A DNA stretch of 64,000 nucleotides, taken from positions 124,001 through 188,000 of the forward strand of contig BROI01000022.1 in the NCBI GenBank assembly GCA_027923505.1, given 5' to 3'. This DNA is from Mayamaea pseudoterrestris. Taxonomy: Eukaryota > Bacillariophyta > Bacillariophyceae > Sellaphorales > Sellaphoraceae. The notes beneath the pieces were generated by a model. That model ran no database searches. It saw nothing but the letters and a program-made list of their open reading frames with translations, and was not told the origin of the DNA. The translations under genes and the position numbers were made by a program. Each line of letters begins with the position of its first letter. Within the stretch, counting starts at the first letter, position 1. Of this stretch, positions 1 through 64,000 are shown one piece after another.

Positions 1-850
1 CGATAAGGACTTTGCGCAGACGCTGGCTAACTACGCGGATGCCTTTGTCAATGACGCGTTTGGCACTTGCCATCGCGCGCATGCCAGTGTGTCGGGCGTG
101 CCAGCCTTGCTTGACCCAAAGCTTTGCGGCATTGGATGCTTGGTGGCGAGCGAATTGGCCTACTTGGATTTTTCCAATGTTTCCGACTCGGACAAGATTG
201 CCGCCATTATTGGAGGCTCCAAGGTTAGCACTAAACTGCCAGTCATTCAAGGCATTTTGAAGAGCGCCAATGTTTTGATTCTTCAAGGAGGACTGGCCTT
301 TACCTTTTTAAAGGCGCAGGGTATCTCCGTCGGAAGCTCGCTCTTGGAAGATTCCATGATTGATACCGCCAAGGACTTGTTGGAGGAGGCCAAGACAAGC
401 GGAAAGGAAATGGTGTTGCCAGTTGACGCCGTATGTTCCCAGTCTTTTCCCAGTGGTCCCATGGACAAGGCCGACACGCAAACGTTTGACTTGACACCCG
501 AGGCTGGCATTCCAGAAGGATGGATGGGACTAGACATTGGTCCGAAATCGGTCGAACTCTTTGCCGAAAAGCTGCAGGGAACGACCAAGATTGTTTTCAA
601 CGGACCGGCTGGTGTGTTCGAAGTGACACCCTTTGATGAAGGCACGCGTGAATTGGTCAAGACTATTGCTAAGCTAACCAAGGAGGGAACGGTTTCGGTT
701 GTTGGCGGTGGTGACAGTGTGGCCGCTTTGGAGCAGTTTGGTCAAACGGACTCTGTGAGCTATGTGTCGACTGGAGGTGGAGCGACGCTGGAACTCTTGG
801 CGGGCGATACATTGCCTGGCGTCGCTGCCATTGCCGATTACGAAGAATAA
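1..850 (+). CDS. PGK: Phosphoglycerate kinase, C-terminal two thirds (5' end outside window)
   Basis: Glycolytic and Calvin-cycle enzyme that interconverts 1,3-bisphosphoglycerate plus ADP and 3-phosphoglycerate plus ATP. The reading frame is open from base 2 to the stop at 848-850, giving 282 residues, so about 120-130 N-terminal residues lie to the left. Visible family hallmarks are the NDAFGTCHRAHAS segment, the IIGGSKVSTKL hinge region, the FNGPAGVFE segment, the nucleotide-binding VVGGGDSVAA loop and the C-terminal STGGGATLELLAG. No intron is visible in this part. Because the N-terminus is missing I cannot tell a plastid-targeted from a cytosolic isoform. Confidence 0.96.
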   Translation, partial: DKDFAQTLANYADAFVNDAFGTCHRAHASVSGVPALLDPKLCGIGCLVASELAYLDFSNVSDSDKIAAIIGGSKVSTKLPVIQGILKSANVLILQGGLAFTFLKAQGISVGSSLLEDSMIDTAKDLLEEAKTSGKEMVLPVDAVCSQSFPSGPMDKADTQTFDLTPEAGIPEGWMGLDIGPKSVELFAEKLQGTTKIVFNGPAGVFEVTPFDEGTRELVKTIAKLTKEGTVSVVGGGDSVAALEQFGQTDSVSYVSTGGGATLELLAGDTLPGVAAIADYEE

Positions 851-983
851 AAGAAGCTTGATCGATGTCGACTCCTTGAACACCTGCGCCGAACGGCGAA
901 ACTTTCGTTCATGTTGTTAATCTACGTAATTCACGATTTAAGTACCTTTACAAGGACACGTTTAGAGCATGGTTTAACTTTAT

Positions 984-2063
984 TTATAGCAGTCGCAGTG
1001 TTTCGCTTGGTAGTTCCAGCCCCTCCTTCTTCAGCAACGCGTACGCCACCTTTGGTTGCGCGATGGAATGGAGCAAACCCTTCAGCACTAGGCAGTCAAA
1101 CTCATGCTTCGAAAGATCACCCGGCCGCAGTGGTCCAGTAGTCGTTTGCGCCGATGCCGCACTCAAATGCGCCAGTGTAATGGCTGTGGCAACGCTCAAG
1201 TTGAATGATTCAGCAAAGCCCTGCATGGGAAGATAAAATGTCTCGTCGACGAGCTCACGCATTTCATCCGAAATGCCGCGCTCTTCATTTCCCATGACAA
1301 TGCAAATTTGTTGGTCAGCATGTGCTTTCCAGTCAATCGTCCTTATATCTCTGGCCTTTGGATTCACGTCGCTGGCATATAATCGAACATTGTTTCGCTT
1401 CAATGTTGCGACGGCTTCCTTGGCCGACGCGTAGTTGCTCAACGTGAGCCACTGCGCAGCGCCCATGGCGGTCCGCATCCCCCGCTTTTGTGAAAGAGCA
1501 GCCTTGCCTAGATAGCGACCCGATTCAATGACAACGTGAACGTGCTGGACGCCAAAGGATTCAATAGTTCGTAAACAAGCCCATACATTAGATGGGTTGC
1601 TTGGATTTTCAAATAAAAATGAAGTTTGTATGGTCCGTTGGCGGAGAACTCCTCTTATTCGCTCCAGTCGATCAGGCTTGACGTATGGTATTAGCAGTTC
1701 TGTCGCTTTTGGGACAGAGTCTGGCGATAGTTGTTCCCAAGCTGCAGCATGTTGATTGATTTGCTCGAGCGCAACTTGATCCTTGGCGGCTTCTTCCTGC
1801 ACGACGCGTTGCAACTCCTCCTCGTTGTTAGTGATAAAAGTCCGACTGCTTTCAAAGCGATCGTCCCACTTGGGACTTTCTCCGAATTCGAATCGCTCCC
1901 ATTCAAGTGTAGTTGATTGCTGTTGATTGGATTTTCGTTTCCGTGGCGAGGAACCAGCGTACAATCGACACGAAAAAGGCTTTACAAATGACCTTTTTGA
2001 AAGTAATTGCCTATGCAAATTTATTCTAGAGTAGCTTGCCGAGTGACGAACATATAGCAACAT
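984..2063 (-). CDS. SpoU/TrmH-family RNA 2'-O-ribose methyltransferase, probably organelle-targeted
   Basis: Predicted SPOUT-class methyltransferase that transfers a methyl group from SAM to a ribose 2'-OH in tRNA or rRNA. The three SpoU motifs are present in order: FENPSNPSNVWACLRT (motif 1, with the conserved Asn), IVMGNEERGISDEM (motif 2, with the Glu/Arg/Gly signature) and GFAESFNLSVATAITL (motif 3, forming the knot). The region before motif 1 is charged and helical. The frame is open to 2195 but begins there on TTG. In-frame ATGs lie at 2153, 2108 and 2063. I chose 2063 because it leaves a leader rich in Arg, Ser and Leu with no acidic residue, like a mitochondrial presequence; 2108 is a realistic alternative. 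It is divergent from the dsRNA-binding gene, about 160 bp away. Confidence 0.87.
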   Translation of the reverse strand: MLLYVRHSASYSRINLHRQLLSKRSFVKPFSCRLYAGSSPRKRKSNQQQSTTLEWERFEFGESPKWDDRFESSRTFITNNEEELQRVVQEEAAKDQVALEQINQHAAAWEQLSPDSVPKATELLIPYVKPDRLERIRGVLRQRTIQTSFLFENPSNPSNVWACLRTIESFGVQHVHVVIESGRYLGKAALSQKRGMRTAMGAAQWLTLSNYASAKEAVATLKRNNVRLYASDVNPKARDIRTIDWKAHADQQICIVMGNEERGISDEMRELVDETFYLPMQGFAESFNLSVATAITLAHLSAASAQTTTGPLRPGDLSKHEFDCLVLKGLLHSIAQPKVAYALLKKEGLELPSETLRLL

Positions 2064-2223
2064 GACAAACCAGCGTGTCGCCTTGATGCATGGGCAAGAG
2101 GATCCCATGGTTGTGCGACGGAATTTGTGATGCTGCGATGACACGTCATGCATATCGCATCGGTATTCATTAGGACACGAGCGGCGCTTCCGCAATCAAA
2201 ACCTTGACTTGCAGACTAGGACC
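2064..2223. promoter_or_regulatory. Short divergent intergenic region (SpoU methyltransferase / dsRNA-binding gene)
   Basis: About 160 bp lies between two divergently transcribed genes, so both promoters must lie here or inside the 5' ends. No clear TATA box or repeated motif is visible. If the methyltransferase starts at 2108 or 2153 the region is shorter still. Confidence 0.4.
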
Positions 2224-5200
2224 ATGGCGGACGAAGCAGTGGCAAACAATATATTGCGACAAAATGGCCAGGAGGGAGTCATTACAGAGGACGAAGAGAA
2301 TCATGAAGAGACAATTGAAGAAAATTTGAGCGAAAGTAAAGCAGAAGCGGAGGAAAATGCTGCGAATGAGGATGACGAATCCAGGCGTTCGCCACGCAAT
2401 GATGTACAACTTGCGGAAGCAGCTCCAGAGTATGCAGACAATTCACATTCAGCGATACACAATTCGCCGCCTCCAGTACAAAATTTGCAAATGCCTCATG
2501 TTCCGATTGCTCCAATGCATTACTCGCACCAGCAGCCGTTCGCCCCTCACCCTCCTCCACACGCATCGTCCTTTCTTCCGATTCCTCCTCCACAATTGCT
2601 ACCAGACCCAGCCTTTGCCATGCATAGTTTCTACGAGGCGCGCATGCGGGATCATGCTGCTGCTTACGCCAATGCCGCGGCTGGAGCAGCTTGGGCTGCT
2701 GCGCAAATTGCACAAGCTGCGGCCGACTATGCGAATGGTTACGGCTGTTTACCACCGAATAGTTTCGCTCCCATGCCGCCGCAATTACCAGGGATTTGGA
2801 ATCTGAATCAGGCCGCAACTCTACCTGGAATGTATGGGCCTCCGCCTCTTCATCCTGTGCAAGGACTGAGTGGCGTAGACGATTTTAATCCTTACAGTTA
2901 CACGCAGGAATCGATGATGCAGTCTCCAATTCCATCGGACCACTTCGCGGATTACCAGCACCAGTCATATCACGATGACACGCACGGCCGCAAGCGTCAG
3001 GAACGTCCTCCTTCCGACAATGACTCCAGCAGCGTTCCACGAGTGGTTCATCACCCAGCAGATCGCAGCAGTAGCGTCAACCATGAGTCTAGCAGCAAGG
3101 TGCGACGTCGTCGCTTGTCACTGACATGTGACTCTCCAGTCTCTAGCTCATCCGAGGCTAATTATTCGAGCAAAACTTACCAATCCTCTTCCTCCAAGCG
3201 ATTTCAACATTATCGCGGAGGTAACCGACGGCAGCAGCAGCAGCATGGAACTTCACATGGAAATTCACAGCAGCGGAATAGCGATCAAAAGCTGCAGCAT
3301 CGTTCGAGGGGGCTGTCGTCGTTGATGGGCAAGACGGCAGTTGCAGCATTGTATGAATGGTGCAGCAAGCGACACTTTCAACCACCCAAGTTCGTACAGC
3401 AGCAGACTGAACAAGCACTTGCAAATACTGCTGGAGAAGCCAAGGTGCCGTTGCCCCCATTAGTATCTCGTCCGCGCGAGTATGTCTGTCTCGTATTTGT
3501 GGACGGAGTCGAACGTGGACGCGGTTGCGGGCAAAGCAAGGTGACCGCGCGACAGGATGCAGCGAAAGAGGCGTTCCTTGCGTTGGAGCCAGGAATAGTC
3601 TTTGACGAGTCGACAAATCTGTTGATTGGTCTACCAACCAAACAGCGAGCGCCAACCCAACAATCTCCATATCTGCGCAATCGATCTGCATCGATGGATG
3701 ATGAGCTTCCCAACCTGGCCAAGCGTCTAGCCATTGGACGAGACAATGAATATACGGCGGACGGAAGTGTCGGCGACTCCAAAAAGAAGCGATTGAAATC
3801 GTCTCAACCAATGCAGCATGCAAAGCGTACGCTCGGAATATTTCCAGCGTCCTCTACGACCGCTTCGGAAGAAGACTGTGCTAGTGTGTATTGCAAGGCG
3901 AAAGGGGGAGCAAATGTTTATTCCGTTTTACTGCACGCCATGCTGCAAATTGCAAAAATTCCGTTTCCGGAATATGTCTACGAAAGGGCACCCCTTGACA
4001 ATGCTGGCGATAAGATTGCCGAGCAAGAAGAGGCAATGTCTCCTGCATTTCGACCGATGCGTGGTCCGTTCCTTTGTCGAGCGACGTTAGTAATACCGCC
4101 GCGCTTTAAGGAAGCTCAGAGTGACGATGCCCTGCCAGTGTTAGACGAGCCCTGGGCGGGACATTTTGGCGGAAAGAGTATCCAAACATTAGAAGCGTGT
4201 GCTTGTGGCGAAAGTAAACGCGAAGCGCGGCATCTTGCGTCGGCGGACGTTCTCGCCTTGCTATTTCCGGAATGTGAGACGATGACCGAGGTAAAAGCTG
4301 CCGCTGAATCATTTCGCGAGCGACACGCAGAAGCAAAGGCTAGCAAGCCCAAAAAGCCAAATAAACAGACTCAATGGCATAGTCGGATACGTGAACGAGA
4401 GAGAAGCAAGTCTGTCATGTTGGCTCGCGTCTTCCCTGGCCCAAACGAACTTTTGTTGCCATTGGCTCTACAGCAGGAGCTGGCGTCGCTCATTGATAAC
4501 AAATATACGCTCGATGAAGATTCTGACGAGAAAGGTGAGAATGAATATGACGATACGACGCGTGGCGAACTAGACCAGCCTGAGAGTGACCCTCGCAAGA
4601 CATCGGCGTCAGTTGCAATTCAAAGGATGAATCGACAAAAGCAGATTGATGCGATGACAGAGCAGGCTTTGCAGATGCTAAATGAACTCGATGATGAGGG
4701 ACGGACCATTTCTGAATTAACTGAGGATGACGTGGGACGCACGGTTCTAAGACGAGCGCTTCCGGGAGATTTCTCTCGAATGATTAAGCTTCTTGAGTTG
4801 GAAGGCGATGATTCATTGCCACTTTGTGAATCGCACGACGCATCGACAATATCTAATAATGATACTGAACAATTACGAGAAGTTTTGCCTATGCCATCTG
4901 TCGTTCTACTCTTGTGTCGGGCCATTGCTCCTCACGAAGATCCACCACTGGGATGTGCGGTACTAACTCTGGGATTTTCTATGCAAAACGGCCGAATACT
5001 CAACATTGCCCGCATTGCCAGTGAACCTCACCTACCAAAGGAGCGTTTTATAGAATGCCTTTTTGATTTTGCAAACGCGATGAAATGTCACTTGGAGGTT
5101 CAAGTTGCAGGCGCGGAAGCAATGTTTACAGCCCAGGATGCGACACGGATTGTTGAAGCTTACGTTGCGATGGGTTCACAGTCAGTTAGTGAGCGCAACC

Positions 5201-5355
5201 AGCGCCCGCTTGTTGCTGGCTTCAACAAAAAGGCTAGTATAGCATTGCCACTACAGTCCGTTCAAGAGGAGAGCGAGCAGTCAGATTCGTCAGCTGAAAA
5301 GCGGTCGAAAAAGCAAGCAACCAAGCAGCCAAGCAAACGCTCTCGTTTTCAGTGA
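2224..5355 (+). CDS. Double-stranded-RNA-binding protein with two dsRBM-like regions (1,043 aa)
   Basis: The start is the ATG at 2224 in a good context (accATGGcg); the frame extends slightly upstream only through non-ATG codons. The N-terminal 280 residues are low complexity: an acidic stretch, a Pro/His-rich stretch, then an Ala-rich helix. A double-stranded-RNA-binding motif spans about residues 370-455, from KTAVAALYEW through YVCLVFVDGVERGRGCGQSK to ARQDAAKEAFLAL, the usual closing helix. A second, more divergent dsRBM-like region spans about 560-685, ending in GESKREARHLASADVLALLF. The last 40 residues are Lys/Arg/Ser-rich and look like a nuclear localisation signal. No RNase III, helicase or deaminase domain is visible. 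Two dsRBMs in a large nuclear-type protein recall DGCR8/Pasha or a DRB adaptor, but that is inference only. Confidence 0.82.
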   Translation: MADEAVANNILRQNGQEGVITEDEENHEETIEENLSESKAEAEENAANEDDESRRSPRNDVQLAEAAPEYADNSHSAIHNSPPPVQNLQMPHVPIAPMHYSHQQPFAPHPPPHASSFLPIPPPQLLPDPAFAMHSFYEARMRDHAAAYANAAAGAAWAAAQIAQAAADYANGYGCLPPNSFAPMPPQLPGIWNLNQAATLPGMYGPPPLHPVQGLSGVDDFNPYSYTQESMMQSPIPSDHFADYQHQSYHDDTHGRKRQERPPSDNDSSSVPRVVHHPADRSSSVNHESSSKVRRRRLSLTCDSPVSSSSEANYSSKTYQSSSSKRFQHYRGGNRRQQQQHGTSHGNSQQRNSDQKLQHRSRGLSSLMGKTAVAALYEWCSKRHFQPPKFVQQQTEQALANTAGEAKVPLPPLVSRPREYVCLVFVDGVERGRGCGQSKVTARQDAAKEAFLALEPGIVFDESTNLLIGLPTKQRAPTQQSPYLRNRSASMDDELPNLAKRLAIGRDNEYTADGSVGDSKKKRLKSSQPMQHAKRTLGIFPASSTTASEEDCASVYCKAKGGANVYSVLLHAMLQIAKIPFPEYVYERAPLDNAGDKIAEQEEAMSPAFRPMRGPFLCRATLVIPPRFKEAQSDDALPVLDEPWAGHFGGKSIQTLEACACGESKREARHLASADVLALLFPECETMTEVKAAAESFRERHAEAKASKPKKPNKQTQWHSRIRERERSKSVMLARVFPGPNELLLPLALQQELASLIDNKYTLDEDSDEKGENEYDDTTRGELDQPESDPRKTSASVAIQRMNRQKQIDAMTEQALQMLNELDDEGRTISELTEDDVGRTVLRRALPGDFSRMIKLLELEGDDSLPLCESHDASTISNNDTEQLREVLPMPSVVLLLCRAIAPHEDPPLGCAVLTLGFSMQNGRILNIARIASEPHLPKERFIECLFDFANAMKCHLEVQVAGAEAMFTAQDATRIVEAYVAMGSQSVSERNQRPLVAGFNKKASIALPLQSVQEESEQSDSSAEKRSKKQATKQPSKRSRFQ

Positions 5356-5809
5356 ATAGAATTGTACGGTAAGCTATTGCTGTATTGTTTTTATTAATGA
5401 ATTTATGGGTTGGTGCAACACGCTAGGAACTGCAGTCAAACGCGTCGTTTCCGGCAGGTTGCTGGTTACGTCGGAGCAATATTCGCCGAGATTTAGATCA
5501 TCCACCGATTGACTTACCGTTTTAGCTTTGGCTAGCTTTCCATATCATATTCAAATCTTTTAAATGTCATTATCTCATTCATGATAGACTTGTTGCGCAG
5601 GGACGACGAGTTAGCGCATTGGGTAGTGTATGAAAAACCTCTCCGACATCATGACGTTTCCGTGTCGTCAGTCTTTTCTAACATTTCGAATCGGCGACGG
5701 TGGGATTTTTACAGGATTCAGAACTCTTGTTAATGAACTTGGCCATCATTACTCATCCATACTTCGTCTCACAACTCACTTTGCTTCGAGGTCCAAAAGT
5801 AATATCAAC
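5356..5809. other. Intergenic, no gene seen
   Basis: 454 bp between two same-strand genes. The secreted-protein frame is open back to 5630 with in-frame ATGs, but that part reads as ordinary upstream sequence. No RNA gene or repeat is visible. Confidence 0.5.
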
Positions 5810-6424
5810 ATGAAGAGCTTTATCCTATTTTGCGTCTGCCTTGCCCTCTCGTCAACCAACGTTTTGGCGGTGACCTCGCAAGCCAATGACAAGGATTCCC
5901 TGCAGCAAACAGCTACACTCTCCAAGCTTCGACGCGACCTGCATAACCGCAAGCTGATAACAAAGCGCCAAGACCGCAAGGGACCATTGTTTGGTGGCTC
6001 CGTTTCAACTCCACTTTCGCCATTGCCAGTAACACTGCCCAAGTCATCCTCCAAAACCAAGGGATCCAAGGGAACCAAGGGACCAAAAGCTAGCAAGGCA
6101 CCAAAGGTAAGCAAGGGAAGCAAGAAAGCTAAAGGTACAAAGGGTCCAAAGGCATCAAAGGCACCAGGTTCTAAGACTACAAAGGGATCAAAGTCTGAGC
6201 TTCCATTAATTGTGACGCGACGCAACTTGCAGAGCTCCAAGGGACTCTTACCTTCTCTTAAGGTCAAAGGAACCAAGGGTCCCAAGGCAAGCAAGGCGCC
6301 AAAGGGAAGCAAAAAAGCAAAAGGCACCAAGGCGCCAAAGAGCGAGACAGTCGGCACCAGTGGCAGCATTGGGGTCCAGCGGCGGGCATTGACTGCATCG
6401 ACGCTTCGAGCTGTTCGCGCATAG
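5810..6424 (+). CDS. Secreted Lys/Gly/Ser/Pro-repeat protein (204 aa)
   Basis: The protein starts at the ATG at 5810, which gives a clean signal peptide (MKSFILFCVCLALSSTNVLA). The frame is open upstream to 5630, but starting there would bury the signal peptide. After a propeptide-like basic segment (to about residue 65) the chain is mostly repeats of KGTKGPKASKAPK and KGSKKAKGTK, interrupted once around residues 125-150 and ending in a Ser/Arg-rich tail. There are no cysteines in the repeat region. Such extremely Lys-rich secreted proteins occur in diatoms and include silica-associated and extracellular-matrix proteins, so a wall or silica-matrix role is plausible. I see no family-defining silaffin sequence and would not assign that name. 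Confidence 0.78.
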   Translation: MKSFILFCVCLALSSTNVLAVTSQANDKDSLQQTATLSKLRRDLHNRKLITKRQDRKGPLFGGSVSTPLSPLPVTLPKSSSKTKGSKGTKGPKASKAPKVSKGSKKAKGTKGPKASKAPGSKTTKGSKSELPLIVTRRNLQSSKGLLPSLKVKGTKGPKASKAPKGSKKAKGTKAPKSETVGTSGSIGVQRRALTASTLRAVRA

Positions 6425-6835
6425 ACTGGCAAAAAGTGTGGCCTTGTTTGTGTGGCTTGGTTTTGACCTTCAAGCCTATTTGTCGTGTATCATGCCCCTG
6501 TATCGAGTACTTTACTCGTGTATCAATATTATAAAATAGAACAGACGTCGTATGAAATCCAGATACTTTTAATAGCATTCTTTCACGGTTGACGCAGCCA
6601 CTCAAATGCAGGTCAATCATAGACATACTGTGTGATTGTTGCGAAGCGTAAAAAGGTAGTAGCTCTTCAATTTGTGGCAAAATAAGAGTACAAGTATCGC
6701 GTGAAGCAGTAATCATGTCGTCCATCTGACAAGCATGCAGCAAACGTAGTATTAAAACAATTACCGTACTACTTATAACATGAAACCCGCTCGCCATGGT
6801 TCTTTTAATCTAACCAATAATGTATGCTGCTGTTG
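6425..6835. other. Convergent intergenic region
   Basis: 411 bp between the 3' ends of two convergent genes. It is AT-richer than the flanking genes, as expected for 3' UTRs. Small ORFs here have no recognisable content. No RNA gene is seen. Confidence 0.5.
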
Positions 6836-7302
6836 TCAACGAGCTTCCAGCTCGTCTACTCCATCATTCGTTTTCTCCCAGCAACTGAGCATTGTCATTC
6901 TGCCTTCATCTAAACCCTTTTGCTCGTACTTGCTCACCACTGGCAACCAGAAGCGTCGATCTGGACAAGGTGTGACGAGCCGGAAGCAAGGTTCGACGTC
7001 GTTTACTCGACGAACAATGTCGTGCGCCCATTCATTGAACACAACATGATCCGTCGCTAGATACAAGCGCCCTCCTTGCCGCAATCGCTCGTGCATGGCT
7101 TGAACTGTATGTATTTGAAAGACTCTCAAGTTCGCTTCGTTCTCCTTGGCAAAGGGATCTGGAAAGGTGATTAATATGGCATCCAATGTCTGCAATGGTA
7201 TGCGATCGAGCAAGCCAATGCCGTCGCCGACAAAGACGCGAATGTTTGAAAATGGCAATGAGTCGTTGCTGCTGCTGTCTTGGGACGAGACGTTTGAGAG
7301 TT

Positions 7303-7382
<80 letters not shown>

Positions 7383-7951
7383 GCTACATCATCCTTCAAA
7401 GAAAAGGCATTTCCAGACTCATCCAATTGAAACAGCGAATAGTCTTGGTATAAAGTTCCTTCAAGCCCTTGTCGTATGTGCTGCAGCAGCGCGCCAGCGC
7501 CAGCCTTGTGCACCTCTGCTCCAACGAGGCAGCGCTCTGGATAGAGTCGCGAGAGAGCTAGTAGATTGTCTCCATTGCCGCAGCCAATCTCGTACCAAAT
7601 TGTTTGTGGTTGCTGCTGACGTTGAGAAAAGACGGTCGTCCAATCGAGTATCGTTCCATACACCGGCTTGGATATTCTTAAATGCTCCAATTCACGCAGG
7701 GCTCGTTTTTGCGCTTTGGTTGGATTGCCCGACAGTCGAAGCCACCACGTCGGTTTGCGACTACTATACCGCGATGTCTGGTCAAGACAACTTGAGGATG
7801 ATTTCTGCCCTTCACAGTCAGTGCAATCTTCCTCGTCATGTTCATCGAAGCCACCATCATGGTCATCATTCTCATCCAAGACTTGACCGACAAGATACCA
7901 GTCATGATTAGCTGTTGCAGAATCTTGTTGCCCTGCCATGACATTAGCCAT
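6836..7951 (-). CDS. tRNA (guanine-N7)-methyltransferase, TrmB/METTL1 type, with an internal poly-Ala tract
   Basis: Predicted enzyme for m7G46 in the tRNA variable loop, using SAM. It starts at the ATG at 7949-7951. The SAM-binding motif YEIGCGNGDN is near residue 118, followed by the acidic LVGAEVHKAG strand, the ITFPDPFAKE motif (about residue 260), the YLATDHVVF strand and the closing SKYEQKGL motif typical of TrmB. After FPDP the usual basic patch (Lys/His/Arg-rich in most homologues) reads AKENEANLRVFQ, which is less basic. A run of about 25 alanines (residues ~190-216), encoded by a CAG/CTG microsatellite, sits between SAM-binding strands. The N-terminal 80 residues are acidic and low complexity. 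Confidence 0.86.
7306..7380. repeat. (CAG)25 trinucleotide microsatellite inside the TrmB coding region
   Basis: Twenty-five uninterrupted CAG units on the + strand, read as GCT (Ala) codons on the coding minus strand. It is in frame, so length changes alter only the poly-Ala run. The + strand ORF across it (poly-Gln) is a shadow. Confidence 0.97.
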
Positions 7952-8475
7952 TCATCAAGACTTGCTTTTCGTCTTCGTCTTGTTGCCTGTCATGCAGCTC
8001 CAAGACCACGACCATGGCGAATGTCATGATGCGTGATGCGTACTCAACTGCAATCGTGAAAAGACAAGTCATTTCGGAATTCCATGGGCCTTCTAATTAA
8101 CCGCGAGGGCAATAACGAAGAAACGTTCATGCGCGCCTGTCCATACACAAGACTTACATTCGGATGAGTGACTACACTTGAATACCACAACATTCAGTCA
8201 CGATGTCGCCAGCCAAGCTCACGCACGCGCCTTCAACGCCATGCGGCGATGGGGAAGGTGAAGGATGACTTTCACGATCGTGCAAGCTGCTGGGGCTGTT
8301 GATTCATGTTCACACGCATAATCCTGGACGAATTCGGCAAGCGTACAAAGCCGGATTGCTTCACGCATCATCACTCTCTCGTAACTGTAAACGACTCGGA
8401 CACTATAGATTTTGCGGACAAGAAGTGAAACAAGACTTGATGCTGCATAAATTAAGCGAGTGAATTTATAAAAAC
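7952..8475. promoter_or_regulatory. Divergent intergenic region (TrmB / WW-cyclin)
   Basis: 524 bp separates two divergent genes and should hold both promoters. It contains a perfect 10-bp palindrome, CACGATCGTG, at 8273-8282. No other structured element is recognised. Confidence 0.45.
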
Positions 8476-10745
8476 ATGAAGGAGGCAGAAGCAACAAAGT
8501 CGACTTCTCGTTGCTCGCCATCACGCTGCTACCAAGACACGAACGTTCTGCAGTCACTCCTCAACGAACTGAGTTTTTGCGAGCCAGCAGCAGCAGCAGC
8601 AACTAGCGAAGATCAAGACGAGATGAATACTCATACACTTGGCCGCAGCAAGTCGGGACTGTTCTCTAGCAATAGCAGCAATAGCAGCAATCACAGCGAG
8701 GAGGAAATTGACGAGCGAAGAAGCGCGAACGGCTCGGATGACGAGTCGTCGTCGACGGATAGTTCGCTTTGCCTTTCGCAAACCGTATGGAAGTCAGCGA
8801 CTGATCCAGTATCCGGAAGAATATATTACTACGATTCTATATCAAGGATTACTCAATGGGAAAAGGTGAGTCAAATAAACACATTCGCGGAGCGGGGAGG
8901 TGGTAGGATCAACGCTATAAACACATTCGCGGAGCGGGGAGGTGGTAGGATCAACGCTTTTTAATAGAGCAGTGGCATTCGCGCGCTTCGCCTATTTTCA
9001 AATAACACTGGATTCTTGCTAACAACTGCAATCCATGTCGCAACGGCAGAGCCTCAATTAATGTCGTGAAGCATGTTCGGATAGATCCTACCACAATAAT
9101 AGATCCTACCACAATAATTACTGTCTTGCTGATTTGCGATTTACACGATTCCTGATGGAGCGAATTTCTCATCCTTGCTCTCTTTACCATCCTACTTTCT
9201 GCACAGCCCGATGAGATTCGCAGAATTGAACGCCATCAACGCAAGCAGCAAAAGAAGGAGCTCCAAAAATTCTTTCGCGAAATGGAACATAACATCAGAG
9301 AGTCGCTTGATCGGGGGGAATTTATTCCAGGCGTTGCTTCGGACGAGTCGCTCTCCGGTGGAACTCCGCAGGAGCCACTACTACAATCGGTAGACACTTC
9401 GCCTCTTCCTCCTCACGATGCATTGCGCATTCGAACCATTTCATGCATGAACGAAAAACTATTGGCGCAAGTACAAACGGCTGACAATATACTTCCAAAG
9501 GTACAAACTGACAGTGAGCAGCAACCTACGCAAGGGCCAGCTAGTAACAATAAGACGGCACTTGTGGAAGGCCGTCCGCCTCTGGCGCAACGACGCCCCT
9601 CACAAGCCACGGCGGAAGAATCAGTCGCAGCAGCAGCAGCAACTACTACTCTTGCTGATTCTGCCACCGGTATTGAAGACTTGAGCATTCCATCATCACC
9701 GACGGATGCTAGTGATGCGCTGCGTGGAGAATCGCTGCTGCTCGAAGATTCCTCCTCGTCGCTGGAAGGATCATTCTCCAATACGCAACTTGCTCCGCTG
9801 GCTCATGTTCGTCGCAACACTGGCGGAACCATTTACGTGCAAACAACCATGGACAATCCCGATGTGCAAGCGACTATCAAGGCCATTTGCGGCGTTTACC
9901 GAGCTCACATTCTTCAGTCGGCGGCACGCAAGAGTCAGCGATCGCCCGTGTCGGTGGCAAGCGTTGGATTGGATGTATTTTGCGATGACTATGAACCGCA
10001 TCACAGTCAACATCACGGCAAGCACGCCAATACTCATCATCAATATCATCGCGTCAATCCTGGCAGTTATTTGAATGGACCAGTCACGATGAGCAAGACG
10101 GACAAGGCTACAATTAGCAAAGACCCTCAAGTTCCTTTGCTGGAGGAAATTGAACTATTCTATCAAGACTTTTACCGACGCAGCCAAATGGAACATGATA
10201 CAATCATCATGTCGCTCATTTACGTGGAGCGCCTCATCAAGTCAACAAATGGAGTATTGACGCCAGGTGTGCACAATTGGCGGTCTATCTTGTTTAGTTG
10301 CATGGTTCTGTCGAGCAAGGTTTGGGACGACTTGAGCATGTACAATATTGACTTTTCGCAAGTCTCGCGACTGTCGGGTACTGGTCTATCATCCTTTAGC
10401 TTGCAGCGAACGAATGCATTGGAACTGGCCGTCTTGACGAGTCTCAATTTCGACGTTCGTGTTTCGGCTGGCGAGTACGCCAAGTACTACTTTTTGATTC
10501 GAACCATGCTTACCCGGAGCGGCATGCTGGTTGGCCCACTTTCTCCCCTTACCAAGTCGCATAGTCGCAATTTGGAGAGCAAGACACTGCAGTATCAAGA
10601 CTTGATTCTCGGTAGCGGTCAACGCGAGCGCCGCACTCGGTCCGTCGACTGGGGGTCGCTGTCGACTGTTGATGATCCAGCCGCCGAAATACCCGTCCTG
10701 AAGGACACTCTTTGCTTGGAGCAGCTTGTCTCCATGTATCGCTAG
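8476..10745 (+). CDS. WW-domain and PHO80-type cyclin fusion protein (2 exons, 642 aa)
   Basis: Exon 1 is 8476-8865 and exon 2 is 9207-10745; the 341-bp intron 8866-9206 starts GTGAGT, ends CACAG and is phase 0. It falls inside the WW domain: exon 1 ends WEK and exon 2 begins with the conserved Pro. The WW domain (residues ~105-131) has both tryptophans and the YYYD core. A basic helix follows (IRRIERHQRKQQKKELQKFF), then a long Ser/Thr-rich linker and a cyclin box at about 435-545 (PLLEEIELFYQDFYRR, SLIYVERLI, NWRSILFSCMVLSSKVWDD, LELAVLTSLNFDVRV), typical of PHO80/Pcl/CycY-type cyclins. It probably binds a Pho85/CDK5-like kinase, with the WW domain recruiting Pro-rich partners; that partner is inferred. 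Confidence 0.88.
8875..8958. repeat. Two exact 42-bp tandem copies in the WW-cyclin intron
   Basis: Copies at 8875-8916 and 8917-8958. The 42-bp length keeps the exon 1 frame open into the intron, which explains the read-through ORF. Each copy contains GTGGTAGGATC, whose reverse complement recurs twice at 9083-9116 in the same intron. Confidence 0.95.
9081..9116. repeat. Two 18-bp tandem copies, inverted relative to the 42-bp repeat core
   Basis: The motif ATAGATCCTACCACAATA occurs twice back to back. Its GATCCTACCAC core is the reverse complement of the GTGGTAGGATC found in both 42-bp copies upstream, so the intron transcript could fold into a hairpin. Confidence 0.9.
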
Positions 10746-11233
10746 CGCCTTCTGCCCATATTGCGCTGCTACGCACTTGCCTTTTTGTTATATTTGTTTT
10801 CGTGATCGCTACCCGTTGGCATGTTTGCCAACTTGATAATGGGCGATACACTGCCACCATGATAAAGTTACAATTTTTAGAAATTACAAGTTAAATGAAT
10901 ACATAACAAGATTTAAAGTTTGCTGTACAGGCTACTTGTCGTCAGTACGGTGAGTTGCAAGGTTGTGCATGGCAGTTAGAATGCTTGCTTCCGAACCAGC
11001 TAGCATGCGACCAGACATCATGCTCATTTCGTCCCGTGCAAATAGGATGTCGGTGCAATGACATCTCGACGAGACTGCAACATGCTTGGGAAGGTCACAG
11101 ACACGAGATTGTTTGAGTGTCGCTAACCTTTATCATATATAACCGCTGTGACGTACATAGAATTTCAAATTTTGTCCCAACGCCCTTCGATCGCGCTGCA
11201 CGAACGACGCCTCTCACAATTTCGGTTGCGACC
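10746..11233. other. Intergenic, nothing recognised
   Basis: 488 bp between the WW-cyclin stop and the PT-rich gene start. The PT-rich frame is open upstream to a GTG at 11117, but an ATG in good context is at 11234. No RNA gene or repeat is seen. Confidence 0.5.
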
Positions 11234-12788
11234 ATGGCGACAATGAAATCGTCAGTCGGCATCCCTACATCGCTGTCAATCAGGCAAAAATACATGTACA
11301 CAGAGATGATTTGCATAAGCAAGGCTAAGTGTCTACGTATTCCGAGATTACTTTGTATCCTGCTGTTCCTTTCGTCCCTCGAGTCGTCAACTGCCATCAT
11401 CCGAGGACAAAGACGAACGCAACATCATGTAAGCAGCAGGCGCTTACAAGGTATGGAATCTGATACAGGAGGAGCTCCTGGTGGTATGGGAATGACAAGT
11501 GAACCAACTTCGGAACCGACCTCTTCGCCGACTATCCAGCCGACTCCAGAGCCGACAACCACTGTGAAGCCTACGCCAGCTCCCACACGCAGACCGACGA
11601 CGCGCAAGCCAACGAGACAACCTTCACCAGAACCAACGACCGAACCATCCATTGGATCTACTGCTGAACCAACCTTAACTCCTACGACATCTCCTACATA
11701 TACACCGACGCTGTCTCCTAGCAGCAGACCAACCTCCACCTTCTCGCCCACGAGCATGGAGCCGACGCTCAGCGCGTCCGTCGTACCTTTGCCCGTCCTT
11801 CAATTCACAGTTCAATTTATCCCTAAGACAACGATTGACGTCTTTGAGGTGGAGTCGCTCGTGGAAACCTTCCTCCGTACATCTTTCAGCAAGGATGCCG
11901 CCTATAAAAGCAATTTCGTGAGTCTGCTAGTGACGAGCAACACGGAGTACGATCGTGAGACGGGCATTGCAGTCATCTCTAGCGGAGGATCCGCTGTATT
12001 TCGAGGACGCGATCAACCAAGCGATGCTGACGTGTCTGAAATATTAATCACCTACTTTTCGTTTTGGGGAGGTAAGATGATATATTATCAATCCTTTTTG
12101 AAATTGACGATTTGCTGGGTGTGCATAGCTGACCCATGTTTGCCATTTGATCTATACCACAGCTTCCGACCTGCAAACGGACATTGGAGAAGGTGGCTAC
12201 CCCGTTCTGGACGTACGCGTCAAAATTGATGGTGTCCGCGTGAAGAGCTCGAAAGAAAACCCTCCCACAAGCGCACCCGTAACGGAATCGTCGACCGCTA
12301 CTTCGTTTACCCCAGGACTAATTGGTGGCGTTGCCGCGGCAGGAGCACTCTGCGTGTTTGCCGCCATTGCCGTGTACATTGAGCACGGTCGTCGAAGGCG
12401 CATCCGACTCGCCAGCGGCGACAAGCAGGTGGAGATTGGCAATTCACACATCAGCAGCGATGAAGAAGACAGTTCGGAGGCGCCCAGTCCACGTATCAGC
12501 AACAGGAGCCGTAAAGTAGCGACACCAAGAGTATATAGCGCGGCCCCGCTGCCGCCACCCTCGGACGATCTCGAAGATATCTCGCTCTCAGGAATGCTTT
12601 CGATGGACGACTCAATGTTCATTTCCGAGAGTGGCCAGTCGCCAAGCGTCATGTCGGAACGTTCGTACGATCTTAGTCGACTGGACATGATCATTTCAAG
12701 CGCCAAGGCGCAATATTGGTCGCCTGATGATGAAGAGCCACAGACACCGAAGCAATCCAACATTGGTCGGCGGCAAAATTCAGATTAA
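11234..12788 (+). CDS. PT-repeat type I membrane protein (2 exons, 487 aa)
   Basis: Exon 1 is 11234-12071 and exon 2 is 12163-12788; intron 12072-12162 (GTAAGA...CACAG, 91 bp) is phase 1 and joins FWG to ASDLQTDIG. The start is the ATG at 11234 (accATGG). A hydrophobic signal or anchor segment (LLCILLFLSSLESSTA) is followed by a Pro/Thr-rich mucin-like stalk of EPT/SPT/TPT repeats at about residues 85-180. Next is a folded domain of about 130 residues (VVPLPVLQFTVQFIP onward), then one transmembrane helix at ~328-352 (GLIGGVAAAGALCVFAAIAVYI) with a stop-transfer RRRRIR, and a Ser/Asp-rich cytoplasmic tail. PT-stalk surface proteins are abundant in diatoms. Cell-surface adhesion or sensing is a guess. 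Confidence 0.82.
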
Positions 12789-13438
12789 AAGCTGCTGCGC
12801 ATGGCTAGAGTATATATAATGCAACCTTGCTGTTCCCATTGTTGACGAGCTTTCGACGCTGCATTGCGTGCGTACATTACTTGATAGAATGCAACTAGCA
12901 CTCATTTCCTCTTGGCGACTGCAAAACCATTTTTGAGAGCACAAGTCATGCAGCTCGGGAGTGAATAATCCTAGCACATCGCCGCCATGTGCAGCACCAT
13001 GTACTTTGTCATTAAAGTACAGTAGCTGGCAAGCACGCTCTATCTGCCTGGAAATGCCGGTTTCGAATCATCAGGTGTAGTTGAGGTCTAACATGGGATT
13101 ATGTGGAAGCTACGCTCCGCCGCTGTTGCGCGTTTGCATTCTGATGAAAGCGATGCGAATCTCAAGTTCGCATCGTATCGGCAACGATAAAGATCGTACT
13201 GGTACTGAATCTTCGAAGATTCGCGTGAAAGCGTGCCGCATTGGTTACTTAGATATCCGTTGCGCCGGGCGGCGCTCCAAAAATGCATGGATGCGCACCG
13301 CTCAACTGCCGCGACACGCTTGCATGGATTTCCACTCGCCCGACATTCTCACGAAAGACAGCATCGAACGAAAGCTGGCAGCTCCATCGTCTCGTCAGGC
13401 AGTTAACGTTTCGATTAGTAAAGCAGCAAGGACGCAGA
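12789..13438. other. Intergenic, nothing recognised
   Basis: 650 bp. Overlapping short ORFs in several frames have no recognisable content. If the next gene starts at the upstream ATG at 13283, the last 156 bp are coding. Confidence 0.4.
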
Positions 13439-14023
13439 ATGGTGGGTTTCACGGATCCTGTCGAAGCCATTCCGATGGAATACTACCCAGCGCCCGACGA
13501 CAACAACAAACATAACAGCCATACCAATACTCCTGGCTTGCCTCCACTGTCACCTCGGACGGCTGAACAGCAAGAAGAAGCAGCCGCGCGGATGTCGAAT
13601 AATAGAGACGTTCCCATGGCGCCCTCGTATACTGACGATGACGAGGAGGAGACGGATGCCGAGGACAAGGAGAGCGTCAAGCGTTGGGACGAAGGAGGCG
13701 ATTCTGACTGCGGATATTCCACCAACATTCACGAAACGCTCATGAGCGTTGGCGCCAAGGTTCATGAATTTGTGGGGGCTCCTTCCATGAAGGTTCACAA
13801 GCTACAGGATGCCATTGGTAATTGGTTCCAGGAATTGTCGTACGCAACGCGTGACATATTGCGAGGCGAAAACACTGACGAAATGCAAAAGGATGCATCC
13901 GATGCCGTTTCGACGCTCTTTTATGGACAAGATGAGACGAATATCGACGAAAAGAAGGTGGATGATGAGCAGACCAATGGATGTGCTGCCTTGGGGGTGC
14001 AGCGAGATGCGGAACTGCTCTAA
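13439..14023 (+). CDS. Acidic protein of unknown function (194 aa)
   Basis: Not recognised. The N-terminal half is low complexity (Pro/Asn, then an Asp/Glu run DDDEEETDAEDKESVKRWDE). The C-terminal half holds a compact, probably helical segment, from NIHETLMSVGAKVHEF through AIGNWFQELSYATRDIL, which is the only part that looks conserved in character. No signal peptide or membrane segment. Start ATG 13439 is chosen because the preceding 52 in-frame codons, from ATG 13283, read as an Arg-rich non-domain stretch; an N-terminal targeting leader starting at 13283 cannot be excluded. Low-complexity acidic composition plus a single amphipathic segment suggests a protein-binding adaptor, without further support. 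Confidence 0.6.
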   Translation: MVGFTDPVEAIPMEYYPAPDDNNKHNSHTNTPGLPPLSPRTAEQQEEAAARMSNNRDVPMAPSYTDDDEEETDAEDKESVKRWDEGGDSDCGYSTNIHETLMSVGAKVHEFVGAPSMKVHKLQDAIGNWFQELSYATRDILRGENTDEMQKDASDAVSTLFYGQDETNIDEKKVDDEQTNGCAALGVQRDAELL

Positions 14024-14373
14024 AATTTTGAATGTCATAAACGTATCGAACACTCGACACTGCCAAGCGCCTATAAAGGCTAGCCAATATGTTACAATAA
14101 CTTACTGTGTCACTTTAGTATACATCAAGAGCTTGATGCTGCAATAAAATATGCTATGCGTTGACTTGCTTGGGCGAAGTGATAACAGTTGATGCGTGAT
14201 GCCGTGCCCGTGCCCCATGGTTGGCTTTTCGGACCTACCTTCCGTTTGCCAATGCTTTTGCGATATTACTCTCTCCCGGACATGCAAAAGTAAACATGCA
14301 AAAATATGACTTTAAAGTAAATTGAATAAATAGTCGCAACGACAAGCGATAGTCAAATAACATCAAGCATAGC
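14024..14373. other. Convergent intergenic region
   Basis: 350 bp, AT-rich, with two converging 3' ends. No gene or RNA feature is seen. Confidence 0.5.
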
Positions 14374-15336
14374 CTACGCCAATGCCGGCAGCGGAGCTTC
14401 TTCATTCGCATTGCCATCAAGCTCTGCCATTGGTACCTTGTTCGTTGTCAAGGAATGATGCTTGTGGCGAACGTAGTAAGTGTAAGAGAGGAAGCAGAAT
14501 GCACCTGAGAAGAATAGTGCAGAAATGACAATGAATGCAACAGGCATCTTCTTGTGACGCTTCTTGTAAGCCTTGACTCGACTAGCATTGGCCGCTGCCC
14601 GACAAAGCTTGCTTTCCGAGCCATAGCACGACGTCGATTCGTCCACCAAGTCTGTGCACGTATCGTCGTAGCTGCAGTCGAATTTGCCAGCTTGAATGGC
14701 GCCAAAGGTTGCATAACCAAAATCTGAAAGGCCCTTGCTTGCCTTGATGAGACATTCATTGTCGTAGAATTGCCCAATAACAAGGACTCCATCCTCGCAC
14801 TGCGGAGCTATATAGTATTGGATTCCGTCGTCAGATTGCTGATCCGACTTTTGGCATTCCAAATACTGCGTTTCGTCTCCGCCATTGGAATTCTGAATGG
14901 ATTGACAAACCGACGAACAGCTGCTGCAGTCAACGCTTCCAGCTGCTCCGTCGTCTCCTTGATTCTCCAAGTTTCTCAGCGACCGTCGACAAGACGCTTG
15001 ACATGATTCGCAAAGATCTTGAACAAGTGTCACGGTCGATTCCAAATAGGTTGAAAGGTCGCTCACGTACGACTTGCAGTCATTGGATTCGTTGCTGCAA
15101 ATTTCGTAGCTCATGTACGTGGAATATTGAGCGCGGTAGGCGCCATTATAAAAGTACGAGTTACCGTCGTCGTCGTTATTCTCTGCAATCTTGATGCGAA
15201 AGCATGGTCCAGACTGCAATCGATATTTCGCGTAACTGTTGGCGTCTTCAAGCCTTCGAGTCATTGACAATGATGCCTCCGAGACTGCTGTCGCCAGCAG
15301 AGACAATTGCAGTATTGATGGTAAAAGCAGCAGCAT
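14374..15336 (-). CDS. Secreted, Cys-rich single-pass membrane protein (320 aa)
   Basis: Start ATG at 15336 gives a signal peptide (MLLLLPSILQLSLLATAVSEA); upstream in-frame codons to 15402 begin with TTG only. The lumenal part contains GPCFRIKIAENNDDDGNSYFYNGAYRAQY followed by many cysteines in pairs typical of disulfides. A single transmembrane helix lies near residues 264-289 (MPVAFIVISALFFSGAFCFLSY), followed by a 30-residue cytoplasmic tail. The architecture resembles a large, uncharacterised diatom family of secreted/TM proteins with an FYNGAYRAQY-like core. Function unknown. Confidence 0.75.
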   Translation of the reverse strand: MLLLLPSILQLSLLATAVSEASLSMTRRLEDANSYAKYRLQSGPCFRIKIAENNDDDGNSYFYNGAYRAQYSTYMSYEICSNESNDCKSYVSDLSTYLESTVTLVQDLCESCQASCRRSLRNLENQGDDGAAGSVDCSSCSSVCQSIQNSNGGDETQYLECQKSDQQSDDGIQYYIAPQCEDGVLVIGQFYDNECLIKASKGLSDFGYATFGAIQAGKFDCSYDDTCTDLVDESTSCYGSESKLCRAAANASRVKAYKKRHKKMPVAFIVISALFFSGAFCFLSYTYYVRHKHHSLTTNKVPMAELDGNANEEAPLPALA

Positions 15337-15823
15337 CTTGATTGATCCGTTATTAATACCTTTGCCGGCGGCCTCTTGTGAGCTGCTGTACTCTATATTC
15401 AAAGTCTAGCGATCCAAATTTATTCGTCGGAGGAGCCGCCTTCGAATTGAGCACGCGCCATGGTCGGTTGAAACGCGTCCGTTCCATCGCCAGCCGGACG
15501 TGAATTCCGTGTCGCAGCATGATTCATGCTATGCAAGCATCGCCCATGTTGACTTGCTTGCTACCGGTACAAGTAGTACGATAAATGTAGCCGCACATTG
15601 TAGTTGCCATTAACTTGCACTGATAATTCACCCTTGCTATGTCGCTACAGAGAATCAGGCTCAACGAGTCCACATAAATCAGGGTAAATCATAATAGCGA
15701 GCTGTCTGCTCTGATTCTCAAAAATACCGTGATTGCACGTCTACTTCATTATCACTTTCATCCGCTCGTCTCCGACAATATCAACTAATTATAACCATGC
15801 CTCATCTCAATACTTGGTCACAT
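15337..15823. other. Intergenic, nothing recognised
   Basis: 487 bp between the 5' end of the secreted-protein gene and the 3' end of the ATPase gene on the same strand. ORFs here overlap the ATPase 3' end in antisense. No RNA gene is seen. Confidence 0.5.
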
Positions 15824-18800
15824 TTAAGCATTCCTCGAAGCATCCTTCGCGCAAGAGCCCTTGCCGCAGCAAGAACGTGCAGGCTCATGTTCTGTCGCCG
15901 TCGCGGCCGACCCCTCAAACGTACCAGGGCTGTGAACATGCCCATGTGCATGCGCGTCACCATGGTCTATCGCCAGACCATCCTTTCCACCTACTGCTTC
16001 TCCTCCGCAGCAAGACTTGATAGGCTCGACCCCTTTCACCGCCTTGGGCGCATCGTCATAGTGACCATGCTCATGCGAAAAGCATCCGTCGACCAACGGC
16101 GCATCCTTATTGCATAACTTTCCAGAGCAACAAGAGTTGGACGATTGGACAGCTTTACTCCCAATCGAATCAGAAGCACCACCGATTTCATGACTGTGGG
16201 ATTGACCTTTGACCGCTAAAGCGTCCTTTTCGCAAGCTCCACCATTGCAGCATGATTTAGCCGGACGAATTGTACTTGTTGCCAAATCATTGAAGACAGG
16301 GGCTTTAACAGCAACTTCTCCGTGATCATGGGCGTGCGAGTGTCTACAAGTGCCAGCAGTCGGAGCGCTCTTGCTGGAATCAGTAAGAGCAAGAGGCTGT
16401 GTTACATCAGCAGGCTTTGACTCGCTTCCGCAACATTTCTTCTCGCATGTCGAATTGATGAAAGCCATTTTCATGTCAGGCGTTTCTGCCTGGTGCGCGT
16501 GTGCATGTCCGTGCGAATGACTCGTGTCAAGAGACACAGGAGCAGGAGTCTTGTCGCATGTTCCGCTGCTACAGCATGGCGTTTTGGATACCCCAATTTG
16601 TTTCGCTTTTACTCCACAGGAAGTCGCATCCGAATTGTGACTGTGATCATGACCATGGCCGTGTGCGTGTGACGACGACGAGATAGAACCAGTCTCCAAA
16701 TGCTTGGTACGGCTCCCGCAACAACTAGTTTCGCCGGCACCATTTTTATCATCACTCGGATGAACTGCTGCCGGTGCCGAGATACCCGCTGATCGACTTT
16801 GGTAGCCATCAATCCCAGACTCCGGATCTCTTGTCCTCTCATCTGCAGAATCAGTCGTTCGTGAATTGCTAGGAAGCAAAAGCATGGAATTGAGAGTCAC
16901 AAGAATCATGGCGCCAACATCGCTTGCAATTGCGGCCCAAAGGCTTGTCTTGCCAATGAGAGCAAACACCAACACAATAACTTTGACAGCAATGCTAAAA
17001 ACAATATTTTGCTTGATCTTGTTGATTACACGGCGGCCCATTTGGATGCAGTATGCTAGCTTTCTCAAATCCGAGTCGAGCAACGTAACATCTGCAGTTT
17101 CCATTGCAAGCGCCGCACCAGCTCCCATAGCAACGCCGACATCGGCGGCCGCCAGCGCTGGCGCATCATTCACCCCATCGCCGCACATCATCGTCAAGCG
17201 TCTAGCGCTACATGGGTTCCCGATGATCGACCGATTAGTTTGCTCGCCACCGCTCATTTCTTTCACCAGCTCGAGCTTCTCTTCCGGGAGCAATTTTGAC
17301 TTGATATTAGCACCTGAAAGGCCAATTTGAGATCCAATGGCAAGTGCCGCTTCTTGATTGTCGCCAGTAAGCATTACGACACGCATGCCTGCCTTCTGCA
17401 AAGCACTGACTACGTCTGGCGCCTCTTTGCGGACTGCGTCAGCGGCGCAAAAAATACATACAATGCCAGCGCCCTCGATGCTCATGTAGCCAATTGTACC
17501 GCCAAGCAGAGCCCAAGATTGAAGCTTTTGTCGGTCAGTATTCGAGAGGCTGTCCAACAGGCCAAGACGTCCAAACATTCTCTCGTTGCCGACGTGAACC
17601 TCGAGGCCATTGACGACTCCAAACAAGCCTTCACCAGCGATCGCGGTATGCTTTTCCACAACTAGATCCCTTGAAATATTAATGTTTTCATTCTTTGCAG
17701 CTTTTAAAATGCTTTGCGCCAGCGGATGGGATGCCCGATCCTCCATGAGAGCGAGATGCTGTAGAATGTCCTTGCGAGTGTATTGCACGCCGATGACGTC
17801 AAGATGGAGCAACGCAAACTCTCCTGTTGTTAACGTTCCGGTCTTGTCAAAACAAATTGACTTAATGAGGCCTAGCGCTTCCAAATATGCACCTCCTTTT
17901 ATGAGTACTCCTTTCTGTGCAGTAGCTGCGAGTCCGGCAACGTATGTAACAGGTGTGGATATGATCAAGGCACAGGGGCATGCTACGACCATCAAAATGA
18001 GACCGTTGTTTGTCCAAAACCGTCCTGTTTCCGGACCAAAAGCCCACGGAATCGATACCATGAAGATGGCAGCAAGAACTACAATCGGCGTGTATATTTT
18101 CGCAAACTCATCAACAAGCTTCTCCGTCTCAGATCGATTCGCTTGCGCTTCTTCGACTAAACGAATGAGCCGCGATACGGCCGAGTTGTCAGCCGTGCAA
18201 GTAGTTCGAATCATCAGCTGCGCCAGACCGCAATTTACAGTGCCTCCAGACACTTCTTCATCGACGCCCTTGACAACAGGGCGCGATTCGCCCGTCAACG
18301 ACGACTCGTCCAGCGTTGACCGGCCTTCAATAATGATTCCATCGCATGGCACTTTTTCACCACTTTTGACAGAAACAATGGCACCCACAGGAACGACTGA
18401 TGCAGGTACAACAACAAGTTCTTTCGTGGATGGGTGAACAATATGGGCCTTGTCAGGACGCAGCTGTACAATGGCCGACAGCGCATGTCTCGCTCGCGAC
18501 GTAGCTCGGACTTCAAGCCATTCAGAAAGGGCAAACAAGAAGACGACAGCCGCAGCTTCCGTGTAGTCTTGCAAACCAACTGCGCCCACTGACGCGAAAA
18601 ACATGAGACAATTGGTGTCAAAGTGAAAGCGGCGAAGCGTTCGAAATGCCTTCAAAGCAATGGGAGGCAAGCCAAAAACAATCGATACGCATCCAACGTA
18701 TTTTAAGTACTCCCTGAGAAGATGAGAAGCAGTAGTGAGAAACAACGGTTCAGGGGCATCATGATCAAGCAAAATCAGCGCTTACCAATTGCCTCCGATG

Positions 18801-20893
18801 TAAGACAACATGGATACAATCCACAGCACACCACAAACAATAACGGCAGGCTTTGGATACACTGATGTATGATCAACAAGCGCTGGGTCAGTCGCTTCCT
18901 CATCAAAAGTTGGCAGATTCCATGTACTAAGATCCGCTCCGTCCATAGATACTTTTGCCTCCAAGCCAGTTTCTTTCTTCAACGCCGATGCAATGTCTTG
19001 CGCCGACAGCGAAAAAGGGTTGTGAAAAACGCTAATTGACTTGGACGGAATGTCAACGACAAATGTTTCAACTTGAGTCGTATCGTACGTTTGCAAGAAC
19101 TGCGTAAATGCTCCTGTATCCGTAGATTCGTCAAGCGAGTCAAATGTTAAGGTTGACCTGACGAACGAGCTATGCTGCTGACGAACCACCGAGCCAGCGT
19201 CAAACTTTAGCAAGGCTCCGTATCCAGCCGCGTTCAGAGCGTCTGTTATATGCTGCGCACTGACAACTCCAAAGACGTGATCGACAAAAACCATTTTCGT
19301 CGTGGCATTGATTGACACATTCGTAACACCCTCCATTGGCTGAACCACCTTGTTGACTGCCGGAATTTCGCTAGCACAACAAATATACTGCACGTAGACT
19401 TGCGATCGTCCAGAGCTTGGCATGTTTGCCGCAAGCGCTGCATCACCATTGGTTAAGATGGTTGCGCCAAAATGCACCCGGTTGAGTGCATCCAGCATGT
19501 CATTTGCCGATGTTGCCCTGGAGTCATGCATGACAATGACTTGCTTGAGCGGAACATTTACCATAACCTTGTCAATACCCGGCATAGGCTCTAGAACCCG
19601 CCTAATCATTGGTACTTCGGAAGAGCAGCAAATTTTGTCGCATGACAAAATGGATCGCGCCAGTGGCAATGTCGCAGTTGCCACAAGCGGCTCAATCGTT
19701 GGAACCGGCACATGAGCCGGCTTGGCAGCCTTGACCGGAGTGGTAGTCGCTGCCGTCGCCGTTTTGAGTGTGTTTTCAACCGTGGCAACGCGACCACTCG
19801 TCTTGGTGTCAAACAAGTTGGGCAAGTGATCAAGGATGCTGAATGGCGTTGGCGAAACTTCGAAAAAGTGCAACTGCACGTGTTTGAAGCTACTGCTGCC
19901 TCGCCTCTTGTTGCGCCACTTGCGTTGACCAACGTTTTGAAAGCGGCCGTGAACGTCATCGGAGCCGCAATCAGCGCAGGCATGCTCCAAATGCAACTCT
20001 CCGGTATCCGCATTATGCACCAGATAGTCCTCGTGATCATCGTGGCGCACCTTGTGTAGGATCCGGCGAGCCTTGGAATTCTTATAAGCCTTGTATGCTG
20101 CTGTTGCCGACGAGCACGTACTATCGTGCTGATGAATCTTTCGACATTTGGCGGCATTGAACCGCTTTTCGATCTCCTGGCTGTTGCAAGCCTTTGGCAG
20201 ACTATCCGAGACTGGAAGTACGAGTAGATTGCAAGCAGCAGCGTCATCTTCTGTCGTGTCAGTCGTTCCAGTCGGAAGCAAGTATAGCGTCTGCGATGCC
20301 AACAATTTTTCCAATCCGTAGCTATCCTTACTACTACTGCTAGTCGTTGTAGTCGTTGCTGTATCGCGCTCCTGTTGCTGCTGATGCGCCGCCAAGCACA
20401 TGTTTCGTAAATGCGCGTGTACATGCGGCGTATCAACGCCACAGAAGCAAGACTCTGCAGGCGTTCCATGGTTTCCATGCTCATCAAAGCAAGGAGTCAT
20501 CCAGTCATCGACTGCTGTAGCTCCATGCGTGCTAAAGCAGAGTTTCTGCTGCTGCAATACTTGAGAGTCCTTGTCGTCGCTCGTTGCATCAGCAGCTGTA
20601 TTTGAAGCCTCATTCGTTTGGTACCGAAAGGTCATGGGGACGCCTGATGCATCGAAAATGACAACGTCTGTTCCATTCTCGCGGACAACGGCGAGACAAA
20701 GGACCGAGTTGCTTTCCTCTTCCTCTGCGTGGTGATGATGATGCGTATGAGAGTGATGATGCTCGGAAGATCGAGTCGTCAGCGTCGGCTCCGAGTCTAT
20801 TGTTCCAGCGCTTTCGCTTCCGCCGCAGCAGCCACTGCTTTTCTCTTGCAATGGCGAGGCTCCATGATGATGGGAGTGACTATGGCCTGGCAT
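15824..20893 (-). CDS. P1B-type heavy-metal (Zn/Cd/Pb-type) ATPase with HMA modules and a Cys/His-rich tail (2 exons, 1,665 aa)
   Basis: One gene, not two: exon 1 is 20893-18786 and exon 2 is 18713-15824. The 72-bp phase-2 intron (GTAAGC...CTCAG) joins SYIGGNW to EYLKYVGC in the first membrane region. N-terminus: a His-rich HSHSHHHG/HHHSHTHHHHH region, then HMA-like domains with ICCSSEV (~419) and ICCASEI (~503) in place of CxxC, and a third degenerate one (~585-665). Catalytic core: LTGES (~844), the metal-binding CPC in TM6 (~949), DKTGT phosphorylation site (~992), SHPL, MLTGDN and GDGVNDAP (~1214). ICC motifs plus CPC match the P1B-2 (plant HMA2/HMA4) group, which exports Zn/Cd. The tail from ~1,320 carries seven CC motifs alternating with HSHGHAHAH-type clusters, a probable metal buffer or sensor. 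The start is ATG 20893; the open frame beyond it begins with GTG. Confidence 0.93.
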
Positions 20894-21216
20894 GCTTGCA
20901 ATTCTTAAAAAAGTCACTGCTGATTGTTGAGACGTGAAAGTTGTAGCCTCGTCACAACTTATTCCCCTGCTTTCTTCCCGAATTCGTTCCACTACTCAGC
21001 TATAGATGTAACGCCAAAGGACTGCAAAGCGCTTCTTTAACTTAGATAATACTGAAAAGCTTCTCTTCTTGAAAGTCTGCTGCCTTTTAAAGTGATCTTG
21101 TCGAGGCAAGCCAACCTCAACCACTTGGCATGCGCTGCGAGGTCTGTGCAGGCGCCGCGACACCCCATCTCGCAGGCAACTTGGTGCAATTAGGTCCCTT
21201 TTCAACATGGTTTATC
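20894..21216. promoter_or_regulatory. Divergent region between ATPase gene and tRNA-Val remnant
   Basis: 323 bp holding the ATPase promoter. It is duplicated at 23,836-24,153. No clear TATA box or metal-response-type element could be recognised by eye. Confidence 0.4.
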
Positions 21217-21278
21217 GCAGGATTAGCTCAGTGGAAGAGCGAAACGTTTACACCGTTTAGGTCGGGAGTTCGAACCTC
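21217..21278 (+). pseudogene. tRNA-Val(UAC) pseudogene, 3' end missing
   Basis: Matches the intact copy at 24154 through the acceptor 5' strand, D arm, anticodon arm (UAC) and TTCGAAC loop. A 12-nt deletion relative to copy 2 removes the end of the T stem and the 3' acceptor strand, so the cloverleaf cannot close. A and B box promoter sequences survive, so it might still bind TFIIIC. Confidence 0.85.
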
Positions 21279-21461
21279 ATTGTTTTCAACCGCAGTGTGG
21301 ATACATTCATGTTTGTGGTTGACCAGCACCGCGAAGAAGAAGAACTTGTACTGACGGCCCTCTAGTCCATTGCAGGTGCTCGTTGGCATGATGGGCCATT
21401 GGTTTGCACCGTGAATGCAGTGAGCCCTTCACAAGGATGCCATCAACAAATGACAGGGATT

Positions 21462-22140
21462 TACATGAAGGTGCTCATTTGATGCTTTGATGACTGCATG
21501 CCCTCAACTGGCCAAATTTCCTTTTGTCACTGAGCTACTTGGATGCCATGGAGGGGTTTCACCACACCAGATGAACATATGAGACAAGGGTTTGGCCATG
21601 CAGGTGCTCATAGGATGCTCCATTGGTGCACCAGTGGCCCCTTCTAGGCAGATGACCTTTCCACTGGCGCACAGATGGTTTTCCTTCTCACTGTCACTGA
21701 GCTACTTGGATGCCATGGAGGGGTTTCACCACACCAAATGAACATACAGAACAAGGGTTTGGCCATGCAGGTGCTCATAGGATGCTCCATTGGTGCAACA
21801 GTGGCGCCTTCTAGGCAGATGGCTCTTCAAGAGGCGCTCAGAAGGGTTTTCTTCTCACTGTCACTGAGCTACTTGGATGCCATGGAGGGGTTTTACCACA
21901 CCAAATGAACATACAGGACAAGGGTTTGGCCATGCAGGTGCTCATAGGATGCTCCATTGGTGCACCAGTGGCACCTTCTAGGCAGATGGCCCTTCAATGG
22001 CCTCGTTTCCTTCTCACCGTCACTGAGCTACTTGGATGCCATGACGGGGTTTCACCACACCAAATGAACATATAGGGCAAGTTTGGCCATGTGCTGCTCA
22101 TTGCCATTGGTGCACCAGGCACCTTCTAGGCGCCATTTGG
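21462..22140 (+). repeat. 168-bp satellite, short array A (degenerate)
   Basis: About four units of the same 168-bp satellite that forms the long array at 24766-46320, in the same orientation. Units are recognised by GCTACTTGGATGCCATGG, TTTGGCCATGCAGG and TGGTGCACCA. The first and last units are strongly eroded. Fragmentary similarity (GCAGGTGCTCGTTGG) can be seen from about 21,370, next to the tRNA remnant. Confidence 0.93.
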
Positions 22141-22481
22141 GCAATGAGTCTCAAGACAGTGTTAATCTTGTAACTTGTAAATCAAATCGTTGCACCTTTC
22201 GCTTGTAGCTGTCCTTGGATGGCCAATCCAAGCTTGCAGTTGCTACAATACGAGAGACGAATAAATCGCTTTCTTAACTCTTCAAGCTTAGTAAGTCTGC
22301 TTGTTTCTACTCTTTATCGCACTAGTTTCAGCAATATGCTTGTTGAATCGCTTCGAAGCCGTCGCTGCCACGCATCACGCGATCGTGAGGCTGTGGTGAG
22401 CCGCGAGTGCCGCTGTGTCACCCTATCGGACATTCGGTGTGACTTGCCCGATTTTCGCTGTTTTCGTTCGCATCCTGCAAA
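22141..22481. other. Unique spacer between array A and the second duplicated segment
   Basis: About 340 bp with no satellite similarity. The part at 22160-22333 starts TGTTAAT, ends TTTCAGCA and has an AATAAA-like stretch, which resembles a short solo LTR; no flanking target duplication is seen, so this is weak. The remaining 150 bp supply the novel C-terminal codons of the truncated ATPase copy. Confidence 0.35.
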
Positions 22482-23835
22482 GCGGAACGTTTACCATTAC
22501 TTTCTCAACGCCTGGCATAGGCTCTAGAACCCGCCTGATCATTGGTACTTCGGACGAGCAGCAAATCTTGTCGCATGACAAAATGGATCGCGCCAGTGGC
22601 AATGTCGCAGTTGCCAATGGCGGCTCAATCGTTGGGACCGAAACATGAGCTGGCTTGGCAGCCTTGACCGGAGTCGTAGTCGCTGCCGTCGCCGTTTTGA
22701 GTATGTTTTCAACCGTCGCAACGCGACCACTCGTCTTGGTGTCAAACAAGTTGGGCAAATGATCAAGGATGCTGAATGGCGTTGGCGAAACTTCGAAAAA
22801 GTGCAACTGCACGTGTTTGAAGCTACTGCTGCTGCTGCCTCGCCTCTTGTTGCGCCACTTGCGTTGACCAACGTTTTGAAAGCGGCCGTGAACGTCATCG
22901 GAGCCGCAATCAGCGCAGGCATGCTCCAAGTGCAACTCTCCAGTATCCGCATTATGCACCAAGTAATCCTCGTGATCATCGTGGCGCACCTTGTGTAAAA
23001 TCCGGCGAGCCTTGGAATTCTTATAATCCTTGTATGCTGCTGTTGCCGACGAGCACGTACTATCGTGCTGATGAGTCTTGCGACATTTGGCAGCATTGAA
23101 TCGCTTTTGAATCTCCTGGCTGTTGCAAGCCTTTGGCAGACTATCCGAGACTGGAAGGACGAGTAGATTGCAAGCAGCAGCGTCATCTTCGTCAGTGTCA
23201 GTCGTTCCAGTCGGAATCAAGTATAGCGTCTGCGATGCCAACAATTGTTCCAATCCATAGCCATCCTTACTACTACTGCTAGTTGTTGTAGTCATTGCTG
23301 TATCACGCTCCTGTTGCTGCTGATGCGCCGCCAAGCACATGTTTCGTAAATGCGCGTGGACATGCGGCGTATCAACGCCACAGAAGCAAGACTCTGCAGG
23401 CGTTCCATGGTTTCCATGCTCATCAAAGCAAGGAGTCATCCAGTCATCGATTGCTGTAGCTCCATGCGTGCTAAAGCAGAGTTTCTGCTGCTGCAATACT
23501 TGAGAGTCCTTGTCGTCGCTCGTTCCATTAGCAGCTGTACTTGAAGCCTCATTCTTTTGGTAACGAAAAGTCATGGGGACGCCCGATGCATCGAAAATGA
23601 CAACGTCCGTTCCATTCTCGCGGACAACGGCGAGACAAAGGACCGAGTTGCTTTCCTCTTCCTCTGCATGATGGTGATGATGATGCGTATGAGAGTGATG
23701 ATGCTCGGAAGATCGAGTCGTCAGCGTCGGCTCCGAGTCGATTGTTCCTGCGCTTTCGCTTCCGCCGCAGCAGCCACTGCGTTTCTCTTGCAATGGCGAG
23801 GCTCCATGATGATGGGAATGACTATGGCCTGGCAT
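22423..23835 (-). pseudogene. Truncated duplicate of the P1B-ATPase N-terminal region (470-codon ORF)
   Basis: Starts at ATG 23835 (same MPGHSHSHHHG start as the full gene) and tracks the ATPase N-terminus with scattered substitutions until within HMA domain 1 (VMVNVPL). There homology stops at about 22482 and 18 unrelated codons precede a stop. It therefore lacks most of HMA1, HMA2, the degenerate HMA and the whole membrane pump. The frame is intact across the 450 shared residues, including the Cys and His clusters, so a soluble metal-binding product is conceivable. I favour a recent partial duplication rather than a functional gene, but an open frame of this length deserves transcript evidence. 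Confidence 0.75.
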
Positions 23836-24153
23836 GCTTGCAGGTATAAAAAGTCACTGCTGATTGTTGAGACGTGAAAGTTGCAGCCTCGTCACAACTT
23901 ATTTCCCTGCTTTCGTCCCGAATTCGTTCCACTACTCAGCTATGAATGAACGGCAAAGGATTGCAAAGCGCTTCTTTAACTTAGATAATACTGAAAAGCT
24001 TCTCTTCTTGAAAGTCTGCTGCCTTTTAAAGTGATCTTGTCGAGGCAAGCCAACCTCAACCACTTGGCATGCGCTGCGAGGTCTGCAGGCGCCGCGACAC
24101 CCCATCTCGCAGGCAAGTTAATGCAATTAGGTCCCTTTTCAACATGGTTTATC
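23836..24153. promoter_or_regulatory. Duplicated divergent region between truncated ATPase copy and tRNA-Val
   Basis: 318 bp, the copy of 20,894-21,216, with small differences. Just upstream of the ATG this copy reads TTTTTATACCTGCAAGC where copy 1 reads TTTTTTAAGAATTGCAAGC. Confidence 0.4.
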
Positions 24154-24225
24154 GCAGGATTAGCTCAGTGGAAGAGCGAAACGTTTACACCGTTTAGGTC
24201 GGGAGTTCGAACCTCTCATCCTGTA
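24154..24225 (+). tRNA. tRNA-Val (anticodon UAC)
   Basis: 72-nt cloverleaf: acceptor GCAGGAT pairs with ATCCTGT (one G-T), D arm GCTC-AGTGGAA-GAGC, anticodon arm AAACG-TTTACAC-CGTTT with anticodon TAC (reads GUA, Val), 5-nt variable loop, T arm GGGAG-TTCGAAC-CTCTC and discriminator A. Internal A box (TAGCTCAGTGG) and B box (GTTCGAACC) are present. No intron; CCA is not encoded, as expected in a nuclear gene. It stands between the truncated ATPase copy and the long satellite array. Confidence 0.92.
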
Positions 24226-24765
24226 TCATTGTTTTACAACCGCAGATGGATACATTCATTTTGTTTGTTTGGAAGAACCGAGCACTCGCAGCAAGAAGAA
24301 GAACTTGTCTACTGACCCCTCTAGTCCATTTCAATTCTTGTTTGTTGGCATGATGGGCCAATGTTGCTTTATATAGTTGCACTACAGTGTCCATCACCAT
24401 GTATGCCATGGTGAGACTGAGCACATTCAACAACTGGTTGGATCTGCTAGCAATGCACCTCAAGTGGCAAGTGAGACTTCCAAAATGGCCTACAGAACCC
24501 ATAATACAACAGACATGGACTTTAACATTGAATGGGACTCATAGACGTGTCAATGTGGGTGTGGAACCCATGACTATGCCCTGCAACTCCGCACACAAAT
24601 GGTTGAATGTACCAGCATTGCAGCCTTTTTTGTGGCAGGGATCATCAGCATTGCCAGCTGAGCCCTCCAATTGCTTTCAATTCATGCTTCCTGTCATGAA
24701 AGGCCAAACATTGGTCAGTAGCACCTCAGTATCCACCACCATATGTGCCATGGTGAGACTCAGCA
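24226..24765. other. Transition from tRNA to the satellite array
   Basis: 540 bp. The first ~137 bp are shared with copy 1 of the duplication. The rest contains a ~38-bp degenerate direct repeat (CCATGGTGAGACT core) at about 24386 and 24727, spaced near two satellite periods (~341 bp). This hints at very old, eroded satellite units or a different repeat. No gene is seen. Confidence 0.45.
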
Positions 24766-27700
24766 GAAGGGTTTGACCATGCAGGTGCTCAATGGATGCT
24801 CCATTGGTGCACCAGTGGCGCCTTCTAATCAGATGACCCTATAAGTGGCGCTCAGAAGGATTTTCCTTCTCGCCATCACTGAGCTACTTGGATGCCATGG
24901 AAGGGTTTCACCATGCCAAATGAACATACGGGACAAGGGTTTGGCCATGCAGGTGCTCATTAGATGCTCCATTGGTGCACCAGTGGTGCCTTCTAAACAG
25001 ATGAGCCTTCAAATGGCGCTCAGAAGGATTTTCCTTCTCGCCATCAATGAGCTACTTGGATGCCATGGAGGGGTTTCACCACACCAAATGAATATATGGG
25101 ACAAGGGTTTAGCCATGCAGGTGCTCATTAGATGCTCATTGGTGCACCAGTGGCGCCATCTAAACAGATGCCCCAACAACTAGCGCTCAGAAGGATTTTC
25201 CTTTTCGCCGTCACTGAGCTACTTGGATGCCATGGAGGGGTTTCACCACACCAAATGAACATACGGGACAATGGTTTGGCCATGCAGGTGCTCATTGGAT
25301 GCTCCATTGGTGCACCAGTGGCGCCTTCTAAACAGATGAGCCTTCAAGTGGCGCTCAGAAGGATTTTCCTTCTCGCCATCACTGAGCTACTTGGATGCCA
25401 TGGAGGGGTTTCACCACACCAAATGAACATACGGGACAATGGTTTGGCCATGCAGGTGCTCATTGGATGCTCCATTGGTGCACCAGTGGCGCCTTCTAGG
25501 CAGATGCCCCAACAAGTGGCGCTCAGAAGGATTTTCCTTCTCGCCATCACTGAGCTACTTGGATGCCATGGAGGGGTTTCACCACACCAAATGAACATAC
25601 GGGACAAGGGTTTGGCCATGCAGGTGCTCATTGGATGCTCCATTGGTGCCCCAGTGGTGCCTTCTAGGCAGATGAGCCTTCAAGTGGTGCTCAGAAGGAT
25701 TTTCCTTCTCGCCGTCATTGAGCTACTTGGATGACATGGAGGGGTTTCACCACACCAAATGAACATGCGGGACAAGGGTTTGGCCATGCAGGTGCTCATT
25801 GGATGCTCCATTGGTGCACCAGTGGCGCCTTCTAGGCAGATGACCCTTCAAGTGGCGCTCAGAAGGATTTTCCTTCTCGCCGTCACTGAGCTACTTGGAT
25901 GCCATGGAGGGGTTTCACCACACCAAATGAACATATGGGACAAGGGTTTGGCCATGCAGGTGCTCATTGGATGCTCCATTGGTGCACCAGTGGCGCCTTC
26001 TAAACAGATGAGCCTTCAAGTGGCGCTCAGAAGGATTTTCCTTCTCGCCATCACTGAGCTACTTGGATGCCATGGAGGGGTTTCACCACACCAAATGAAC
26101 ATACAGGACAAGGGTTTGGCCATGCAGGTGCTCATAGGATGCTCCATTGGTGCACCAGTGGCGCCTTCTAGGCAGATGGCCCTTCAACTGGCGCTCAGAA
26201 GGATTTTCCTTCTCGCCGTCACTGAGCTACTTGGATGCCACCCAAATAAAAGAAAGGTTTGGCAGTGGATGCTCCATTGGGCACAGGTTCGGCGCTCACC
26301 GCCACTGGAGGGTTTTCACCACACCAAATGAACATACGGGACAAGGGTTTGGCCATGCAGGTGCTCATTGGATGCTCCATTGGTGCACCAGTGGCGCCTT
26401 CTAGGCAGATGGCCCTTCAACTGGCGCTCAGAAGGATTTTCCTTCTCGCCGTCACTGAGCTACTTGGATGCCATGGAGGGGTTTCACCACACCAAATGAA
26501 CATACGGGACAAGGGTTTGGCCATGCAGGTGCTCATTGGATGCTCCATTGGTGCACCAGTGGCGCCGTCTAGGCAGATGACCCTTCAAGTGGCGCTCAGA
26601 AGGATTTTCCTTCTCGCCGTCACTGAGCTACTTGGATGCCATGGAGGGGTTTCACCATGCCAAATGAACATACGGGACAAGGGTTTGGCCATGCAGGTGC
26701 TCATTGGATGCTCCATTGGTGCACCAGTGGCACCTTCTAGGCAGATGGCCCTTCAACTGGCGCTCAGAAGGTTTTTCCTTCTCGCCGTCACTGAGCTACT
26801 TGGATGCCATGGAGGGGTTTCACCACACCAAATGAACATACGGGACAAGGGTTTGGCCATGCAGGTGCTCATTGGATGCTCCATTGGTGCACCAGTGGCG
26901 CCTTCTAGGCAGATGCCCCTTCAACTGGCGCTCAGAAGGATTTTCCTTCTCGCCGTCACTGAGCTACTTGGATGCCATGGAGGGGTTTCACCACGCCAAA
27001 TGAACATACGGGACAAGGGTTTGGCCATGCAGGTGCTCATTGGATGCTCCATTGGTGCACCAGTGGCGCCTTCTAGGCAGATGGCCTTCAACTGGTGCTC
27101 AGAAGGATTTTCCTTCTCGCCGTCACTGAGCTACTTGGATGCCATGGAGGGGTTTCACCATGCCAAATGAACATACGGGACAAGGGTTTGGCCATGCAGG
27201 TGCTCATTGGATGCTCCATTGGTGCACCAGTGGCGCCTTCTAAACAGATGAGCCTTCAAGTGGCGCTCAGAAGGATTTTCCTTCTCGCCGTCACTGAGCT
27301 ACTTGGATGCCATGGAGGGGTTTCACCACACCAAATGAACATACGGGACAAGGGTTTGGCCATGCAGGTGCTCATTGGATGCTCCATTGGTGCACCAGTG
27401 GCGCCTTCTAGGCAGATGGCCCTTCAACTGGCGCTCAGAAGGTTTTTCCTTCTCGCCGTCACTGAGCTACTTGGATGCCATGGAGGGGTTTCACCACACC
27501 AAATGAACATACGGGACAAGGGTTTGGACATGCAGGTGCTCATTGGATGCTCCATTGGTGCACCAGTGGCGCCTTCTAGGCAGATGCCCCTTCAACTGGC
27601 GCTCAGAAGGTTTTTCCTTCTCGCCGTCACTGAGCTACTTGGATGCCATGGAGGGGTTTCACCACACCAAATGAACATACGGGACAAGGGTTTGGCCATG

Positions 27701-30700
27701 CAGGTGCTCATTGGATGCTCCATTGGTGCACCAGTGGCGCCTTCTAGGCAGATGCCCCTTCAAGTGGCGCTCAGAAGGATTTTCCTTCTCGCCATCACTG
27801 AGCTACTTGGATGCCATGGAAGGGTTTCACAATGCCAAATGAACATACGGGATAATGGTTTGGCCATGCAGGTGCTCATTGGATGCCCCTTTGGGGCACC
27901 AGTGGCGCCTGCTAGACAGATGACCCAACAAGTAGCGCTCAGAAGGATTTTCCTTCTCGCCGTCACTGAGCTACTTGGATGCCATGGAGGGGTTTCACCA
28001 CACCAAATGAACATACGGGACAAGGGTTTGGCCATGCAGGTGCTCATTGGATGCTCCATTGGTGCACCAGTGGCGCCTTCTAGGCAGATGGCCCTTCAAG
28101 TGGCGCTCAGAAGGATTTTCCTTCTCGCCATCACTGAGCTACTTGGATGCCATGGAGGGGTTTCACCACACCAAATGAACATACGGGACAAGGGTTTGGC
28201 CATGCAGGTGCTCATTGGATGCTCCATTGGTGCACCAGTGGCGCCTTCTAGGCAGATGCCCCTTCAACTGGCGCTCAGAAGGATTTTCCTTCTCGCCGTC
28301 ACTGAGCTACTTGGATGCCATGGAGGGGTTTCACCACACCAAATGAACATATGGGACAATGGTTTGGCCATGCAGATGCTCATTGGATGCTCCATTGGTG
28401 CACCAGTGGCGCCTTCTAGGCAGATGCCCCTTCAACTGGCGCTCAGAAGGATTTTCCTTCTCGCCGTCACTGAGCTACTTGGATGCCATGGAGGGGTTTC
28501 ACCACGCCAAATGAACATACGGGACAAGGGTTTGGCCATGCAGGTGCTCATTGGATGCTCCATTGGTGCACCAGTGGCGCCTTCTAGGCAGATGGCCCTT
28601 CAACTGGCGCTCAGAAGGATTTTCCTTCTCGCCGTCACTGAGCTACTTGGATGCCATGGAGGGGTTTCACCACGCCAAATGAACATACGGGACAAGGGTT
28701 TGGCCATGCAGATGCTCATTGGATGCTCCATTGGTGCACCAGTGGCGCCTTCTAGGCAGATGCCTCTTCAACTGGCGCTCAGAAGGTATTTCCTTCTCGC
28801 CGTCACTGAGCTACTTGGATGCCATGGAGGGGTTTCACCACACCAAATGAACATACGGGACAAGGGTTTGGCCATGCAGGTGCTCATTGGATGCTCCATT
28901 GGTGCACCAGTGGCGCCTTCTAGGCAGATGCCCCTTCAAGTGGCGCTCAGAAGGTTTTTCCTTCTCGCCGTCACTGAGCTACTTGGATGCCATGGAGGGG
29001 TTTCACCACACCAAATGAACATATGCGACAAGGGTTTGGCCATGCAAGTGCTCAAAGGATGGTCCACTGGTGCTTCAGTGGCACCTTCTAGGCAGATGCC
29101 CCTACAAGTGGCGCTCAGAAGAATTTTTCCTTCTCGCCGTCACTGAGCTATTTGGATGCAATGGAGGAGTATGGAGGGGTTTCACCACACCAAATGAACA
29201 TATGGGACAAGGGTTTGGCCATGCAGGTGCTCATTGGATGCTCCATTGGTGCACCAGTGGCGCCTTCTAGGCAGATGGCCCTTCAACTGGCGCTCAGAAG
29301 GATTTTCCTTCTCGCCGTCACTGAGCTACTTGGATGCCATGGAGGGGTTTCACCACACCAAATGAACATACGGGACAAGGGTTTGGCCATGCAGGTGCTC
29401 ATTGGATGCTCCATTGGTGCACCAGTGGCGCCTTCTAGGCAGATGACGCTTCATGACGCGTTCAGAAGGTTTTTCCTTCTCGCCGTCACTGAGCTACTTG
29501 GATGCCATGGAGGGGTTTCACCACACCAAATGAACATACGGGACAAGGGTTTGGCCATGCAGGTGCTCATAGGATGCTCCATTGGTGCACCAGTGGCGTC
29601 TTCTAGGCAGATGGCCCTTCAACTGGCGCTCAGAAGAATTTTTCCTTCTCGCCGTCACTGAGCTACTTGGATGCCATGGAAGGGGTTCACCACACCAAAT
29701 AAACATATGGGACAAGGGTTTCGCCATGCAGGTGCTCATTGAATGCTCCATTGGTGCACCAGTGACACCTTCTAGGCAGATGGCCCTTCAACTGGCGCTC
29801 ACACCGGCGCACCAGAAGGATTTCCATGCAGTCTCATGATCTCCATGGTCACCGTGGCGCCTTCAGGCAGATGCCCTTACTGGCGCCAGAAGGATTTTCC
29901 TTCTCGCCGCACTGAGCTACGGGATGCCACAGGTTTCCACCACCATATGAACATACGGGACAAGGGTTTGGCCATGCAGGTGCTCATTGGATGCTCCATT
30001 GGTGCACCAGTGGCGCCTTCTAGGCAGATGCCCCTTCAACTGGCGCTCAGAAGGATTTTCCTTCTCGCCGTCACTGAGCTACTTGGATGCCATGGAGGGG
30101 TTTCACCACACCAAATGAACATACGGGACAAGGGTTTGGCCATGCAGGTGCTCATTGGATGCTCCATTGGTGCACCAGTGGCGCCTTCTAGGCAGATGGC
30201 CCTTCAACTGGCGCTCAGAAGGATTTTCCTTCTCGCCGTCACTGAGCTACTTGGATGCCATGGAGGGGTTTCACCACACCAAATGAACATAAGGGACAAG
30301 GGTTTGGCCATGCAGGTGCTCATTGGATGCTCCATTGGTGCACCAGTGGCGCCTTCCAAACAGATGAGCCTTCAAGTGGTGCTCAGAAGGATTTTCCTTC
30401 TCGCTGTCACTGAGCTACTTGGATGCCATGGAGGGGTTTCACCACGCCAAATGAACATACGGGACAAGGGTTTGGCCATGCAGATGCTCATTGGATGCTC
30501 CATTGGTGCACCAGTGGCGCCTTCTAGGCAGATGCCCCTTCAACTGGCGCTCAGAAGGATTTTCCTTCTCGCCGTCACTGAGCTACTTGGATGCCATGGA
30601 GGGGTTTCACCACACCAAATGAACATACGGGACAAGGGTTTGGCCATGCAGGTGCTCATTGGATGCTCCATTGGTGCACCAGTGGCGCCTTCTAGGCAGA

Positions 30701-33700
30701 TGGCCCTTCAACTGGCGCTCAGAAGGATTTTCCTTCTCGCCGTCACTGAGCTACTTGGATGCCATGGAGGGGTTTCACCACACCAAATGAACATACGGGA
30801 CAAGGGTTTGGCCATGCAGGTGCTCATTGGATGCTCCATTGGTGCACCAGTGGCGCCTTCTAGGCAGATGGCCCTTCAACTGGCGCTCAGAAGGATTTTC
30901 CTTCTCGCCATCACTGAGCTACTTGGATGCCATGGCGGGGTTTCACCACGCCAAATGAACATACGGGACAAGGGTTTGGCCATGCAGGTGCTCATTGGAT
31001 GCTCCATTGGTGCACCAGTGGCGCCTTCTAGGCAGATGCCCCTTCAACTGGCGCTCAGAAGGATTTTCCTTCTCGCCGTCACTGAGCTACTTGGATGCCA
31101 TGGAGGGGTTTCACCACGCCAAATGAACATACAGGACAAGGGTTTGGCCATGCAGGTGCTCATTGGATGCTCCATTGGTGCACCAGTGGCGCCTTCTAGG
31201 CAGATGGCCCTTCAACTGGCGCTCAGAAGGATTTTCCTTCTCGCCATCACTGAGCTACTTGGATGCCATGGAGGGGTTTCACCACACCAAATGAACATAC
31301 GGGACAAGGGTTTGGCCATGCAGGTGCTCATTGGATGCTCCATTGGTGCACCAGTGGCGCCTTCTAGGCAGATGGCCCTTCAACTGGCGCTCAGAAGGAT
31401 TTTCCTTCTCGCCATCACTGAGCTACTTGGATGCCATGGAGGGGTTTCACCACACCAAATGAACATACGGGACAAGGGTTTGGCCATGCAGGTGCTCATT
31501 GGATGCTCCATTGGTGCACCAGTGGCGCCTTCTAGGCAGATGCCCCTTCAACTGGCGCTCAGAAGGATTTTCCTTCTCGCCGTCACTGAGCTACTTGGAT
31601 GCCATGGAGGGGTTTCACCACACCAAATGAACATACAGGACAAGGGTTTGGCCATGCAGGTGCTCATTGGATGCTCCATTGGTGCACCAGTGGCGCCTTC
31701 TAGGCAGATGGCCCTTCAACTGGCGCTCAGAAGGTTTTTCCTTCTCGCCGTCACTGAGCTACTTGGATGCCATGGAGGGGTTTCACCACGCCAAATGAAC
31801 ATACGGGACAAGGGTTTGGCCATGCAGGTGCTCATTGGATGCTCCATTGGTGCACCAGTGGCGCCTTCTAGGCAGATGGCCCTTCAACTGGCGCTCAGAA
31901 GGATTTTCCTTCTCGCCGTCACTGAGCTACTTGGATGCCATGGAGGGGTTTCACCACACCAAATGAACATATGGGACAAGGGTTTGGCCATGCAGGTGCT
32001 CATTGGATGCTCCATTGGTGCACCAGTGGCGCCTTCTAGGCAGATGGCCCTTCAACTGGCGCTCAGAAGGTTTTTCCTTCTCGCCGTCACTGAGCTACTT
32101 GGATGCCATGGAGGGGTTTCACCACGCCAAATGAACATACGGGACAAGGGTTTGGCCATGCAGGTGCTCATTGGATGCTCCATTGGTGCACCAGTGGCGC
32201 CTTCTAGGCAGATGGCCCTTCAACTGGCGCTCAGAAGGATTTTCCTTCTCGCCGTCACTGAGCTACTTGGATGCCATGGCGGGGTTTCACCACGCCAAAT
32301 GAACATACGGGACAAGGGTTTGGCCATGCAGGTGCTCATTGGATGCTCCATTGGTGCACCAGTGGCGCCTTCTAGGCAGATGGCCCTTCAACTGGCGCTC
32401 AGAAGGATTTTCCTTCTCGCCGTCACTGAGCTACTTGGATGCCATGGAGGGGTTTCACCACGCCAAATGAACATACGGGACAAGGGTTTGGCCATGCAGG
32501 TGCTCATTGGATGCTCCATTGGTGCACCAGTGGCGCCTTCTAGGCAGATGCCCCTTCAACTGGCGCTCAGAAGGATTTTCCTTCTCGCCATCACTGAGCT
32601 ACTTGGATGCCACAGAGGGGTTTTACTACACCAAATGAACATACAGGACAAGGGTTTGGCCATGCAGGTGCTCATTGGATGCTCCATTGGTGCACCAGTG
32701 GCGCCTTCTAGGCAGATGGCCCTTCAACTGGTGCTCAGAAGGTTTTTCCTTCTCGCCGTCACTGAGCTACTTGGATGCCATGGAGGGGTTTCACCACACC
32801 AAATGAACATACGGGACAAGGGTTTGGCCATGCAGGTGCTCATTGGATGCTCCATTGGTGCACCAGTGGCGCTTTCTAGGCAGATGCCCCTTCAACTGGT
32901 GCTCAGAAGGTTTTTCCTTCTCGCCGTCACTGAGCTACTTGGATGCCATGGAGGGGTTTCACCACGCCAAATGAACATACAGGACAAGGGTTTGGCCATG
33001 CAGGTGCTCATTGGATGCTCCATTGGTGCACCAGTGGCGCCTTCTAGGCAGATGGCCCTTCAACTGGCGCTCAGAAGGTTTTTCCTTCTCGCCGTCACTG
33101 AGCTACTTGGATGCCATGGCGGGGTTTCACCACGCCAAATGAACATACGGGACAAGGGTTTGGCCATGCAGGTGCTCATTGGATGCTCCATTGGTGCACC
33201 AGTGGCGCCTTCTAGGCAGATGGCCCTTCAACTGGCGCTCAGAAGGTTTTTCCTTCTCGCCGTCACTGGGTTATTTGGATGCATTGGGGGGGTGTCACCA
33301 CGCCAAATGAACATACAGGACAAGGGTTTGGCCATGCAGGTGCTCATAGGATGCTCCATTGGTGCACCAGTGGCGCCTTCTAGGCAGATGGCCCTTCAAC
33401 TGGCGCTCAGAAGGATTTTCCTTCTCACCGTCACTGAGGTACTTGGATGCCATGGAGGGGTTTCACCACACCAAATGAACATATTGGACAAGGGTTTGGC
33501 CATGCAGGTGCTCATTGGATGCTCCATTGGTGCACCAGTGGCGCCTTCTAGGCAGATGGCCCCTCTACTGGCGCTCAGAAGGTTTTTCCTTCTCGCCGTC
33601 ACTGAGATACTTGGATGCCATGGCGGGATTTCACCACACCAAATGAACATACGGGACAAGGGTTTGGCCATGCAGGTGCTCATTGGATGCTCCATTGGTG

Positions 33701-36700
33701 CACCAGTGGCGCCTTCTAGGCAGATGGCCCTTTAAGTGGCGCTCAGAAGTATTTTCCTTCTCGCCTTCACTGAGATACTTGGATGCCATGAGGGGTCTCA
33801 CTACAGCCAAATGAACATATGGGACAAGGGTTTGGCCATGCAGGTGCTCATTTGATGCTCCACTGGTGCACCAGTGGCACCTTCTGGGCAGACGACCCTT
33901 CAACTGGCGATCAGAAGGTTGTTCCTTCTCGGCGTCACTGAGCTACTTGGATGCCATGGAGGGGTTTCACCACACCAAATGAACATACGGGACAAGGGTT
34001 TGGCCATGCAGGTGCTCATTGGATGCTCCATTGGTGCACCAGTGGCGCCTTCTAGGCAGATGGCCCTTCAACTGGCGCTCAGAAGGATTTTCCTTCTCGC
34101 CGTCACTGAGCTACTTGGATGCCATGGAGGGGTTTCACCACACCAAATGAACATACGGGACAAGGGTTTGGCCATGCAGGTGCTCATAGGATGCTCCATT
34201 GGTGCACCAGTGGCGCCTTCTAGGCAGATGGCCCTTCAACTGGCGCTCAGAAGGATTTTCCTTCTCGCCATCACTGAGCTACTTGGATGCCATGGAGGGG
34301 TTTCACCACGCCAAATGAACATATGGGACAAGGGTTTGGCCATGCAGGTGCTCATTGGATGCTCCATTGGTGCACCAGTGGCGCCTTCTAGGCAGATGGC
34401 CCTTCAACTGGCGCTCAGAAGGATTTTCCTTCTCGCCGTCACTGAGCTACTTGGATGCCATGGAGGGGTTTCACCACACCAAATGAACATACGGGACAAG
34501 GGTTTGGCCATGCAGGTGCTCATTGGATGCTCCATTGGTGCACCAGTGGCGCCTTCTAGGCAGATGGCCCTTCAACTGGCGCTCAGAAGGTTTTTCCTTC
34601 TCGCCGTCACTGAGCTACTTGGATGCCATGGAGGGGTTTCACCACACCAAATGAACATACGGGACAAGGGTTTGGCCATGCAGGTGCTCATTGGATGCTC
34701 CATTGGTGCACCAGTGGCGCCTTCTAGGCAGATGGCCCTTCAACTGGCGCTCAGAAGGTTTTTCCTTCTCGCCGTCACTGAGCTACTTGGATGCCATGGA
34801 GGGGTTTCACCACGCCAAATGAACATACGGGACAAGGGTTTGGCCATGCAGGTGCTCATTGGATGCTCCATTGGTGCACCAGTGGCGCCTTCTAGGCAGA
34901 TGGCCCTTCAACTGGCGCTCAGAAGGTTTTTCCTTCTCGCCGTCACTGAGCTACTTGGATGCCATGGAGGGGTTTCACCACACCAAATGAACATACAGGA
35001 CAAGGGTTTGGCCATGCAGGTGCTCATTGGATGCTCCATTGGTGCACCAGTGGCGCCTTCTAGGCAGATGGCCCTTCAACTGGCGCTCAGAAGGATTTTC
35101 CTTCTCGCCGTCACTGAGCTACTTGGATGCCATGGAGGGGTTTCACCACACCAAATGAACATACGGGACAAGGGTTTGGCCATGCAGGTGCTCATTGGAT
35201 GCTCCATTGGTGCACCAGTGGCGCCTTCTAGGCAGATGGCCCTTCAACTGGCGCTCAGAAGGATTTTCCTTCTCGCCGTCACTGAGCTACTTGGATGCCA
35301 TGGCGGGGTTTCACCACACCAAATGAACATACGGGACAAGGGTTTGGCCATGCAGGTGCTCATTGGATGCTCCATTGGTGCACCAGTGGCGCCTTCTAGG
35401 CAGATGGCCCTTCAACTGGCGCTCAGAAGGATTTTCCTTCTCGCCGTCACTGAGCTACTTGGATGCCATGGCGGGGTTTCACCACGCCAAATGAACATAT
35501 GGGACAAGGGTTTGGCCATGCAGGTGCTCATTGGATGCTCCATTGGTGCACCAGTGGCGCCTTCTAGGCAGATGGCCCTTCAACTGGCGCTCAGAAGGAT
35601 TTTCCTTCTCGCCGTCACTGAGCTACTTGGATGCCATGGCGGGGTTTCACCACACCAAATGAACATACGGGACAAGGGTTTGGCCATGCAGGTGCTCATT
35701 GGATGCTCCATTGGTGCACCAGTGGCGCCTTCTAGGCAGATGGCCCTTCAACTGGCGCTCAGAAGGTTTTTCCTTCTCGCCGTCACTGAGCTACTTGGAT
35801 GCCATGGAGGGGTTTCACCACGCCAAATGAACATACGGGACAAGGGTTTGGCCATGCAGGTGCTCATAGGATGCTCCATTGGTGCACCAGTGGCACCTTC
35901 TAGGCAGATGGCCCTTCAACTGGCGCTCAGAAGGTTTTTCCTTCTCGCCGTCACTGAGCTACTTGGATGCCATGGAGGGGTTTCACCACACCAAATGAAC
36001 ATATGGGACAAGGGTTTGGCCATGCAGGTGCTCATTGGATGCTCCATTGGTGCACCAGTGGCGCCTTCTAGGCAGATGGCCCTTCAACTGGCGCTCAGAA
36101 GGATTTTCCTTCTCGCCGTCACTGAGCTACTTGGATGCCATGGAGGGGTTTCACCACACCAAATGAACATATGGGACAAGGGTTTGGCCATGCAGGTGCT
36201 CATTGGATGCTCCATTGGTGCACCAGTGGCGCCTTCTAGGCAGATGGCCCTTCAAGTGGCGCTCAGAAGGTTTTTCCTTCTCGCCGTCACTGAGCTACTT
36301 GGATGCCATGGCGGGGTTTCACCACACCAAATGAACATACAGGACAAGGGTTTGGCCATGCAGGTGCTCATTGGATGCTCCATTGGTGCACCAGTGGCGC
36401 CTTCTAGGCAGATGGCCCTTCAACTGGCGCTCAGAAGGATTTTCCTTCTCGCCGTCACTGAGCTACTTGGATGCCATGGCGGGGTTTCACCACGCCAAAT
36501 GAACATACGGGACAAGGGTTTGGCCATGCAGGTGCTCATTGGATGCTCCATTGGTGCACCAGTGGCGCCTTCTAGGCAGATGGCCCTTCAACTGGCGCTC
36601 AGAAGGATTTTCCTTCTCGCCGTCACTGAGCTACTTGGATGCCATGGAGGGGTTTCACCACACCAAATGAACATACAGGACAAGGGTTTGGCCATGCAGG

Positions 36701-39700
36701 TGCTCATTGGATGCTCCATTGGTGCACCAGTGGCGCCTTCTAGGCAGATGGCCCTTCAACTGGCGCTCAGAAGGTTTTTCCTTCTCATCGTCACTGAGCT
36801 ACTTGGATGCCATGGCGGGGTTTCACCACACCAAATGACAATATGGGACAAGGGTTTGGCCATGCAGGTGCTCATTGCATGCTCCATTGGTGCACCAGTG
36901 GCGCCTTCTAGGCAGATGGTTCTTCAACTGGCGCTCAGAAGGTTTTTCCTTCTCGCCGTCACCGAGCTACTTGGATGCCATGGCGGGGTTTCACCACGCC
37001 AAATGAACGTATGGGACAAGGGTTTGGCCATGCAGGTGCTCATTGGATGCTCCATTGGTGCACCAGTGGCGCCTTCTAGGCAGATGGCCCTTCAACTGGC
37101 GCTCAGAAGGATTTTCCTTCTCGCCGTCACTGAGCTACTTGGATGCCATGGCGGGGTTTCACCACACCAAATGAACATACGGGACAAGGGTTTGGCCATG
37201 CAGGTGCTCATTGGATGCTCCATTGGTGCACCAGTGGCACCTTCTAGGCAGATGGCCCTTCAACTGGCGCTCAGAAGGTTTTTCCTTCTCGCCGTCACTG
37301 AGCTACTTGGATGCCATGGAGGGGGTTCACCACACCAAATGAACATACGGGACAAGGGTTTGGCCATGCAGGTGCTCATTGGATGCTCCATTGGTGCACC
37401 AGTGGCGCCTTCTAGGCAGATGGCCCTTCAACTGGCGCTCAGAAGGATTTTCCTTCTCGCCGTCACTGAGCTACTTGGATGCCATGGCGGGGTTTCACCA
37501 CGCCAAATGAACATACGGGACAAGGGTTTGGCCATGCAGGTGCTCATTGGATGCTCCATTGGTGCACCAGTGGCGCCTTCTAGGCAGATGGCCCTTCAAC
37601 TGGCGCTCAGAAGGTTTTTCCTTCTCGCCGTCACTGAGCTACTTGGATGCCATGGCAGGGGTTTCACCACGCCAAATGAACATACGGGACAAGGGTTTGG
37701 CCATGCAGGTGCTCATTGGATGCTCCATTGGTGCACCAGTGGCGCCTTCTAGGCAGATGGCCCTTCAACTGGCGCTCAGAAGGTTTTTCCTTCTCGCTGT
37801 CACTGAGCTACTTGGATGCCATGGCGGGTTTTCACCACACCAAATGAACATACGGGACAAGGGTTTGGCCATGCAGGTGCTCATTGGATGCTCCATTGGT
37901 GCACCAGTGGCGCCTTCTAGGCAGATGGCCCTTCAACTGGCGCTCAGAAGGTTTTTCCTTCTCGCCGTCACTGAGCTACTTGGATGCCATGGCGGGGTTT
38001 CACCACGCCAAATGAACATATGGGACAAGGGTTTGGCCATGCAGGTGCTCATTGGATGCTCCATTGGTGCACCAGTGGCGCCTTCTAGGCAGATGGCCCT
38101 TCAACTGGCGCTCAGAAGGTTTTTCCTTCTCGCCATCACTGAGCTACTTGGATGCCATGGAGGGGTTTCACCACGCCAAATGAACATATGGGACAAGGGT
38201 TTGGCCATGCAGGTGCTCATTGGATGCTCCATTGGTGCACCAGTGGCGCCTTCTAGGCAGATGGCCCTTCAACTGGCGCTCAGAAGGTTTTTCCTTCTCG
38301 TCGTCACTGAGCTACTTGGATGCCATGGCGGGGTTTCACCACACCAAATGAACATACGGGACAAGGGTTTGGCCATGCAGGTGCTCATTGGATGCTCCAT
38401 TGGTGCACCAGTGGCGCCTTCTAGGCAGATGGCCCTTCAACTGGCGCTCAGAAGGTTTTTCCTTCTCGTCGTCACTGAGCTACTTGGATGCCATGGCGGG
38501 GTTTCACCACACCAAATGAACATACGGGACAAGGGTTTGGCCATGCAGGTGCTCATTGGATGCTCCATTGGTGCACCAGTGGCGCCTTCTAGGCAGATGG
38601 CCCTTCAACTGGCGCTCAGAAGGAATTTCCTTCTCGCCGTCACTGAGCTACTTGGATGCCATGGCGGGGTTTCACCACGCCAAATGAACATACGGGACAA
38701 GGGTTTGGCCATGCAGGTGCTCATTGGATGCTCCATTGGTGCACCAGTGGCGCCTTCTAGGCAGATGGCCCTTCAACTGGCGCTCAGAAGGATTTTCCTT
38801 CTCGCCGTCACTGAGCTACTTGGATGCCATGGCGGGGTTTCACCACACCAAATGAACATACGGGACAAGGGTTTGGCCATGCAGGTGCTCATTGGATGCT
38901 CCATTGGTGCACCAGTGGCGCCTTCTAGGCAGATGGCCCTTCAACTGGCGCTCAGAAGGAATTTCCTTCTCGCCGTCACTGAGCTACTTGGATGCCATGG
39001 CGGGGTTTCACCACGCCAAATGAACATACGGGACAAGGGTTTGGCCATGCAGGTGCTCATTGGATGCTCCATTGGTGCACCAGTGGCGCCTTCTAGGCAG
39101 ATGGCCCTTCAACTGGCGCTCAGAAGGATTTTCCTTCTCGCCGTCACTGAGCTACTTGGATGCCATGGCGGGGTTTCACCACACCAAATGAACATACGGG
39201 ACAAGGGTTTGGCCATGCAGGTGCTCATTGGATGCTCCATTGGTGCACCAGTGGCGCCTTCTAGGCAGATGGCCCTTCAACTGGCGCTCAGAAGGTTTTT
39301 CCTTCTCGCCATCACTGAGCTACTTGGATGCCATGGAGGTGTTTCACCACGCCAAATGAACATACAGGACAAGGGTTTGGCCATGCAGGTGCTCATTGGA
39401 TGCTCCAATGGTGCACCAGTGGCGCCTTCTAGGCAGATGGCCCTTCAACTGGCGCTCAGAAGGAATTTCCTTCTCGCCGTCACTGAGCTACTTGGATGCC
39501 ATGGCGGGGTTTCACCACGCCAAATGAACATACGGGACAAGGGTTTGGCCATGCAGGTGCTCATTGGATGCTCCAATGGTGCACCAGTGGCGCCTTCTAG
39601 GCAGATGGCCCTTCAACTGGCGCTCAGAAGGATTTTCCTTCTCGCCGTCACTGAGCTACTTGGATGCCATGGCGGGGTTTCACCACACCAAATGAACATA

Positions 39701-42700
39701 TGGGACAAGGGTTTGGCCATGCAGGTGCTCATTGGATGCTCCATTGGTGCACCAGTGGCGCCTTCTAGGCAGATGGCCCTTCAACTGGCGCTCAGAAGGT
39801 TTTTCCTTCTCGCCGTCACTGAGCTACTTGGATGCCATGGCGGGGTTTCACCACACCAAATGAACATATGGGACAAGGGTTTGGCCATGCAGGTGCTCAT
39901 TGGATGCTCCATTGGTGCACCAGTGGCGCCTTCTAGGCAGATGGCCCTTCAACTGGCGCTCAGAAGGATTTTCCTTCTCGCCGTCACTGAGCTACTTGGA
40001 TGCCATGGCGGGGTTTCACCACGCCAAATGAACATACGGGACAAGGGTTTGGCCATGCAGGTGCTCATTGGATGCTCCATTGGTGCACCAGTGGCGCCTT
40101 CTAGGCAGATGGCCCTTCAACTGGCGCTCAGAAGGTTTTTCCTTCTCGCCGTCACTGAGCTACTTGGATGCCATGGCGGGGTTTCACCACGCCAAATGAA
40201 CATACGGGACAAGGGTTTGGCCATGCAGGTGCTCATTGGATGCTCCATTGGTGCACCAGTGGCGCCTTCTAGGCAGATGGCCCTTCAACTGGCGCTCAGA
40301 AGGTTTTTCCTTCTCGCCGTCACTGAGCTACTTGGATGCCATGGCGGGGTTTCACCACACCAAATGAACATATTGGACAAGGGTTTGGCCAAGCAGGTGC
40401 TCATTGAATGCTCCATTGGTGCACCATTGGCGCCTTCTAGGCAGATGGCCCTTCAACTGGCGCTCAGAAGGAATTTCCTTCTCGCCGTCACTGAGCTACT
40501 TGGATGCCATGGCGGGGTTTCACCACGCCAAATGAACATATTGGACAAGGGTTTGGCCATGCAGGTGCTCATTGGATGCTCCATTGGTGCACCAGTGGCG
40601 CCTTCTAGGCAGATGGCCCTTCAACTGGCGCTCAGAAGGATTTTCCTTCTCGCCGTCAGTGAGCTACTTGGATGCCATGGCGGGGTTTCACCACACCAAA
40701 TGAACATATGGGACAAGGGTTTGGCCATGCAGATGATCATAGGATGCTCCAATGGTGCACCAGTGGCGCCTTCGGCAGACCCTTCAACTGGCGCTCAGAA
40801 GGATTTTCCTTCTCGCTGTCACTGAGCTACTTGGATGCCATGGAGGGGTTTCACCACACCAAATGAACATATGGGACAAGGGTTTGGCCATGCAGGTGCT
40901 CATTGGATGCTCCAATGGTGCACCAGTGGCGCCTTCTAGGCAGATGGCCCTTCAACTGGCGCTCAGAAGGTTTTTCCTTCTCGCTGTCACTGAGCTACTT
41001 GGATGCCATGGCGGGGTTTCACCACACCAAATGAACATACAGGACAAGGGTTTGGCCATGCAGGTGCTCATTGGATGCTCCATTGGTGCACCATTGGCGC
41101 CTTCTAGGCAGATGGCCCTTCAACTGGCGCTCAGAAGGAATTTCCTTCTCGCCGTCACTGAGCTACTTGGATGCCATGGCGGGGTTTCACCACACCAAAT
41201 GAACATACAGGACAAGGGTTTGGCCATGCAGGTGCTCATTGGATGCTCCATTGGTGCACCAGTGGCGCCTTCTAGGCAGATGGCCCTTCAACTGGCGCTC
41301 AGAAGGATTTTCCTTCTCGCCGTCACTGAGCTACTTGGATGCCATGGAGGGGTTTCACCACACCAAATGAACATACGGGACAAGGGTTTGGCCATGCAGG
41401 TGCTCATTGGATGCTCCATTGGTGCACCAGTGGCGCCTTCTAGGCAGATGGCCCTTCAACTGGCGCTCAGAAGGATTTTCCTTCTCGCCGTCACTGAGCT
41501 ACTTGGATGCCATGGAGGGGTTTCACCACACCAAATGAACATACGGGACAAGGGTTTGGCCATGCAGGTGCTCATTGGATGCTCCATTGGTGCACCAGTG
41601 GCGCCTTCTAGGCAGATGCCCTTTCAACTGGCGCTCAGAAGGTTTTTCCTTCTCGCTGTCACTGAGCTACTTGGATGCCATGAGGGGTTTCACTACAGCC
41701 AAATGAACATATGGGACAAGGGTTTGGCCATGCAGGTGCTCATTTGATGCTCCACTGGTGCACCAGTGGCACCTTCTGGGCAGACGACCCTTCAACTGGC
41801 GATCAGAAGGTTGTTCCTTCTCGGCGTCACTGAGCTACTTGGATGCCATGGAGGGGTTTTGCCGCGCCATATGAACATATGGGACAAAGGTTTAGCCATG
41901 CAGGTGCTCATTGGATGCTCCATTGGTGCACCAGTGGCGCCTTCTAGGCAGATGCCCCTTCAACTGGCGCTCAGAAGGATTTTCCTTCTCGCCGTCACTG
42001 AGCTACTTGGATGCCATGGAGGGGTTTCACCACACCAAATGAACATACGGGACAAGGGTTTGGCCATGCAGGTGCTCATTGGATGCTCCATTGGTGCACC
42101 AGTGGCGCCTTCTAGGCAGATGACCCTTCAAGTGGCGCTCAGAAGGATTTTCCTTCTCGCCGTCACTGAGCTACTTGGATGCCATGGAGGGGTTTCACCA
42201 CACCAAATGAACATACGGGACAATGGTTTGGCCATGCAGGTGCTCATTGGATGCTCCATTGGTGCACCAGTGACGCCTTCTAGACAGATGACCCTTCAAC
42301 TAGCGCTCAGAAGGATTTTCCTTCTCGCCGTCACTGAGCTACTTGGATGCCATGGAGGGGTTTCACCACACCAAATGAACATACGGGACAAGGGTTTGGC
42401 CATGCAGGTGCTCATTGGATGCTCCATTGGTGCACCAGTGGCACCTTCTAGGCAGATGCCCCCACAACTGGTGCTCAGAAGGTATTTCCTTCTCGCCGTC
42501 ACTGAGCTACATGGATGCCATGGAGGGGTTTCACCACACCAAATGACAAGGACAAGGGGTTTGGCCATGCAGGTGCTCATTGGATGCTCCAATGGTGCAC
42601 CAGTGGCGCCTTCTAGGCAGATGGCCCTTCAACTGGCGCTCAGAAGGATTTTCCTTCTCGCCGTCACTGAGCTACTTGGATGCCATGGAGGGGTTTCACC

Positions 42701-45700
42701 ACACCAAATGAACATACGGGACAAGGGTTTGGCCATGCAGGTGCTCATTGGATGCTCCATTGGTGCACCAGTGGCGCCTTCTAGGCAGATGGCCCTTCAA
42801 CTGGCGCTCAGAAGGATTTTTCTTCTCGCTGTCACTGAGCTACTTGGATGCCATGGAGGGGTTTCACCACACCAAATGAACATACAGGACAAGGGTTTGG
42901 CCATGCAGGTGCTCGTTGGATGCTCCATTGGTGCACCAGTGGCGCCTTCTAGGCAGATGGCCCTTCAACTGGCGCTCAGAAGGATTTTCCTTCTCGCCGT
43001 CACTGAGCTACTTGGATGCCATGGAGGGGTTTCACCACACCAAATGAACATACAGGACAAGGGTTTGGCCATGCAGGTGCTCATTGGATGCTCCATTGGT
43101 GCACCAGTGGCGCCTTCTAGGCAGATGGCCCTTCAACTGGCGCTCAGAAGGATTTTCCTTCTCGCCGTCACTGAGCTACTTGGATGCCATGGCGGGGTTT
43201 TACCACACCAAATGAACATACAGGACAAGGGTTTGGCCATGCAGGTGCTCATTGGATGCTCCATTGGTGCACCAGTGACACCTTCTAGGCAGATGGCCCT
43301 TCAACTGGCGCTCAGAAGGATTTTCCTTCTCGCCATCACTGAGCTACTTGGATGCCATGGAGGGGTTTCACCACACCAAATGAACATACAGGACAAGGGT
43401 TTGGCCATGCAGGTGCTCATAGGATGCTCCATTGGTGCACCAGTGGCGCCATTTAGGCAGATGGCCCTTCAAGTGGCGCTCAGAAGGTTTTTCCTTCTCG
43501 CCATCACTGAGCTACTTGGATGCCATGGAGGGGTTTCACCACACCAAATGAACATACAGGACAAGGGTTTGGCCATGCAGGTGCTCGTTGGATGCTCCAT
43601 TGGTGCACCAGTGGCGCCTTCTAGGCAGATGGCCCTTCAAGTGGCGCTCAGAAGGATTTTCCTTCTCGCCGTCACTGAGCTACTTGGATGCCATGGAGGG
43701 GTTTCACCACACCAAATGAACATACAGGACAAGGGTTTGGCCATGCAGGTGCTCATAGGATGCTCCATTGGTGCACCAGTGGCGCCTTCTAGGCAGATGG
43801 CCCTTCAAGTGGCGCTCAGAAGGATTTTCCTTCTCGCCGTCACTGAGCTACTTGGATGCCATGGAGGGGTTTCACCACACCAAATGAACATATGGGACAA
43901 GGGTTTGGCCATGCAGGTGCTCATAGGATGCTCCATTGGTGCACCAGTGGCGCCTTCTAGGCAGATGGCCCTTCAACTGGCGCTCAGAAGGATTTTCCTT
44001 CTCGCCGTCACTGAGCTACTTGGATGCCATGGAGGGGTTTCACCACACCAAATGAACATACGGGACAAGGGTTTGGCCATGCAGGTGCTCATTGGATGCT
44101 CCATTGGTGCACCAGTGGCACCTTCTAGGCAGATGGCCCTTCAAGTGGCGCTCAGAAGGATTTTCCTTCTCGCCATCACTGAGCTACTTGGATGCCATGG
44201 AGGGGTTTCACCACACCAAATGAACATATGGGACAAGGGTTTGGCCATGCAGGTGCTCATAGGATGCTCCATTGGTGCACCAGTGGCGCCTTCTAGGCAG
44301 ATGGCCCTTCAAGTGGCGCTCAGAAGGTTTTTCCTTCTCGCCGTCACTGAGCTACTTGGATGCCATGGAGGGGTTTCACCACACCAAATGAACATACAGG
44401 ACAAGGGTTTGGCCATGCAGGTGCTCATAGGATGCTCCATTGGTGCACCAGTGGCACCTTCTAGGCAGATGGCCCTTCAACTGGCACTCAGAAGGATTTT
44501 CCTTCTCGCCATCACTGAGCTACTTGGATGCCATGGAGGGGTTTCACCACACCAAATGAACATACAGGACAAGGGTTTGGCCATGCAGGTGCTCGTTGGA
44601 TGCTCCATTGGTGCACCAGTGGCGCCTTCTAGGCAGATGGCCCTTCAAGAGGCGCTCAGAAGGATTTTCCTTCTCGCCGTCACTGAGCTACTTGGATGCC
44701 CCGGAGGGGTTTCACCACACCAAATGAACATACAGAACAAGGGTTTGGCCATGCAGGTGCTCACAGGATGCTCCATTGGTGCACCAGTGGCGCCATTTAG
44801 GCAGATGGCCCTTCAAGTGGCGCTCAGAAGGTTTTTCCTTCTCGCCGTCACTGAGCTACTTGGATGCCATGGAGGGGTTTCACCACACCAAATGAACATA
44901 TGGGACAAGGGTTTGGCCATGCAGGTGCTCATAGGATGCTCCATTGGTGCACCAGTGGCGCCATTTAGGCAGATGGCCCTTCAACTGGCGCTCAGAAGGA
45001 TTTTCCTTTTCGTTGTCACTGAGCTACTTGGATGCCATGGAGGGGTTTCACCACACCAAATGAATATATAGGACAAGGGTTTGGCCATGCAGGTGCTCAT
45101 AGGATGCTCCATTGGTGCACCAGTGGCGCCTTCTAGGCAGATGGCCCTTCAACTGGCGCTCAGAAGGATTTTCCTTCTCGCCGTCACTGAGCTACTTGGA
45201 TGCCATGGAGGGGTTTCACCACACCAAATGAACATACAGGACAAGGGTTTGGCCATGCAGGTGCTCATAGGATGCTCCATTGGTGCACCAGTGGCGCCAT
45301 TTAGGCAGATGGCCCTTCAAGTGGCACTCAGAAGGATTTTCCTTCTCGCCGTCACTGAGCTACTTGGATGCCATGGAGGGGTTTCACCACACCAAATGAA
45401 CATATGGGACAAGGGTTTGGCCATGCAGGTGCTCATAGGATGCTCCATTGGTGCACCAGTGGCGCCATTTAGGCAGATGGCCCTTCAAGTGGCGCTCAGA
45501 AGGTTTTTCCTTCTCGCCGTCACTGAGCTACTTGGATGCCATGGAGGGGTTTCACCACACCAAATGAACATACAGGACAAGGGTTTGGCCATGCAGGTGC
45601 TCATTGGATGCTCCATTGGTGCACCAGTGGCGCCTTCTAGGCAGATGGCCCTTCAAGAGGCGCTCAGAAGGAATTTCCTTCTCGCCGTCACTGAGCTACT

Positions 45701-46320
45701 TGGATGCCATGGAGGGGTTTCACCACACCAAATGAACATACAGAACAAGGGTTTGGCCATGCAGGTGCTCATAGGATGCTCCATTGGTGCACCAGTGGCG
45801 CCATTTAGGCAGATGGCCCTTCAAGTGGCGCTCAGAAGGATTTTCCTTCTCGCCGTCACTGAGCTACTTGGATGCCATGGAGGGATTTCCCCACACCTGA
45901 TGAATATATGAGACAAGGGTTTGGCCATGCAGGTGCTCATAGGATGCTCCATTGGTGCACCAGTGGCGCCATTTAGGCAGATGGCCCTTCAACTGGCGCT
46001 CAGAAGGATTTTCCTTCTGAGCTACTTAGATGCCATGGATGGGTTTCACCATGCTAAATGAACATACGGGATAAGGGTTTGGCCATGCAGGTGCTCATTA
46101 GATGCTCCATTGGTGCACCAGTGGCGCCTTCGAAACAGATGAGCCTTTAAATGGCGCTCAGAAGGATTTTCCTTCTCGCCGTCACTGAGCTACTTGGATG
46201 CCATGGAGGGGTTTCACCACACCAAATGATCATATGGGGCAAGGGTTTGGCCATGCAGGTGCTCATTGGATGCTCCATTGGTGCACCAGTGGCACCTTCT
46301 AGGCAGATGACCCTTCAAGT
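24766..46320 (+). repeat. 168-bp satellite DNA, long array B (~128 tandem units)
   Basis: Head-to-tail tandem array, period exactly 168 bp in most units (for example GGTTTGGCC at 25273 and 25441). Typical unit landmarks are GCTACTTGGATGCCATGG, TTTCACCACACCAAATGAAC, TTTGGCCATGCAGGTGCTCA, TTGGTGCACCAGTGGCGCC and CTCAGAAGGATTTTCCTTCT. The centre (about 30-41.6 kb) is highly homogeneous; both edges carry more variants. Disturbed units occur near 26,236-26,320, 29,800-29,950, 33,730-33,960, 40,770 and 41,680-41,880. One frame lacks stops (56 codons per unit), producing ORFs up to ~1,299 codons such as 29836-33735 and 33874-37752. Most variable sites change the amino acid and frames break at indels and stops, so I annotate it as satellite, not gene. 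Confidence 0.97.
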
Positions 46321-46654
46321 TTGTTAGTCCTTTGGTGGCAAGCTCAAGTCGTTCTGTGACAGCTTTTCTGGTGTACCTTTTTACCCACTCTATGAACTTC
46401 TGCATGGTCAAAACTTTGTTACATTTATGCTAATTCCAGAATCCGCTCACTGATGGGGGGAGGAAATTCTCTTCTGACAGTGAGTACAGACCGCACGTAA
46501 GCGGTATTAAAAAGTTCTGCCTACGACACTTGATTTTGTAACGACCGTCACGCAATCATTTTTTTCTTTGGGAGAGCAAGCAAAACACGGCATCATTCTG
46601 TAGCTGTCTATTTATAACAGTGCCTATTGACCTCAAGACGTGCATTTAGATATA
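46321..46654. other. Array right flank and SKI8-like gene promoter
   Basis: 334 bp of unique sequence after the last satellite unit stops abruptly within AGGCAGATGACCCTTCAAG. It must include the promoter of the WD40 gene. No tRNA or duplicated segment is seen on this side, unlike the left side. Confidence 0.5.
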
Positions 46655-47881
46655 ATGAGTGGATATCGTAGTCTGCATCGCGAGCAAGTTCTATCAAACG
46701 ACGGAAATGATTCCATTTGGACCATTGCTACAACGCCCTTGCTCTGCAAAAGCAAGACCAAGAAGGAGTCGGCATGGAGACTCTGGATGGGATCATCGTC
46801 GAGCGAAAGTATCAAGCTGTTTCGTGTCGAGGAAATTTCTTTGGAAACCAAAGCAGCCGATTTGAATGCGTCTGCCATGCGGCTGCAGTGTACGCATGAG
46901 TTCATTGGGAAGCAGCAGCAAGCAAATCGAAAGCAAAAAGAAGCAACGGACAAAGACGCTAGTTCATCATCAGTTGCAATATCATTTGGCTGCTCGAGTA
47001 TATCGATTGTTAGAAACTACATTGGACAGGACGATGATGCTGGAGACTACTTAATCATGGCCTTGGATTTGGCAGGTCACGTTCGCATGTGGAGTCTGCC
47101 GGAAGATTGGGACGACAATCATGATGCTGCAGTTGCCGAGCGAGACGACAAAACTCCATTCAAGCCATGCCAAGTCAAGGCAGTCTACGAGTTTGATGTA
47201 GACGACGCGACTGGAACGTGTGCGATTCTTTTTCCGCCTCGCATTTCCGGCCAACCGGGCGACGTGTTCGCCGCCATTACATGCTTGGATGGCACCATTG
47301 CCATGGTTGCTACTGGAATAGTAACGCCAAACTACCACAAGGAACCGACAAGTACAGGAACAATCATTGACTCCTATGGAAGTCGGGGCTCGGCACTGGC
47401 AATGAGTCTCTGCTGGCATCCAAAGCAGCAACATTTATTGTGCACCGGTCGAAAAGACGGAAGCATTGACCTATTGACGCAATCACGAAAGAACCAACAT
47501 CGACTGCAACGTCACACAGCGCCTGTTCGTGCTGTCGCATTTACTGATGATGGTCACTTGTTGATATCAGCGAGTGATGCTGGAACAATTTTGATTTGGG
47601 ACGTTACAAGACCAGCTCCAGTGCTTGTCCACCATGTCATGCAGGCTCATAAAAGTTGGATTCTGAATATCGCCACGCTGCCAGATAGTCGCCGGTTTGT
47701 CACGTGTGGAGCCGATCGCAAAATACATGTATGGAGCGTTGGCCAAATGCATCAAGCGGTTCATACCTTTCAAGCCGACGCGGAAATCTGGGCGCTAGCG
47801 CGAGGGCCTGTGCAAAATAGTCCTCGGCTTGTGACAGGGTCGGAGAATGGTCATTTGCAAGTGTATTCTCTAGAAAAATAG
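46655..47881 (+). CDS. WD40-repeat protein, SKI8/WDR61-like (408 aa)
   Basis: Starts at ATG 46655; the frame reaches 46640 only via GTG. Seven-blade WD40 propeller expected; the clearest repeats are in the C-terminal half: HTAPVRAVAFTDDGHLLISA...ILIWDV (~283-320), AHKSWILNIATLPDSRRFVT...IHVWSV, VHTFQADAEIWALA and LVTGSENGHLQVYS. The pattern SW-L-N-A...F-T-C--DRK--VW followed by a VHTF strand and a W-L strand matches SKI8/WDR61, a subunit of the Ski complex that feeds mRNA to the cytoplasmic exosome, and in some lineages of Paf1C. N-terminal repeats are interrupted by a Lys/Gln-rich insert. It is the first gene to the right of the satellite array. Confidence 0.78.
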   Translation: MSGYRSLHREQVLSNDGNDSIWTIATTPLLCKSKTKKESAWRLWMGSSSSESIKLFRVEEISLETKAADLNASAMRLQCTHEFIGKQQQANRKQKEATDKDASSSSVAISFGCSSISIVRNYIGQDDDAGDYLIMALDLAGHVRMWSLPEDWDDNHDAAVAERDDKTPFKPCQVKAVYEFDVDDATGTCAILFPPRISGQPGDVFAAITCLDGTIAMVATGIVTPNYHKEPTSTGTIIDSYGSRGSALAMSLCWHPKQQHLLCTGRKDGSIDLLTQSRKNQHRLQRHTAPVRAVAFTDDGHLLISASDAGTILIWDVTRPAPVLVHHVMQAHKSWILNIATLPDSRRFVTCGADRKIHVWSVGQMHQAVHTFQADAEIWALARGPVQNSPRLVTGSENGHLQVYSLEK

Positions 47882-47964
47882 TACAAAATAAGAAGTATAG
47901 TGCGGTACGCTATGGTGTTTAACAGCTGCTATGTGTGGTTTGAATACAGCTGCTTAGTACAATC

Positions 47965-50004
47965 TCATTCCTCGTCATCAACTCGCTCAAAGTCGTCCAT
48001 ATCGAATAATTTGGTTGTAAACGTCGTGGAGAAAACAGGGAGCGACACTTTAGGACCAGCTGGCGCAGCAACATCCTTGGGTACTTGTAGAGCCGGAGTT
48101 GTTGCAGTAAACGCTAGCTTCGGTTTCTTGGCAGCTGCACCGGGCGACTTGACCAATGGCAACCGCTCCAGTGGTTGCTGGCTGCTACTGACACTACCAG
48201 ATGAGCCATGCGCCGTCGAATCCTTGGGTGGCGAAGATCCCTTGCGCGCCAACGTTTGCTCCCGCTTGCTTCGGTTCTGTCGCGCTCGCCGTAACAACTT
48301 CTTCATATACTCGATGTCAACCGTCGTTTTCAGATTGGCAGGAAACACCATGATGAGTTCGTCAAACTTTTTGCGCTTTTCGCGATGCGGAGCATACTCG
48401 TGATTGTGCAAGGCCCGCTGCGCCATGGCTTCCGAATCAATCCAGTCATCGTAGGAGCGCGTATAGTCGTCGAGTGTATCGTAGAAGTGACGACTGAGCT
48501 TGTTGTGATCAATTGTATCGTCGTCGGGATCTGGAGGGACTGGAACCGTCGCCTTGAAAATTCCGCCAGGCAAAGTATTCTTGGGTATCTTGACGCGAAG
48601 CTTTTGTCCAGGAACGTGTGGATTGTGGAACAGAATCAAATCGCCCGGATGTTTGTCGGGTGGACATGTAACAGCGACACGCTCACTCGTCTTGCGGCGA
48701 GGCAAGTCGTCGGGTGAGCAATTCTTAATCATGGCTACAAGCTCATCATAGTAGTGCATGGCCTTGGCCTTGCGTTCGGCCGTAACGGCGGATTGTTCGT
48801 GCATGGTGTCATCGTTCTGTTGCTGTGGCGACGCGGCGGCAGCAGCAGCAGCGTTGTCGGATGCTGCAGTAGCGCTAGAAAGCTTTTGCTTTGCGATTGG
48901 CTGATGGTTCTCCAGACCCTTGACAACATTTGGTTGCTTCTTGCTTGCTTTGATAGATGCAATGGATAATGCTGGTGACTTTGCTGCACTCGACGCAGTA
49001 GCAGCAGCTGCTACTTTCTTCTTGTTGCCATTCGCCGTGGCGGCTGTAACATTCGACTTGTTGGACGAGACCGATTTGCCATCGCCAATCTCTATCTTCG
49101 CCTTGGGTTTTCGCTGACGTTTCTTGGGCGAGACGTTGGTATCCGTGAGCGGATCATACGTCTCCGTCGTCCATTCGGTTTCTTCCACTTCAAGCGTTCC
49201 AACATTGACAAAGAACTCGTCCGCATCTTGTTCATTCTGTAGCTCCATTTTCGTGGTCGTTGACTGCGCCATGACTTGCTCTGCCACGGTTCGACGCAGG
49301 TCCGAGTCATCAAAGAAACTGGTTTCACTGTAGACGGATCCAGCGCCTTCGTCGTCATCGCCTACTCCATTGTTAATGTTACGGTCGTCGTCATCATTCA
49401 CCATGACGCCCTGCACATATTTTGCTTCCAAATAGTCATACATATTGCCAAAGTCGCTGCGACGCGGCATGATGGACTGCGGTCGCAGCTCCTCGCGAGT
49501 CCGTCGCTTGCGCTTCTTGCCCGCCGGTTGAGTTGACGCGTCGGCTGCGTCTGGTGAAGTGACATTATTGTTTGCAGCATCGGCCATGGAATCGTCATCG
49601 CTGTCGCCGTCACCGTCTATACCATCACCAGGCATTTTCTTCTCTTCGCTGCTAGTCTTGACATTCGTTGGTAGAGTAGTATTTGCGACATTGACGGAAG
49701 GAATTGATTGCTGAAGGGCGGCAAGCCGACGCTCGCGGGTTCGTTTCATGGCGACTCCAACATCAGCCGTCACATTGAGAGGAACTTCGAACGAAATGGC
49801 GTCGCGCAAGTAACGTCGATGATTTTGTTTGCGAAAGGATTGTTTCGTCGCTCGACTCGTTGACTCATTGAGAGGTGCGTCCTCAACTGCACCTTCATGA
49901 GCGGATCCAGAAATGAATGACGTTTCGGAAGCAGCGACAGCTGAGGCGTCATGGCCATTCATAGCTTCTGCTTTCTCAAGAATCATGTCTGAGGTATTAT
50001 CCAT
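47965..50004 (-). CDS. Ubinuclein/Hpc2-like nuclear protein (679 aa)
   Basis: Start ATG 50004. Mostly disordered, acidic and basic low-complexity sequence with basic NLS-like clusters (GKKRKRRTR, SPKKRQRKPK). Around residues 221-280 there is a Hpc2-related (HRD/HUN) signature: an aromatic-acidic stretch ending FFDDSDLRR, then ~30 residues, then DEFFVNVGTLEVEE, matching the family pattern D-FIDDSE...GFYV--G-LE. That domain binds HIRA in the H3.3 chaperone complex. A second conserved-looking module at ~438-490 (VTCPPDKHPGDLI, GQKLRVKIPKN, PGGIFKATVPVP) resembles a short beta domain seen in stramenopile proteins. Convergent with the SKI8-like gene and divergent from the TPR gene. Confidence 0.68.
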   Translation of the reverse strand: MDNTSDMILEKAEAMNGHDASAVAASETSFISGSAHEGAVEDAPLNESTSRATKQSFRKQNHRRYLRDAISFEVPLNVTADVGVAMKRTRERRLAALQQSIPSVNVANTTLPTNVKTSSEEKKMPGDGIDGDGDSDDDSMADAANNNVTSPDAADASTQPAGKKRKRRTREELRPQSIMPRRSDFGNMYDYLEAKYVQGVMVNDDDDRNINNGVGDDDEGAGSVYSETSFFDDSDLRRTVAEQVMAQSTTTKMELQNEQDADEFFVNVGTLEVEETEWTTETYDPLTDTNVSPKKRQRKPKAKIEIGDGKSVSSNKSNVTAATANGNKKKVAAAATASSAAKSPALSIASIKASKKQPNVVKGLENHQPIAKQKLSSATAASDNAAAAAAASPQQQNDDTMHEQSAVTAERKAKAMHYYDELVAMIKNCSPDDLPRRKTSERVAVTCPPDKHPGDLILFHNPHVPGQKLRVKIPKNTLPGGIFKATVPVPPDPDDDTIDHNKLSRHFYDTLDDYTRSYDDWIDSEAMAQRALHNHEYAPHREKRKKFDELIMVFPANLKTTVDIEYMKKLLRRARQNRSKREQTLARKGSSPPKDSTAHGSSGSVSSSQQPLERLPLVKSPGAAAKKPKLAFTATTPALQVPKDVAAPAGPKVSLPVFSTTFTTKLFDMDDFERVDDEE

Positions 50005-50426
50005 TGTCTCCTTTAATGTTAGATCTAAAATAGTTTCTTTGCGTGGAGTGAATGCGCTTGAATCGGCAATCTAATCAAGCTCGTGGATCATCATGGCGAA
50101 GCGCGACGTGAAAACGTGGCGGCGCCGATCATGTGTCGTATCGGTTTTAAATGTTTGTAAGTCATCATGTCGCAACACGATTAATGACTCACGGGAGTCA
50201 TTACTGCGTTTGTATTCATTGGCAAGTTCAAGGAAATGAGTCATGATTCAAGTCCCACTTTCACACTCCGACCGCTGCTTCGCGTCGACGTGCTGCCATT
50301 TATTTTTTTGAATCGACGGTGAAGTGTCGTTTGATTGCTTCCCAAGGGCGGGTATAGAACTGCAGGACTCTCTATATCGTTACACTGGTAGAGCTAGTCG
50401 TAGCGGCAGATAGACAAGAGACGATT
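50005..50426. promoter_or_regulatory. Divergent intergenic region (ubinuclein-like / TPR gene)
   Basis: 422 bp with two divergent starts. AT-rich with several short direct repeats of GAGTCAT/ATGACTC-like sequence around 50,180-50,245 (ATGACTC, GGAGTCATTAC, GAGTCATGATTC). These could be bZIP (AP-1/GCN4-type TGAGTCA-like) sites; this is inference by eye. Confidence 0.4.
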
Positions 50427-52575
50427 ATGAAGCAAGCGAACAACGGAACGAAACCAGAAGCGGAGATACGTTCCGCAGCCGCAGCATCGCCTCCGCCACA
50501 AGACGAGCGCAACGTTTCGGATGAGAGCCTTCCTAAGTGGCGATACCATGCGCCAAAAGTAGAGGATCGCGAGTATCTACTAGGTGAGGATGCACTGACG
50601 CCTCCTGATCTTGACAGTCCGACGGCTCCAAATCTAGGATCATATACACGAAAGAATGTGACAAACATTGACGTTGATCCAATGGCACGAGCCTATTTCG
50701 ACGTTGGATTGCGTCTCATGTTGTCCTATCAGCATGAGATTGCCAGCAAATGCTTTTTGGCGGCTGTTCAGATGGCGCCATATTGCGCCTTGGCGCATGG
50801 ACTCATTTCGCTTTGTCACAGGTGCGTTTCTGAAAGCCGAGGAAGCTGATGGATGCAACATGATTAAGTATTACAACAGCATGCAACTAATTTTTCATAT
50901 CTCATGCTTGTAACACAGTCCTAATTACAATTTTAAGGGTGAACCGTACTACGAATCGACCTGTCACACTGACGAGGCGACCAAGCCAGACTTGATTTGT
51001 GTCTTTCCCTCGCAGCACGTAGCCGATCGGCACTCCAAGCAAGCTATAGAAACTATTGAAACCATTCGTCGCTTGCATCGGAATAGCAAAAAGAAGAGCA
51101 GCAGTAACAAGAAGGGAAATAACAAAAAGTCGGGCGCTGGCAAGCAAGACGATAATGATAATGCGAGCAACGATGGCAGCGACAGTATCAGCAATACACT
51201 CCCTGACATTATCGGCATTGCCGAAACGCAATTACTTACAGCAATCCGCGTCTTGACGTGCTTGCCGGGCGTCAGTCCATCGCTATCCGTCGAATTGGTT
51301 GGTCGTCCGTACGCTGACGCCATGCGGGCTGTCTACGACAAGTTTCCGCATGACCCAGAGATTGTATATTGCTTTGCCGAAGCACTCATGGTACTCAATG
51401 CATGGTGTTTATACGAATTTCCATCCGGCAAACCAGTTAGTCCCGATGTGGAGGAGACTCGCGTCGTCTTGGAACGAGCCCTACAGGAGCACCCTCACCA
51501 TGCTGGACTATGTCATCTTTATGTTCACTTGTCGGAAATGTCGGCGCATCCGGAATTGGCTTTAAAGGCATGCAAACCATTGCGTTCCGAGTTCCCCGAT
51601 GCGGGTCACTTGCTGCACATGGGTACTCACATTGATGTATTGGTGGGTGACTATGAGAGCTGCATTGCATTCAATCAGGCGGCCATTTTGGCCGACAAGC
51701 ATTTGATGGCATACAGTCCAGCGACGGCTGGCAAGGAGTCGTTCTACTTTGGATATATTGTGCATAACTATCACATGCTTGTGTTTGGTGCAATTCTTGG
51801 CGGCATGGAGGGACAAGCTATGCTTGCGGCGCAAGAGTTGAACCAAGTTATTACGGAACGCATGTTCGAAGAACACCCTGACTTGGCGGCATATTTGGAA
51901 AGCTATTCGGCGCTGGATGTACACATTCTGGTGCGGTTTGGTCGCTGGAAGGAAATACTGGAATTGGAGCTGCCAAAGAACAAGCAGCTCATGTTGTTTC
52001 GTACAGCGTCCATTCGATATGCGCGTGGATTGGCCTTTGCGGCCGACGATGATATTGTGGAAGCAAAGCGAGAGGCGGATCGACTTGATACCTTGCGCAA
52101 CATGCCCGAGACGGACCATCGCATTTTGCACAATAACAGCGTTGACAGGCTACTGGCGGTTGATGCCGTCATGTTGCGAGGCGAGATTGCTTATCGGGAA
52201 GGGAGTTTTGACGTTGCGTTTGGCATGTTGCGGAAGGGAGTGGAGATGCAAGACAATTTGAATTATGACGAGCCGTGGGGCAAGATGCAACCAATTCGGC
52301 ATGCGCTAGGCGGCCTGCTACTTGAGCAGGGACATGTTGATGAGGCGAGTGACGTATTTCGGTTGGATCTTAAGTTTCATCCCAAGAATCCGTTTGCGTT
52401 GGTTGGGCTCATTGGCTGTTTGAAACGATCCATTGGATGCTGCTCGAGCAAAGGTAACACGGCGGACAAGGAAGCGGAGATTGCTGAGCTGGAAGAGCAG
52501 CTCATGGAGCAACGAAGCCTTCCATGGGCCGACTTTGACGTTGCTGTCGCCTGCGAATGTTGTCAGAGGGCGTGA
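50427..52575 (+). CDS. TPR-repeat protein (2 exons, 683 aa)
   Basis: Exon 1 is 50427-50821 and exon 2 is 50919-52575; the 97-bp phase-2 intron (GTGCGT...CACAG) joins SLCH to SPNYNFKGEPYYE. TPR-like helices begin at about residue 85 (ARAYFDVGLRLMLSYQHEIASKCF) and recur (PEIVYCFAEALMVLNAW, LERALQEHPHHAGLCHLYVH, FPDAGHLLHMGTHIDVLVGDYESCIAFN, IAYREGSFDVAFGMLRKGVE, GHVDEASDVFRLDL). The segment with AGHLLHMGTHI followed by a G-Y-S position matches a TPR family widespread in bacteria and algae. A Ser/Lys/Asn-rich low-complexity insert sits at ~180-205. The role is probably scaffold-like; no catalytic domain is visible. Confidence 0.82.
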
Positions 52576-52777
52576 TGCTTTGATCTAATGCTTTGTAATA
52601 ATAAGATGTAGTTGCTGCGTTACAATACTGCGTTACAATACGTACTATGCTTTGGCAAGGTTCGAAATGCTTGCAGCATTTTCAATTCAATCAACTTATT
52701 CTTTGTTTCATACAAATAAACGCACCGCTCGAGTGTAACCATTGCTCAAGCCATCCATCATCCATCATAATTGTCCC

Positions 52778-54998
52778 TTATTTGTAATACTCATCGACGA
52801 CTCGTTCCGTGGTGACCTCCTCGTCGCATTCAGATCCCAAATTGGCGGCAGCTAGACGCTCAAGAATGTCAATCAGCTTGGCATCGTCATCAAGCCCCAT
52901 GCCGTGGAGCTCATTCAGTTGCAATGTCCAGCGATCCATCTGAGCGTGGTTGACCGATCCAGGATTTGTCGGGACCGATATGTTCGACGGAGTGAGGCTA
53001 GGACCATCACTTGAAGATGAGTTAGACTGCGACTGACTGTGAATCATGTCGCTCTGAAATAAGGCCGACCCAATCACATGCGCAGCGCGCGCCAAACCTT
53101 CGTCATTCGCAAACTGCTCCTCGTCAACAACCCAGCTTCCTTGGCTCAACTCTTCGTCATCGCTTGCATCCTCCGCCTCAACAATCTCGGCACCCTTGGC
53201 TGGTGCGATGACAATCTCTCCCTCCTCCGATGAAGCATCACTCACCAAGGCACGATCAAATTCATTGTTAAAGTCGTCGATAGCGGCAGCAAACTTGTCA
53301 AGCGTCGAGCCTACCAGCTTGGCGATATCGCCGTTTCCTTCCGCCTCGTCCTCAAAAGACGTGTCGCTCATCTTTGACGGAGACGCAGGCGGTGCCGACG
53401 GCGTCGCCTTGGGAGCAACTTCCTCCATCAAGACAGGCTTGTCGACAAGTTGCTTCGGCAGGGTAACATCAGTCTTAATGTCAATGACAGGCAACTCAAT
53501 CGTCGACTCGTTCTCAGTCGACTCGACCGGAGCCGATGGAACCACGACAGGAGCCGCAGCCTTCTCGTCACTCCCATCATTCTGCAACGTACTAGTGACA
53601 TTCTCCGTGTTGCCATCAACAACTCCGTCATCGGGCTTTTTGAGGTCGCTCAAGCTACGACGAATCGCTTCCTTGAGGGCCAAATCAACCTCCTCTCGAC
53701 TAGGTCCTTCCTGCATCGAGACGCACCCAAAGTCTGGACCGCGTCCCCAACGGCGATGCGGGCCGCACCGTCCGTGACGACCAGGGCGCTGGTGGTGATG
53801 AGGACCAACATGATGCGGTCCATGATGGGGAAAACCGTGACGGTTATGCGACGGACCGCATCGCGGAGGATTTTGGTGAGCCAATTGTCCCCAGCGTCCA
53901 TGGCGGCGATGCCAGCGTTCCTGAAAGGCGCGATCGCGATCTGTTTCAAACCATATTTATACAGCTAAGTTAAGTTCAAGTTGTTTCAAAGTAGACAATC
54001 CAAACAAAACTCGCAATAGAAACGTACCAAGCTCGACCGGTTCAAACTGCAAAACATCACCCTTGTAATTATTGCGGCAATTGGCGCAAAGGTCATAGTC
54101 CGGCATGTTGACCGCATGAAAGCGCTGTCCAATAATGGGTGTAGTCAAGCATCCATCGCATGTATGGCGGCCGTGAATAAAGGGACGATCCGGCTCAACA
54201 AGAGGCTGCGACTCGGCGGTTAACGAAGCATCAACGGTAGCAGCAGAAGCAGCAGCAGTTGCGTTCGAGGCCTCCGCAGCCCTCGACGGACCGGATCCTC
54301 GAACTTGAAGGTGCATGACGGCCGGAATGCTTGCAATCTGCGCAATGACACTCTCCAAAACGTGCTGAATGTGAGGAGGTGCATCCTGAATGAAGCTGCT
54401 GCCCGAAACATTGCATGGAGCAGGCGCTGCAGCAACTGTCGGTTCACTAGCCGGAACCTCCGAAACACGAACAGACGACGCAACGGAGCGTCCATCAGGA
54501 TCTTCAATTCCATCACGCTGCTCAACTCCAGCCATAATCTTGATGGATCCCTTGGGTTCGTGCATCTTGAGCGCATCCATTAGTTCCTCCGACGATCCAA
54601 TCATGACCTTGTCTCCATCAGTATCCAAGTAAATGAAATTAATGCGATATCCAGCAATGGACGTTGGCAAAACTTCCGCATTCGAATAAGTTTGAACCGC
54701 ATAAAGCTTCAATACGTGGAACAAATTTTCATTGTACTTGGCGTGATGCGACAAATTGACGCGACGATAAATCACATCGTCTCCTGTAGTCGCAAAGAGG
54801 AGAACAAATATTGCCAGCAAGCATACAAAGGATTAGATTTACATGCAAACCAGCCAAACGTGCGCGCTCGCTGCATCCTGGAACAGAATCTTGCGTCTTG
54901 CGTCGGTTCGCTCTCGCTCATATCCCTGATTTTCACTCACCGTCCTTCTTCTCCACACCCAGCTTGACGACAACCTTTTGCGCAAGGACGCTCATCAT
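52778..54998 (-). CDS. NBR1/p62-like selective autophagy receptor: PB1, ZZ zinc finger, UBA (3 exons, 658 aa)
   Basis: Exons 54998-54941, 54783-54028 and 53940-52778, both introns phase 1 (157 bp GTGAGT...TACAG; 87 bp GTACGT...AACAG); lengths sum to a whole number of codons. The PB1 domain is residues ~7-95: a basic strand QKVVVKLG from exon 1, and the acidic OPCA-type stretch YLDTDGDKVMIGSSEEL. ZZ finger at ~224-265: HTCDGCLTTPIIGQRF...YDLCANCRNN. A His/Gly/Arg-rich linker and a long acidic region follow, including SQGSWVVDEEQF, which resembles a LIR (Atg8-binding) site but lacks a standard WxxL. A C-terminal UBA is at ~615-650 (MDRWTLQLNELHGMGLDDDAKLIDILERL). This order defines NBR1/SQSTM1-type cargo receptors that link ubiquitinated cargo to autophagosomes; the FW domain of NBR1 is not seen, so it is closer to p62. 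Confidence 0.85.
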
Positions 54999-55360
54999 GT
55001 TGCAATACGAACAAGGAAAGGCACTCCAACTTGTGTGACTTGTTCCGTGTGATGAACGGCAACCAGATTTTGTGTGTGCTGTTGTGTCACGCTGGATGTC
55101 ACCAGTTCCGCGATGATCCGCGAGGATTCCAAGCGTCACCCCCGGCCCCCAAGCGAACCCCCCAGATGGATGCGATCTTTTCGAGTAGGCGTTTGTGCTT
55201 CGTTGACAGCGCAATTGAAAAGCACCTAAAGTATCGTAGCGGTTATGAGGAACAAGCCGCTCATTCTTTCATCCCTCGCTGGTGCAACACGATCACTTTT
55301 TCTCGCATACTCCCTACCGTAGCACTTTCCTTCAAACATTACACTACTGGAACCATTCCA
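54999..55360. promoter_or_regulatory. Divergent region shared by the autophagy receptor and EDEM genes
   Basis: 362 bp separates the two starts. The EDEM frame is open through most of it, but only with unconvincing low-similarity sequence. No ER-stress-type element was recognised by eye. Confidence 0.4.
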
Positions 55361-58300
55361 ATGACAATAAATGAGAGTAGGAGACGAATCAGGAGACGAA
55401 GACTACCGGTAGCGAGGATTGGTTTCCATCTACTTGTGACAGCAAGCTCCTTGCTGCTTTGCCTCACGTCATCGTCTCGACGATGCATGGTTCGAGGGAG
55501 TAGTAGCAGTGAAGAAGATGCGGTAGACAATGAGCCATCCGAAAGACTACAGCGGTTTGTCGACTTTGCTACCGCCGAAAATGCTCGTTCGAAACCAAAC
55601 CTCCGAAGACAGCTACTGCACTATAGCCTCTTTCATCATTTATACAATCGTTTATCCGAGGAACAAAGTGTAAACGAGTCAATTCATACAAATTCCACAT
55701 CAAGTATTGAAGGCCTCGCCGAGCAATACTTTCTCTCCTATGCTCAAGCTGCGCGTCATCGCTCGCACTCACCAGGCAAACCTGATCGGACGCACTCGCT
55801 GCACGCTTCATTACCTCCCTTTCCAAACTCGCTCCGACAAGATGCATTACATCGAATACGTTCCATGTTTACTCACGCCTACGACTCGTACATGTACAAT
55901 GCATATCCAGCGCCAGAACTAAAGCCACTATCATGCGCACCAGGACATTTCAAACTGGTGGAACTGCAAGGACTCACGCTCATTGACACACTCGATATGC
56001 TTGTCATTATGAACAACTTTACAGAGTTTGCACGAGCCACAGAGCGAATTAAGCAACTGCACGCAAACAAGAGCATTTTTCACGTTGACCAAAACGTTTC
56101 CGTCTTTGAAACAAACATTAGAGTGGTTGGCGGCTTGGTTTCAGCGCATCAACTTGCACAAGCATACTTGAATGATAAAGTCGCGTATGATACAGTGTTT
56201 GGCGTTGATGGCAATGTACTATGGGATTATCATGAGTCTAGTAACGAATTGGATACGCGAGACGTGGACGCCGCAGCTTCATCTTCATTCACTTGCTCCT
56301 CCAGTCACAACATTGTCGGAACTGCTTCTGCTACTTGCCAATCCACTCTGCGGAGCGAGTTAACGTATCTACACTCTACAACGAATGCAACACATGACAC
56401 ATGCTCGGCTCGCTATTGGAAATATGACGGCTTGTTTCTAGACATGGCCATTGACATTGGTGAACGACTGTTGCCTGCATTTGACACCAAGACTGGTATT
56501 CCATACGGAACAGTTAATCTCTTGTATGGCGTACCGCAAGGAGAAACAACCATAGCTTCCCTTGCGGGTGGTGGTACGCTGACTTTGGAAATGGAACTAT
56601 TGTCGCGATACTCCGGCAATGATCGGTTTGGCAAGGCGGCCAAGCGGGCGACGAGAGCACTATTTATGCGCAGGCATCCATCGACGCAACTCTATGGCAA
56701 GCACATTGACATTCAAAGCGGACATTGGACTGAAACTTTGTCAGGCATTGGAAGTAATAGTGACTCCTTTTACGAATACTTGGCCAAGCATTACATGCTG
56801 TTTCCCGAGGATGCAGACTTCTGGACCATGCTGCAGTCGGCATACACTGGCATTTATAATCATTCACGAACAGGCGAGTGGTATCCAGACGTTGACATGA
56901 CGACTGGAACTGGACACGGCGGTGGACATGCGCACGTGAGACAAGTACTTGAATCGCTCATGGCTTTTTATCCTGGCCTGCAAGTGCTGCTAGGTGAAGT
57001 AACTCCAGCGGCTCGCACGCTGAATAGCATGTTCATTGTGAGAGAAATGCTAGGCTTTTTACCTGAAAGGTTTCACTTTGGTTTGTGGAAACCTGACGTT
57101 GGGCGAGGGGCAGCCAAGCATCCACTCCGACCCGAGTTACTGGAGAGTTGCTACTTTATGCATCGAGCCACCAAGGATTTGACGCCGCCTTTACGACGGA
57201 GGACTGCCAGAGGCGATGCGCGACAATCAACATCATCTGATGGTCATTCGGGATGGCAGTGGGCGGCTGACTTTGCTTTGCGCAAATTGGATCGGATGAC
57301 GCGCGTTTATTGTGGTTTCGCCAGTGTGCATTCCATTTCACCCGAGACGACTGGTCAGATTGGAGCACCCTTGAACGAAGAGTATCTATACGACGAGATG
57401 CCAAGTTTTTTTCTAAGCGAAACCTTAAAGTACTTATACTTAACTTTTGATGATGGCAATCTACTGCACACTGACGACGACCGCGATTGGATATTTACGA
57501 CGGAAGCCCATCCAGTTCACAGTATGCCAAAGGTTGAGCTGTCCAAAGATGTTCCTAAATATATGGACCAGCAAGTTGAATCGCTCACAAGGCTACTCAA
57601 AGACCGCTTGCACAGGCGTCGTCAACAAAGAAAAGTTGGTAGCTATCAGGGCGATTTTTGGAGTGAACAAACGACATTGCAAGCCTACGCCAAGGACCTG
57701 TCGGTCGTTGAACGTAACGCTGCTATGCAACGAATCAACATTGCGAACGAATCAGACTTTTTCTTTGACAAGCGGCATCTCGTTTCTTCCTTCGTGCCAG
57801 TTGAATTGACTTTTGGTGAACACATTGACGCAGATTTTAAGCAGGAGCAAAATCTCGCACATCTAGCTTTGAAAAATTTGGGTGTAGGACCAGGAACGTT
57901 ATTGCGCAAGGCATGTCCGAATGTACACTCCTCTGAGCTATTGTGGATGCATGCCTTGAATGGAGGAGCCACCGACTATTCGGAAACGTACATGTCGGTC
58001 AACTCGGATGATATTCGCGATCACCCGAACAATTTTGTTAGTTTAAGCGCTATGGAAGCCCTTGGCGTCCTTGGAAGCGGTCAGATGTATGCTAATAAGA
58101 TGCATGGGTCGCTAGAGGCGTGTCCGATAAAGAGGAAACAGCAATCTGGAGAGGCCGATTCGTTTAGCAAAAATGAGACTGATGAAGCGGGGGCAAATAT
58201 TGCCGACCGAACTACACCAGCATCAACCTTACAACGCATTACAAGCTCTCTCGGGGAATTTGATGTCGAGGCATATCCTGGAGGCGAAGGATTTTCCATA

Positions 58301-59497
58301 CAACGAGTGGAAAGTGGCGAAACGATTGTCGCAACCTTCTTGCTTGACAAGTCGGGCTTCGGGAATGATTTGATTATGATCAACGCTGCTGTCGCAGAAA
58401 AGGACTTGCATTATCATGGAGAAGAGGACGACGAGGAATTAAAAGCATCAAAATGGCGTCACTTGAAGTCGCGATTAGAAATGATGCTGAACAAGGAGAG
58501 TAGTCAAGGCCAACAGCATCAAGTATCGTTCGCGAATATTATCCACGATATCAAGACGATGGGCGATCGTAAGGTCATTGTAGCCGACTTCAACGGTAAC
58601 ACTTTCTACTGCGAAGTAGTAGTCGTTGAGAAGATAGCTGTCATGAACGAGGATGATGATGGTGATGATGTCCAGCACTTTGTCGAAGAGGAAGAATTTC
58701 TCGCTCGATATCCATGCGCTCCAGCTTTATTCGGCCCGACAAGCTTTGCCGAGCTCATTCGGACGGATGGCATCTGTATCGAAAAAACTGCGATAGCGCC
58801 GGCGGAAAATGACGAGACAGGCTGTAAACGTGCCGATGATACAACCACGGATGGCCGCGTTGACTTTATTGAGTCTTCTGGGCAAGACGAATCGTGCGAA
58901 CACGATGCTCCGACACTGGCATGTGCGCAGGCAAATGCAATTCGAATCGTTCGTCGCGGTGACTGCAGCTTTTACTCTAAAGCTATCAACCAGCGACTGC
59001 GATGGGATGCGGATGGATTAATTGTCATTAACGACTATGACAGCGATTTGTTTGTCATGTCGCACTCTACGGAAGGTGAGATAGTCCTCTCTCCAGAAGA
59101 AATTCCCTGCTCAATCTTGCTGAGCGTCGATGATGGCGAGGACTTGTTGTCAAAGCTAATTGTGGACAGCAACGACGAGAATGTCCATATTGTTGTTCGT
59201 ATATCCGTCTCGCGTCAACCGGCTATTGTCAATACTGACGAAATTGCCGATGAACCGTACTGGCCTGTAGTCGAGGCACACGCTAACATGTTGCAGATTT
59301 ACGCCGAAGGTGGCTGGGGCATCCAGGCTCACCGAAACATGTTTGCTGGTGGCGCAGTCAACAAGGGTGAATGGAAGTTGCAACTCGTGCAACATGCTTT
59401 ATCTCATAGTCGTACGGAGAGTGACGAAGTTGCGCATGACGACGAGATGGTTGACATTGACAATGAGTCCGAAACGACGACGGATGGATTTGTGTAG
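55361..59497 (+). CDS. EDEM-type glycoside hydrolase family 47 protein with PA domain (1,378 aa)
   Basis: Start ATG 55361 gives a basic N-terminus (RRRIRRRRL) followed by a signal anchor (HLLVTASSLLLCLTSS); the frame extends upstream to 55031 without a better start. GH47 (alpha-mannosidase) domain at ~165-700: YPAPELKPLSC, LTLIDTLDMLVIM, VFETNIRVVGGLVSAH, PYGTVNLLYGVPQGET, GTLTLEMELLSRYSGN, HIDIQSGHWT, GIGSNSDSFYEYLAKHY, HPLRPELLESCYFMHRAT and MPSFFLSETLKYLYLTF. A PA domain is at ~1105-1265 (ANAIRIVRRGDCSFYSKAINQ). GH47 plus PA resembles EDEM3. The family trims mannose from misfolded ER glycoproteins to commit them to degradation. A Ser/Thr/Cys-rich insert of ~50 residues interrupts the GH47 domain near residues 295-350. 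No C-terminal KDEL-like signal; it ends TTDGFV. Confidence 0.93.
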   Translation: MTINESRRRIRRRRLPVARIGFHLLVTASSLLLCLTSSSRRCMVRGSSSSEEDAVDNEPSERLQRFVDFATAENARSKPNLRRQLLHYSLFHHLYNRLSEEQSVNESIHTNSTSSIEGLAEQYFLSYAQAARHRSHSPGKPDRTHSLHASLPPFPNSLRQDALHRIRSMFTHAYDSYMYNAYPAPELKPLSCAPGHFKLVELQGLTLIDTLDMLVIMNNFTEFARATERIKQLHANKSIFHVDQNVSVFETNIRVVGGLVSAHQLAQAYLNDKVAYDTVFGVDGNVLWDYHESSNELDTRDVDAAASSSFTCSSSHNIVGTASATCQSTLRSELTYLHSTTNATHDTCSARYWKYDGLFLDMAIDIGERLLPAFDTKTGIPYGTVNLLYGVPQGETTIASLAGGGTLTLEMELLSRYSGNDRFGKAAKRATRALFMRRHPSTQLYGKHIDIQSGHWTETLSGIGSNSDSFYEYLAKHYMLFPEDADFWTMLQSAYTGIYNHSRTGEWYPDVDMTTGTGHGGGHAHVRQVLESLMAFYPGLQVLLGEVTPAARTLNSMFIVREMLGFLPERFHFGLWKPDVGRGAAKHPLRPELLESCYFMHRATKDLTPPLRRRTARGDARQSTSSDGHSGWQWAADFALRKLDRMTRVYCGFASVHSISPETTGQIGAPLNEEYLYDEMPSFFLSETLKYLYLTFDDGNLLHTDDDRDWIFTTEAHPVHSMPKVELSKDVPKYMDQQVESLTRLLKDRLHRRRQQRKVGSYQGDFWSEQTTLQAYAKDLSVVERNAAMQRINIANESDFFFDKRHLVSSFVPVELTFGEHIDADFKQEQNLAHLALKNLGVGPGTLLRKACPNVHSSELLWMHALNGGATDYSETYMSVNSDDIRDHPNNFVSLSAMEALGVLGSGQMYANKMHGSLEACPIKRKQQSGEADSFSKNETDEAGANIADRTTPASTLQRITSSLGEFDVEAYPGGEGFSIQRVESGETIVATFLLDKSGFGNDLIMINAAVAEKDLHYHGEEDDEELKASKWRHLKSRLEMMLNKESSQGQQHQVSFANIIHDIKTMGDRKVIVADFNGNTFYCEVVVVEKIAVMNEDDDGDDVQHFVEEEEFLARYPCAPALFGPTSFAELIRTDGICIEKTAIAPAENDETGCKRADDTTTDGRVDFIESSGQDESCEHDAPTLACAQANAIRIVRRGDCSFYSKAINQRLRWDADGLIVINDYDSDLFVMSHSTEGEIVLSPEEIPCSILLSVDDGEDLLSKLIVDSNDENVHIVVRISVSRQPAIVNTDEIADEPYWPVVEAHANMLQIYAEGGWGIQAHRNMFAGGAVNKGEWKLQLVQHALSHSRTESDEVAHDDEMVDIDNESETTTDGFV

Positions 59498-60007
59498 TCG
59501 ACAGATAGCTTAAATAACTTGAGCTAAGGCGGTCTACGTGACCCAATGTATTTCTCTTGACTAGCACTCGCAATGTCTCAAACTGCATTGAACAAAGCCA
59601 ACAAATTCATGCTCCATTTGCCAGTATGATAGCAGGGGTATTTGGGCTCGAAATGGCAGCAGTGCCTTCCTCGTCGAGGAGCCAATAATCACATCGATGC
59701 GCCAGTTTCACTAAATCTCCATAGGACTAACGCTGATCCGCCAAGAAAGGAGGCTCGGGCATGAAAGTGACCGCCAGACCGTTTACTAACTGAACGAGAA
59801 AATTGCAAAGATCCAAGGCCGATAGTTATACTCCAGTACAGCGTTTTGCCATTATAGTGAAAAGTGTGTCGTAATTACTTATGCCTTTCGGCAAACGCCA
59901 ATGAAAACGAAGCCTTTTCCACCTCTCTTCGCCATGAACCATTTTTTTGTTTTGACAGAGTTCACAACTACTTTCAAGCTGCCGACGATACGCTCGCATA
60001 CTGCGCC
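59498..60007. other. Intergenic; possible upstream exon of next gene
   Basis: 510 bp. The next gene's frame is open back to 59864 on GTG, and a candidate splice acceptor (TTTGACAG at about 59,952-59,959) could join an upstream exon I cannot identify. No RNA gene or repeat is visible. Confidence 0.4.
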
Positions 60008-62047
60008 ATGATCATTGAAATATTGGAAAGTAGTGAGGAAGATACTTTGGACGTTGGAGCAGCCGTCGGAACGATTCTCGACCGCATCGTTGAGCACTAT
60101 CGGCAACCGATCCACCAGCAGCTGCAATCGCAGCAGCCGCAGCAAGAATTACGCGACAACGACAACGATGAGATACCTCCCATTCTGGCGTTCCATGCTA
60201 GTGAATTGCAGCGATTACAAGAAGACTTTGAAGTCGACAATATACTGATTCTACAATGTCTCCTGTGCAACTACAAGGAACGAATCCGATCCTTCTCGCT
60301 TGATGCAACTGCTTCAGCCGTTTTAATTCACTACGAATGGCTCGTTTCGTACATTTACCTTCAAGATGCTGATATGGAAATCAAAGCAGCTTCAAACAGT
60401 GATACTCGATTGGACGCTGAGGCGCTGGACGAAGCCTTGGTCGCGCTCGCTCAGGACATTACACTTGCGACTGCCAACGAAAAGCATCTGACATCACTCA
60501 TCTCACTACTGCGACTCTTGCAAATGACTTTGGATCTGGCGTCTCACGATACTCGAATCGTCTTGGAACAGTCAACGCTCTGCTTAGTGGCATCTACATG
60601 CTTGTCGTTTAACATGTTCGACGATGAAGAACTGTACGCTGCGGCCAATGAACGACTCTACAATCTGCATCCCTACACAAGCATCACCATGGCTCCCTTT
60701 GCATTCAATGACAAACACAATATAAGTTTGGAGCCGCTGCCGCCGTTACAACTTGGTCCGTTTGCTTGGAACACAATGGAGGCAAACGATATTGTCGACA
60801 AGATTTGGTGGTCAAAATACTGGGACAAGCATATCAGCCATCGACATGCCGCAACAGCCGATGAAAGTTTACGTCTTGTCGAGCGAAAGCATACCATTCT
60901 CCAGTACTTGACAGTTGACGCAATGTCCAAGGCGACGCGGTCGCACTTTTTTGGTCACGACATGCTGGCGCCGGTGGCGAATTCACAAACGCAACTCTTC
61001 CTTGGCAAGGTTGGTCTCATGCGTCCCAACGACGACTCGAATAATAAGCCATACCTAGTTGTTCCATCTCGTGTTCCATCGGCACTGCAATATCTTTCGC
61101 TGCTCCAGTTGGACGCGAAACTGACCGAGTCCATTTGGGACAATTTCGCGCCGATTCTCTACGAGTTACTGGCAGCGTTGGACGAAAAAGTCAATGGACT
61201 TGCCGCATTGGCAGTCTTTCGACTGCTGCAGCATGTCGACAAGCACTTGATTTTACAAACGTCTCCCATTTCCAACAATTTACTGCTGGCGCTTGATCGC
61301 GTCGTACAAACTTGTCGGAATGGGTCCGTCCTTGTGCTTGTCGGACTTGCGCAGACGGAACTGCTTCGACTGGAGCCTACAAATGTTGACGGACGGCAAC
61401 GAATGGAGCAACGACTACATTTTGCCAAGTCGTGGCTGTTGGTATTGGAGACTTATCGACATCGGAGCAACGAAAAGGATTTGATAGTGAGCATTTTGCT
61501 GACACTGATTCCGCTCCTGCACATGCTTGGCAATGGCAGTCACACCAGTCAGCGATTCGAAGAAGCCATTGACCTTGGTCGACCCTTGCTTCGTGCTTTG
61601 TTACCATTGCTGGAGTTGGACTTTGGCGACGCTTGGATGGTACAAGCCGATGATAATGTCGAGGCGAGTAGCAGGGATTATCGCATTCAAATGGCCGCGC
61701 TCGTGGCCTTGCTCAATAGCATGATCATTACCTATCCCATTGTATGTCGACACGCTGGCAAGGTCTTGAGCAGTTGCTTGGCACTAGCCTGCCGCGTCAA
61801 AGTGCTAGCGAGTAAGGCAAACGACTTGCACGATAAGCATTTTTCACTGCATTCGTTTTTGGAGCTGGCGGTTCACGTTGCGGCAGTGGCGCTAGTACTG
61901 ACGGCAGAAAAAGGACAGCAAATCTTTGCTGAGATTGAGAGTAGTAGTAGCAAGTACGACGCTGTTGTTTTGGAGATGGTCGGGTGCATTCAGCGTGAAG
62001 CCATTCGCCAAGCGAACTTCGGTGGTTCCGTCACCGACAGTGAGTGA
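60008..62047 (+). CDS. All-helical, HEAT-like protein of unknown function (679 aa)
   Basis: Not firmly recognised. Start ATG 60008 is the first in-frame methionine; earlier codons open to 59864 (RVHNYFQAADDTLAYC) look protein-like, so the true start may be upstream, possibly in a separate exon. Almost the whole chain is Leu/Ala-rich amphipathic helices, e.g. LTSLISLLRLLQMTLDLA, FAPILYELLAALDEKVNGLAALAVFRLLQHV, ILLTLIPLLHMLGNG, LGRPLLRALLPLLELDF. The segment LDEKVNGLAALAVFRLLQHV resembles HEAT-repeat pairs in scaffolds such as TTI2 (the Tel2-Tti1-Tti2 complex), but I cannot confirm this. No membrane segment or catalytic motif. Confidence 0.65.
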   Translation: MIIEILESSEEDTLDVGAAVGTILDRIVEHYRQPIHQQLQSQQPQQELRDNDNDEIPPILAFHASELQRLQEDFEVDNILILQCLLCNYKERIRSFSLDATASAVLIHYEWLVSYIYLQDADMEIKAASNSDTRLDAEALDEALVALAQDITLATANEKHLTSLISLLRLLQMTLDLASHDTRIVLEQSTLCLVASTCLSFNMFDDEELYAAANERLYNLHPYTSITMAPFAFNDKHNISLEPLPPLQLGPFAWNTMEANDIVDKIWWSKYWDKHISHRHAATADESLRLVERKHTILQYLTVDAMSKATRSHFFGHDMLAPVANSQTQLFLGKVGLMRPNDDSNNKPYLVVPSRVPSALQYLSLLQLDAKLTESIWDNFAPILYELLAALDEKVNGLAALAVFRLLQHVDKHLILQTSPISNNLLLALDRVVQTCRNGSVLVLVGLAQTELLRLEPTNVDGRQRMEQRLHFAKSWLLVLETYRHRSNEKDLIVSILLTLIPLLHMLGNGSHTSQRFEEAIDLGRPLLRALLPLLELDFGDAWMVQADDNVEASSRDYRIQMAALVALLNSMIITYPIVCRHAGKVLSSCLALACRVKVLASKANDLHDKHFSLHSFLELAVHVAAVALVLTAEKGQQIFAEIESSSSKYDAVVLEMVGCIQREAIRQANFGGSVTDSE

Positions 62048-62570
62048 GACAGAGCAGCGAGCCAATTGCAAGGACACGCCGAAACGTTACGTCGCAACAT
62101 TCGATGAACAACTGATGCGTCAGGAGGCCCACTTGACGATGTTTTGAACGGCTGCATGGTTGCCTTGCCAAGCTCAAATTGCTCGACACAACAATCCGTA
62201 CTACATGTTTGCAGATGCAGGCATTCTGAAATTTCGAACAATCTATTACATCACAAATTGATTAACAATCGGAATCTAATAATAAATTTTCGCGTATGGC
62301 CATGTTCAAGTAAAAAACGAGACGGCGACAAGTCGTAGAACAGGGGTTGTACGCAGGTCGTTGTCAATCGACTCGTGCTCATTATTCCAACCCACTTATA
62401 CGCAAAACTGCCTCATAAACCATCAAATTGATGTAAAATCAACATTGCACATGGTCGTCAAAGTCGGTAAGGCCGTCCAGGCATCGCCTCTGGCTCGCTA
62501 AACTGCCAGTGCTTTGGCACAATGCACTTTTATTGTAGCTAGCATGGTCGCCGGAATATTCTTTCGAGCA
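62048..62570. other. Convergent intergenic region
   Basis: 523 bp between two converging 3' ends. AT-rich with no recognisable gene, RNA or repeat. Confidence 0.5.
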
Positions 62571-63371
62571 TCAAACAGGTAATTCAGCGGAAGAATTGAC
62601 AGCTGCAACCGGTACTTCCTTTACGCCACCATTGCTGCTGTCGCTACCCTTCTCGACATCGCCTGCTGCAGCAGCTGTTGCATCCTCGTTACCATCGTCA
62701 TCGCCCTCATCATCGTCAGAGTCGTCCATTGCAAAACCTTCCTTGTCATCCACGTCACTCATGGCGACCGTGTCGTCGCAAGGGTTATTCGCAAAGGTTG
62801 CAGCATCAATGTTTGTTTGCTCGTCATCGTCGTCTTCACAGCGACTGCAATGGTTCCAGTAGCTAACATGTATCATGGCAACCAGCAAAAGCGCCAGGAC
62901 GACACCGACAAAATATAGAAACATGGTCCATACATCGAAATTCGGATACTCTAGCTCATAATCATCGTCATCGTGTAAGATACTCGAGCCCCAAACCCGT
63001 TGCTGAAGGATCAAAATGAGCCAAGCCATCAAGCCGGAAAAGAAGAGTCTCATCGTCAGCGTCTTTTGGTGCATGAAGCGCATGGTGAATCGTCTTCCGT
63101 CGTCATTACGTAATTGACGATTCCAATGAGTGGAGAGCATCAGAGTCATGCTTCCAAAGACTACCATTGTCACACCCATGGCAGCGAACAGATGCAAAAC
63201 ATGGTGGTGCTCGTGCGCGTCGGATGGAATAAAGTTGACGCTGCTATGGCTCCTCATTGTTGCGGGCGACGACATGTTTGATGGTATTATAGAGTGAGTA
63301 GGTAGCGACGTAATTCTGTTTCGAAAAGTAGCAAAATGCGGCCGTCGCGTGTATGCTTGATGGAAGGCCAT
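62571..63371 (-). CDS. Three-TM membrane protein with acidic tail (266 aa)
   Basis: Starts at ATG 63371; ATGs further in (for example 63257, MRSHSSVNF) are alternatives. Three hydrophobic helices: VLHLFAAMGVTMVVFGSMTLML (~58-80), TMRLFFSGLMAWLILILQ (~105-123) and VWTMFLYFVGVVLALLLVAMIHVSYW (~147-172). The His-rich DAHEHHHVLHLF precedes TM1 and CSRCEDDDDEQ follows TM3. The C-terminal 90 residues are strongly acidic (DDSDDDEGDDDGNED). No recognised family. It could be a small organellar or ER membrane protein. The Arg-rich first 30 residues without acids may be a targeting leader. Confidence 0.65.
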   Translation of the reverse strand: MAFHQAYTRRPHFATFRNRITSLPTHSIIPSNMSSPATMRSHSSVNFIPSDAHEHHHVLHLFAAMGVTMVVFGSMTLMLSTHWNRQLRNDDGRRFTMRFMHQKTLTMRLFFSGLMAWLILILQQRVWGSSILHDDDDYELEYPNFDVWTMFLYFVGVVLALLLVAMIHVSYWNHCSRCEDDDDEQTNIDAATFANNPCDDTVAMSDVDDKEGFAMDDSDDDEGDDDGNEDATAAAAGDVEKGSDSSNGGVKEVPVAAVNSSAELPV

Positions 63372-63953
63372 GGTTGGACGCGGCTCGAGGTATTTTGGGA
63401 ACTTGAAGGGTGACGGAGAGGGTCACAGCTTTTGCATCTTGAAAACCATGTCGTAGCAGTCGTGCCAATCCAGAACCACGTAAGTTATCCATTCAGCCAA
63501 TCAGAAGCTGTTGAAGCACTTTCGGAGTTTCATACTTAACGGACATGAGTATCCGCGCCTTTCAAGCCATCTGCCACTATTGCCCTGGGTGCCGGGATAC
63601 AAATTGGGCCAATCAAAACGATGCGCAGACATTTCGACAGGAGAGCTCGATCAAGAGGTCTCGACTCGTGTTTTGCGACTCCGCCATCCCAAGCAACCGT
63701 CACAATTCACGGCGACCTCTTCATTGATTGAGCAAACACAAAGTTTGAATCGTCTTTCGCTCCAAGTCAAAGTGTAAGTGTGGATCGTTTCTCGACTCTG
63801 GCTTGACAAGAGAGGATCAGTCTTTGTTTCAGGTTTTGTTGCATTGCTGGAGCTGCGCGGAATCGACGGATCGACTCGAAGATCCATCACAGTCAACCAT
63901 TGGTTCGCTCACCTTGTCTCCTCCAATCCATTGATTCTACAGCTAACTGCATC
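63372..63953. other. Intergenic, nothing recognised
   Basis: 582 bp. ORFs at 63511-63777 and nearby have no recognisable content. Upstream region of the membrane-protein gene and of the possible gene at 63954. Confidence 0.4.
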
Positions 63954-64000
63954 ATGTCGGATCTTGACAAGGACACTGCTCGCAGCGGGTCGGACGACTC
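63954..64000 (+). CDS. Possible start of a gene running off the right edge
   Basis: ATG at 63954 in the context CATCATGTCGG opens a frame MSDLDKDTARSGSDD to the window end. Too short to identify; start chosen only because it is in an open, hydrophilic frame. Confidence 0.25.
   Translation, partial: MSDLDKDTARSGSDD

Follow-up and report, generated by a model that had tools for sequence, protein, structure and literature searches.

Does the long block of 168-bp repeats in this stretch of DNA mark a centromere, or is it a satellite array of a more ordinary kind? The analysis of the window (the whole stretch of DNA that was analysed, 64,000 nucleotides) favours the second answer: the block is probably, at a probability of about 0.6, an intercalary satellite array which has grown by unequal exchange and which is kept, or was long kept, CpG-methylated and silent.

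Extent and homogenisation of the array

The block is the following feature.

24767..46318, + strand: main satellite array of 168-bp units (Tandem Repeats Finder, blastn and unit decomposition)

Tandem Repeats Finder describes this region in three near-contiguous rows of period 168, with scores of 2556, 6213 and 30036. The length of 21,552 bases corresponds to 128.3 periods, in agreement with the approximately 128 head-to-tail units of 168 bp counted in an earlier note made from the letters of this DNA, whose array ends (24766 and 46320) are correct within 2 bases. When the array is aligned cyclically to the unit, 129 register units are counted; of these, 126 have at least 150 of the 168 positions. 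All 136 blastn rows obtained with the unit as query, for the main array and a second, short block together, are on the + strand. The units of the main array diverge on average by 2.5% from the consensus (535 substitutions in 21,471 aligned positions) and by 4.3% from each other in pairwise comparisons. The GC content of the array is 54.1%, versus 49.6% and 49.2% for the left and right flanks, respectively. The array is broken at 26241-26300 by ~60 bp of degraded satellite, and further irregular units are found near 29030 and 29800.

The number of mismatches drops with the distance from the array edge (rho -0.33), the edge units being more divergent, and units 54-55 and 101-102, which are 47 units (7.9 kb) apart, have in common a compound indel and seven rare variants. 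This edge gradient and this common haplotype display the homogenisation by exchange that is expected of a satellite. In the core, units that lie closer together differ slightly less (rho 0.08, permutation P 0.022), which is a weak signal, and no higher-order period is seen among core units 32-101, for which lags 1-24 all lie above the 5% permutation minimum. Growth by unequal exchange with conversion fits the array, as we infer from its variants; these processes would both enlarge and homogenise it. The unusually divergent units at 33826-33993 and 41718-41885 have ten variants in common, of which seven are rare among the units; this would suit copying of one from the other, or from a different array at another place. 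An assembly artefact, meaning a false join or a wrong copy number, is highly improbable when many units are individually distinct, the edges are graded and the length variants are scattered.

The period of 168 is a multiple of 3, and of the six consensus frames one is open, giving open reading frames of up to 1299 aa, as in an array coding for a protein of 56-residue repeats. Such a protein is hardly credible, however, because synonymous changes are not in excess (41 distinct changes versus 38.1 expected, P 0.28), stops are no rarer than expected (4 versus 4.7, P 0.47) and length changes not divisible by 3 repeatedly break the open frame. The longest array open reading frame has two Pfam matches, in which no single stretch passes alone. 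The earlier identification of the block as a satellite array is supported: it is a long head-to-tail array of a unit that is non-coding by these tests.

A second block and a segmental duplication

The window contains 48 open reading frames of at least 150 aa. Among the 20 given to Pfam are PGK, SpoU methylase, cyclin, P1B ATPase, WD40, TPR, ZZ and GH47 proteins, and these identified proteins in the flanks uphold the description of the surrounding DNA as gene-dense. A search with the PGK matched PGKs at large and singled out no lineage. The same description called the block isolated, which is wrong: this satellite forms another, shorter block 2.6 kb away from the main array, and both blocks come after the copies of a segmental duplication, which was detected by blastn of the window against itself with both satellite blocks masked. 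These are the two satellite loci in the window. The features near the blocks are listed here.

15824..20893, - strand: P1B-type heavy-metal ATPase gene with HMA, E1-E2 ATPase and hydrolase domains (domain search, inferred intron)
19548..21401, no strand assigned: left copy of the segmental duplication (blastn self-comparison)
21217..21288, + strand: broken tRNA-Val copy before the short block (Rfam, 38.0 bits; ARAGORN makes no call)
21367..21523, + strand: satellite-like but diverged lead-in to the short block (alignment score 65, versus at most 54 in 200 shuffles)
21526..22131, + strand: short block of the same satellite, ~3.8 units (Tandem Repeats Finder, blastn and unit alignment)
22423..23835, - strand: truncated ATPase duplicate, a 470-aa open frame carrying the ATPase's His/Cys-rich N-terminus (comparison with the full gene)
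22481..24363, no strand assigned: right copy of the segmental duplication, followed by the lead-in and the main array (blastn self-comparison)
24154..24225, + strand: intact tRNA-Val gene, anticodon TAC (ARAGORN; Rfam RF00005, 64.9 bits)
24305..24423, + strand: first of two copies of a ~120-bp direct repeat (self-comparison/alignment)
24364..24766, no strand assigned: 403-bp CpG-depleted lead-in from the duplicated segment to the main array
24651..24765, + strand: second copy of the ~120-bp direct repeat, stopping one base before the main array (self-comparison/alignment)
46328..46481, - strand: possible diverged inverted unit past the right array edge (alignment score 68)

The two copies of the duplication are 93.2% identical, and each includes a tRNA-Val gene together with the N-terminal part of the heavy-metal P1B ATPase gene and the region upstream of it. 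Both copies lead towards satellite: past the left copy come 3.8 units, and past the right copy comes the main array, preceded by the 403-bp lead-in. A stretch of 349 bp separates the short block from the right copy and shows no match to the satellite or to the sequence on the right of the main array. The possibility that the 403-bp lead-in is degenerate satellite finds no support, its alignment scores being close to the shuffle means (44 versus 43.5, and 48 versus 45.0 on the reverse strand). The copies of the direct repeat are 346 bp apart. For the possible inverted unit past the right edge, the score of 68 is above the maximum of 2000 shuffles (61), and the best of 452 ordinary flank windows scores barely lower (64).

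The left ATPase gene, with its start ATG at 20891-20893, looks complete when read through a single inferred GT-AG intron of 72 bp (18714-18785), which marks the source of this DNA as a eukaryote. When the truncated duplicate is compared with the full gene, 21 nonsynonymous and 43 synonymous changes are found in 447 codons. The resulting pN/pS of 0.14 suggests that the truncated frame is still in use, and its 470 aa may form an independent metal-binding protein under selection; conversion between the two copies could, however, produce a similar value. The broken tRNA-Val copy has a 12-bp deletion at its 3' end.

CpG depletion and CpG-specific transitions

The observed/expected ratio of CpG is 1.08 in the left flank, 1.13 in the right flank and 1.02 in each duplicated segment. 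In the main array it falls to 0.39 and in the short block to 0.145; the 403-bp lead-in, with 2 CpGs versus 21.8 expected, has a ratio of 0.09. As a baseline, 190 flank windows of 400 bp have a minimum of 0.45 and a 1st percentile of 0.71, and within the window the depletion is limited to both satellite blocks and the lead-in. This domain of CpG decay is a new observation of this analysis. The confinement of the signature to the block lends indirect support to the earlier description of the block as heterochromatin-like, by a test which that note did not propose.

The decay is also visible in the differences between the units of the main array. Transitions occur at 106 of the 1271 consensus-CpG positions (8.3%) versus 114 of the 10,491 other C/G positions (1.1%), which is an excess of 7.7 times (odds ratio 8.3), and transversions occur at 5 of the 1271 CpG positions. 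For units 56-101 the corresponding transition counts are 31/460 at CpG and 9/3769 elsewhere at C/G. Outside CpG, in the CA, CC and CT contexts of the array, C-to-T changes (both strands) are flat at 0.8-1.4%, and a general C-to-T process is therefore unlikely. Both TpG and CpA are found at four of the five consensus CpGs, only CpA being found at position 105, and site 148 (CA/CG/TG) resembles a sixth CpG of the unit. The most decayed sites are 148, with 24% CpG left, and 163, with 55%. In the short block the decay is stronger than in the main array, with a transition at 12 of the 34 consensus-CpG positions. Because variants are copied from unit to unit, the occurrences are not independent and a Fisher P calculated on the counts overstates their independence; when distinct sites are counted, 9 of 10 CpG sites and 42 of 82 other sites are affected (P 0.04).

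It is conceivable that the satellite is neutral and unmethylated, that its seed unit was CpG-poor by chance and that the changes at CpG reflect general mutability or the copying of variants. This would be in agreement with the recurrence of many variants through exchange, with the high frequency of some non-CpG variants (A94T in 41 units, A135C in 32) and with the CpG positions of the flanking duplication, which also differ more than the other positions. In the duplicated segment, used as a control, this excess concerns transitions (17/271 at CpG versus 37/1578 at other positions) and transversions (14/271 versus 40/1578) alike, so that what sets the satellite apart is the transition-specific part alone. 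The ratio of transitions to transversions at CpG positions is 17:14 in the duplication (2:5 in its non-coding part) versus 106:5 in the array. Considering also that both CpG products are present at four of the five sites, and that the lead-in is CpG-depleted though not detectably satellite, neutral evolution of an unmethylated repeat is an unlikely explanation; a low CpG content of the seed unit could nevertheless be the source of part of the depletion.

From the pattern of changes we infer that the CpG-specific decay is probably a record of CpG methylation, and such decay tells the past state of the repeat, not its present one. CpG scars are expected of long-term methylation, which makes an ordinary silenced satellite, and not a demonstrated centromere, the most likely identity of the block. 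A CpG methyltransferase would mark the repeat, the deamination of 5-methylcytosine would wear away its CpGs, and silent chromatin would lie over the block and end near the block edges. The array need not have any function for the cell, and the block is filed here as an ordinary satellite with what appears to be an unusually clear methylation fossil. If the methylation is true, this is a compact natural case of satellite silencing, sharply bordered and set in a gene-dense protist genome, and the assembled sequence alone records which repeats were methylated, in which case the test is applicable to other assemblies.

A phase of methylation in the nucleosome linker was also considered, as sites 148 and 163 would fit a 21-bp linker. 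It was dropped because 2 of the 15 pairs among the six sites fit by position alone and because site 105 of the short block is decayed in all three near-complete units.

Borders of the CpG-depleted domains and the tRNA-Val gene

At the left border of the main domain, CpG is at the level of the flank up to 24287, 62 bp beyond the intact tRNA-Val gene, and 2 CpGs are found in the next 479 bp. At the border of the short block, CpGs run to 21410, beyond the broken tRNA, and are then absent for 258 bp. At the right border of the main array, where no tRNA is found by ARAGORN, the CpG density is back within ~175 bp of the array end. The main array has an intact tRNA gene beside its left edge; no intact one is present at its right edge or at the short block. 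This provides a built-in comparison between a 128-unit array by an intact tRNA and a 4-unit stub by a broken tRNA.

It is possible to regard the tRNA-Val gene as a working barrier which confines the silent chromatin and shields the promoter of the truncated ATPase duplicate. A tRNA heterochromatin barrier that needs TFIIIC and Pol III is described for fission yeast in PMC2040200, and the situation at cen1 resembles the present one in that a repeat block is bordered by an intact tRNA gene. The position of the intact gene at 24154-24225, the change from flank-density CpG to 2 CpGs in 479 bp just beyond it, and the neighbouring 470-aa frame, which looks to be under selection, are consistent with such a role. 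In comparison with cen1, the arrangement here is known from sequence, and the borders without an intact tRNA are about equally sharp: the short block ends as sharply by the broken tRNA, and the right array edge has none. Since the decay also ends where the tRNA is broken or absent, a barrier role is possible but not needed, and the gene may be a mere passenger of the duplication. A barrier function thus seems rather unlikely. It is an addition to the explanation by a methylated satellite and compatible with it; the left edge of the silent chromatin would then perhaps be aided by the tRNA-Val gene, which is a weak step of the mechanism.

Comparison with centromeres and with other satellites

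Primate alpha satellite has a unit of ~171 bp. The array studied here is similar to it in unit length and in having tandem homogenised units, and differs from it in having no CENP-B-like box, by a pattern search of the window, and no higher-order period detected. If the array were a regional centromere, CENH3 nucleosomes would extend over the 21.6-kb array and the kinetochore would assemble there. The nucleosome-scale length of the unit, the long homogenised block with CpG decay and the modest tendency of the unit to fold as a single strand (z -2.24 for one strand and -1.88 for the other, with 5/200 and 9/200 shuffles folding as well) could be accommodated by such a structure. The earlier note had attached a nucleosomal meaning to the period. 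The unit length does fit, but the A/T-dinucleotide periodicity of the unit does not go beyond that of shuffles (P 0.12 at 10.5 bp, 0.41 at 11.2 bp and 0.85 at 9.9 bp), and rotational nucleosome phasing is therefore unsupported. Inside the unit, the longest invariant run is 7 bp (P 0.15), which does not point to a conserved protein-binding block.

The hint of a centromere in the same note finds no positive evidence: the array is GC-richer than its flanks, and a search of the window by pattern finds no CENP-B-like box. The ~3.8-unit stub in the adjacent duplication indicates a local origin of the satellite, and open frames start as close as ~320 bp to the array on its right and ~930 bp on its left. 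A centromere on this satellite is, all things considered, distinctly unlikely. The P. tricornutum centromere is short, simple and AT-rich, according to the summary of PMC7082073, and the array studied here, being GC-richer than its flanks, shows the opposite trend. With its GC content of 54.1% it is not a short, AT-rich, non-repetitive centromere of the P. tricornutum type; the lowest GC content of any 500 bp in the window (41.4%, at 6451) is found outside the array. The combination of all these properties in one protist satellite, namely a CpG-methylated block with a tRNA-Val barrier on the left that would also act as a regional centromere or pericentromere of high GC content, perhaps in a lineage, the diatoms, noted for short AT-rich centromeres, is very unlikely.

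The preferred reading, a methylated and silenced satellite, is closer to what is described in PMC9998398, where diatom genomes are found to have highly CG-methylated islands of transposable elements in otherwise unmethylated DNA. The likeness is the confinement of the CpG signature to a repeat island amid CpG-normal DNA. The islands in that study are transposable elements and repeats, satellites being unmentioned in its accessible text, and methylation is deduced here from mutations. PpSat1 and PpSat2 of the stramenopile Phytophthora parasitica (PMC7290008) are abundant satellite DNA families identified from a whole assembly; the present satellite is known from one window and is likened to them by description, not by sequence. 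Titles and abstract openings in the literature searched describe no 168-bp diatom satellite. Searches with exact patterns of the satellite, two in a viral and two in a prokaryote contig collection, gave 0 matches, which says little about eukaryote genomes, as these collections need not include this organism.

Two other repeats are present in the window. CAG triplets, with a perfect run of 25, are found at 7306-7381 within overlapping open reading frames of both strands, and a 42-bp unit occurs twice, in exact and adjacent copies, at 8875-8958.
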